Shown: piece by piece, positions 1-38,655 of the stretch
Layout of the letters: each line of letters begins with the position of its first letter
How positions within the stretch are numbered: position 1 is the stretch's first letter
Virus record (IMG/VR): IMGVR_UViG_3300042197_002230
Location: 1-38,655 of that record
Length of the DNA: 38,655 nucleotides
DNA from: a virus
Reading direction: 5' to 3' (one strand)
Position numbers and translations under genes: made by a program
Notes under the pieces: generated by a model
Databases searched by the model: none
What the model saw: the letters and a program-made list of their open reading frames with translations, nothing else
Told to the model about the DNA's origin: nothing

Positions 1-923
1 ATTTATCTGTTTCATTTTTCGAAGAAGTTAGACCAGAAATACTAAAATATATAACACCATTATCTAACATAATATCACTATCTAACGATGATAGATATTA
101 TAATTTTGATAAAAATGAGTTTAATTATAACTTAATAAGCGCAAATGCTCAAAACATTTATTTTGTCATAGATAGAATTATTTATATAAATAATATTATA
201 GCAAAAGATCAATTAAATATTGAAGATTTTGCATTTATAACAAATAAATCTATTTCCTATGAAGACATTTATATTATAATAGATAAATTAAAGTCGTTAT
301 TGGCAATAGTTGATGAAATATATCTAAATTATAATTTAAAATCGATAAATTCTATAGATGTAAATTCAGAAATAAAATACAATAAATCAAATATGTTATT
401 TAAAATATCCTCTTTTGAAGAAGATGTTTTTAAAATAAACAATATTGTTATCGAAAAAGAAACTCAAAATATAGAACTTGAAAATTTTGAAAATGTAAAT
501 AAATTATATTTAAAAAATATAAATAAATTTTCATACGAAGATGCCTTTTTCGAATATGGATATAAACAATTATCTCAACCATCTAAACTTTCAAATTATA
601 TAAGTTTATCAAATGTATCTCAGCAAAATAGAGATGTTCTTTATAGAAAATTAAAAAATGAATACGAAAAAACATATACAAAACTTTATTTTAATAAAAT
701 TTTTTCTAAAAATATACAATCAAGAGAATTATCTGTAGATGAATATAGTTTAATATATGTATTAAATAACATTGAATATAAATTATTTTATTGGGATATT
801 ACTGAATTAAATTGGAAAAAAGTTTTATCTCCTCTTCAGAAAGATACCCTTTACAAATTTGAAGAATATAATAAACCAAATGTTATTAACTCTAAACTGA
901 TAAATCAGTACTTTTTGGTATAA
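1..923 (+). CDS. Hypothetical protein, 5' truncated by window edge
   Basis: The reading frame is open from base 3 to the TAA at 921-923, about 306 codons, so the gene begins before the window. A TTG at 300 could be read as a start, but the upstream codons continue in frame with the same Asn/Ile/Tyr-rich composition and there is no ribosome binding site there, so the longer partial gene is preferred. No family is recognised. It stops 3 bases before the next structural gene, which suggests co-transcription with virion genes. Function is inferred only from position. Confidence 0.7.
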   Translation, partial: LSVSFFEEVRPEILKYITPLSNIISLSNDDRYYNFDKNEFNYNLISANAQNIYFVIDRIIYINNIIAKDQLNIEDFAFITNKSISYEDIYIIIDKLKSLLAIVDEIYLNYNLKSINSIDVNSEIKYNKSNMLFKISSFEEDVFKINNIVIEKETQNIELENFENVNKLYLKNINKFSYEDAFFEYGYKQLSQPSKLSNYISLSNVSQQNRDVLYRKLKNEYEKTYTKLYFNKIFSKNIQSRELSVDEYSLIYVLNNIEYKLFYWDITELNWKKVLSPLQKDTLYKFEEYNKPNVINSKLINQYFLV

Positions 924-926
924 AAT

Positions 927-3641
927 ATGGCAGAAAACGAACAAAACAAACCAAAATCAAGAAACTTATATGTTTATCAAGATCATTACAAATCTTCAAA
1001 TGATTTCTTTAGACAAGAAACAGGTAGATATTTTGATTTTGATGGCGAAAACTTTTCAAAAGAATCTTTAACTCCAAAATTGTTATGGAATAATTCTTAT
1101 TTTAAAATTACAGATCCGGTAGTTGTAGATGAAGACAAGGCCGAATATGTACAAACAGCGATATTCAAACCAACAGAAACTCAAGAAGTTAACACTCTAT
1201 TATTTACAGAATACAAATATGGCAAAAGTCTAAATGAACTTTTAATTAACTTTTTAAATGGTAGAGTTCTATGGTATACAGATCCTGCGACCATTATTGA
1301 ACCTGAAGTTGTTGAAGAAGAACCAACTCTAAGAGAAGAAGCGGCTCAAGAACTATTAGACGCTCTTGATGAAAGAAATAGGCAGCCAGTAGAATCTGCA
1401 CAGGAAGCAAACAGAGGTTCTGAAATAATCAGAGAGTCACAGCAAGAAACTTCATCTGGAAATACAGTAATTGTAGATCAAGATAAATTTGGATTTATAG
1501 AAGATATAAATTTTGAAACGCTTAGACCTGTTGATTACTATAAAAACAAAAACGCATTACGATATGCAAAAATAGAACCTGTTTATAATGCTTATGTAGA
1601 AAAATACGAACAACTCTTACCAATCATTCCAGAAGAGGTTTTGCCAAATTTTTACGCACATTCTCTTGTAAATGATAAATCTATTTTATCTGAAATAAAC
1701 CAATCAGATTTTGATTCTTCTGAACTAACAGGAGAATTAAGTCCATATGAAGAAGTTGTTAAAAAATTTGATAAACTAATAACTCTAGAAGGAAATATTT
1801 CTCTAGGAAGAGGACGTCTAGAAGGTATAGCTTCCTTTTATGACATATTATCTTATTACGAAGAATATGCCAACAATTATGATAAAGTTTCTGTAGACTA
1901 TGTTACGACTGCCAAAGAAAGATATGGCACATTTGTAAATGACATCTCAGATACATCTGTGTTCCAAAAGTTATTGGAATACAAGCATCAATTTCCAATG
2001 TATTCTAATATAGAATTTTATTCACCAACTGATTCGCCATTTGCAGAATTTTTAAAGAATGCAGACGTTTCCCTATCTGCTTTACAAGACTTTATCAACA
2101 ATAAAGTTCTTGTAGATTCATCTTTTAATTCTGATATCGCTTCTTACATAAGAATGGCTGAGATTCTTCAAACTGTTGGAGAAACATCAACAGAAAACAA
2201 AGAGTTGATAGAAGATTTGTTTGCTATTGATTTTGATATATGGTTTAATAAGTTTTTAAATGAATATCAGAATTTTGGCAACACAGATCAAACAGGTGTT
2301 GTTCCGATTGCCTTATCTCCTGCACAACAAATACAAACAGATCTGACAAGCACAGGTCCAGTTGGAACTCCAATAAGTTTTATTAACTATCAAGGTATTC
2401 CTGTAGAGACATCTGATGCTATTTCTCAGATAGATTTTATTGAAAGTTTAACTGCCCAAGTCAAATACAATGAATTGATAGCCGAAAATATTAGAAGTTA
2501 TTCTGATATAATGGAAGGTAAGTACGCAAAAACTGAAATATTATTGTTTAAAATAGTAAAAAGAGATGTTCAAAACAATATAATTCAAACATTTTTTGTA
2601 ATGAATGTTCCAAATCTAGAAATAGAAAGCTTTATAGATACACAGGTTAAATACGGTAAAGATTATTTTTATGAGATATATGCATGGAATCTAATCTATG
2701 GAACAAAGTACAAATACATCAAACTATATCAGCAAAATCAAGATATAGATTTCGATAGCGGTGCAATTGCAACACCAATTAGCTCAACTCCAGCCGAAGA
2801 TAACCTGATACCAATATGGGCACCATTAGCTCCTATTGATTCTCCAGAAGAAGAAGTTACAGAAGAAGACAAGATTTACAATAATGGAGTTTTTGCCTTC
2901 GTAGTAAAATATTCTCCAAAAATAAAAATTGTAGAAACTTTATATTTTGAAAATAGAAAGCTTAAAATATTAGATAAACCTCCAACTGCACCATCTGTAT
3001 CTTTATATGAATATATAAATAACCCAAACTTTAGTGTCGCTCTACAAACATCCGCAGGTAAGTACACTGAATTCCCTGTGTATATTTTACCAACAGATGA
3101 AGAGTATTTTGAAGCACAAAGAGTAATACAAGAATCATCAGATGGACAAATTACTTTCAAAGATGAGGGAGGAGTAAAAGAAATACAGGTTTTTAAAACA
3201 GATGAGCAGCCATATTTTTATTCTCAATTCTCTTTATATAGAACACTTAAGTATCCTGAACAGTCTGCTTTTGATGAATTGAATGAATTTAATAAGACTT
3301 ATTATTATTGCTTTAGATGCGTAGATGTTCATGGGAATATATCTAATCCAACCCCTATCTATACTGTGAAAACCATTGAAGATAATGGCTTTTTTTACCA
3401 AGAATTTGGAACATATGAATTTCCACCAATAAATACATATTTAGATTTTATAGAGTTTAAAAAATATTTGAAAATATCTCCTAGTTTATTGCAAAAAATA
3501 TATAATTACTCTGAAAATAAGTTAGGCTTGCTTGATGTAGGTGTATTCGACAAGCAATTTATGGTAAAACTAACATCGAAACATTCTGGAAAATCCGCAA
3601 GGGTATTTTTCAAATTTAAGAACAAGAGGAACGAAACATAA
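927..3641 (+). CDS. Large virion structural protein, possibly with FN3-like segments
   Basis: This 904-residue protein heads a run of overlapping structural genes; its TAA shares a base with the next ATG. Residues about 120-175 are rich in Glu and Ala and look like a flexible or helical linker. Around residues 570-600 and 685-820 there are beta-rich stretches with spaced Tyr/Trp and Pro that resemble edges of fibronectin type III domains, for example a Tyr-rich strand followed by VHGNISNPTP near residue 805. Such domains are frequent in tail and neck proteins. The exact role is not recognised; a virion role is inferred from size and neighbours. Confidence 0.6.
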   Translation: MAENEQNKPKSRNLYVYQDHYKSSNDFFRQETGRYFDFDGENFSKESLTPKLLWNNSYFKITDPVVVDEDKAEYVQTAIFKPTETQEVNTLLFTEYKYGKSLNELLINFLNGRVLWYTDPATIIEPEVVEEEPTLREEAAQELLDALDERNRQPVESAQEANRGSEIIRESQQETSSGNTVIVDQDKFGFIEDINFETLRPVDYYKNKNALRYAKIEPVYNAYVEKYEQLLPIIPEEVLPNFYAHSLVNDKSILSEINQSDFDSSELTGELSPYEEVVKKFDKLITLEGNISLGRGRLEGIASFYDILSYYEEYANNYDKVSVDYVTTAKERYGTFVNDISDTSVFQKLLEYKHQFPMYSNIEFYSPTDSPFAEFLKNADVSLSALQDFINNKVLVDSSFNSDIASYIRMAEILQTVGETSTENKELIEDLFAIDFDIWFNKFLNEYQNFGNTDQTGVVPIALSPAQQIQTDLTSTGPVGTPISFINYQGIPVETSDAISQIDFIESLTAQVKYNELIAENIRSYSDIMEGKYAKTEILLFKIVKRDVQNNIIQTFFVMNVPNLEIESFIDTQVKYGKDYFYEIYAWNLIYGTKYKYIKLYQQNQDIDFDSGAIATPISSTPAEDNLIPIWAPLAPIDSPEEEVTEEDKIYNNGVFAFVVKYSPKIKIVETLYFENRKLKILDKPPTAPSVSLYEYINNPNFSVALQTSAGKYTEFPVYILPTDEEYFEAQRVIQESSDGQITFKDEGGVKEIQVFKTDEQPYFYSQFSLYRTLKYPEQSAFDELNEFNKTYYYCFRCVDVHGNISNPTPIYTVKTIEDNGFFYQEFGTYEFPPINTYLDFIEFKKYLKISPSLLQKIYNYSENKLGLLDVGVFDKQFMVKLTSKHSGKSARVFFKFKNKRNET

Positions 3642-4537
3642 TGGCATACATAGACAACTCAGATTCGATTATCGTAGATTGTGTTCTTACAGATGAGGGT
3701 CGAGCAAGATTAGCGGCACAAAATGGAACATTTAAAATTGCAAAATTTGCATTAGTTGATACAGAAATAGATTATGCACTTTATAACAATAATGATCCAT
3801 TAGGTTCTGCCTATTTCGATATAACGCTACTTTCTACTCCTATATTTGAAGCATTTTCGAACAATACTTCTTTCTTAGGATCTAAACTTATTTCGATAGC
3901 AAGAAATGACATTCTTTATTTACCAGTAATCAAAAACTCTTCAAATCTAGGTCCAGGAGGTTCTACTTATAGTTCTGCAGGATATTATGTTGTAACTTGC
4001 AATCAAGAGACAATTTCTGCACTAAATGTTGGACCAGGCATCGTTGACGGACAAACTGTTCAAACAGCACAGAGAACACCAATTGTGTGTGAACAGGGAT
4101 TAGATACTCAAGAAATAGATCCAAGAATACAGCTAGACGCAGACCTAAAAGAAACACAGTATGTTGTAAGAATAGATTCTAGACTTGGAGAGATAGTAAG
4201 CCCAGCAGGAACTCCTAGATCTGCTAGAGTTTCTTTCATAGATTCAGACAAACAGGCGTTATACTTCTTCTCTTATGGAGCAGATCCTGATTTCGTGATG
4301 GACATTACAAATACAGAAGGCAATTCAGCAATTGCTGGACCAAGAGGAACAATGTTTAAGTTTGGAATCAAATCAAGCATTAACTTGAATTCAAACACCT
4401 ATCTATTTACAACTTTGGGCTCTACTATAACAATCGGTTCGACTAATTATTACTACATTGACACAAATGTTAAAGTAGAGGGTCAGTTAACAGGATATAC
4501 TCTTGATGTTCCTGTCAGATTCCTAAAGAAAGTATAA
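3641..4537 (+). CDS. Virion structural protein of T4-like marine-phage type
   Basis: This 298-residue protein starts with a motif (VDCVLTDEGRARLA, then FKIAKFALVDTEIDYALYN) that I recognise from uncharacterised virion structural proteins of T4-like marine phages, where it also lies beside two related structural genes. The remainder is beta-rich with no signal peptide or membrane segment. The ATG overlaps the previous stop by one base, indicating translational coupling. The family is seen in virions, but the exact position in the particle is not known to me. Confidence 0.65.
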   Translation: MAYIDNSDSIIVDCVLTDEGRARLAAQNGTFKIAKFALVDTEIDYALYNNNDPLGSAYFDITLLSTPIFEAFSNNTSFLGSKLISIARNDILYLPVIKNSSNLGPGGSTYSSAGYYVVTCNQETISALNVGPGIVDGQTVQTAQRTPIVCEQGLDTQEIDPRIQLDADLKETQYVVRIDSRLGEIVSPAGTPRSARVSFIDSDKQALYFFSYGADPDFVMDITNTEGNSAIAGPRGTMFKFGIKSSINLNSNTYLFTTLGSTITIGSTNYYYIDTNVKVEGQLTGYTLDVPVRFLKKV

Positions 4538-4552
4538 CAAAAGGATAAAAAA

Positions 4553-5554
4553 ATGGCTAACATTTACAAAAATATACCACAGAATAGAATCGTAAAGGTT
4601 CAAAATATAGTAAACGAATCTATCCCAATCACAGGAACAATTTTATCAGGAACATACAATGATTTGAACGTAAAATATTATTCTCATAATATGTTCCAAT
4701 CTGTTTACGATTATCCATACCTATCATCTTCTTCAAATAAATTAATGGATGTTTCATGTGGTTATTCATCTCTAAGCGCGCTATCATCTTCAACAAATAC
4801 AGACAACTCTAAAAAGATTCTTATATATAACGAAATGGCTAAAGTTCTCATGGGAACTGATATTACAGGAACGATACAAAGGTTTGACGAAGATGGTAAC
4901 GTTGTTGCTGGTGGCACTAAAATAAATGAATGTTTCTTCGTGTCATTCTCGCGACTTCTAAGTAAAGATGAGATTAAGAAAGGCTCTTTCTCTATTAAAT
5001 TATTCACTGCTGGAACTTATACTTCTCCAACTACAGAATTAACTGTAAATGATCAACATGCTACAACTTCTTATTTTTCAAACGCAGCAGCAGGAGAATG
5101 GTCATATCTTTCTGGTACTGGCGGTAAATATGGAGCAATCTTCTACCAGGCAGGAATTGTTGTCCTCACTGCATCTCTATTCTCGACAGCTACAGGATTT
5201 TATTCAGCTTCAACTATAGATCAAACATTTACAGGTACAAATATATCTGGCATGACAGATGCTTTCAGAAGAAGAGTTAAGGAGCTATCGTTCTTAAATT
5301 CTACTAAGATAAATTCTTCTATTGTTTTCTGCGATGTACTAAATGATGAATTTAATTATTCTTCAAATCCAACATATCTAACTGGTTCTAAAATTAGAAC
5401 TAAAATAAATGCAGATGATCCTCCTGTTGTATACATTACAGGAATTGAACTATATAGCCCAGACAATGAAGTTCTAGCAAGAGCTAAACTTTCTGAACCA
5501 ATTAGAAAAACTCCATCTGATTCATATGTATTAAAAGTTAGAGCAGACTTTTAA
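4553..5554 (+). CDS. Virion structural protein, paralogue of the 6010-7161 product
   Basis: The 333-residue product is Ser/Thr-rich and beta-rich. Its last 42 residues align without gaps with the C-terminus of the protein at 6010-7161, sharing I-x-L-Y, LAxAKL, PI-x-K and DSY-x-x-K. A second similar stretch around residues 125-150 (SRLLSKDEIKKGSFSIKLF) resembles PRVFFGSDIEKGTTELSVFF in the paralogue. It is preceded by AAAGGA and an A-rich spacer. Both are likely particle proteins with the same fold; no enzyme motif is visible. Confidence 0.65.
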   Translation: MANIYKNIPQNRIVKVQNIVNESIPITGTILSGTYNDLNVKYYSHNMFQSVYDYPYLSSSSNKLMDVSCGYSSLSALSSSTNTDNSKKILIYNEMAKVLMGTDITGTIQRFDEDGNVVAGGTKINECFFVSFSRLLSKDEIKKGSFSIKLFTAGTYTSPTTELTVNDQHATTSYFSNAAAGEWSYLSGTGGKYGAIFYQAGIVVLTASLFSTATGFYSASTIDQTFTGTNISGMTDAFRRRVKELSFLNSTKINSSIVFCDVLNDEFNYSSNPTYLTGSKIRTKINADDPPVVYITGIELYSPDNEVLARAKLSEPIRKTPSDSYVLKVRADF

Positions 5555-5575
5555 AAAGTTAAATAGGAGGAAATT

Positions 5576-6010
5576 ATGGCACAACATAAAGCTACACCTA
5601 AAGATAAGTTTATTAAAATTTTTTCTTGGATACTTCTTACTATCGTACCTTCAATATTTGCTGTTCTCTTTTCAGTTTTCGCTTTTGGTAAAAGCGTAGA
5701 AGCGCAAACTTCAAAAATTGATTATAGCGAAAAACAATTAAAGGAGTATGTCCTACCTCATATTGATAAGTTTTCTGATACTATTTCTAGTCATGAAAAT
5801 AGACTGAATATTTTAAATGAAAAATATGAAGAAAATAAAAATTTTATTAGCGAACAAACAAAAAAGATAAATGACATAAGTGCAAATATGTCTATAATTT
5901 TAACAAAACTTGAAACACAAGAAGCAAATATGAATTTATTTTGGTCCAAAGATTGGAAGCAGCTACAAACAGTTTTAGATAGGATACAGGATAAATTGGA
6001 TAAAAAATAA
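5576..6010 (+). CDS. Membrane-anchored coiled-coil protein
   Basis: The 144-residue product has a short basic N-terminus, one strongly hydrophobic segment at about residues 15-37, then a charged helical stretch to the end with heptad-like spacing of Ile/Leu, as in a coiled coil. A strong TAGGAGG ribosome binding site lies 7 bases before the ATG, and the stop shares a base with the next ATG. It sits between the two paralogous structural genes. A spanin or membrane-scaffold role is possible but nothing identifies it. Confidence 0.6.
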   Translation: MAQHKATPKDKFIKIFSWILLTIVPSIFAVLFSVFAFGKSVEAQTSKIDYSEKQLKEYVLPHIDKFSDTISSHENRLNILNEKYEENKNFISEQTKKINDISANMSIILTKLETQEANMNLFWSKDWKQLQTVLDRIQDKLDKK

Positions 6011-7161
6011 TGTACTTTAAATTTAAGAGTTCAGATATATTTGACAGTACAGTGTATCTGAATCCTTCTAAAGAAATTTTGATAACTCAATCAGGTGTAT
6101 TTTTAGATAGGAGAGTCCAGGAATCGAATAATTCACCCAGCGGCTCTCTTTTTGTTTATGATATAAATGGTGGTTCTGTTCGAACCGGTGCGCAGTTGAT
6201 AAAACCACTCATGCCAAGAACGTCTGATTTATGGGGTTTTAACTATCAAGGAGACGGTATTGGAGTCCCACCAGGGGATACTATTATCGGAAGCTATTTG
6301 ATAGAGAAAAAGCATGAAAGATGGCATATAACGACATCTAATAGTGACCCTCACAAACTTAAGAAATACTCTATCAAAAATAGCCTACAAAAATATTCAT
6401 CTCTTTGGATAAAAAGTGGCGCATCTTATTTAGATTCGGATGAATCTTTCTTTTCGCATATAAACTCTCAAAATTTATCATTACTGACATTTCCAAGAGT
6501 ATTTTTTGGGTCAGATATAGAAAAAGGCACTACAGAGCTATCAGTGTTTTTTGATAATGTTCTTACTTGTTCTTGTTCTGACATTTACCAGGATGGATTA
6601 CTAAGAGTAACTCTTGGTAGCGGAAGTGCTGAAAAGGCAATCGTTGGAACTGTACTGTACGAAGAAGGATGTATTGTACTTTTTAATAATGCTATAGAAT
6701 ACACAACAGCTACATATGACAATGCTTCCCCGTCTACATTTAAATGGTCAAATTTTGGAGCTGCACCAAGTTCAGCTACAACAGTTTATGCAAATCCTTG
6801 TAAATATCAGGTTAAATTTAAGGGTGTCGTAAAAACTAATATAAAAACAATATTCTGTCACGCTGAAGCTGGTAAGTTAAATCATACAAATAATATAACA
6901 TATATAGAAAGAGGCCAAGATGTGTTTAGTTGTAGTATTAGTCCATATGTCTTTAGTGAAAATGATACTCTTACTATAAAAAATTTACATTCCGCATCAT
7001 ACTCAGAACAAAAATTTGATAATTTTGAAAAACAAACATTTATATCTTATATAAATTTATACGATAAAAACAAAACATTATTGGCTATTGCAAAATTAGC
7101 AACTCCAATCTTAAAAAAAGAAACAGATTCGTATACATTTAAATTAACCTTGGATACATAA
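6010..7161 (+). CDS. Virion structural protein, paralogue of the 4553-5554 product
   Basis: The 383-residue product shares its C-terminal 42 residues (about 17 identical, no gaps) and an internal segment with the 333-residue protein upstream. The duplication is old, since the rest has diverged and this copy is longer. The protein is beta-rich and lacks a signal peptide. The start overlaps the previous stop (TAATG). The role is inferred to be structural, perhaps two related subunits of a tail or neck substructure. Confidence 0.62.
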   Translation: MYFKFKSSDIFDSTVYLNPSKEILITQSGVFLDRRVQESNNSPSGSLFVYDINGGSVRTGAQLIKPLMPRTSDLWGFNYQGDGIGVPPGDTIIGSYLIEKKHERWHITTSNSDPHKLKKYSIKNSLQKYSSLWIKSGASYLDSDESFFSHINSQNLSLLTFPRVFFGSDIEKGTTELSVFFDNVLTCSCSDIYQDGLLRVTLGSGSAEKAIVGTVLYEEGCIVLFNNAIEYTTATYDNASPSTFKWSNFGAAPSSATTVYANPCKYQVKFKGVVKTNIKTIFCHAEAGKLNHTNNITYIERGQDVFSCSISPYVFSENDTLTIKNLHSASYSEQKFDNFEKQTFISYINLYDKNKTLLAIAKLATPILKKETDSYTFKLTLDT

Positions 7162-7165
7162 TAAA

Positions 7166-9091
7166 ATGAAAAAATTGTACAAGAAAAAAGACATAATAAA
7201 TCAGATACAAATGATTATTCAAGATAGAATTGATGAAGTTTCTGGTATGGTAAAGCCAAAAACAGAGAAAGAGGCTCTTTTTTATCTTCTTAGAAGATTT
7301 AAACATGTTTTTACAGATTTTGGAACTGCAATAAATGCATTAAATCCAGAACCTCTATTGAATCAGTTAGAACCAGGTGCTTTTGATCGTAGCAGTTTAT
7401 CTGTTTATAAAATTCCATCACAAACTACAAGAACAGCAGTGCCAGGTGCAAATAAATTTGGTCTTTCTTATAAAGATGTTCCAATTCCATTTTACAAAAT
7501 AGCACTAAATATTAGTCCAAATTTAAAAATACCTTTTATGACAAAAACATTTATTGACAAAAACGATGTTCAATTTAAACAAGTAGGTCCTGAAGTTAAA
7601 TCTCTTATAGCAAAAGCTAATAAAATATATGAAGAAATAACTAAAAATTTCTCTGGATATCCAGTATCAACCCAGACATCTCTCAAAGGAATTTTGAATA
7701 GCATGAGGGGCTGGTGCAAACGGTTTGAGCACACAAGAACAAATGAAATAAATAAATTAATTTCCAATATATTTAAAAATAAATTTAATCCAAATTTTAT
7801 TAAAAAATATATAAATAACCCAAGCGAAGACATGCTTTCTGACATTGATTTAAGAGAAATTCTAACAGATGCTACAAATTATTATTTGCCATTTGAAAAT
7901 GCAAATCAATCTATAGATAATTTTAAAAGATTAGTTGAAATTGAAATAAAAAATAAATTGGCTCCAATACATAGAAATATTACTAATGATTATGTAAATC
8001 TTTCTAATGTAGAAAAAATGCAATTCTATGGTGCGGAAGATGATGTCTTTAGTCTAATAACAAAATTTATATTAAATGATGGACAGAGTTTTCAAGAAAT
8101 GAACAGTAGACTTGTAAATTATTTAGGAGACTATACTGATATAGATAGTAGTGCTGAAGGTACTTATCTTTATAACTATAAAGAGCTACTTAGATTAAAA
8201 CATGAATTTGAACAGGTAAATAAAAAATTAGAAAATATATTAAATGAAAAATATAGAACTGAATCGTATAGAGAGCAGGAGAGCACAGAGCGATTTTCAA
8301 CCGCTATATCTCTCTATGAATCTTATTCTGAAAAACTATATGAATTATTAACTGGACAAATAGAAGAAAATGTAAAATCTCTAACATTCACATTAGATGA
8401 TGTAAAATCTGAAGACTCTATTGATCTAAAAATGGAGAGTATTTATCAACAACTTGATCAAAGCCTAAGAAATAATGCGAAAAAAGTTAATGACGAAATG
8501 TCAAAACTAGATTCTGCTAAAAAAGAACTAAAAAAACAAATAATTGACTTTTATATAAAATCAGGTTCTTCTTACTTGGATATAGACGATCCACAATCAA
8601 AACTGGGTAAAAAACTAAAAATGGTAGATGATTTAGGAAATAAATTTTCTGAATTAGAAACTGAATTCTTTGATATACAAGATGGTGTTATAACAAAGTT
8701 CATACTTGGTGCTTGTGATAAACTGATCAAAATGGTAGAAGCAGAACCAAAAGAAAAAGATGCAGAACAGAAGATAAAGCAGAAAATAGAAAAAGAATTT
8801 GAGGTTCTAATAAAAGATGGAAAGAATGTTGTATTTAATAATTTCCAGAAAAAACTAAATCAGTTTATTGAGTATTATAGAAAAAATTATAATAAGAGAT
8901 ATGAAAGCGAAGGGTTCCTGCTTGCTCCAGATTATATTGTGAAATATGGAGAAAATAAATATCTTAAACTAGAGCAGGAAATAAATCAATTCTTAGCAAG
9001 TCCATCGTTGACAATGAGAAACTTGCTACCAAGAAATCTTTATGTAGATTTCACTGATGAATTCTTAAGAAAGCCAAAAGAGAGAGATTAA
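7166..9091 (+). CDS. Large helical protein of unknown function
   Basis: The 641-residue product is not recognised. Residues 1-60 are basic and helical, about 60-140 are Pro-containing and more beta-like, and from about 180 to 600 the sequence is almost entirely charged helix with coiled-coil character. There is no signal peptide, membrane segment or enzyme motif. It follows the structural genes by 4 bases and ends directly before the resolvase TTG start. A structural, scaffold or tape-like role is possible, but it is short for a myovirus tape measure and lacks hydrophobic segments. Confidence 0.55.
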   Translation: MKKLYKKKDIINQIQMIIQDRIDEVSGMVKPKTEKEALFYLLRRFKHVFTDFGTAINALNPEPLLNQLEPGAFDRSSLSVYKIPSQTTRTAVPGANKFGLSYKDVPIPFYKIALNISPNLKIPFMTKTFIDKNDVQFKQVGPEVKSLIAKANKIYEEITKNFSGYPVSTQTSLKGILNSMRGWCKRFEHTRTNEINKLISNIFKNKFNPNFIKKYINNPSEDMLSDIDLREILTDATNYYLPFENANQSIDNFKRLVEIEIKNKLAPIHRNITNDYVNLSNVEKMQFYGAEDDVFSLITKFILNDGQSFQEMNSRLVNYLGDYTDIDSSAEGTYLYNYKELLRLKHEFEQVNKKLENILNEKYRTESYREQESTERFSTAISLYESYSEKLYELLTGQIEENVKSLTFTLDDVKSEDSIDLKMESIYQQLDQSLRNNAKKVNDEMSKLDSAKKELKKQIIDFYIKSGSSYLDIDDPQSKLGKKLKMVDDLGNKFSELETEFFDIQDGVITKFILGACDKLIKMVEAEPKEKDAEQKIKQKIEKEFEVLIKDGKNVVFNNFQKKLNQFIEYYRKNYNKRYESEGFLLAPDYIVKYGENKYLKLEQEINQFLASPSLTMRNLLPRNLYVDFTDEFLRKPKERD

Positions 9092-9682
9092 TTGATATTA
9101 GGATTAGACATAAGCACATCATCTACTGGTATTTGTATAGTTGATGGTGATAAATTGGTATACTGTTCTTATTTTTCTCCAAAAGGAGATGATTTATTTT
9201 CAAAAATAGATGGGATAACTGATCATCTTGATCATCTTTGTGATATGTTTGACATAACTTCTATATACATAGAAGAACCCCTTATCTCAATGTCTCAAAA
9301 GTATCAGACATCTGCTGATGTCTTAAAACTATTGATTAGATTTAACTTTGCGATCTCATATCATTTATATAAAAAATTAAAAATAAAGCCTACATATGTT
9401 CCATTCTCTTCAGCTAGAAGGATTTTGTCTCTTAAAAGCATCGAGATAAAAGAAGAAAAGATTGAAAAGCTACAAGAAAGTGTACACAAAGATAAGATAT
9501 TAGGATGTCAGTATGTAATAAATAAATTTCCAGTATTTAAAGACATGCTTTTTATAGAAAAGAATATGTATAGCAGAGGAAAGAATGTTGGTCTCCCTAA
9601 AAATTGCGTATTTGATTGCTCTGATGCGGTTGTTATAGCTCTTGCTGGAGAGAGTTATGTCAGAGAAATTGGAAATACTTGA
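9092..9682 (+). CDS. RuvC-like Holliday junction resolvase
   Basis: This 196-residue protein opens with GLDISTSSTG, the first beta-strand motif of the RNase H-like RuvC fold with catalytic Asp6. It continues with IYIEEP (Glu61 or Glu62) and ends with DCSDAVVIAL (Asp175 and Asp178), so all four acidic positions expected for two-metal cleavage are present. The family cuts four-way DNA junctions; in phages it resolves replication intermediates before packaging. The start is TTG, adjoining the previous stop. The 3' end overlaps the primase gene by 26 bases, which suggests coupled translation. Confidence 0.85.
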   Translation: MILGLDISTSSTGICIVDGDKLVYCSYFSPKGDDLFSKIDGITDHLDHLCDMFDITSIYIEEPLISMSQKYQTSADVLKLLIRFNFAISYHLYKKLKIKPTYVPFSSARRILSLKSIEIKEEKIEKLQESVHKDKILGCQYVINKFPVFKDMLFIEKNMYSRGKNVGLPKNCVFDCSDAVVIALAGESYVREIGNT

Positions 9683-10595
9683 AAGGATATTCGGCTCTTC
9701 TAAAAAAGTCGGAGAAGAGCATCTATTTTTCTGCCCACAATGCGATCATCATAAAGCAAAATTATCAGTAAATATAGATAAGAATAAATATAAATGCTGG
9801 TTAGGTTGCAATCTAGTTGGTAGTAATATATTTTCATTGGTTTTAAGATTTGGAACAAAACCAGATGTACAGCTATGGAAAGAATTCTCTTCTGATATAA
9901 AGCTAGAAGATTTTGATCTTTTCTTTTCAGAAAATAACAATAAAATATATCAACCTATAAAATTACCAGAACATTTTGAATCTTTAGCAGATGCAAATAT
10001 ATCATCAGAATCATATGATGCTATAGAATATCTTGCTAGGAGAAATATAGACGAACATGATATAAAAAAGTGGAAGATAGGATTTTGCCCACAGGGAACA
10101 TTTTATAAAAGAATTGTTGTTCCCTCATTTTCTGAAAACGGTGAATTGAATTTCTATTGTACTAGAGACTATTCTGGGAAATCTAAGTATTCCTATCTTA
10201 ATTCTAATGCAGATAAAAATATTATATTCAATGAAATAAATATAAATTGGAATAAACCTATAACGATTACAGAAGGCGTATTTGATTCAATTAAATGCGA
10301 TAATTCTGTTCCGATACTAGGAAAAAGCCTAATAAGTTCTTCATTTCTTCTTAGAAAGATATTAGAAAACAAACAAGATGTATATATGGGACTTGATTTA
10401 GATGCTGAAGATGCTTCTAGTAAAATAATTAAAAAATTAATAAGTTTTGGAGTAAATGTATTTAAGCTAGATATAGCTCCATATAAAGATTTAGGAGAAA
10501 TGACGAAACAGGAAGTTGAATATAGGAAAAAACATGCCCTGAACATATCTGACTCAACAGATTTCTTAAAATTTATGATTTTATCAAAATTATGA
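9657..10595 (+). CDS. DNA primase, zinc ribbon plus TOPRIM
   Basis: The product makes RNA primers for lagging-strand synthesis. Residues 26-51 form a four-Cys zinc ribbon (C26, C29, C47, C51). The TOPRIM domain shows the ITEG motif with Glu206 and the DLD motif with Asp247 and Asp249; YKDLGEM follows near residue 277. At 312 residues it is close in size to T4 gp61-type primases and lacks a helicase domain. I chose the ATG at 9657 because GGAGAG precedes it by 5 bases. An in-frame TTG at 9642 would add five residues but lies deeper inside the resolvase gene without such a site. Confidence 0.85.
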   Translation: MSEKLEILERIFGSSKKVGEEHLFFCPQCDHHKAKLSVNIDKNKYKCWLGCNLVGSNIFSLVLRFGTKPDVQLWKEFSSDIKLEDFDLFFSENNNKIYQPIKLPEHFESLADANISSESYDAIEYLARRNIDEHDIKKWKIGFCPQGTFYKRIVVPSFSENGELNFYCTRDYSGKSKYSYLNSNADKNIIFNEININWNKPITITEGVFDSIKCDNSVPILGKSLISSSFLLRKILENKQDVYMGLDLDAEDASSKIIKKLISFGVNVFKLDIAPYKDLGEMTKQEVEYRKKHALNISDSTDFLKFMILSKL

Positions 10596-10613
10596 TAATT
10601 ATATGGGGGAAAT

Positions 10614-10820
10614 ATGGCAATGTCAGAAAGAGTTAAACAATGGTTAGATTCAAAAATGTCAAAATTTATATCAAGGAAATTGTTAGTATTTACTGTATCT
10701 ACAGTACTATTAGCTTTAGGAAATCTTGATGCAGATAATTGGACTACTTTAGCAGTTGCTTATGTCGGAGTAGAAGGTTTTGTTGATATAGCAATTAGAA
10801 TGAAACAGGCAAGATCATAA
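10614..10820 (+). CDS. Small membrane protein, holin-like
   Basis: The 68-residue product has a charged N-terminus, a hydrophobic helix at about residues 19-36, a short polar turn (LDADNW) and a second weaker hydrophobic segment at about 43-60, with a basic tail. This two-hairpin layout and size fit a small phage holin. It is followed immediately by two membrane proteins arranged like spanins. A GGGGGAAAT ribosome binding site precedes the ATG. The holin assignment is inference from topology and context; no endolysin lies nearby. Confidence 0.5.
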   Translation: MAMSERVKQWLDSKMSKFISRKLLVFTVSTVLLALGNLDADNWTTLAVAYVGVEGFVDIAIRMKQARS

Positions 10821-10821
10821 T

Positions 10822-11184
10822 ATGCAAAAAATTATACTTGAAAAAATAAAAACATTTTTTAAAAACAATTATTTGTATATCGTAATAGGTATTATATTTT
10901 TTTGGATGTTTCTTAAAACATCATTTAAGAAAAATGAAAAAGCACAAGAAACTATAGACAAAAGTAAAGAGCAAATACACACTTCTTTAGAAGAGATACA
11001 AGGAAATAATACAGCTGTTATAAAGGCTGAAATAGAATACGAAATAAAAAATAATGTAATAGAAAAAGAGCATGACGAAATAAGACAACAAGTTGATGAA
11101 ATAGTTAATAATGTTAATTTGAGTAAATTTGAAAAAAACAGGAAATTAAATGAACTTCATAATCAAATCAAAAGGCGTAAGTAA
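10822..11184 (+). CDS. Inner-membrane-anchored coiled-coil protein, i-spanin-like
   Basis: The 120-residue product has a basic N-terminus, a single membrane segment at about residues 17-34 (YLYIVIGIIFFWMFLKTS), and a long charged helix with coiled-coil spacing, ending in KRRK. This is the topology of Rz-type inner-membrane spanins. It follows the holin-like gene by one base, and the next gene, a secreted protein, starts inside its 3' end, as Rz1 does with Rz. The next product is not a lipoprotein, however, so the spanin call is tentative. Confidence 0.5.
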   Translation: MQKIILEKIKTFFKNNYLYIVIGIIFFWMFLKTSFKKNEKAQETIDKSKEQIHTSLEEIQGNNTAVIKAEIEYEIKNNVIEKEHDEIRQQVDEIVNNVNLSKFEKNRKLNELHNQIKRRK

Positions 11185-11605
11185 ATTAATTGCAATACTT
11201 TTAATAATTATCATGCCATTTAGAGTTTTTGCGGCTGATGAAATTGAAGTATTTGATCCAATTGGTGGAGTATCTATTAAATTAGATGGAAGTATTTATA
11301 CAGGTGTTCTCTTTTCCGAAGAAGAACGATTAAGATATCTAAATCTTGAAATAGAATTTAATGAATTAACTGATAAATATAAGAACTTAGAAAGTGTTTA
11401 TGAACAAACAAGATCAGCGTACCAATCAATATACGAAAAAACACTAGATATACATATGGAACAGTTAAGGTTTTTAGATCAATTACAAAAAGATATAGAT
11501 AAAGAACCAACATCATTCTTTGAAGAAAATAAAGGTTCTATATTTTTTGTGATTGGAGTAGTACTAACATCAGTGGTTTTTATATCATATGAAGCAGCAA
11601 AATGA
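11150..11605 (+). CDS. Secreted, C-terminally membrane-anchored protein
   Basis: The 151-residue product starts with a signal peptide: a basic n-region, a hydrophobic core (LIAILLIIIMPF) and a likely cleavage site VFA|ADE near residue 28. A periplasmic helical region follows, and a second hydrophobic segment lies at about residues 130-148. There is no Cys at the cleavage site, so it is not an Rz1-like lipoprotein. It overlaps the upstream coiled-coil gene by 35 bases in another frame and has AGGA before its ATG. A partner role in lysis is plausible but not shown. Confidence 0.55.
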   Translation: MNFIIKSKGVSKLIAILLIIIMPFRVFAADEIEVFDPIGGVSIKLDGSIYTGVLFSEEERLRYLNLEIEFNELTDKYKNLESVYEQTRSAYQSIYEKTLDIHMEQLRFLDQLQKDIDKEPTSFFEENKGSIFFVIGVVLTSVVFISYEAAK

Positions 11606-11891
11606 AGAACAAGAAGAATCTGATATATCCATATTTATAGAAAAAAAATATGGGTATGAATATTTAGAGCAGGTTAAGAACCTATCTCCATCAGATATAG
11701 ATCATAAAAAATATTATGAATATTTGCACTATTTAAAAATAAATAGAAAAAATATATTTAAAAAACAAAGTAATAATTGTATTTATTGTAACAAAATGAT
11801 ATTGCTAAGTAACGATAAAAGATATTATAATGAACACCGTACTTGCGAACATTGTTTTATCTTAAAAATAGAGGGAAGAAAAAATGGCTAA
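11589..11891 (+). CDS. Small four-Cys zinc-finger-like protein
   Basis: The 100-residue product has an acidic helical N-terminus and two CxxC knuckles, C64-x2-C67 and C86-x2-C89, spaced as in a small zinc ribbon. It overlaps the previous gene by 17 bases and the next by 8, so it belongs to the same transcript as the terminase. Nothing identifies its partner. A nucleic-acid or protein-binding role is inferred from the zinc ribbon only. Confidence 0.55.
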   Translation: MKQQNEEQEESDISIFIEKKYGYEYLEQVKNLSPSDIDHKKYYEYLHYLKINRKNIFKKQSNNCIYCNKMILLSNDKRYYNEHRTCEHCFILKIEGRKNG

Positions 11892-12357
11892 AAAAGATAT
11901 CCTAGAAATTGCTAAATATATAAAACAAGCTGTCGAAAATGTTAAGTCTTATCTTAATCAGAAAGATGGTGTTAGTTGTACATGCTATCATAAAATAAAT
12001 GATTCATTCAATGCTAGATGTGTTGATAACAAAGTAATTATTTCTTATGAAGTAGAAACTATTAGCCCTCTAAGGGGTAAGATAAACGATCTACCAAAAG
12101 TAGAAGAGAAATTTAAAGATATAGTACAGTGTATAAAAGATGAAGTTAAAAATATTTCTGATAGTAGTGTAGCACTGACAAAACACGGAGACATGTTAGA
12201 AAGAGTTTATACACTATCTTTCTCAAGACAGCTAAAAGTGTATGTCTGTATGTATGAAATATCAGGTACGGAATCAAATGCAGAATTAGCTGAAAAAGAA
12301 GTAGAAGCAACAAGAAAAGAATTGTTTAAATCAACAAGAGCCACTTCTGCTTCTTAA
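11884..12357 (+). CDS. Hypothetical protein preceding terminase
   Basis: The 157-residue product is not recognised. It has a helical N-terminus, a central alternating beta region with four Cys that do not form a CxxC zinc site, and a helical Lys/Glu-rich C-terminus. It lies 11 bases before the large terminase gene, where a small terminase subunit often sits, and the size would fit, but no DNA-binding helix-turn-helix is obvious. The upstream GGGAAGAAAA region provides the ribosome binding site. Confidence 0.5.
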   Translation: MAKKDILEIAKYIKQAVENVKSYLNQKDGVSCTCYHKINDSFNARCVDNKVIISYEVETISPLRGKINDLPKVEEKFKDIVQCIKDEVKNISDSSVALTKHGDMLERVYTLSFSRQLKVYVCMYEISGTESNAELAEKEVEATRKELFKSTRATSAS

Positions 12358-12368
12358 AGGTTTTAGTA

Positions 12369-13985
12369 TTGAATAGACAATATATAATTCAAGAAATAAG
12401 AAGATGCCAAGATCCTGTATATTTCATAAAGAATCATGTATATATTCAAAGTGCTGGCACTAAGACTTTATTTAAGCTCTACCCTTTCCAGGAAGAGTGC
12501 TTGAATTCTTTTGTCAATAATCGTTACAATATTATCTTAAAGTCAAGACAGTTAGGTTTATCTACTCTTATGGCAGCATATATCGTATGGTATATGCTTT
12601 TTAATGAAGATAAAGTTATTCTTGTAATATCTCTTACAGAGGCTGATTCAAAAGAATTTGTTAGAAAAGTAAAATATGCTTTTGATTTCGTTACGCCTTG
12701 GATATTAGAAGCATTAGATGCAAAGATAGTCTTCAATAACGTCCATACTGTAGAATTAAGCACAAGATCTCGTGTTAAAGCATTGGCTCCAACAGAAGAT
12801 GCTGGCCGAGGTTATTCTCCATCTCTATTCATTGTTGACGAAGCTGCAAAGATTGACCACATGGATCAGATATGGTCAGAATCTATCTTTCCAGCGGTTA
12901 ACACAGGAGGTTCTGCAATCATAAACTCTACAGCTTATGGTGCAAATAACTTCTTTTACCATACATGGACTGCCGCAATAGAGGGAAGGAGCGAATTTAA
13001 TCCAATCAAACTAGATTGGTCAGTGCATCCAGATAGAGATGAAGAGTGGTATCAAAAAACCCTACAACATATTGGCAAAACTAAATTTGCACAGGAATAC
13101 TCTGGAGACTTTCTACAGTCTGGAGAAACTGTAATAGATCCAGATGACATAGGTTTTCTCAAAAAGACTATAAAAGAACCAAATACAAAAAGAGATGTCG
13201 ATTCAGCCCTATGGGAATGGGAAGAGCCAATTAAAGGCAATAAGTATGGTATGTTTTGTGACACATCTCGTGGAGATGGCAAAGACTATTCTACATGTAT
13301 AGTCATAGACTTAAACAAACTTCAAGTTGTAGCTGAATATAAGGCGAAAGTTAAACCAGATTACTTTGCAGACTTCCTAATGATACTAGGTTCAAGATAC
13401 AATAATGCTTTAATATGTGTAGAAAACATGCATACTGGATATGCAGTACTAAGGCGAATAGTTAATTCAAGATATAAGAACATATACCACTACAACAAAC
13501 TAACAGAAGAGCATTATGGTGGATTTTATGATGATTCTTCAGAACATGTCCTTGGTTTTACCACAGATTCTAAAAAAAGACCACAAGCAATAGAAAGACT
13601 TGAGTTTTATTTGAGAAACAAACTATTGATTTGTAATTCTTCGAGATTAGTAGATGAATTAGAGTCTTTCATTTGGTTTAACGGAAAACCTCAAGCTAAA
13701 TCCGGTGCAAATGATGACCTTGTAATGTCTTATGCGATTGCATGTTATCTTTTACAACATTTTGCTACTGGTGTTGAGGCAAAGCAGATAATTAACGAGA
13801 AAGTAAATCAAATAATAACAGCAAATACTTCTATAAATTTTCCATATCCTGGATATGAACAAAAAAAGAGTGGATATATAGCACAAACAGTTAACGGAGT
13901 GCCATTCGATACATCCTGGGTATTATCAGATAGACCAAAGAAAGAAAGACCGCCAGAACTCCAAACAAGAATCTTCTTAAAATAA
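12369..13985 (+). CDS. Terminase large subunit (gp17-like)
   Basis: This is the ATP-driven DNA packaging motor, which also cuts the concatemer. In 538 residues it has the ATPase domain, with a Walker A-like SRQLGLST (59-66) and Walker B LFIVDE (153-158), then the RNase H-like nuclease domain with acidic residues at D298 (MFCDTSRGDG), E352 (ICVENM) and D449/D450 (GANDD). The length is somewhat shorter than T4 gp17. The start is TTG at 12369, with AAAGG 8 bases upstream; no ATG fits better. It is followed directly by the portal gene, which forms the vertex where the motor docks. Confidence 0.93.
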   Translation: MNRQYIIQEIRRCQDPVYFIKNHVYIQSAGTKTLFKLYPFQEECLNSFVNNRYNIILKSRQLGLSTLMAAYIVWYMLFNEDKVILVISLTEADSKEFVRKVKYAFDFVTPWILEALDAKIVFNNVHTVELSTRSRVKALAPTEDAGRGYSPSLFIVDEAAKIDHMDQIWSESIFPAVNTGGSAIINSTAYGANNFFYHTWTAAIEGRSEFNPIKLDWSVHPDRDEEWYQKTLQHIGKTKFAQEYSGDFLQSGETVIDPDDIGFLKKTIKEPNTKRDVDSALWEWEEPIKGNKYGMFCDTSRGDGKDYSTCIVIDLNKLQVVAEYKAKVKPDYFADFLMILGSRYNNALICVENMHTGYAVLRRIVNSRYKNIYHYNKLTEEHYGGFYDDSSEHVLGFTTDSKKRPQAIERLEFYLRNKLLICNSSRLVDELESFIWFNGKPQAKSGANDDLVMSYAIACYLLQHFATGVEAKQIINEKVNQIITANTSINFPYPGYEQKKSGYIAQTVNGVPFDTSWVLSDRPKKERPPELQTRIFLK

Positions 13986-13997
13986 AGAGAAAACAAA

Positions 13998-16064
13998 ATG
14001 AAAAAACCAGATCTGAAAAAGTTTAAAAATTCTCCACCAGAAAATCCATACAATCCATTAAATCCTCTCTATAAAAGAATGACTAAATTTTTTAGTGGAC
14101 CAATCAACACATATAAGGTTCCACAAGCTGTTCTTAACAAAAGACGAGATTTAAATAAGTATGAGTTTACTTCTGCTGAAGGTTTGCCCTTTAAAAAGAA
14201 AGATTCTTCAAGCCCTATTGATTATTTATATTCAAGAGTTCTTGGTAACATTGGACGATTAGAACGATATCAAGATTTCGATGCTATGGATTTTACTCCA
14301 GAAATAAACAGTGCATTAGATATCTATGCGTCTGAGATAACAACATATACAGAATTCTCTCCCATGCTTAAAATTACATCAAATAATGATGAGATTAAGC
14401 AGATTATCAGATCTCTATTTGACGATGTTCTTAATATTCATGATAATTTATTTTCATGGGTAAGAGCAATGTGTAAATATGGAGATTTTTTCTTATATCT
14501 CGATATGGACGAGAAGTCTGGCGTAAAATCATTCGTAGGATTTAGACCATCTGAAGTAGAGCGTCTTGAGGGTATTGATGAGTCAAACCCAAACTACATA
14601 AGATTTCAGTGGAATAGTGGCGGTTTAAGTTTTGAAAACTGGCAAATGATACATTTTAGAGTTCTAGGCGATGACAGATTTTTTCCTTATGGATGCTCTG
14701 TTTTAGCTGGTGCAAGAAGAATTTTTAAGCAGTTAGATTTGCTTGAAAATGCAGTTATTTCTTATAGAATAGTAAGATCGTCTGAGAAAAGAGTTTTCTA
14801 TATTGACGTAGCCTCAATTCCACCTGAAGATGTTGAACAGTATATTAATAGGATTGTTTCTAATATCAAAGAAAACACTGTAGTAGATGCGGAAACAGGA
14901 CGGGCAGACAAGAGATATAACCCACAGCATTCTGTTGAGAAAGATTATTTCTTGGCTGTTAGAGGAAGCACAACTGGAACAAAGATAGAATCCCTTCCTG
15001 GTGGGGCATATACAGGTGATGTTGACGACATTAAGTATTTCCGAGATAAACTATTTTCAGCATTAAAGATTCCAGGAGCGTATCTTGCTCAGACTGATTC
15101 TGTTGAAGATAAGATGTCTCTAGCTCAAAAAGATCTCATGTTCGGAAGAACAATCATGAGAATTCAGAACTCTGTTGTAGCAGAGTTAAGAAAAGTAGCA
15201 ATGATTCATCTGTATTTTCTTGGATTTAGAGGAAAAGATTTACTTGATTTTGATATCAAATTAAATAATCCATCAAAAATTGCAGAACTTCAAGAACTAG
15301 AGCACTTTAAAACAAGAGCAGAATTGGCAAGTTCACTAACAGAAGGTTTCTTTAGTAAAGAATATATTTACAAGAAAATTTTCGGACTATCTGATCTTGA
15401 GATTCTCGAACAGAGAACTGGAATATTCCATGATGCTAAGACTCAAATTCTCTTACAGCAACTTTCCGAAGTAAATACCAGCGAAGGTGGAGGTGGTCCA
15501 GCAGGTGGATTATCTTCTCCTAGTGAAGACTTTGGTTCTGCTGGAATTGTAGAGCCAGAAGATATTTCTGCACCAGGTGGAGAAGGTATACTAAAGGCAT
15601 CTCCATCAGAAGAAGAAGTAGGAGAGATTAAGTCTGGGATAGAATCAGAAGGTGGAGGTGGAGGTGAAGCTCCCCCACCAGAAACAAAAACTGGCGAAGA
15701 AGCAAAGAGGAATGAAACTTATTTCACTGACCGATCAAAAGGCAAAGCTTATACAAAAGTAAACCATGATCATAGAACAAGCAGTGGGCCAAGAAAGAAA
15801 CAGAATAAATCTGCATATTCAGACTCTTTAGCATCTAATTCTTTTAAGAACATATTTAATGGCGCATTGGGGATGAAATCATTTGGTAGAGGTATCATTC
15901 CAGATTCTATGGATGTACAATCATCAAATGATATTAAAAAAATACTTGATAATTTTGATATGATTAAACAAAATAAGGAACTAATTATCGAGAAAGATAA
16001 TTATTTTGCAAAATTCCTTACAGAAAGAGCGCCAGGTATAAAGGACGAAGATACAGATGAATAA
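13998..16064 (+). CDS. Portal protein (gp20-like) with Gly-rich extension
   Basis: The product forms the dodecameric portal through which DNA enters and leaves. Residues about 70-480 carry the T4-type portal core: PEINSALDIYASEITTY (101-117), YGDFFLYLD (161-169), the RVFYIDV strand (265-271) and the long helices around 345-410. At 688 residues it is much longer than T4 gp20 (about 524). The excess lies mainly in a Gly/Pro/Glu-rich linker at about 496-565 and a C-terminal region of unknown fold. The stop overlaps the next gene by 8 bases. Confidence 0.9.
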   Translation: MKKPDLKKFKNSPPENPYNPLNPLYKRMTKFFSGPINTYKVPQAVLNKRRDLNKYEFTSAEGLPFKKKDSSSPIDYLYSRVLGNIGRLERYQDFDAMDFTPEINSALDIYASEITTYTEFSPMLKITSNNDEIKQIIRSLFDDVLNIHDNLFSWVRAMCKYGDFFLYLDMDEKSGVKSFVGFRPSEVERLEGIDESNPNYIRFQWNSGGLSFENWQMIHFRVLGDDRFFPYGCSVLAGARRIFKQLDLLENAVISYRIVRSSEKRVFYIDVASIPPEDVEQYINRIVSNIKENTVVDAETGRADKRYNPQHSVEKDYFLAVRGSTTGTKIESLPGGAYTGDVDDIKYFRDKLFSALKIPGAYLAQTDSVEDKMSLAQKDLMFGRTIMRIQNSVVAELRKVAMIHLYFLGFRGKDLLDFDIKLNNPSKIAELQELEHFKTRAELASSLTEGFFSKEYIYKKIFGLSDLEILEQRTGIFHDAKTQILLQQLSEVNTSEGGGGPAGGLSSPSEDFGSAGIVEPEDISAPGGEGILKASPSEEEVGEIKSGIESEGGGGGEAPPPETKTGEEAKRNETYFTDRSKGKAYTKVNHDHRTSSGPRKKQNKSAYSDSLASNSFKNIFNGALGMKSFGRGIIPDSMDVQSSNDIKKILDNFDMIKQNKELIIEKDNYFAKFLTERAPGIKDEDTDE

Positions 16065-16884
16065 AAAAAGAAATACATTTATAGTTTTCGAAACTCTATT
16101 AAGAGAGCACTCTGAAGCTTTTCTAGAAAATAATACAAAAAAATATAAAATAGTTGATGGTATTGTTAAGAAGTTTTTTAATTCAAATACAGAAATTGGA
16201 AAAGAAGTAAAGATATTTCTTGAGATATTAGAATATAAAAATAATTATCCAAATAAAACAGTACATACGACTCAAATGGTGTTTGAAGCTGCGAAGAGTT
16301 TGTATAGAAAACTTAATAAGAAAAGTATATTTAACGAACAAACTAAACTAATAGAAGAAATAAACGAGAAACTCGGAAAGAAAGTATTTTCTAATTTTCT
16401 TCCAGAATATAAAGATCTGATGAACCTTTATTCTTATATAAATGACAGCATGAGCATTGCAGAAAGTGTTTATTACAATAAGAGTTCTTTTATAGAATCT
16501 ATTGTAAATGAAGAAGAAAAAGATGATCAATTAAAATACGTAGACAATATAGTATTTTCAAAATTAATTGAAAAATATAATGCAAAATATACTAATTTAC
16601 TTCCTTGTCAGAAAATTTTAATAGAAAAATATATAACATCTTATGGAGATAATATTGCTGATTTTATTATTTATATAAATGAAGAAATTTCAAGACTAAA
16701 AAAGGTTGTCAATTATGAAACTGTGTCAAAATTCTTTGAAGATAAAGATTTGATAAAACAGAAAATGAATTCAATCTATGAAAAATTAGATCAGTTTAAA
16801 AATACAAAAAATCTATCATCAAACAAAATTGAAATTATATTAAAAGCTCAACAGTTAGCAGAAGAAATATCAAATGAAAATTAA
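16057..16884 (+). CDS. Head-assembly-region protein of unknown function
   Basis: The 275-residue product is almost wholly helical, rich in Lys, Glu, Ile and Asn. It lacks membrane segments or motifs I recognise. It starts inside the portal stop (ATGAATAA) and its own end overlaps the next gene. In T4 the interval between portal and protease encodes core proteins gp67 and gp68, so a prohead core or assembly role is reasonable by position. Sequence alone does not show it. Confidence 0.55.
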   Translation: MNKKRNTFIVFETLLREHSEAFLENNTKKYKIVDGIVKKFFNSNTEIGKEVKIFLEILEYKNNYPNKTVHTTQMVFEAAKSLYRKLNKKSIFNEQTKLIEEINEKLGKKVFSNFLPEYKDLMNLYSYINDSMSIAESVYYNKSSFIESIVNEEEKDDQLKYVDNIVFSKLIEKYNAKYTNLLPCQKILIEKYITSYGDNIADFIIYINEEISRLKKVVNYETVSKFFEDKDLIKQKMNSIYEKLDQFKNTKNLSSNKIEIILKAQQLAEEISNEN

Positions 16885-17359
16885 ACTTACTATAGTAAAA
16901 ACATTAGATGATAATCTGATCATAAGCGATCATCCAAAGCTTATTATTTTTATTTCTCCAAAAGCTAATAAGATTTTAGCAACACCAAAAGCTGAATCTC
17001 TAGATGAAGATATCTTCTTGTCAGAAAGAAGAATGTTTGATTATTTCGTATCTCGTGGAATAATCGATCCTGCAAGCATAAAAGGTGGTGCTGTATATAA
17101 ATCAATGGAAGCAGATTATTTTGTATCGCAAACAATAAACTCCTTAGAAGCAGTGCTAAAGTGTATATATGATTATCTTCAGGCTGAAATTAAATATCAT
17201 AATGAAGTTCATGCTTCTGTTGAAGATTACGAAGATAGCGTACTAGATCCTTCAGAAAAAGATAGTACAGAACTAGGAGAATTTCCTCAAGAAGCAGAAG
17301 CTGGAAATATGCCTAAATACCCAATGTATTCAGACACATTTTGGGGATACAACCTATAA
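16874..17359 (+). CDS. Head-assembly-region protein with acidic tail
   Basis: The 161-residue product has a beta-rich start, a central mixed domain (residues about 50-110) and an acidic C-terminal third that ends in aromatic residues (TFWGYNL). It overlaps the previous gene by 11 bases. Its place between portal and prohead protease suggests a prohead core or portal-associated role; acidic core proteins are usual there. No family is recognised. Confidence 0.52.
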   Translation: MKIKLTIVKTLDDNLIISDHPKLIIFISPKANKILATPKAESLDEDIFLSERRMFDYFVSRGIIDPASIKGGAVYKSMEADYFVSQTINSLEAVLKCIYDYLQAEIKYHNEVHASVEDYEDSVLDPSEKDSTELGEFPQEAEAGNMPKYPMYSDTFWGYNL

Positions 17360-17371
17360 AAAGGAACAAAT

Positions 17372-17626
17372 ATGAAAGTAAAAATTAGAGAATCTGTTCT
17401 AAGACAGATAGTAGAACAAGAAACAAAAATAATGTTAGAAGAAAAAAATAATAGAATGGCTAATATTGTTTTTGCAATAGGTGAAGCTTATGCTTCATGT
17501 AGAGATTCTGCAACAAAGAAGAAATTAGAAGAAGTATTTTCCCTATTTGAACAAGAATTATTTATAGATAATACTCCATATAAATTAAAAGATTTGTTTA
17601 TAAATAATGCTGGAGATAAAAAATAA
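17372..17626 (+). CDS. Small helical protein in prohead-core position
   Basis: The 84-residue product is helical, with two probable helices at about 5-25 and 28-58. Its opening, MKVKIRESVLRQIVEQE, resembles the pattern of basic/hydrophobic N-termini in the later accessory island, though more weakly. Size and position, just before the protease, match T4 gp67, the small prohead core protein, but sequence identity is not evident. AAAGGAAC precedes the ATG, and the stop overlaps the protease start (TAATG). Confidence 0.5.
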   Translation: MKVKIRESVLRQIVEQETKIMLEEKNNRMANIVFAIGEAYASCRDSATKKKLEEVFSLFEQELFIDNTPYKLKDLFINNAGDKK

Positions 17627-18198
17627 TGTTTCTCATAAAAGAATTTCAAAAGCTTGATGGAGCTGCTGTCTCAAGAGAAGAAGATCCTGTAACTAAAAAA
17701 ACAAATATGTATTTAACAGGAATCATGCAGAGAGCAAATGCTAAAAATGGAAATGGTAGAATTTACGAAAAGAAAATTCTTCTTAGAGAAGTTGAGAATT
17801 ATCAAATAATAATTTCTGAAAAAAGAGCATTAGGAGCACTAGATCATCCAAATGATTTAGAAGTTAAACTAGCAGACGCTTCTCATATAGTTGAAAGATT
17901 ATGGTGGGACAATAATGATGTAGTGGGAAGAATTAGGCTTTTAAATACTACAAAAGGCAAAGAAGCACAAGCTCTAATAGAAGATGGTGTGACATTAGGC
18001 ATATCTTCAAGAGGTCTCGGATCTCTTACTACAGAAGGCGAAATTACAAAAGTAAATGATGATTTTAGACTGATATGCTTTGATTTAGTGCAGGAACCAA
18101 GCACTTCAGGAGCCTTTATGATTAAAGAAGGAAAGGCGTCTATTTCTATTCCAAAATCAGAAAAGCTATATAGGCTTATTAATGATATAATAATTTAA
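17626..18198 (+). CDS. Prohead core protease (gp21-like serine protease)
   Basis: This enzyme degrades the scaffold and trims capsid proteins during head maturation. In 190 residues it shows the family pattern: NGNGRIY (41-47), LDHP with catalytic His74, GVTLGISSRG with Ser127 or Ser128, and the following CFDLVQEPST with Asp153. It lies downstream of the portal, as gene 21 does in T4. Head-assembly genes on both sides overlap or nearly touch it. In related proteases, substrates are cut after Glu in hydrophobic-x-Glu contexts, relevant to the tag hypothesis for the accessory island. Confidence 0.88.
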   Translation: MFLIKEFQKLDGAAVSREEDPVTKKTNMYLTGIMQRANAKNGNGRIYEKKILLREVENYQIIISEKRALGALDHPNDLEVKLADASHIVERLWWDNNDVVGRIRLLNTTKGKEAQALIEDGVTLGISSRGLGSLTTEGEITKVNDDFRLICFDLVQEPSTSGAFMIKEGKASISIPKSEKLYRLINDIII

Positions 18199-18207
18199 AG
18201 AGGTAAC

Positions 18208-18645
18208 ATGAAAGCTTCAGAATTAAAAAGTATAGTAAAAGAATGTGTTAGAGAAATACTCCAAGAGGATGATCTGATCTCTAACATAATAATTCAATCA
18301 TTCAAAGCGTCAGAAACAATAAGAGAATCTAGTATTAGATCCAATAATAAAATAGATATTATTCAAACAGAATCACAAAAAAAAAATGTTCCAGAAAAAC
18401 CAAAAAATACAAACATGAAAGATGTGTGGAAAAAAGTTCTAGAAGTAAAGAAACCTAGTAGAGAACAGCTTGACGAACACGGATACGGATTAGATACAAT
18501 AGACGTAAAGCAATCTAATCATACACATCAAAAACAAGAACTTACTTTCATGGATCTTTTAAAAGAAGATAAACATGAAGAAAAAGTAGAAATTCAAGAA
18601 GATAAAGAGTTCATGAATTTTTTTGCTAAAAAATTTAAAAAATAA
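18208..18645 (+). CDS. Scaffold-position protein, charged and disordered
   Basis: The 145-residue product has a helical N-terminus (LKSIVKECVREILQE), a low-complexity middle rich in Lys, Gln and Asn, and an acidic then basic tail. It follows the prohead protease by 9 bases behind AAGAGG, the place of the scaffold gene 22 in T4, but it is much shorter than gp22. A scaffold or protease-processed core role is inferred from position and composition only. Confidence 0.5.
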   Translation: MKASELKSIVKECVREILQEDDLISNIIIQSFKASETIRESSIRSNNKIDIIQTESQKKNVPEKPKNTNMKDVWKKVLEVKKPSREQLDEHGYGLDTIDVKQSNHTHQKQELTFMDLLKEDKHEEKVEIQEDKEFMNFFAKKFKK

Positions 18646-18656
18646 AAGGTGATTAG

Positions 18657-18887
18657 ATGTCAAAATGTGTACACGTAGAGGTTGTTAAAAAACCTAATGA
18701 AGATGAATCAAAATTAATAAAAAGATTTTTGAAAAAAACTCAAAAATCTAAAATATTAGTAAAAGTTATGGAGAAGGTCTTTTACAGAAAACCAAGTGAA
18801 GTAAAGAGGTTGGATAAAAAAAGATCTATAAACAAAAGAAAGAAAGCTCAACAAAAACAAATTGCTTTAGACGTAGATAATAAATAA
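18657..18887 (+). CDS. Phage-encoded ribosomal protein bS21 homologue
   Basis: The 76-residue basic product aligns without gaps to bacterial bS21 across its core: IKRFLKKTQKSKILVKVMEK corresponds to the [20 protein letters not shown] helix, and VFYRKPSEVKR to EFYEKPTTERKR, followed by a Lys/Arg-rich helix. bS21 binds the small subunit near the 16S 3' end and helps initiation. Phage copies are known and are thought to replace or supplement host bS21 late in infection. A strong AAAGGTG site precedes the ATG. It lies between head-assembly and adhesion genes, so late expression is likely. Confidence 0.85.
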   Translation: MSKCVHVEVVKKPNEDESKLIKRFLKKTQKSKILVKVMEKVFYRKPSEVKRLDKKRSINKRKKAQQKQIALDVDNK

Positions 18888-18899
18888 AGGAAAATATAA

Positions 18900-19340
18900 A
18901 TGTACAACCAACCATTAAGATCTGGATTAGGAAATAGTGCAGCATATCAAGTGTCTGGGTATCCATGGATTACAGGAAGCGTAATACCTGCTGGAACTGG
19001 TTACTATAAAGTAGTGTTTCCATGTGTTACAAAATCATTTGTCATAGTAAACAAGGATTCTTCTCAGATATATGATAGTGGGCTAAACGGCTCTTCTTCG
19101 CTTTATGTATTCTTTGGACCAGAACCAACAACAGCTTTTCCATATCAGCAAATATCTAAAAATCATTTTGTTACGATACCACAATCAGAAGATGGTTTTA
19201 CCTTTAATGTAAAATGTAAAGAAGTGTTTATTTCAAAAATCAATACAGCTCATACAGGAGCTTTTCAGGTAATGGCAGAGCTTACAAGTATTGAATTTAC
19301 AGAAATGCCACCTCTCACTGGGTCTGGAATAACCGATTGA
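18900..19340 (+). CDS. Virion-associated beta protein, unknown
   Basis: The 146-residue product is beta-rich with many Gly, Ser and aromatic residues and no signal peptide. It resembles small decoration or fibre-base proteins in composition, but I recognise no family. The spacing YYKVVFPCVTKSFVIVN and the C-terminal AFQVMAELTSIEF look like strands of a jelly-roll. AAAGGAAAATATAA precedes the ATG. It opens the adhesion gene block. Confidence 0.5.
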   Translation: MYNQPLRSGLGNSAAYQVSGYPWITGSVIPAGTGYYKVVFPCVTKSFVIVNKDSSQIYDSGLNGSSSLYVFFGPEPTTAFPYQQISKNHFVTIPQSEDGFTFNVKCKEVFISKINTAHTGAFQVMAELTSIEFTEMPPLTGSGITD

Positions 19341-19353
19341 TAAAGGCAATAAT

Positions 19354-19719
19354 ATGCAACCAATACTAAATAAAACAGAAAACACTGAAGAATATACTGT
19401 TGTTACTGTATTAGGAGAGATAACTTATCATCGTGAGGATGGACCAGCCTATATCTATTTTTGGCCTAACGGAAATAAAAAATTAGAAATTTGGTATTTG
19501 AATGGGCTTCGTACAAAACTAGATGGACCTGCTGTTATTGAATATTATGACAATGGAAATAAAAAAGAAGAACAGTGGTATGTTAGCGAAGAACAACATA
19601 GAATAGATGGTCCTGCATGGATTATATATAATGAAACCGGAGCAGTTGTTACCGAATATTATTTTCAAAATAATCTTCTTTTTAGAGAAAATGATTTACC
19701 AACAATAGTTAATTATTAA
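19354..19719 (+). CDS. MORN/YwqK-type repeat protein without the island tag
   Basis: The 121-residue product consists of about four HREDGPA-type repeats of roughly 22-25 residues. HREDGPAYIYF, LDGPAVIEYYDNGNKK, HRIDGPAWIIY and a decayed FREND-LPTIVNY are each followed by an aromatic-rich strand such as EIWYLNG. This pattern matches MORN_2/YwqK-family repeats, thought to form beta-hairpins for protein or ligand contact. The same repeats dominate the accessory island 14 kb downstream, but this copy lacks the MRLNIKxKY N-terminus. AAAGGCAATAAT precedes the ATG. Confidence 0.75.
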   Translation: MQPILNKTENTEEYTVVTVLGEITYHREDGPAYIYFWPNGNKKLEIWYLNGLRTKLDGPAVIEYYDNGNKKEEQWYVSEEQHRIDGPAWIIYNETGAVVTEYYFQNNLLFRENDLPTIVNY

Positions 19720-19773
19720 TTAATGAGTAGAGAATCTATCAAGGATTACTACTTAAATAAAGGAAAACAAAAA

Positions 19774-20367
19774 ATGGGATATAAAAGATTCGTAGTTAAT
19801 TCTGTAACCGTACTAAGCCAATCAGTATCAACTGAAGACACTGCACTAAGCTCTTCTTTTAGTTCAAGTGTTGGCGCATTAAGCTCTTCTGTATCAGGAA
19901 GTATATTTAACCTAAGCTCATCTACAGCCACAACAATAACAAATTTAAGTTCATCGTTTACAGCTTCAATGAACTCATTAAGCTCATCGTTTAGTTCGTC
20001 TCAAGCAGCTTTAAGCTCATCTATATCAGGAACAATAAACAGCTTGAATACTCAAGTTGTAACTCCAACAGTAAACCTTGTATCTGTATCAGATATGAAC
20101 TTGGCAAATGGAAATAGATATTTCTATAAAACTGCTTCTGGTGCTTTAACTTGGACTTTTTCCAACACTCCCCTAACAGGAGCTATTGTTGCAGTTCTAG
20201 AGCTTACAAACGGTGGAACTGGAACTCAAACATGGCCTTCTGGAACAAAATGGCCTGGTGGAACTGCTCCAACACTAACAACATCTGGAATTGATGTTTT
20301 AGCATTTTTGACTGATGATGGCGGAACTGCTTGGCGTGGTGTTGCATTAATGTTGGACAGCAAGTAA
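19774..20367 (+). CDS. Tail fibre-like protein with Ser-rich coiled repeats
   Basis: From the chosen start the product has 197 residues. The N-terminal half carries repeated LSSSFSSS/LSSSVSG units with Leu every 7 or 11 residues, typical of trimeric phage fibre shafts. The C-terminal half (from about NGNRYFYKTASGALTW) is a compact beta domain with GGTGTQTWPSG and LAFLTDDGGTAWRG, common at fibre ends. The ATG at 19774 is preferred because AAAGGA lies about 10 bases upstream. An in-frame ATG at 19723 would add 17 residues but has no site. Confidence 0.72.
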   Translation: MGYKRFVVNSVTVLSQSVSTEDTALSSSFSSSVGALSSSVSGSIFNLSSSTATTITNLSSSFTASMNSLSSSFSSSQAALSSSISGTINSLNTQVVTPTVNLVSVSDMNLANGNRYFYKTASGALTWTFSNTPLTGAIVAVLELTNGGTGTQTWPSGTKWPGGTAPTLTTSGIDVLAFLTDDGGTAWRGVALMLDSK

Positions 20368-20387
20368 TTTAGACATGTTAATTTGTG

Positions 20388-20425
20388 ATTTGATGGATTT
20401 TATATCTTTGTAAGATCCATCAAAT
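20388..20425 (+). other. Perfect inverted repeat hairpin between fibre and propeller genes
   Basis: Arms 20388-20398 (ATTTGATGGAT) and 20415-20425 (ATCCATCAAAT) are perfectly complementary around a 16-base loop that can pair further at its edges. It lies in the 76-base gap between the Ser-rich fibre and the first propeller gene. No T-run follows on the plus strand, so it is not a classic intrinsic terminator; it could be an RNA-processing or attenuation hairpin, or a recombination boundary. Confidence 0.5.
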
Positions 20426-20443
20426 TAAATGGAGAATCATTAA

Positions 20444-21358
20444 ATGTTTAGATTCCTACTGTGTAAACAACAAAGTTCTGCTGCTGGGTTTGGATTGTTT
20501 GCCGGCGGCACGGTCTACTCAACGGCTGGACCACATTACTCTGTGTCAGACAAATACGCATATTCAACATCAGCAGTAACATCCGGAACTTCTCTTTCTA
20601 CAGCTCGTGGCGCTGGATATGGAACATCTAGTTTATCAATTGGATATATTGGCGGAGGTGGTTCTCCAAATTCATTTGTAGTCGACAAATATCAATTTTC
20701 CAATGGCAGTGTTTCGTCTGGAACTAATCTTTCGCAAGCTAGAATTCATTTAGCTGCGGCAGGCATTGGTACGGTATCTATATTTTGTGGAGGATATACA
20801 ACCTCCGTCGTGTCAACAACTGACAAGTATACGCACGCTGGTGATTCCGTCACGGTTGGTACGACGCTCACTGCAAAATATGTACATGCAGGATGTAGCA
20901 GCTCATCAGTAGGTTATTTTGCCGGCGGTCTCAATAGCTCTTTTTCAACCGTGGGAACGACTCAAAAATACACATATAGTAGCGATTCTGTATCATCTGG
21001 CACATCAATAATAACACCAAGATACAACCTTGCAGCCGCTTCTAGTAGCACAACTGGTTATTTCGCATGTGGGTTGGGAGGAGGAAATAGATTGAACTCA
21101 GTGGTAAAATATACATTCTCTGGAGATTCCGTTTCGCTTGGAACGTCATTGAATACCGCTAAAGAAGCACCGTCTGGCGCATGTAATTCTACTAAAGGTA
21201 TTTTTGGTGGTGGTTTTACCGGTGGCGTTGGATCAACCAATACAAAAACAACGGAAGAGTACACGTTTTCAGGTGACGCTGTAATAGTTGGTACCAACTT
21301 ATTAGGTGCTGCCAGGTACTCAATTATGACTTGCTCATCCACCCCGGGGCACCTGTAA
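20444..21358 (+). CDS. Adhesin A: six kelch-like repeats (predicted beta-propeller)
   Basis: The 304-residue product starts with the anchor MFRFLLCKQQ, then six repeats of about 45-52 residues, each beginning G-[LYF]-[FI]-x-[GC]-G and containing a KYxYS-x-D-[SA]-V-x-x-GT core, and ends with CSSTPGHL. The repeats match kelch-like blades, and six would make one closed propeller. The same N- and C-termini occur in three other genes here, and the N-terminus in a lectin gene. A tail-tip receptor-binding role is inferred. GGAGAATC precedes the ATG; this copy lacks the mini-ORF leader of its paralogues. Confidence 0.75.
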   Translation: MFRFLLCKQQSSAAGFGLFAGGTVYSTAGPHYSVSDKYAYSTSAVTSGTSLSTARGAGYGTSSLSIGYIGGGGSPNSFVVDKYQFSNGSVSSGTNLSQARIHLAAAGIGTVSIFCGGYTTSVVSTTDKYTHAGDSVTVGTTLTAKYVHAGCSSSSVGYFAGGLNSSFSTVGTTQKYTYSSDSVSSGTSIITPRYNLAAASSSTTGYFACGLGGGNRLNSVVKYTFSGDSVSLGTSLNTAKEAPSGACNSTKGIFGGGFTGGVGSTNTKTTEEYTFSGDAVIVGTNLLGAARYSIMTCSSTPGHL

Positions 21359-21402
21359 AGGAGACATGATCAATGTTTAGATTCTTGCTGTGCAAACAAC
21401 AG
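21332..21402 (+). repeat. Cassette junction repeat, copy 1
   Basis: This segment joins the end of one propeller gene (encoding CSSTPGHL) to the start of the next (encoding MFRFLLCKQQ) through TAAAGGAGACATGATCAATG. Nearly the same junction recurs at 24392-24462 and 25297-25361. Because the bodies between junctions differ far more than the junctions, it could serve as a homologous recombination site for cassette exchange. Confidence 0.75.
21366..21380 (+). promoter_or_regulatory. Overlapping mini-ORF in adhesin leader
   Basis: ATGATCAATGTTTAG holds an out-of-frame ATG 7 bases before the adhesin ATG and stops at TAG inside the adhesin gene. GGAG lies only two bases before the first ATG and nine before the second, so the second is the better start. 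The same offset occurs before four other genes in this module (23480, 24433, 25338, 26117). Confidence 0.45.
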
Positions 21403-22260
21403 AATATCGCTTCTGGATTTGGATTGTTTGGGGGTGGACAAAACAATAGTGGTAGAACTGCCATCACGGGCAAGTACACCTACAGCGGTGATTCTGTGGT
21501 CCCTGGAACTTCGCTTGGAACAGCGAGACAGGATTTAGCTGCTGCTGGTAATTCAATAGTAGGCATATTTGGTGGAGGGTATTCTCCGAATACTGCCGTC
21601 ACAGACAAGTACACATACAGCGGTGATTCTGTGGCCGCTGGAACATCACTTGGAACAGCGAGATCTGGTTTAGCTGCTGCTGGTAACTCAACATTGGGTA
21701 TATTTGGAGGAGGATCTACAGGCACCTACACTACCGTCACAGACAAGTACACATACAGCGGTGACTCTGTGGTCGCCGGAACATCACTTGGAACAGCGAC
21801 ATATGGTTTAGCTGCCGCTGGCAATGCCACCGTGGGCATATTTGGTGGTGGATATACAGGCACCTTCACTTCTGTCACAGACAAGTATACATATAGTGGT
21901 GATTCTAGGGTTGCAGGAACCTCACTTGGAACAGCGAGATATGCTTTAGCTGCCACAGGTAACTCTACCGTGGGCATCTTCGGTGGTGGGTATGCAAGCT
22001 CTGGAATTACTGCCGTCACAGACAAGTACACCTACAGTGGTGACTCTGTGGTGGCTGGAACATCACTTGGAACAGCTAGATATTTTTTAGCTGCTGCTGG
22101 TAACTCAACATTGGGCATATTTGGTGGTGGATATGTGGGTGGTGCATCATCGTTGACTGATAAGTACACCTACAGTGGTGATTCTGTGGTTGCTGGAACT
22201 TCACTTGGAACAGTGAGAGAAGGTTTAGCCGCCTGCTCATCCACTCCAGGTCATCTATAA
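21373..22260 (+). CDS. Adhesin B: six near-identical kelch-like repeats
   Basis: The 295-residue product has the anchor MFRFLLCKQQ, six blades of about 45-47 residues and the C-terminal CSSTPGHL. Blades are almost identical: GIFGGGY, then a variable 4-8 residue loop, then VTDKYTYSGDSVVAGTSL, then GTARxxLAAAGNST. Variation is concentrated in the loop after GGG, which in a propeller would lie on one face. The homogeneity contrasts with the three paralogues and suggests recent repeat spread or gene conversion. A receptor-binding role is inferred. Confidence 0.78.
   Translation: MFRFLLCKQQNIASGFGLFGGGQNNSGRTAITGKYTYSGDSVVPGTSLGTARQDLAAAGNSIVGIFGGGYSPNTAVTDKYTYSGDSVAAGTSLGTARSGLAAAGNSTLGIFGGGSTGTYTTVTDKYTYSGDSVVAGTSLGTATYGLAAAGNATVGIFGGGYTGTFTSVTDKYTYSGDSRVAGTSLGTARYALAATGNSTVGIFGGGYASSGITAVTDKYTYSGDSVVAGTSLGTARYFLAAAGNSTLGIFGGGYVGGASSLTDKYTYSGDSVVAGTSLGTVREGLAACSSTPGHL
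21421..22257 (+). repeat. Six tandem ~140-base coding repeats (propeller blades)
   Basis: Six direct repeats of roughly 135-141 bases, each containing GACAAGTACACATACAG or a close variant, GGAACATCACTTGGAACAG and GGTGGTGGATA. The phase is always a multiple of three, so copy-number change keeps the frame. The variable stretch between GGNGG and the ACAGACAAG core is the least conserved part. Confidence 0.8.
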
Positions 22261-22350
22261 AATAAAGGTTGAAACAAATTTATATGTGATTATCTACAGA
22301 AAAGGTACAAATGTACTATTTAAAGAGAATAAAATAAAAGGAGTTAAATA

Positions 22351-22998
22351 ATGAATTCGCAGAATAATAGAAGAAACCATAATTTCCAGATCGAACATTT
22401 CTTGGTTGGATCATGTCACACAGCAGATGGGGCATATGCTCTCCTATGCGATCTAAGAGAAGACAGGAAGGATGCACTATCACAGGTTGAAGTTGGCGCA
22501 CTCAAGACCAAGGCTAAGATAATTAGAGCAGAAAAGATGTTACAATCTGAAGATGCAGCAGACAGATTAGAGGCAGAAGCTGACCTATTAGAAATCAGAG
22601 CACATGAAGAAACTCTAAATAAGAATATCAATGCAGCTCGTGCAGAACTTTCATTTCTTAATGAATGTATCGAAAGGATTCAGCCATATAGGAAATTTTC
22701 TCACCTCCCAGATCCAGAAGCTCATGAAGCAGCACAGTATGATGAATGGAAATATGAATTGGAATACAGGGCTGTTAATTTCTTGCTAACAGCAGGAACA
22801 ATTCCACATGATCATTTCGCATCAATGAGACAGCACCCAGAATTTCATAATTACATTTTGCCCGCAATAGATAAGGTCAAAATGCTTATGATTGAAGGTA
22901 ATGTGGGAGAAGTATTGAGCCTTTCTTATGCTTCAACAGAAAAAGCAAAGGAAGCTCTTTCTTGGAAATCAGTCCTAGCTCTTCCAGTTTTAAATTAA
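22351..22998 (+). CDS. Hypothetical protein in the adhesion module, coiled-coil core
   Basis: The 215-residue product has an N-terminal segment with HFLVGSCHTADGAYALLCDLREDR, a long charged helical hairpin at about residues 40-110 that looks like a coiled coil, and a C-terminal domain with FLLTAGTIPHDHFASM. Codon choice is less AT-skewed than in neighbouring genes. It lies behind AAAGGAG in the adhesin cassette array, directly before the tail assembly chaperone. A fibre assembly or attachment role is possible; no family is recognised. Confidence 0.55.
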   Translation: MNSQNNRRNHNFQIEHFLVGSCHTADGAYALLCDLREDRKDALSQVEVGALKTKAKIIRAEKMLQSEDAADRLEAEADLLEIRAHEETLNKNINAARAELSFLNECIERIQPYRKFSHLPDPEAHEAAQYDEWKYELEYRAVNFLLTAGTIPHDHFASMRQHPEFHNYILPAIDKVKMLMIEGNVGEVLSLSYASTEKAKEALSWKSVLALPVLN

Positions 22999-23011
22999 GG
23001 AGAATGAAATA

Positions 23012-23461
23012 ATGTACGCAAAGATAAATAATAGTAATGTTGTTTTAGAATATCCTGTAAATATTTTTACTGCTCATCCAAATGTAAGCTTTCCTGTTGG
23101 ATGGACAGGTGGAACTGTAGATGGCAACAAATATGTTTTTGTTTCCTCAACAAGCGTTCCAGAAGTTCCTCACACTCAGACTGTAACAGAGGGTACACCA
23201 TCATTAACTAATGGTGAATGGGTCCAGGTATGGACAACCACTGCTGCATCTGCTGAAGTTGTTGCACAGCGTGTATCTGATAAATGGGCACAGGTTAGAC
23301 AGCAAAGAAATGGTCTTCTTGCTGCATGTGACTGGACGCAATTGGCAGATAATCAACTTTCAGCCACTGTTAAAACAAACTGGCAAACATACAGACAAGC
23401 ACTGAGAGATGTAACTTTACAATCAAATCCATTTCAACTTACTTGGCCCACTGCACCATAA
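23012..23461 (+). CDS. Tail assembly chaperone-like protein
   Basis: In this 149-residue product the C-terminal domain (about 91-149) carries the pattern W-x-x-VR-x-x-RN-x-LLAACDWTQLAD, then W-x-x-YRQALRDV and PFQLTWPTAP. This matches the phage tail assembly chaperone family (Phage_tail_APC), found next to tail fibre genes. The N-terminal half is a small beta domain with VxWTGGTVDGNKYVF. It is flanked by adhesin genes, which fits a chaperone or attachment role for them. AAGGAGAATGAAAT precedes the ATG. Confidence 0.75.
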   Translation: MYAKINNSNVVLEYPVNIFTAHPNVSFPVGWTGGTVDGNKYVFVSSTSVPEVPHTQTVTEGTPSLTNGEWVQVWTTTAASAEVVAQRVSDKWAQVRQQRNGLLAACDWTQLADNQLSATVKTNWQTYRQALRDVTLQSNPFQLTWPTAP

Positions 23462-23472
23462 TAAGGAATACC

Positions 23473-23487
23473 ATGATCCATGATTAG
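23473..23487 (+). promoter_or_regulatory. Overlapping mini-ORF in adhesin C leader
   Basis: ATGATCCATGATTAG repeats the layout of the other leaders: an ATG 7 bases before the true ATG, out of frame, closing at TAG within the gene. The surrounding sequence has diverged from the other leaders, yet the overlap is retained. Confidence 0.4.
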
Positions 23488-24418
23488 ATTTTTTCTTTTA
23501 AAACAACAACAGGTGGCTGCTGGGTTTGGTTTGTTTGGTGGGGGGCACATTTCATCGTATGTAATTACCAATTTAATTCAAAAATATTCATATTCAAATG
23601 ATTCCATTTCTTCATTTTCACAAAATTTAACTAGCAATAGAGCACTTCATGCCGCTGTTGGTAATTTATCAGTAGGAATTTTCGGTGGAGGTATAACAGG
23701 ATCTATTTATAGTCTCACAAACACTACTGACAAATCTGTTTATGTTAATGAAACAGTGATCGCAGGGAGCAATCTTACTCTAACATTCAAAAACGTCACA
23801 GGCGCTTTTGGTAATTTAATTTTTGGAATTTTTACTAGCGGACAGGATCAAGCAGGAGATCGAGTAGAAGGTTCCAGTAAGTATACATACGCAACTGATA
23901 TAACATCGGTCGGAACTACGCTATTTAGTTCGTATTATACTATGCAAACGTTGGGAGCTTCAACAAGTTCTCCTACATTCGGTCTTTATGCATTAGGATT
24001 TGGTTACAATTCTCTAGTATTGACATCTAGAAAATATATTTTTTCAAATGAATCAGCGATAGATGGGTCAGCTTTTTCGAAAAAGAGAGATGAACTTGCT
24101 GCGACAGGAAATTCCTCTATTGGAATTTTTGCAGGGGGCGATGACAGTTGGGTGCCCGTTTCCCAACTAGAAAAATATGTGTATTCATCAAATGCAGTCT
24201 CTTATGGCACATCTTTATCTGTAGCAAGAAGAGGGTATGCTGCGACAGGAAATTCTTCTATTGGAATTTTTTCCGCAGGAAACGGACCGGGATATTATGA
24301 TCTCTTATTGACTACAGAAAAATATAATTTTTCCTCTGACACAATATCAGCAGGAACCTCTTTATCTTCTGGAAGATATCAACCAGCCGCCTGCTCATCC
24401 ACCCCAGGACATCTGTAA
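23480..24418 (+). CDS. Adhesin C: six diverged kelch-like repeats
   Basis: The 312-residue product has an anchor variant (MIRFFLLKQQQ), six diverged blades beginning G-[LI]-[FY] and containing KYxYSxD/E cores, and the C-terminal CSSTPGHL. It is the most diverged of the four propeller genes: two blades have lost the GGG motif (GIFTSGQ, GLYALGF). Conserved ends with a variable body suggest a shared attachment mode and changed ligand. Its role as a receptor-binding tip protein is inferred. Confidence 0.72.
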   Translation: MIRFFLLKQQQVAAGFGLFGGGHISSYVITNLIQKYSYSNDSISSFSQNLTSNRALHAAVGNLSVGIFGGGITGSIYSLTNTTDKSVYVNETVIAGSNLTLTFKNVTGAFGNLIFGIFTSGQDQAGDRVEGSSKYTYATDITSVGTTLFSSYYTMQTLGASTSSPTFGLYALGFGYNSLVLTSRKYIFSNESAIDGSAFSKKRDELAATGNSSIGIFAGGDDSWVPVSQLEKYVYSSNAVSYGTSLSVARRGYAATGNSSIGIFSAGNGPGYYDLLLTTEKYNFSSDTISAGTSLSSGRYQPAACSSTPGHL

Positions 24419-24462
24419 AGGAGATATGATCAATGTTTAGGTTCCTACTGTGTAAACAACAA
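24392..24462 (+). repeat. Cassette junction repeat, copy 2
   Basis: The end of adhesin C and the start of adhesin D, including TAAAGGAGATATGATCAATG, closely match junction copies 1 and 3. The first 35 bases of adhesin D coding sequence are nearly identical to those of adhesin A (20444), which lies about 4 kb away. Confidence 0.75.
24426..24440 (+). promoter_or_regulatory. Overlapping mini-ORF in adhesin D leader
   Basis: ATGATCAATGTTTAG, identical to the leader at 21366; the real start is the second ATG at 24433, nine bases from GGAG. Confidence 0.45.
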
Positions 24463-25323
24463 AGTTCTGCTGCTGGTTTTGGTTTGTTCGGTGGTGGAAC
24501 CCTTGTTTCTTCCAATACCTCTAAATATTCTTATACATCTACTGTATGGCAACCAGGCACATCTCTTGGACTTGCACGAACAGCTCTTGCGTGTTGCAGC
24601 AATAACCAAAAAGGTATTTTTATAGGCGGCGACAGTACTGGGGGAGGTGCAACTGTAAGCACTACAGAAATATATCAATTTTCAACCAATGTTGTTTCAT
24701 CTATTTCAGGACTTTTTCATCGTAGAGAACACGCTGCTTGTGGAAATGAAAATTTTGGAATCTTTATCGGAGGAAGAACAACAACTTCCGCTAGAACTGA
24801 TGGAATCAAATATATTATGGCAACTGATTCTGCAATTGCTTCTTCTTTGTTGCCATCTGGTCAGGAATCCGCTGCTGCGGCTGGAAATACACAATTTGGT
24901 ATTTTTGCAGGAGGATACGCGAGCCCCGGCCCCACTTATAAATATACATACACTTCTGACGCTGTTGTGTCGTCAACGGTTTTAATTGCACCAAAATTCA
25001 GCCATGCATCATTTGGAACATCTGCGTTTGGTGTTTTTGCAGGAGGAGGCACTATTCCATATTATGTAGCAGTCAAAACTTGTCATAAATATAACTATTC
25101 AACTGACGCAGTTTCCTCCACGACATCTCTCGCGGTTGACAGACAAGGAGTAAAAGCGGCAGGAAATTCCTCAGTGGCAATATTGTTGGGCGGAACAGGA
25201 GGAAATTATACAACAGAATTATATAATCTTTCTAACGATGCAATCTCGTCAGGAGTTTCAGCCACATCAGGTGGATTAGCAACGCCTGGTAGCTCGTGTT
25301 CATCCACTCCAGGGCACCTGTAA
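24433..25323 (+). CDS. Adhesin D: six kelch-like repeats
   Basis: The 296-residue product has the anchor MFRFLLCKQQ, six blades of about 44-49 residues (openings GLFGGG, GIFIGG, GIFIGG, GIFAGG, GVFAGG, AILLGG) and the C-terminal CSSTPGHL. Blade cores are diverged (KYSYTST, IYQFSTN, KYTYTSD). It is the fourth copy of the propeller family here, with the same six-blade count. A receptor-binding or surface-exposed role is inferred from family context and module position. Confidence 0.74.
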   Translation: MFRFLLCKQQSSAAGFGLFGGGTLVSSNTSKYSYTSTVWQPGTSLGLARTALACCSNNQKGIFIGGDSTGGGATVSTTEIYQFSTNVVSSISGLFHRREHAACGNENFGIFIGGRTTTSARTDGIKYIMATDSAIASSLLPSGQESAAAAGNTQFGIFAGGYASPGPTYKYTYTSDAVVSSTVLIAPKFSHASFGTSAFGVFAGGGTIPYYVAVKTCHKYNYSTDAVSSTTSLAVDRQGVKAAGNSSVAILLGGTGGNYTTELYNLSNDAISSGVSATSGGLATPGSSCSSTPGHL

Positions 25324-25361
25324 AGGAGACATGATCAATGTTTAGATTCTTGCTATGTAAA
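25297..25361 (+). repeat. Cassette junction repeat, copy 3
   Basis: The same junction as copies 1 and 2 but leading into a gene with an unrelated body. Homology stops within about eight codons of the start, after the codons for MFRFLLCK. Confidence 0.75.
25331..25345 (+). promoter_or_regulatory. Overlapping mini-ORF in lectin leader
   Basis: ATGATCAATGTTTAG, as before adhesins B and D, with the gene starting at the second ATG. Confidence 0.45.
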
Positions 25362-26081
25362 GCATCATCGTCACCTAGTGTATCTCCTGTTACTGGTTCT
25401 GTCTTACATCTTGATTCATCAAACCCTTCATCGTATCCGGGTTTTGGCGGAACGTGGTTCGACTTGTCACCTTCGTCAAATTCATTTACCCTGTTTAATA
25501 GTCCAACATACGATTCAGGTGATGCCAAAAGTTTTAGTTTTAGTAATGGCACACAATATGCGTATTCAAGTTTTGTCAGAAGAATAGGTCCAGGATATGC
25601 TGCAACCATCGAAGTTGTATTCAAAAGAATTTCGGCTTTTTCTGATAATATCATTTTATCTCATAATAGAGCTGGCAGTTCCCATGGGTTTTTATTCGTG
25701 AGTGGTGGCCCAGCAGGTTTCGGTTTCTTTGTAGTTTCAACATACTCTCCTCCATATGGATACGGAGTGGGTCATACCACACCGATTGCTGACGGGAACT
25801 GGTATCACGGAATAATATCAGTAAATATTCCTTATGGTAGTTCAGCGACCATGACTGGAAACATCGCGGTGAATGGGAACATACAAAGCTTCTCGCAGTC
25901 GGGAGATTTCTCTGCTGGTGCCGTGGATTATTTTCTTGAACTGTGCAGACACGTCAATTATGTGTACGGAACGGCATACGGCAAATTTAAGATTGGACTC
26001 GTCAGACTTTACGATCGACAATTGACGACAGCTGAAATGACACAGAATTATAATTCATGCAAAATAAGATTTGGAATATAA
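25338..26081 (+). CDS. Concanavalin A-like lectin (LamG fold) with adhesin anchor
   Basis: The 247-residue product begins MFRFLLCK like the propeller proteins, then switches to a LamG/concanavalin A-like jelly-roll: LHLDSSNPSSYPG and WFDLS near the start, WYHGIISV in the middle, and the diagnostic end LVRLYDRQLTTAEMTQNYNS. This fold commonly binds glycans in phage adhesins. The shared anchor on a different fold supports the idea that the first eight residues are an attachment or assembly signal. It lacks the CSSTPGHL tail. Confidence 0.8.
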   Translation: MFRFLLCKASSSPSVSPVTGSVLHLDSSNPSSYPGFGGTWFDLSPSSNSFTLFNSPTYDSGDAKSFSFSNGTQYAYSSFVRRIGPGYAATIEVVFKRISAFSDNIILSHNRAGSSHGFLFVSGGPAGFGFFVVSTYSPPYGYGVGHTTPIADGNWYHGIISVNIPYGSSATMTGNIAVNGNIQSFSQSGDFSAGAVDYFLELCRHVNYVYGTAYGKFKIGLVRLYDRQLTTAEMTQNYNSCKIRFGI

Positions 26082-26109
26082 TAAATATTTAACTATTTAT
26101 AAAGGAGAT

Positions 26110-26139
26110 ATGCAAAATGGCTTTACCTACAAAGGATGA
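26110..26139 (+). promoter_or_regulatory. Overlapping mini-ORF in leader of the 79-residue gene
   Basis: GGAGATATGCAAAATG places an out-of-frame ATG seven bases before the gene start, the same offset as in the adhesin leaders; the mini-ORF is nine sense codons and a stop. Confidence 0.35.
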
Positions 26140-26356
26140 TTTACAAAATTTAGATTACACATATTTAGGACAGCCATTTGTTAATGTTGTTGCGAAAAGC
26201 TCCGTAGAAACATCTAATTTAGATTATGTTTATTTAGGACAACCATTTGCCGGAGCGCAACAGCCAGAAATTGCAGAAGAAAATGAAAATGAAAATGTAT
26301 TTCAAATATTTTCTGAATGGAAAAATATTTTTTCAAAATATAAATCCCCTTATTGA
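26117..26356 (+). CDS. Small tail-associated protein with duplicated motif
   Basis: The 79-residue product contains NLDYTYLGQPF (11-21) and NLDYVYLGQPF (34-44), a tandem duplication of an 11-residue aromatic motif, then an acidic stretch and a helical end. LDYxYLGQPF-like motifs are familiar in small proteins near phage tail fibre genes, but I know no function. It lies between the lectin and the tail spike behind AAAGGAG. A linker or capping role is a guess. Confidence 0.55.
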   Translation: MALPTKDDLQNLDYTYLGQPFVNVVAKSSVETSNLDYVYLGQPFAGAQQPEIAEENENENVFQIFSEWKNIFSKYKSPY

Positions 26357-26381
26357 ACAAAAAAATAGGAGTTAAAAATAA

Positions 26382-28628
26382 ATGGCGTATTCTAATGGTG
26401 TTTTTTATGTTAATTTAGACAGCGGAAATGATGGAGCCAGAACTGCACTAACAACTTGTATCGCAAGTAATCCATCTGGGACGGTTACAAGAATAAATAA
26501 AGTAGGTCATGGACTGGTTACCGGAGCTGTTGTAGATCTAACTCTTTTCAGTGCGTGGCTAAATGATGCTTGGAAAATTACCAAGGTCGATAACGACAAT
26601 TTCGATTTAGACGGTGCTGTTTGGCAGACGACAGCAGATAATAACGGAACAGTAACACCAAGAGGCGGTTCTTCATGGACTGATGCTTGGCTAACATTTA
26701 CAAATGGTTCAACAACTTCAAGGGTTTCATCTGGAGATGAAGTTAGGGTTGCAAAAACACCAGATCCTGTAAGTATAGGAACTGCAACATGGACAAATGT
26801 CTCTGAGACTATAACATTATCTAGTTCTAGAACGCTTTTAATAGACAATTGCGAGACTGCGTGGACGGCTTCTAATGGTTCGACATCTAATACTTCAACT
26901 ACTAGAATCGAAGGAAGTGCTTCTATACAAGTAACAAAAGCATCATACCTAACAGGTACTTTGTATGCATATAAAACAATATCTCTTACGGACTTCAGTG
27001 CATATGATTCAATTACATTTTTCGTAAGAGCAGCAACATCGAATACTGTCGATAACAACTGGAACCTATGTCTTTGTTCCGATGTATCAGGATCTGTTAT
27101 CGTTGATAGTTTTCCTTTAGTTTTTCCTCAATCAACAGGATTAAGTGCAGGAAGCAGCGGTATATATCTTACTTTAAGTAAATCTGGTGGTGGAAATTTA
27201 GGCTCATCGATAAATTCGATAGCTTTATACTCTCATACTGTTGCACCAACTGCAAATGCTTTAATTGGTTTTGACAACATATCTGCGTGCAATTTACAAG
27301 ATCTTAGTCTTACATCATTAATAAGTAAGACAAATTCTCCTACATACGATCAAGAAGGGTGGTGGAGTATAAGATCGATAAGTGGATCCATTGTAAGATT
27401 AAGCAGCGGCGGATATCATGGAACCACTACTGCAGGAAGAGGTTATTACGGAACAACAGAATCAATAACTTCATACATCAGGCACAGTTCTTTTAGAAGA
27501 AAACCATCTGGGTCAGCCGGCTATTCTACTGTAAACCATATACTTGCAACTACTGGAGTTTCTTTCATAGGCGGGTGGAATACTAGCTCTAACAACAGAG
27601 ATGGTATGACTTATTTAGATATGTGCCTATCTACAGGTCAGGGCCTTACTGTCACTGGTCCTAATAACTCTATTTCCTTTTTTGGTATATTTGGGGCATA
27701 TTCAGGAATATGTATAAATTCTAGTGCAGTATACGATACAAATATAAATAATTGTAATTTTTCACAATGTCGTTCTGCAGGAGGTTTTGAAGATACTTCC
27801 TATTTAAATCAACTTGTAAAATTTGAAAATTGTACTGTTATACAATCTGGAGGTGGGGTTGGAAGATCTGATAATGTTGAAGACAATAGGTTAGTAAATA
27901 TTAAAAATTGTAAATTTGTAAGCCTTGACAATAACTTGTCAAGAAATGCTGTAAGTTTATCTTACGGTTCTAGTCTCTATAATAGTTTTTTTGCAAATAA
28001 TGCAGGGTTTGATGTTTATATAAACACACAAAATTCAAATTTCCCAAATATTTCAAATTGTACATTTGCATCAACTTCATCACAAAACGTAAAAATAGAA
28101 ATAGGGCAGGCATTTTATAGAAACTGTATTTTTTCTTCCTCAACTGAATTTACGGCAATTTCATCTAGATATAATTATCGACACAACAGTCAAAACCACG
28201 ACTTATCTGGATATGATTATATATTTACTGATGGTGGTACGATTAATAGCGAACTAACAGACAGAACTGGTAGCGTTGGTAAAATGTGGAGATTGGTACT
28301 GACAGACAGTACCAGAATGTCATTTTATCCATTAAATCTCACAGTGGGACATTTTGCTGTTAATTCTGGATCTTTAGTTACAGTAAGTGCTTGGATGAAA
28401 AAAAGTCATGCCACAAATTGCAATGGAAGATTACTTATTAGAGGCTATCAAATAGATGGATTAGATAACGATTTGACTGGAACGTTAGCTAATAACACAA
28501 ACTGGCAACAACTTAGCTTGAATTTCACGCCAACAAAAAATGGTGTTTTCACAGTTGAAGCACTCGCAGAATATGTTGCTGGTAATGCTAACGTATATAT
28601 TGATCAGGTTACAGTAACACAAGCATAA
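26382..28628 (+). CDS. Tail spike/fibre with beta-helix and jelly-roll domains
   Basis: The 748-residue product has several regions. Residues about 35-85 form a small domain with GHGLVTGAVVDL and ITKVDNDNFDLDG, a motif common in phage fibres (FCCH-like). About 150-300 is a jelly-roll resembling a carbohydrate-binding module. About 385-615 is a right-handed beta-helix, with rungs marked by repeated N-C-x-F/V steps (NNCNF, FENCTV, IKNCKF, ISNCTF, YRNCIF). About 620-748 is a second jelly-roll ending VYIDQVTVTQA. Such proteins bind or degrade surface polysaccharide. No catalytic residues could be assigned. Confidence 0.78.
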   Translation: MAYSNGVFYVNLDSGNDGARTALTTCIASNPSGTVTRINKVGHGLVTGAVVDLTLFSAWLNDAWKITKVDNDNFDLDGAVWQTTADNNGTVTPRGGSSWTDAWLTFTNGSTTSRVSSGDEVRVAKTPDPVSIGTATWTNVSETITLSSSRTLLIDNCETAWTASNGSTSNTSTTRIEGSASIQVTKASYLTGTLYAYKTISLTDFSAYDSITFFVRAATSNTVDNNWNLCLCSDVSGSVIVDSFPLVFPQSTGLSAGSSGIYLTLSKSGGGNLGSSINSIALYSHTVAPTANALIGFDNISACNLQDLSLTSLISKTNSPTYDQEGWWSIRSISGSIVRLSSGGYHGTTTAGRGYYGTTESITSYIRHSSFRRKPSGSAGYSTVNHILATTGVSFIGGWNTSSNNRDGMTYLDMCLSTGQGLTVTGPNNSISFFGIFGAYSGICINSSAVYDTNINNCNFSQCRSAGGFEDTSYLNQLVKFENCTVIQSGGGVGRSDNVEDNRLVNIKNCKFVSLDNNLSRNAVSLSYGSSLYNSFFANNAGFDVYINTQNSNFPNISNCTFASTSSQNVKIEIGQAFYRNCIFSSSTEFTAISSRYNYRHNSQNHDLSGYDYIFTDGGTINSELTDRTGSVGKMWRLVLTDSTRMSFYPLNLTVGHFAVNSGSLVTVSAWMKKSHATNCNGRLLIRGYQIDGLDNDLTGTLANNTNWQQLSLNFTPTKNGVFTVEALAEYVAGNANVYIDQVTVTQA

Positions 28629-28643
28629 CAAGGAGAATATAGT

Positions 28644-29033
28644 ATGAATTACACATATCACGGAATATACTTAAGAGAACCATCTGGAATTCCTGATCAT
28701 GACAGATGTTGGGTTTTTATAGATCAAAATGATTGTTCTTTAATTATTAAAATACCATCTTCTTACTCTGAGAATGATGTTAAATCATTTGTTGAATCTA
28801 TGCCTGATTATAGATATAAAATAGTTTCTATATCTAATCCAGAAGGAACTTCATCGGTAAGATTTACTTTGTCAAAACATAATTTATCAACAGGGCACGC
28901 TATAGAAGTTTTTGAAACATTAAACTATAATGGCCAATATTCAATCATTAAAGTTGATGATGACAATTTTGATTTAGATGGAGTTGTATGGACAGAAGAA
29001 AATGGTATTGACATATCTGGATCGTTTAAATAA
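28644..29033 (+). CDS. Small protein sharing the spike's N-terminal domain
   Basis: The 129-residue product ends with a domain (about 68-118) homologous to residues 35-81 of the 748-residue spike: SKHNLSTGHAIEV, YSIIKVDDDNFDLDGVVW. The first 67 residues are unrelated to the spike. It may be a free-standing adaptor or the surviving 5' part of a second spike gene, since the sequence directly downstream encodes a piece of the spike's C-terminal domain. AAGGAGAATATAGT precedes the ATG. Confidence 0.6.
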   Translation: MNYTYHGIYLREPSGIPDHDRCWVFIDQNDCSLIIKIPSSYSENDVKSFVESMPDYRYKIVSISNPEGTSSVRFTLSKHNLSTGHAIEVFETLNYNGQYSIIKVDDDNFDLDGVVWTEENGIDISGSFK

Positions 29034-29045
29034 TTATATAGAGGA

Positions 29046-29258
29046 ATTTTAAATGGCAAACTTGTTGTGATTACAGATCCACCTGATCGTGCAACAAAAA
29101 CAGTATTGGCAACACTAGCAAATGATACAAGTGAACAAATTATATCAGGATCTTTTACTCCTACTTCTAACGGAGTAATTGCTGTAGAGATATGGGCAGA
29201 ATATGTAGCAGCTGTAGGAAGCGTAACTGTTGATAGCGTTACTGTAGATCAAGCATAA
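29046..29258 (+). pseudogene. Remnant of a tail-spike C-terminal domain
   Basis: In the frame ending at 29258, the translation NGKLVVI...LANDT...SFTPTSNGVIAVEIWAEYV...VTVDSVTVDQA matches the last 68 or so residues of the 748-residue spike. No suitable start exists in this frame: a GTG at 29067 lacks a site, and the ATG at 29053 with GAGGAA upstream is in another frame and stops after five codons. It therefore looks like a broken copy, possibly the 3' half of the gene whose 5' half is at 28644-29033. Confidence 0.6.
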
Positions 29259-29269
29259 ATGGAAATAAA

Positions 29270-29569
29270 ATGAAGAATAAATACGAAAAGCTAACTTACG
29301 AAACTGTTATTGAAGCAAGAAAACAAGCATGGGCTGGTGTTAGGATTACTGAGATATCTAAGAAATTAAACGTTGAATATCAATCTTTATATAAAGCTAT
29401 CATTGGCGAATCATGGGATCACATAAAGACACCAGAACCCTTTAAGAAAGAAAGCATGGAAATCTTTGTGTGCCGGAAATGTTTTAAAGACTTTCCTATT
29501 ATTGAAAAGGTTAATGGCAAGATTTGTAAGGTTTGTTACAAAGATTATAGAAAGAAATATTCTAAGTAA
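29270..29569 (+). CDS. Small HTH plus zinc-ribbon protein
   Basis: The 99-residue product has an N-terminal helix-turn-helix (about 8-50: TYETVIEARKQAWAGV, ITEISKKLNVEYQSLYKAI) ending in GESWDHI, a phrase typical of the DNA-binding repeats attached to phage HNH homing endonucleases. A four-Cys ribbon follows (CRKC about 68-71, CKVC about 86-89). No HNH or GIY-YIG catalytic motif is present. It could be a regulator or the leftover DNA-binding part of a homing endonuclease. Its stop directly abuts the stop of the convergent gene. Confidence 0.6.
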   Translation: MKNKYEKLTYETVIEARKQAWAGVRITEISKKLNVEYQSLYKAIIGESWDHIKTPEPFKKESMEIFVCRKCFKDFPIIEKVNGKICKVCYKDYRKKYSK

Positions 29570-30169
29570 TCAATCTTCATCTTCTTCTGGGTCATATTCA
29601 TCTTCATCATCAAGAAGAAGATAGAAAATATCTAGAACCTCTGGTTTTATTTCAGTCTCTTTAAGACCTGTTATTCCAAGATAAGTTGAATCAAAAGGCT
29701 CCCCAGCGTTACCTAATCTTATTATTCCTTCACGATCTCCTTCCCATTCTGGATGTTCGCTCCAATTTAATAAATTATTTTCTATCCTTTGAGCGTCCTC
29801 TTCGGAGACAAGAAAACTGTCCAATAAACCTTGATCAGCAGCTTCTTCAAGTGCTTCTCCTTTTCTTATGGCAAATACTCCTGCTACTGGACCATATTCA
29901 TTAGTTATTATATACAATCGTTGTATCGAATTAGATCTTTCGTAATCCATTTTAAAATAGAAATCTGCTGCTAGATCGCATATTTTTAATTTATAGAAAC
30001 CATTTTTATCAATCTCTATTGGTTTATATATTTTTTCACCAAATGTTTCAAAGGCTTTCTGTAATTTTTCTGAAAAATAGCAATTACTCCATTTTTCATC
30101 TTTTCTTACAGAATTTAAAAGTCTTGTTGCATATATTTTACTATATTTGTTTTTAATATTTATTTTCAT
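29570..30169 (-). CDS. Island-tagged protein, unknown body, acidic tail
   Basis: The 199-residue product starts with the island tag MKINIKNKYSKIYA. The body is mixed alpha/beta with no repeat and no recognised domain. It ends in a strongly acidic tail (LLLDDEDEYDPEEDED). It is the last gene of the minus-strand operon, its start overlaps the upstream stop (ATGA), and its stop abuts the convergent plus-strand gene. AGAGGAAAGCAAGA precedes the ATG. Function unknown. Confidence 0.6.
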   Translation of the reverse strand: MKINIKNKYSKIYATRLLNSVRKDEKWSNCYFSEKLQKAFETFGEKIYKPIEIDKNGFYKLKICDLAADFYFKMDYERSNSIQRLYIITNEYGPVAGVFAIRKGEALEEAADQGLLDSFLVSEEDAQRIENNLLNWSEHPEWEGDREGIIRLGNAGEPFDSTYLGITGLKETEIKPEVLDIFYLLLDDEDEYDPEEDED

Positions 30170-31212
30170 TCTTGCTTTCCTCTGTTTACTCTAAATGGAG
30201 AATTTTTAGAGAACAAAACTTCTAACGCTTGATCTTCTGGGATAATATTTCTGAATACTTTAATGTTTGAATCCCATATCTTTCTTATTATTTCTGGTGG
30301 TATGTTACTAGAAACTTGGAAATAATTCTTAATAGCATCTATATATCTCCATGTGTTGACTTCGCCCATGTATTTTTCTATAAAAAAATCTATTATTTTT
30401 AATTTAGAATTTGTACTTAATTTTTCACAGTTTAATAATGATTTTGCTATATAAAAATTTTTTTTATAAAATTTTTCAAAAATTTCTTCTACTAATTCTG
30501 GCGTAGCTCCATTGCACCAAATAAACCCTATTAAAATTTGTTCCACGTCACTACTTTCCCATATCCTACTTCCGTGGAATCCAGATGTTGAGTTTTTAAA
30601 TTCATCAAAAGCTTCTTTTGCTTTTAGAAAAGCATTGTTATCCAAACATTTGAGCAAATGTTCTGGTCTGTAAGTTGAAAGCATATCGTTAACGTTTGGA
30701 AGAAAATTTATAAATATTTTAAGCAGCATAGAAGAATCAATGTTTTCTTTTTTGCACAAAGATGAATATATAGAATTCTTTGTTTCTTTATAATACTCAA
30801 AATCCCAATAGGATTGCTCCGATTGCTCGATGAGAAAAGAATTTGTTATATGACTATCGATCTCTTCAAATATTTTTCTTGTAATTTCAGGAGGACAATT
30901 TTCATTTTGTACTAGTTCCTTATAATAGATAAATGCATAATCTGACGCTGGTACTCCCCCTCCTCCTATTTCGCCAATAACGTTTTGATCAAAAAGATTA
31001 GTCAAATATTTTTCACCATAAGTTGCTTCTGTATATACAAGTTCTAGTATGGCAGGATCTTGTGCTGCTCCAATCCAACCTTGTTTTTGATTAAAATAAA
31101 TAGTTTTATTAAACTTTTCAATAAATTTAGAAACTTCTGGAGTTAATGATATTTTGCTGTGATGACTTTCTGAATATATGTTACTATATTTTTTTCTAAT
31201 ATTTATTCTCAT
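30166..31212 (-). CDS. Island-tagged helical-repeat protein
   Basis: The 348-residue product has the tag MRINIRKKYSNIYS followed by an all-helical body. Several segments share a helix start of the form x-x-C/T/I-P-P/x-E-[IL]-x-x-[KE]-I: NCPPEITRKIFEE, GATPELVEEIFEK, NIPPEIIRKIWDS. This resembles leucine-rich-repeat-variant (LRV) or HEAT-like repeats and the clearer ones in the gene at 32454-32870. It may be a scaffold for protein binding. It ends in a basic RVNRGKQE tail, and AAGGATTATAGTAA precedes the ATG. Confidence 0.58.
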   Translation of the reverse strand: MRINIRKKYSNIYSESHHSKISLTPEVSKFIEKFNKTIYFNQKQGWIGAAQDPAILELVYTEATYGEKYLTNLFDQNVIGEIGGGGVPASDYAFIYYKELVQNENCPPEITRKIFEEIDSHITNSFLIEQSEQSYWDFEYYKETKNSIYSSLCKKENIDSSMLLKIFINFLPNVNDMLSTYRPEHLLKCLDNNAFLKAKEAFDEFKNSTSGFHGSRIWESSDVEQILIGFIWCNGATPELVEEIFEKFYKKNFYIAKSLLNCEKLSTNSKLKIIDFFIEKYMGEVNTWRYIDAIKNYFQVSSNIPPEIIRKIWDSNIKVFRNIIPEDQALEVLFSKNSPFRVNRGKQE

Positions 31213-31227
31213 TTACTATAATCCTTA

Positions 31228-32136
31228 TTATAATTCTCCAAAAGTATTTTCATAATCTTCAATACTCATATATTCAGTCCTGCTGAAAACACCATTCTCA
31301 GGTTCCATGTCTGGATTTTCTGCTTCAAATTCTGAAAATTGTGCATACCCATGGGCTTGCGAAACCGCAAATGTACAACTTACTTTATCATAAGCAGGAC
31401 TGCCGTAGTCAACTTGTACTCTATATGGATGAGTTTTGAAAAACTCTTCGGAATAAAATTTATCTTTTGAAGCCCATTCTTTATAAACAACTCTCTGCTC
31501 TTCATCGTATTTAACAAAACAAAAACCTTCGTGCGTTGCATCTGTAATTTGTCTACCATTCAACCAATATTGTTTTGATTCTATATTTCCATCTGGATAT
31601 GTTCGTATACTAGCAGGACCATTTTCACGATGTAATTCACCATCCTTGTGCCATGATGCAGATTTAGTATCATTTTCTTGGCTCTTGCTAAAAGTAGATG
31701 GCTGATCATTGAAGCTGTGATATTCATCATTCCTTTTAGTTGTGAAATAATCAAAAAGACCATTTATTGTTTGTCTATTAAATTGCGCATAAAATTCAAT
31801 TTCATTCAAACCAGTTTCATTTTTACGGAAATGTATAAGTTTTTCATCCTCATTCCATTTACATTTTATAATGACCTTATCTTCTTGAACAACAGAATAT
31901 TCATACGAATTGGGGTTTTTAAAATTTATTAACGTTTCTTCGATATTGTCGTGTTTAAAATAATAAAATACCAATACACTATTTTCATTTACCTTAAACT
32001 GTTCAAGTCTTGATAATACAGAATTTAAATTTGTATATTGTGGAAATATCTTATCAAAAGATATTCCCTTATTAAGATTTTTATATTCATTTCTACCATA
32101 TATTTGTGAAAATTTTTTTCTAATGTTTATCTTCAT
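31228..32136 (-). CDS. Island-tagged protein with MORN/YwqK-type repeat
   Basis: The 302-residue product starts with MKINIRKKFSQIYG. An upstream in-frame start would add eight residues, but the ATG at 32136 matches the tag of the other island genes and overlaps the previous stop (ATGA), so it is preferred. The first 150 residues are unrecognised alpha/beta. Residues about 165-205 carry one clear HRENGPASIRTYPDGN unit with flanking aromatic strands (YWLNGRQ). The C-terminal part is acidic. Confidence 0.62.
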   Translation of the reverse strand: MKINIRKKFSQIYGRNEYKNLNKGISFDKIFPQYTNLNSVLSRLEQFKVNENSVLVFYYFKHDNIEETLINFKNPNSYEYSVVQEDKVIIKCKWNEDEKLIHFRKNETGLNEIEFYAQFNRQTINGLFDYFTTKRNDEYHSFNDQPSTFSKSQENDTKSASWHKDGELHRENGPASIRTYPDGNIESKQYWLNGRQITDATHEGFCFVKYDEEQRVVYKEWASKDKFYSEEFFKTHPYRVQVDYGSPAYDKVSCTFAVSQAHGYAQFSEFEAENPDMEPENGVFSRTEYMSIEDYENTFGEL

Positions 32137-32441
32137 CTCTGCACCATCTCCTCTTCCCATCTGTCTATTTCACAACGAACAAGCTTGTCATCATTCCAAT
32201 AAGAACCATCTTCATCTTCATAATCAGGATATCCTGAATATCCAACTACATATTTAATCCATGTATGACCATCTCTGAACGATGCGTTTCCTAAAATATG
32301 ATGAACATTATTTGTTTCCCACACAACAGGTATATCTAGAAATTCATCAATTGTTAAATTGAGATGGGATAAACCTTTTGAAACTTTTAGTTTCAGCCTA
32401 CTTTCTATCCTGAAAAACTTTTGTCTGATGTCTATTTTCAT
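32133..32441 (-). CDS. Island-tagged small protein
   Basis: The 102-residue product begins MKIDIRQKFFRIES, a divergent version of the tag. The body contains GYSGYPDYEDEDGSYWNDD and ends RWEEEMVQR; no family is recognised. An AAGGAAAATAGGTA site precedes the ATG, and its stop overlaps the next start by 4 bases, so it is co-translated with the 302-residue protein. Confidence 0.55.
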   Translation of the reverse strand: MKIDIRQKFFRIESRLKLKVSKGLSHLNLTIDEFLDIPVVWETNNVHHILGNASFRDGHTWIKYVVGYSGYPDYEDEDGSYWNDDKLVRCEIDRWEEEMVQR

Positions 32442-32453
32442 TACCTATTTTCC

Positions 32454-32870
32454 TTATTTTATTGGACCTAAAAAGTTTCTCATAGAGGTTGGTAGAGATT
32501 GTAGCCCGCCACTGACTTTAGAATAAGTTTCAGTTGCAGTCTTTGCAACAGCAGGGAATGAATCGCTCATTAGCTTCTTAAGCACGTCTTTTGGAGTTTT
32601 CTGATTTTTTGAAACAGATAATCTAACATACTCATTAGGATCATTAGATAGATTTACTAATATATGAATTGGTGTATTTTTATTGCTGGCAACAAGTCTT
32701 CTTATCCATGTATCTTCATGTGTTGATAGATAAGCAAGTTTTTTAGGAGAATCTGTATTTCCTGCAAAATCTTTTAAATCATCAAATGGTTTATCTTTAA
32801 GTTCTATAGCATCTTCCATATGCACTCTATTTTTAATAGAATTATACATTTTTTTAATGTCTAATCTCAT
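32454..32870 (-). CDS. Island-tagged LRV-like repeat protein
   Basis: The 138-residue product has a tag variant MRLDIKKMYNSIKN, a short acidic linker, then three helical repeats of about 24 residues: PKKLAYLSTHEDTWIRRLVASNKNT, PIHILVNLSNDPNEYVRLSVSKNQKT, PKDVLKKLMSDSFPAVAKTATE. The pattern P-x-x-L-x-x-L-s-x-D-x-x-x-x-V-R-x-x-V-A-x-N-x-x-T is that of leucine-rich-repeat-variant proteins. These pack as a helical solenoid, usually for protein contacts. The tag on a fold unlike the MORN repeats is important evidence that the tag is a separate functional unit. AAGGGGGGATGAT precedes the ATG. Confidence 0.68.
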   Translation of the reverse strand: MRLDIKKMYNSIKNRVHMEDAIELKDKPFDDLKDFAGNTDSPKKLAYLSTHEDTWIRRLVASNKNTPIHILVNLSNDPNEYVRLSVSKNQKTPKDVLKKLMSDSFPAVAKTATETYSKVSGGLQSLPTSMRNFLGPIK

Positions 32871-32871
32871 A

Positions 32872-33165
32872 TCATCCCCCCTTGATTGAAGCTATCTTTT
32901 TCTGGAGCAATGCAATCCTATTGCTTTCTGAATATGGTATTACGAACTCACATTTAACTTCAATGATTTTACTTGGTGGCCCATTTTTATCTTTAATTGG
33001 TATTTCAATCAGGAAATTTCCACACCCTATTGTTTCTTTAATTATACCACTGTGCCATTTAAATGGTCCATCTATTATAAAAACTCTATCATGATAATTT
33101 AAGGGGCAGGAAACAATTTCACCATTTAATATATATGTAGTTGATAAATCTGTAATATCTATCAA
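32872..33165 (-). CDS. Untagged small beta protein in island operon
   Basis: The 97-residue product is the only island gene without the tag. The start is TTG, chosen because a perfect AAGGAGG lies seven bases upstream and it overlaps the previous stop (TTGA). The body has a beta-barrel-like segment (DRVFIIDGPFKWHSGIIKET, then FLIEIPI) that recalls SH3/KOW-like folds, and a helical end. No family is certain. Confidence 0.52.
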   Translation of the reverse strand: MIDITDLSTTYILNGEIVSCPLNYHDRVFIIDGPFKWHSGIIKETIGCGNFLIEIPIKDKNGPPSKIIEVKCEFVIPYSESNRIALLQKKIASIKGG

Positions 33166-33692
33166 TCTTCATCCTCCTTCTGTCCGTTCCACCACCATTC
33201 GCTGCGAATTACATCACCCCTTGAATTGAACTCAACAAGAGCAGGTTCATCAAGATTATGTAATCTCCCCTCGGCATCATACCATGAAATTTCTTCAAAA
33301 TTTCCATTAGGAAAATAAGCTATATAAGCTGGACCATCTGCTCTGTATCTTTTATTGTTTTCATAATACGCTTCAATCTGTACTCCACCATCCTCATAGA
33401 ATTTAATAAGTTGTGGACCTCCAATCCTATGCTTGTTGTTATGATTAAAATACCTTAACGCCTTTAAAGATCCATCCCTATAATATTCAATAACAGCTGG
33501 CAAATCTCCATCTCTATGAACTTTACCATTCTCTTTCCAGATTTCTGTAGATATTTTATATCCTTCTCCAAGAAAAGTTTCATCGTAATATTCTACTTCT
33601 GTGGGAGGTTTGCCGTCACCACTAGTACGATATTTTCCTACTGAATTAGGATTATATATCTTACGATATTTTTGTCTTATATTTAATCTCAT
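33162..33692 (-). CDS. Island-tagged MORN/YwqK repeat protein
   Basis: The 176-residue product starts with MRLNIRQKYRKIYN and has about four repeats: HRDGDLPAVIEYYRDGS, HRIGGPQLIKFYEDGG, YRADGPAYIAYFPNGN and HNLDEPALVEFNSRGD, each followed by an aromatic strand (RYFNHNNK, AYYENNK, SWYDAEG, EWWWNGQ). It ends in the acidic KEDED. It is the first gene of the minus-strand operon. AAGGG lies in the loop of a small hairpin whose stem includes part of the start codon. Confidence 0.7.
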   Translation of the reverse strand: MRLNIRQKYRKIYNPNSVGKYRTSGDGKPPTEVEYYDETFLGEGYKISTEIWKENGKVHRDGDLPAVIEYYRDGSLKALRYFNHNNKHRIGGPQLIKFYEDGGVQIEAYYENNKRYRADGPAYIAYFPNGNFEEISWYDAEGRLHNLDEPALVEFNSRGDVIRSEWWWNGQKEDED

Positions 33693-33717
33693 GTTATTGC
33701 CCTTATTGTAATAACAT
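33691..33717 (-). promoter_or_regulatory. Hairpin enclosing ribosome binding site of minus operon
   Basis: Perfect 8-base arms (ATGTTATT and AATAACAT) flank an 11-base loop. In the minus-strand transcript the loop carries AAGGG, the ribosome binding site, and the 3' arm reaches into the ATG at 33692. Folding could reduce initiation. The stem is A/T-rich and weak, so the effect is speculative. Confidence 0.35.
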
Positions 33718-33721
33718 AATA

Positions 33722-33730
33722 ATTATAACA
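33722..33730 (-). promoter_or_regulatory. Candidate extended -10 promoter for minus-strand operon
   Basis: On the minus strand this reads TGTTATAAT, a perfect extended -10 element (TGnTATAAT), 30-40 bases before the first minus-strand start codon. No good -35 hexamer is visible, as is often the case with extended -10 promoters. It sits in the only divergent gap of the window (33693-33800), which must drive both arms of the island. Confidence 0.5.
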
Positions 33731-33758
33731 AATGTGGCATAAACACAAAAGGAAACTA

Positions 33759-33764
33759 TATAAA
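33759..33764 (+). promoter_or_regulatory. Weak -10-like site for plus-strand arm
   Basis: TATAAA lies about 37 bases before the ATG at 33801 in the divergent gap. No convincing -35 element is present at 17 bases upstream. It is offered as a possible promoter because the plus-strand arm must start in this gap. Confidence 0.25.
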
Positions 33765-33800
33765 CTATAGCCAGATGCTAATTAGTTGAAAGGGTTCATT

Positions 33801-34382
33801 ATGAGAATAAATATAAAACGCAAATATGATAAAATTTATTCAAAACACCATTCTTTACTAAACAAAGAATTAAATGTTGATGAATGGATATTGGTTGATG
33901 ATGAAATAGCAAAAAATATAAAAATATATAAACATAAAGATATCCCTAAATATTTTAAAAGAATAAATAAATATACCGAAAGGTTCGGCTTCGGAACACC
34001 TGAAACTGTGCAAGCGCATGAACGTGTTCGTATAGAATATTATTTTGAAAAAAATTATGAGTTTAGATATCATAGGGAAGAGGGTCCAGCAATTTTATCA
34101 TTTAAAAATGGAACTTTAAAAAGTGAAGACTATTATAAAAATGGCAATAAAGGTCGAGCAGGAGCACCTGCGGATATTGTTTATTACGATGATGGAAATA
34201 TTGCTTCTGAAGTATGGTATAAAAATGATGAAAAACATAGAACAGATGGTCCTGCTTATATAGATTATGCTCCCGATGGAGAAATAGAATTAGAAAAATT
34301 TTATCTAAACGGTGAAAGATTTTATTCACAAGAAGATTTTAACGAAGCCTTACAGAACCAACAAGAGGAATTAGAGTGGTGA
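33801..34382 (+). CDS. Island-tagged MORN/YwqK repeat protein
   Basis: The product has 193 residues from the ATG at 33801, chosen because it gives the family tag MRINIKRKYDKIYS and has AAAGGG seven bases upstream; an in-frame TTG at 33786 would add five residues. Residues 15-85 are unrecognised. Repeats follow: HREEGPAILSFKNGT, RAGAPADIVYYDDGN and HRTDGPAYIDYAPDGE with aromatic strands between. It is the first gene of the plus-strand arm, and its stop overlaps the next start (GTGA). Confidence 0.7.
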   Translation: MRINIKRKYDKIYSKHHSLLNKELNVDEWILVDDEIAKNIKIYKHKDIPKYFKRINKYTERFGFGTPETVQAHERVRIEYYFEKNYEFRYHREEGPAILSFKNGTLKSEDYYKNGNKGRAGAPADIVYYDDGNIASEVWYKNDEKHRTDGPAYIDYAPDGEIELEKFYLNGERFYSQEDFNEALQNQQEELEW

Positions 34383-34825
34383 GAGTAAATATTAAAAATA
34401 AATACGGTAAAATATATAGGATAGGCAGAACAAAACCTGGATCAGCATATAGATATAAAAAATATGGAGAGCCACATTTTTTCAAACCTAATGAATGGGG
34501 TGATCCTGAAGTGGAAAAATGGTTCCATCCAAACCACTGGACAAAGATCATAGTTAATTATAACACAGGACTTGTTTTTTCATTTCATTATGAATATGAT
34601 GCGCCAGCAACTGTGGAGATAAAAGATATTAACAACAAAGTTGCAAAAGACGAGTCAGGCAACCGCATACATGCTGATTATGATGAGTATAGGAATGTAA
34701 TATCCACATATAAATTTTATAGGGATGAATATGGTAATCCAGATCCAACAAATTTGATATATTTAGAAACTTATGATTTAAATGGAAATCATGTTGCAAA
34801 CGATGCAGTAAATCCACCATTGTAA
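34379..34825 (+). CDS. Island-tagged protein with diverged repeats
   Basis: The product has 148 residues from GTG at 34379, which restores the tag MRVNIKNKYGKIYR and overlaps the previous TGA; the preceding in-frame GTG at 34376 would add one residue. AGAGGA lies upstream. The body is beta-rich with poorly conserved elements (YDAPATVEIKDINN, YLETYDLNGNHV) that could be decayed MORN-type units. No domain is recognised with certainty. Confidence 0.58.
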   Translation: MRVNIKNKYGKIYRIGRTKPGSAYRYKKYGEPHFFKPNEWGDPEVEKWFHPNHWTKIIVNYNTGLVFSFHYEYDAPATVEIKDINNKVAKDESGNRIHADYDEYRNVISTYKFYRDEYGNPDPTNLIYLETYDLNGNHVANDAVNPPL

Positions 34826-34850
34826 ATAATATTATAGAGGGCATAGAAAA

Positions 34851-35714
34851 ATGAGATTAAATATAAAAAATAAATATAGTAAAATATATAGACACATAGA
34901 AGGACCAATCTCCTCATATGCTTGGAAACTTTCTAGTAAAATATATCCGACTGATGGGGTATCTGAATATGATCTGGTAACTGAATATGTATACGTAAGC
35001 AAAAAAGACCCTTCTGTACAAAGAGAGATAAGGACTTTGCGCACAGTTCACCCCGATGATGAAGATGGTGGATATGACGATGAAGATGGGGGTACCCCAC
35101 AAGAATCTGTAATAGTATCAGATAAATATTATCGTGATGGTAATTTACATAGGGAGGATGGTCCTGCTGTAATAGAATATTATGACAATGGATCCCTTAA
35201 GGAAGAAGGGTATTGGGTTGATGGTCGCCCCCATCGCATTGATGGTCCACAACTAACAATATGTTTTCCTAATGGTGGTGGCCCATCTTCTGTTCGGTAT
35301 GTAGTCGATTCTAAGAAACATCGAGAGGATGGTCCTGCTATAATTGATTATTTTCGTTCAGGTGATATATTAAGAGAAACATATTATATAAATAATAAGC
35401 TGCATAGGGAGGATGGCCCTGCTTATATTAAATACAATTCAAATGGATATAAAACAGAAGAGGAGTGGTGTTTAAACGATAAACGTCATCGTGAAGATGG
35501 TCCTGCTCTTATTTGGTATTACGAAAACGGAAATAAGAAATATGAAGAATGGTGGATAGATAATGAATTACATAGAGAAGACGGACCTGCTACTATTGAA
35601 TATTATGAAAATGGAAACAAACAATATGAATCATGGTATAAAAATAAAGAAGATGGTCCCGTTGTTATTTGGTATAACCCTGACGGTTCTATCATAGATG
35701 ATTCTATAGCCTGA
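34851..35714 (+). CDS. Island-tagged protein with seven MORN/YwqK repeats
   Basis: The 287-residue product starts with MRLNIKNKYSKIYR, then about 80 residues of unrecognised sequence with an acidic patch, then seven repeats of about 22 residues: six start with HREDGPA or HRIDGPQ and the seventh is a shortened KEDGPVVIWYNPDG. Between them are strands such as EEWWIDNEL and ESWYKN. It is the longest repeat array in the island. MORN_2/YwqK repeats form beta-hairpins, and YwqK proteins act as antitoxins in some bacteria, but no toxin is evident here. GAGGGCATAG precedes the ATG. Confidence 0.75.
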   Translation: MRLNIKNKYSKIYRHIEGPISSYAWKLSSKIYPTDGVSEYDLVTEYVYVSKKDPSVQREIRTLRTVHPDDEDGGYDDEDGGTPQESVIVSDKYYRDGNLHREDGPAVIEYYDNGSLKEEGYWVDGRPHRIDGPQLTICFPNGGGPSSVRYVVDSKKHREDGPAIIDYFRSGDILRETYYINNKLHREDGPAYIKYNSNGYKTEEEWCLNDKRHREDGPALIWYYENGNKKYEEWWIDNELHREDGPATIEYYENGNKQYESWYKNKEDGPVVIWYNPDGSIIDDSIA

Positions 35715-35741
35715 AAACAATCATAGTCTATCTCCAGGACT

Positions 35742-35862
35742 GTAATAAGAATTAAAAAGGAAACAAACAATATGAGGTTAAACATAAGGTCTAAATATAG
35801 AAAAATATATGGAGGTTTACATTTACCAAAAGATCTTTGGGAAATTACAGATAAAGAAGAAA
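35742..35862 (+). repeat. Recent direct repeat, copy 1 (leader plus 5' coding)
   Basis: This segment, from 30 bases before the ATG to codon 30, is repeated at 38520-38642 with about nine mismatches in the coding part and an uninterrupted identical run of about 50 bases. It marks a recent duplication of the leader, tag and first part of a body. Confidence 0.85.
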
Positions 35863-36152
35863 GGGTATTCGGTCGGGTTTCCGTGGACCATCAAGGCCGT
35901 GTCTTACCTGGTGGCAATAAAATTGAAACTTATACCTATACGAATAAACAAGACAGAAATTTAACCATAAAAGTTGAGTCGGCTGATTTTGCGGGTGCCA
36001 TTGGATTAGACATGATTGAGAGGAGAGTATACTTCTATGATGGAAAGAAACATCGTGAAGATGGACCAGCACTAATAGAATATAGTAAATTAGGCAAACC
36101 ATTGTATAAAGAGTGGTGGCGGGATGGTAAACAGATAGACATGGACGACTGA
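35772..36152 (+). CDS. Island-tagged protein with one MORN/YwqK repeat
   Basis: The 126-residue product has the tag MRLNIRSKYRKIYG, then GGLHLPKDLWEITDKEE, shared with the gene truncated at the window end, a central beta region, one repeat HREDGPALIEYSKLGK with EWWRDGK, and an acidic end (DMDD). AAAAAGGAAACAAACAAT precedes the ATG, the first of six leaders with AAACARYATG. Confidence 0.68.
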   Translation: MRLNIRSKYRKIYGGLHLPKDLWEITDKEERVFGRVSVDHQGRVLPGGNKIETYTYTNKQDRNLTIKVESADFAGAIGLDMIERRVYFYDGKKHREDGPALIEYSKLGKPLYKEWWRDGKQIDMDD

Positions 36153-36176
36153 CCCGAATAAGGAGTTTTAAACAGT

Positions 36177-36731
36177 ATGAGATTAAATATAAAAGATAAG
36201 TATCGTAGAATATATATTGGAAACTACAAGAATAGCTTGTTAGTTGAATTCAAAAATAGTAAATGGAAAATAAGACACACCTACCCAGATGCAGGTGGTT
36301 ATAAAACTGTAACTTATGAGATAAAACACCATTGGGAAAGAAAGAATTCAATAACCCTTCAAAAAGACGCATACGAAGATTCTAATGGACAAGCAATGCG
36401 CATAGACTATTATTTTAGAGAAGGTGAAAGTGGTCACGGACCTCGACTGGTAAGAGTTGTATTCTTCCCATCTGGCAAGATTCGTCAAGTAAGATATTAT
36501 AGTATTGATTCTCAAACTCATGGTTACTCTCAAACCCCTCATGCACACAATCAAGTTGAATATCCTGATGATGATAGTAATAATATTTCTATTTCCCAAA
36601 TAGAAAAAGATATCAAACAAGATATAATAGATTATGTTCTATCAAAGCCAGACGAAAATGAAAATAAATTTATTGGTTTGGATGATGACCCTCTTCCTGA
36701 AGGTTGGGAAGAGCAATATGATATATATTAG
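36177..36731 (+). CDS. Island-tagged protein with decayed repeat
   Basis: The 184-residue product has the tag MRLNIKDKYRRIYI. The body contains only a degenerate unit (HGPRLVRVVFFPSGKIRQVRYY) that keeps the Gly-Pro, the PSG turn and the following aromatic strand but has lost HRED. The C-terminus is acidic and ends DDDPLPEGWEEQYDIY. The leader AAGGAGTTTTAAACAGT fits the common island pattern. It may represent divergence of a repeat protein to a new partner. Confidence 0.6.
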   Translation: MRLNIKDKYRRIYIGNYKNSLLVEFKNSKWKIRHTYPDAGGYKTVTYEIKHHWERKNSITLQKDAYEDSNGQAMRIDYYFREGESGHGPRLVRVVFFPSGKIRQVRYYSIDSQTHGYSQTPHAHNQVEYPDDDSNNISISQIEKDIKQDIIDYVLSKPDENENKFIGLDDDPLPEGWEEQYDIY

Positions 36732-36754
36732 AATATTAAGGAGTCATAAACAGC

Positions 36755-37234
36755 ATGAAATTAGATATTAAAAGAAAGTACAAGAAAATGTATCGTCAAT
36801 TAATAGCAGATATTCCATTAACAAAAGATCAGTATGGTGATTGGGAATTGATTCATGATGATGAAGATGAAGGTTTTCGTATAGAGTTTTATGAGAAACT
36901 CATGCCATTTGAAGAAGATGAACCACATGTTGCTCTAGAAAAGAAAGTCTATTATCATGCTGATACATGGTATAATACTAAGCATTTAGGATTACAAACT
37001 GAAACACCAAATACGATAAGATATTACAAAAAAAAATGGGACCCTCACGACAAATTAGTGATTCCTATTAAGATAGTACATTTTTATCCATCTGGATTTA
37101 TCGAACGGGAATGGAATGATGAAAGTGCAAATACTCGCGCATACGATCTATACGTCGATGACTATGATTATATCCCTAATTCCCCTACATCAACCTCACA
37201 GCATTACAAAGATGGTGAAAAAGTTCTTCAATAA
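36755..37234 (+). CDS. Island-tagged protein with decayed repeat
   Basis: The 159-residue product begins MKLDIKRKYKKMYR. After QLIADIPLTKDQYGDWELIHDDEDEG, a WEL segment also found in the next gene, the body is acidic and Tyr-rich. A degenerate unit (PIKIVHFYPSGFIEREW) remains near residue 115. AAGGAGTCATAAACAGC precedes the ATG. Function unknown. Confidence 0.6.
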   Translation: MKLDIKRKYKKMYRQLIADIPLTKDQYGDWELIHDDEDEGFRIEFYEKLMPFEEDEPHVALEKKVYYHADTWYNTKHLGLQTETPNTIRYYKKKWDPHDKLVIPIKIVHFYPSGFIEREWNDESANTRAYDLYVDDYDYIPNSPTSTSQHYKDGEKVLQ

Positions 37235-37249
37235 GGAAATTTAAACAAC

Positions 37250-37750
37250 ATGAAGCTAAACATAAAGAATAAATACAATAAGATTTATCAAAAACTATCA
37301 GTTGCCGGAACACCATCATTAAAAAATTGGGAGCTTGTCAACAGCGACGAATCACTTCTTGGACGGATAGAAAATTACTATGTCAGTAAAATAGATAAAA
37401 ATTACAAAATGATTATTGATCTTGGCATAGAAGAGGAAGGCGGGGAGCCAAGGGTACTTTCTATAACTTTCAAACATAAAAATAAAATGCACAGAGAAAA
37501 TGGTCCTGCTCGAATTTGGTATAACCCTGATGGTAGCGTAGAAATAGAGAAGTGGTATCGTAGAGGAGAACCTCATAGGAAAGGTGGCCCTGCTATAGTA
37601 TATTATTATCCCAGTGGAGAAATAGATTATACTTTTACTGAATGGTGGCAGGATGGAATAAGGTTAAATGAAGATGGAACACCATATACTGACGATGAAG
37701 ATGAATATTGGATGGATGAAGATGAATATTGGATGGATGATGATGAATAA
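37250..37750 (+). CDS. Island-tagged MORN/YwqK repeat protein, acidic repeat tail
   Basis: The 166-residue product starts with MKLNIKNKYNKIYQ. SLKNWELVNSDESLLGRIENYY follows, then two repeats (HRENGPARIWYNPDG, HRKGGPAIVYYYPSG) and EWWQDGIRLNEDG. The tail is a short tandem repeat, DEDEYWM twice then DDDE, coded by a duplicated 21-base unit near 37697-37738. The leader AAGGAAATTTAAACAAC matches the island pattern. Confidence 0.68.
   Translation: MKLNIKNKYNKIYQKLSVAGTPSLKNWELVNSDESLLGRIENYYVSKIDKNYKMIIDLGIEEEGGEPRVLSITFKHKNKMHRENGPARIWYNPDGSVEIEKWYRRGEPHRKGGPAIVYYYPSGEIDYTFTEWWQDGIRLNEDGTPYTDDEDEYWMDEDEYWMDDDE
37697..37738 (+). repeat. Tandem 21-base repeat in acidic tail
   Basis: Two adjacent copies of GATGAAGATGAATATTGGATG encode DEDEYWM twice, followed by a third partial GATGATGATGAA. 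The unit keeps the frame, so copy number can change without breaking the protein. Confidence 0.7.
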
Positions 37751-37765
37751 AGGGGAGTAAACAAC

Positions 37766-38533
37766 ATGAGATTAAATATAAAGGGTAAATATAATAATAT
37801 ATATGGAAAACATGTAAGAAGAAAAATATCTGCAATGAAAGCTTCCTTAGTAGATAAAAACATCTGGAAGTTTGTAGAGGAAAGAAATGGTTTTGATTAT
37901 TACATATCTAAAAAAGATAACAATGCAGCCATGATAATTGGAGAAATTTCTCCATGGGTTGAAGGGTCTTGGGTTGCTGATGTAATGGCTCATGCGTATT
38001 CAGTTGATATGAATCGAGTCGAGATAACTCAAGTATACTCTTATGATGGAGATAAACATCGAGAGGATGGCCCAGCTAAGATATGTTATAAACTTGATGG
38101 AACCGTAATAAGAGAAGAGTGGTGGAAGAATTTCCAACTACATAGGGAAGGGGGACCTGCTGTTATTTATTATTACGAAAACGGAAACAAAATTAGTGAA
38201 GTATGGTACATCAATGATGAAAGACATAGAATAGATGGTCCTGCTGAAGTTAAATATTACGAAAACGGAAACAAAGAACATGAAGCATGGTATAAAGATA
38301 AAGATGGTAACTTACATAGGGAAGACGGTCCTGCTATTATTGAATATTATGATAACGGGAATAAAAAAAAGGAAATATGGTTCATCGATGACGAAAGACA
38401 TAGGGAAGGGGGACCTGCTCAAATTTGGTATAACCCTGATGGCTCTATCGCTGGTAGAGAATGGTGGAAGGGGGGAAAGAAGATGGGTGGCACTCTCATC
38501 GAATCGACGACATTAAAGCGTAATAAGAATTAG
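37766..38533 (+). CDS. Island-tagged protein with five MORN/YwqK repeats
   Basis: The 255-residue product has the tag MRLNIKGKYNNIYG, an unrecognised region to about residue 95, and five repeats: HREDGPAKICYKLDG, HREGGPAVIYYYENGN, HRIDGPAEVKYYENGN, HREDGPAIIEYYDNGN and HREGGPAQIWYNPDGS, separated by strands such as EWWKNFQ, EVWYIND and EIWFIDD. The last repeats are close at DNA level to those of the 34851 gene, suggesting exchange. AAAGGGGAGTAAACAAC precedes the ATG. Confidence 0.74.
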   Translation: MRLNIKGKYNNIYGKHVRRKISAMKASLVDKNIWKFVEERNGFDYYISKKDNNAAMIIGEISPWVEGSWVADVMAHAYSVDMNRVEITQVYSYDGDKHREDGPAKICYKLDGTVIREEWWKNFQLHREGGPAVIYYYENGNKISEVWYINDERHRIDGPAEVKYYENGNKEHEAWYKDKDGNLHREDGPAIIEYYDNGNKKKEIWFIDDERHREGGPAQIWYNPDGSIAGREWWKGGKKMGGTLIESTTLKRNKN

Positions 38534-38642
38534 AAAGGGAACACAAACAATATGAGATTAAATATAAAGAGTAAATATAGAAAAATATATGGAGGTTTAC
38601 ATTTACCAAAAGATCTTTGGGAACTTACAAATAAGGAAGAAG
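38520..38642 (+). repeat. Recent direct repeat, copy 2
   Basis: Second copy of the 35742-35862 segment, starting 32 bases before the ATG at 38552. The upstream edge lies just before the TAATAAGAATTA common to both copies. Confidence 0.85.
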
Positions 38643-38655
38643 GTGAAGGTGAAGG
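38552..38655 (+). CDS. Island-tagged protein, 3' truncated by window edge
   Basis: The visible 34 codons read MRLNIKSKYRKIYG, then GLHLPKDLWELTNKEEGEGE. They are almost identical to the start of the gene at 35772 but turn into a Gly-Glu run at the edge. The leader AAAGGGAACACAAACAAT matches. The gene continues past the window, so the island is larger than seen here. Confidence 0.7.
   Translation, partial: MRLNIKSKYRKIYGGLHLPKDLWELTNKEEGEGE

Follow-up and report, generated by a model that had tools for sequence, protein, structure and literature searches.

A short basic tag of about 13 residues begins 15 of the 16 genes in an island at one end of a phage sequence, on bodies of several types, and probably serves to dock or load these proteins onto one common partner. 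The window analysed here is the complete IMG/VR record of 38,655 bases, which is probably a fragment of a phage genome. The island lies at the right end of the window (29570-38655), with 7 genes on the minus strand and 9 on the plus strand:

29570..30169, minus strand: g01, tagged MKINIKNKYSKIY, 199 aa, acidic body of no known family
30166..31212, minus strand: g02, tagged MRINIRKKYSNIY, 348 aa, predicted all-helical at low confidence
31228..32136, minus strand: g03, tagged MKINIRKKFSQIY, ATG at 32136, 302 aa, one clear YwqK repeat
32133..32441, minus strand: g04, weak tag MKIDIRQKFFRIE, 102 aa, unrelated body
32454..32870, minus strand: g05, weak tag MRLDIKKMYNSIK, 138 aa, LRV/HEAT repeat body
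32872..33165, minus strand: the sole untagged island gene, TTG start, 97 aa
33162..33692, minus strand: g06, tagged MRLNIRQKYRKIY, 176 aa, YwqK body
33801..34382, plus strand: g07, tagged MRINIKRKYDKIY, 193 aa, YwqK body
34379..34825, plus strand: g08, tagged VRVNIKNKYGKIY, GTG start, 148 aa, unrelated body
34851..35714, plus strand: g09, tagged MRLNIKNKYSKIY, 287 aa, YwqK body with 5 strong repeats
35772..36152, plus strand: g10, tagged MRLNIRSKYRKIY, 126 aa, one YwqK repeat
36177..36731, plus strand: g11, tagged MRLNIKDKYRRIY, 184 aa, marginal YwqK similarity
36755..37234, plus strand: g12, tagged MKLDIKRKYKKMY, 159 aa, marginal YwqK similarity
37250..37750, plus strand: g13, tagged MKLNIKNKYNKIY, 166 aa, YwqK body, very acidic C-terminus
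37766..38533, plus strand: g14, tagged MRLNIKGKYNNIY, 255 aa, YwqK body
38552..38655, plus strand: g15, tagged MRLNIKSKYRKIY, cut by the contig end, with a g14-like tag start and a g10-like rest

The tag consensus is M-[RK]-[LIV]-[ND]-I-[KR]-x-[KM]-[YF]-x-x-[IM]-[YEK], and all 15 tags sit at a plausible start codon. A degenerate 39-nt tag pattern found 11 matches in the window and 0 in 100 shuffles. Column conservation was 8 to 12 standard deviations over chance at tag positions 2-6, 8, 9, 12 and 13, and fell to background within a few residues past residue 13. Both the count and the length given in the initial annotation of this DNA (15 of 16 genes, about 13 residues) were therefore borne out, the exception being the gene at 32872-33165 and the fifteenth member being cut at the contig end. 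That annotation had also called the tag basic and amphipathic: the tag is indeed strongly basic (charge +2 to +6), and the amphipathic helix is weak, with a helical hydrophobic moment above that of shuffled sequences at P<0.05 in 4 of 15 members.

For a cross-check, a tag profile was trained on the YwqK-bodied members only and run against 4277 control N-termini. The members outside the training set scored 10.7-31.7 bits, and 5 of these 7 outscored every control. Because the score of g05 was reached by 2 and that of g04 by 4 of the 4277 controls, these two are treated as weak tag members. The best match to the tag profile outside the island within the window was the 17372 protein; as a tag ancestor it was rejected, since 0.4% of control N-termini score as highly, a level without significance once all the window's ORFs are counted.

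At the conserved tag codons pS was 0.68 and pN 0.13 (pN/pS 0.19); codons 14-25 after the tag, a region that is not really alignable, gave a pN/pS of 1.22. Synonymous sites in the tag are near saturation, so that the tag shows no sign of recent copying and, given its low pN/pS, is kept as a protein sequence. Tag codon identity was slightly over expectation (0.644 vs 0.555, P=0.015). The g15 tag region is a mosaic in which codons 1-7 differ once from g14 and codons 8-24 are identical to g10 (Fisher 8e-4), and g10 and g15 are recent duplicates over 108 nt; recombination inside the tag may help to shuffle bodies. The last plus-strand genes of the island have a common leader. Searches for the T4 late promoter upstream, for sigma-70 promoters and for Rfam elements yielded nothing above chance.

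To examine the bodies, 1047 YwqK units from other viruses were made into a repeat HMM (YwqK/MORN_2 repeat, HRxDGPAxI...G..xxExWY), which placed g03, g06, g07, g09, g10, g13 and g14 above all shuffles (7 of the 14 complete bodies). The best Pfam score for YwqK/MORN_2 (PF07661) was 28.6 bits against a cut-off of 29.6, which no member reached. By phmmer, g11 and g12 were weakly linked to the YwqK bodies, and neither phmmer nor the repeat HMM linked g01, g02, g04, g05 or g08 to any other body. The 15 bodies comprise 7 that are clearly YwqK/MORN_2, 1 cut gene that is probably YwqK, 2 marginal cases and 5 that are unrelated; the initial annotation, in speaking of fifteen unrelated bodies, had been right for these last five and had overstated the rest. 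It had also recognised LRV-like helical repeats, and g05 scored 24.8 bits against the Pfam LRV cut-off of 21.6, which places its body among the LRV/HEAT helical repeats. An AlphaFold2 model of g14 (11 sequences, pTM 0.71) consists of a low-confidence tag helix over residues 5-13, an unstructured, low-confidence linker over residues 13-19, and MORN-like beta repeats. The predicted structure of g02 had a mean pLDDT of 46 and was used no further than to call the protein helical.

The tag sequence is new. The initial annotation had called for a search of phage and metagenome proteins, and a scan of IMG/VR with the tag pattern gave 0 matches outside the window. A relaxed pattern found 6 IMG/VR loci, none of them YwqK; 4 of the 6 are members of a single family of 514-559 aa proteins (MKINIKEKF.LIEKLE) that fits the tag at its N-terminus and has no Pfam or PHROG match, and by a rough estimate chance could yield a few such families. 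A tag scan of 84,980 prokaryote genomes returned 6 matches, none convincing (one lies in frame inside a longer start region), and g02 used as a query for relatives found none. A close relative of the phage (G001, portal 86%) stops short of the island, and in G003 and fragments L113-L120 the slot between the protease and the capsid gene holds no island. A short shared N-terminus in Microcystis phage Mel-JY01, M[ND]T[KE]EIDFKFN, was set aside; its bearers look like ordinary paralogs.

The window's phage has a T4-like head and, as had been claimed for it, a gp21-type protease of the S77 family. The relevant genes are as follows:

13998..16064, plus strand: T4-like portal (gp20), context; Portal_T4 1.7e-72
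17372..17626, plus strand: small head-cluster protein MKVKIRESVLRQIVEQETKIMLEE with [LI]xE motifs
17626..18198, plus strand: gp21-type prohead protease, context; Peptidase_S77 2.2e-30
18208..18645, plus strand: head-cluster protein MKASELKSIVKECVREILQE, capsid-targeting-like N-terminus with [LI]xE
19354..19719, plus strand: untagged YwqK-repeat protein, not part of the island

In relatives the capsid gene comes a few genes after the protease cluster, some of the intervening genes being fibre-like. In the window the slot after the protease cluster is occupied by the YwqK gene, fibre-like proteins and a tail fibre assembly protein, followed by the island; the capsid gene is not present within the window. 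The fibre-like proteins in the slot before the island have a second shared N-terminus.

The internal proteins of T4 are described as a highly diverse set with only the capsid-targeting sequence in common (PMC3012670), and phage prohead proteases of this type cut after Glu (PMC5694885). The gp21 motif [LI]xE within residues 6-26 was found in 3 of 15 island proteins, which is chance level (0.17), vs 28 of 29 listed ORFs in four comparator tag sets of related phages. Because the Glu-ended cleavage motif is missing from the tag end, we do not class the island tag with the T4-type capsid-targeting sequences; it may nonetheless act as they do and stay uncleaved. Capsid-targeting-like N-termini of the usual kind sit elsewhere in the window's phage, on the 17372 and 18208 proteins. 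Body charge was dropped as a packaging test, since the island and comparator sets are both acidic and are not discriminated by it.

Across 76 surveyed IMG/VR loci that contain YwqK genes there were many tandem YwqK families with virus-specific conserved ends, mostly ordinary paralogs; in three virus types (L034/L035/L080, L011 and L045) the conserved end was also found on non-YwqK bodies. Contigs L034, L035 and L080 come from a T4-like relative in which an N-terminal tag, MKLLFENWRKYLNE, is carried by about a dozen proteins, among them two YwqK proteins, a poly(A) polymerase, an NT5C nucleotidase and a nucleotidyltransferase, in a gene set directly upstream of terminase, portal and protease. 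This set resembles the island as an array of diverse bodies, YwqK included, with one N-terminal tag. It differs in the tag itself, in having [LI]xE in 14 of 15 listed ORFs (two of them copies of the same protein), and in its place upstream of terminase, the island lying instead downstream of fibre genes. In this relative (G006) the portal is 52% and gp21 46% identical to those of the window. The N-terminus of the YwqK proteins of L034 and L072 resembles a capsid-targeting sequence, and their middle domain is homologous to PA5oct gp279, whose annotation as a virion structural protein comes from ESI-MS/MS.

The other two virus types have their tags at the C-terminus. In L011 the tag NINRNLKLLNKK is carried by YwqK proteins and by two proteins without detectable YwqK repeats. 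In L045 a 20-residue C-terminus is common to six YwqK proteins, and its profile also picks out a DUF4116 protein and six more short proteins, both of those tested being DUF285; these non-YwqK matches score above all 2000 null windows. On both contigs, which are fragments, no gp20 or gp21 was detected, and there was no NCLDV capsid or terminase match. Virus-specific terminal tags recurring on mixed repeat proteins were not found described in the literature searched. It is quite possible that several large DNA viruses independently keep an arsenal of 'constant tag, variable binder' proteins delivered to one partner, with a new uncleaved tag in the present phage; the tag in such a scheme would be a virus-specific stretch of 12-20 residues at the N- or the C-terminus, common to repeat proteins that are otherwise unrelated (YwqK, DUF285 leucine-rich, DUF4116, LRV/HEAT).

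The proposal of the initial annotation that this is a docking or sorting tag, kept while bodies change, is well supported by the sharp boundary, the purifying selection, the unrelated folds, the linker predicted at low confidence and the recurrence of the arrangement with other tags in other viruses. The first 13 residues would form the constant tag, with N or D at position 4 and a predicted helix from residue 5, and a probably flexible linker would join it to the variable body. The tag would bring all tagged proteins to one common partner, and the bodies (MORN-like beta repeats, LRV/HEAT helical repeats and others) would presumably bind different targets. The leading candidate for that partner is the prohead core or shell. 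T4 internal proteins ride in the virion by means of their capsid-targeting sequence and are injected as anti-host cargo; we infer, tentatively and at somewhat less than even probability, that the island proteins would likewise be carried in the virion and delivered with an anti-host role, their tag not being removed by gp21.

The earlier suggestion of capsid packaging gains from the T4-like relative, where the MKLLFENWRKYLNE set with its YwqK proteins adjoins head genes and these YwqK proteins share the gp279 domain. It loses by the lack of [LI]xE near the island tag (3/15), the presence of capsid-targeting-like N-termini elsewhere in the phage, the missing late-promoter signal upstream, and the C-terminally tagged YwqK families on contigs without detected gp20 or gp21. 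Much of this evidence suits a tag that docks to a putative non-virion partner in the infected cell, such as a phage hub protein, the ribosome, RNA polymerase or a host complex, with the repeat bodies recruiting or blocking diverse host or defence targets. Such a partner is favoured by the C-terminal tags of L011 and of L045 (in L045 one tag is found on YwqK, DUF285 leucine-rich and DUF4116 proteins), by the missing gp21 cleavage motif and by the interaction-type repeats of the bodies, and the nearest relative's tagged set, which adjoins head genes and whose tags carry the protease motif, argues against it; we regard it as a possible explanation, nearly as likely as the prohead core.

Three further explanations were weighed. 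The tag could be a mere N-terminal cap, without a function of its own, of a tandem-duplicated YwqK paralog family, as YwqK paralogs account for 7 to 10 of the 15 bodies, conserved ends are seen in the tandem YwqK families of many viruses, and g10 and g15 are recent duplicates. This reading is unlikely and already weakened by the presence of the tag on five bodies without detectable relation to YwqK or to each other, by purifying selection on a tag with near-saturated synonymous sites, by the untagged YwqK gene at 19354-19719 of the same phage, and by the low-confidence linker between tag and body in the g14 model. Conservation at the DNA or RNA level, as a recombination seam, promoter or translation-start element that is also coding, would account for the excess codon identity, the mosaic g15 and the common leader; the contrast of pS and pN at conserved codons, promoter-like matches equal to the shuffled number and the lack of an Rfam match make it very improbable, and recombination within the tag may be a by-product of tag conservation. 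A peripheral membrane-binding helix is consistent with the basic charge, with I/L/Y on part of the helix and with the helix predicted at residues 5-13, and is improbable in view of the hydrophobic moment, which exceeds shuffled sequences in only 4 of the 15 tags.

As a loading signal, the tag would mark out a set of uncharacterised proteins as delivered cargo and make such cargo recognisable by sequence in uncultured phages. As a docking tag for a partner in the cell, it would lead to a partner common to fifteen proteins and reachable with a 13-residue peptide. Virus-specific terminal tags recurring on YwqK sets suggest a testable role for a widespread, unexplained repeat family of large viruses.

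Among known systems, the YwqK/MORN_2 (PF07661) proteins, including the giant-virus MORN-repeat families, share with the island the repeats and predicted fold of most bodies; that family is defined by its repeat and not by a tag, and five tagged bodies here are not YwqK. In Flavobacterium phage immuto, a related T4-like phage, the N-termini MENFDLKKFLVENKLT and MKKSQLRQIIKEEL are each common to several proteins, some beside head genes; unlike the island tag they have [LI]xE in all members found (5/5 and 4/4), and no YwqK was found in the stretches read. The Ankyrin-PRANC proteins of poxviruses combine a short constant docking end with a variable repeat binder, an analogy of architecture only, since viruses, folds and partner differ. 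The kind of arrangement is already known from the T4 internal proteins: IPI-III and Alt share with the island an N-terminal tag of 10-20 residues on diverse proteins, a T4-like portal, an S77 protease and a genome context of head genes, whereas the island tag lacks [LI]xE and is joined mostly to repeat proteins.

The 108-nt segment at 35754-35861 in the window, at the start of the tagged gene g10, is duplicated at 38534-38641, at the start of the tagged gene g15, with 89% identity. The duplicated unit covers the leader, the tag and the start of the body, and the duplication is recent. Within the first 24 codons, differences between the copies are confined to tag codons 2-7.

Another common terminus, besides the island tag, was observed in the window at 20444-26081, where five proteins have the N-terminus M[FI]RF[LF]L[CL]K in common and four carry a C-terminal CSSTPGHL. 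GLFGGG-type repeats are present in these common-terminus proteins, which flank a tail fibre assembly protein. A further short ORF was absent from the gene list:

18657-18887, basic protein of approximately 76 aa

This is the position at which Microcystis phage Mel-JY01 has an annotated ribosomal protein S21.

Among the other IMG/VR virus loci, L019, L020, L023 and L024 encode one protein family of 514-559 aa, without a match to a known family, whose N-terminus, MKINIKEKF.LIEKLE, matches the tag consensus. C-terminal tags were also seen: in L045 (2395-13665), a 180-kb virus contig, a single one is carried by YwqK, DUF285 leucine-rich and DUF4116 proteins, and in L011 (6047-19151), whose contig is rich in AT and carries a chaperonin-like gene, NINRNLKLLNKK is common to YwqK and other short proteins.

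YwqK proteins with other N-termini include those of L038 (1966-5005), with the Tat-like NRRGLFKSGI. In L034 (9158-10543) and L072 (9227-10804), a capsid-targeting-like N-terminus precedes YwqK repeats fused with a GTQWCTAA domain, which is also found in the PA5oct virion protein gp279.
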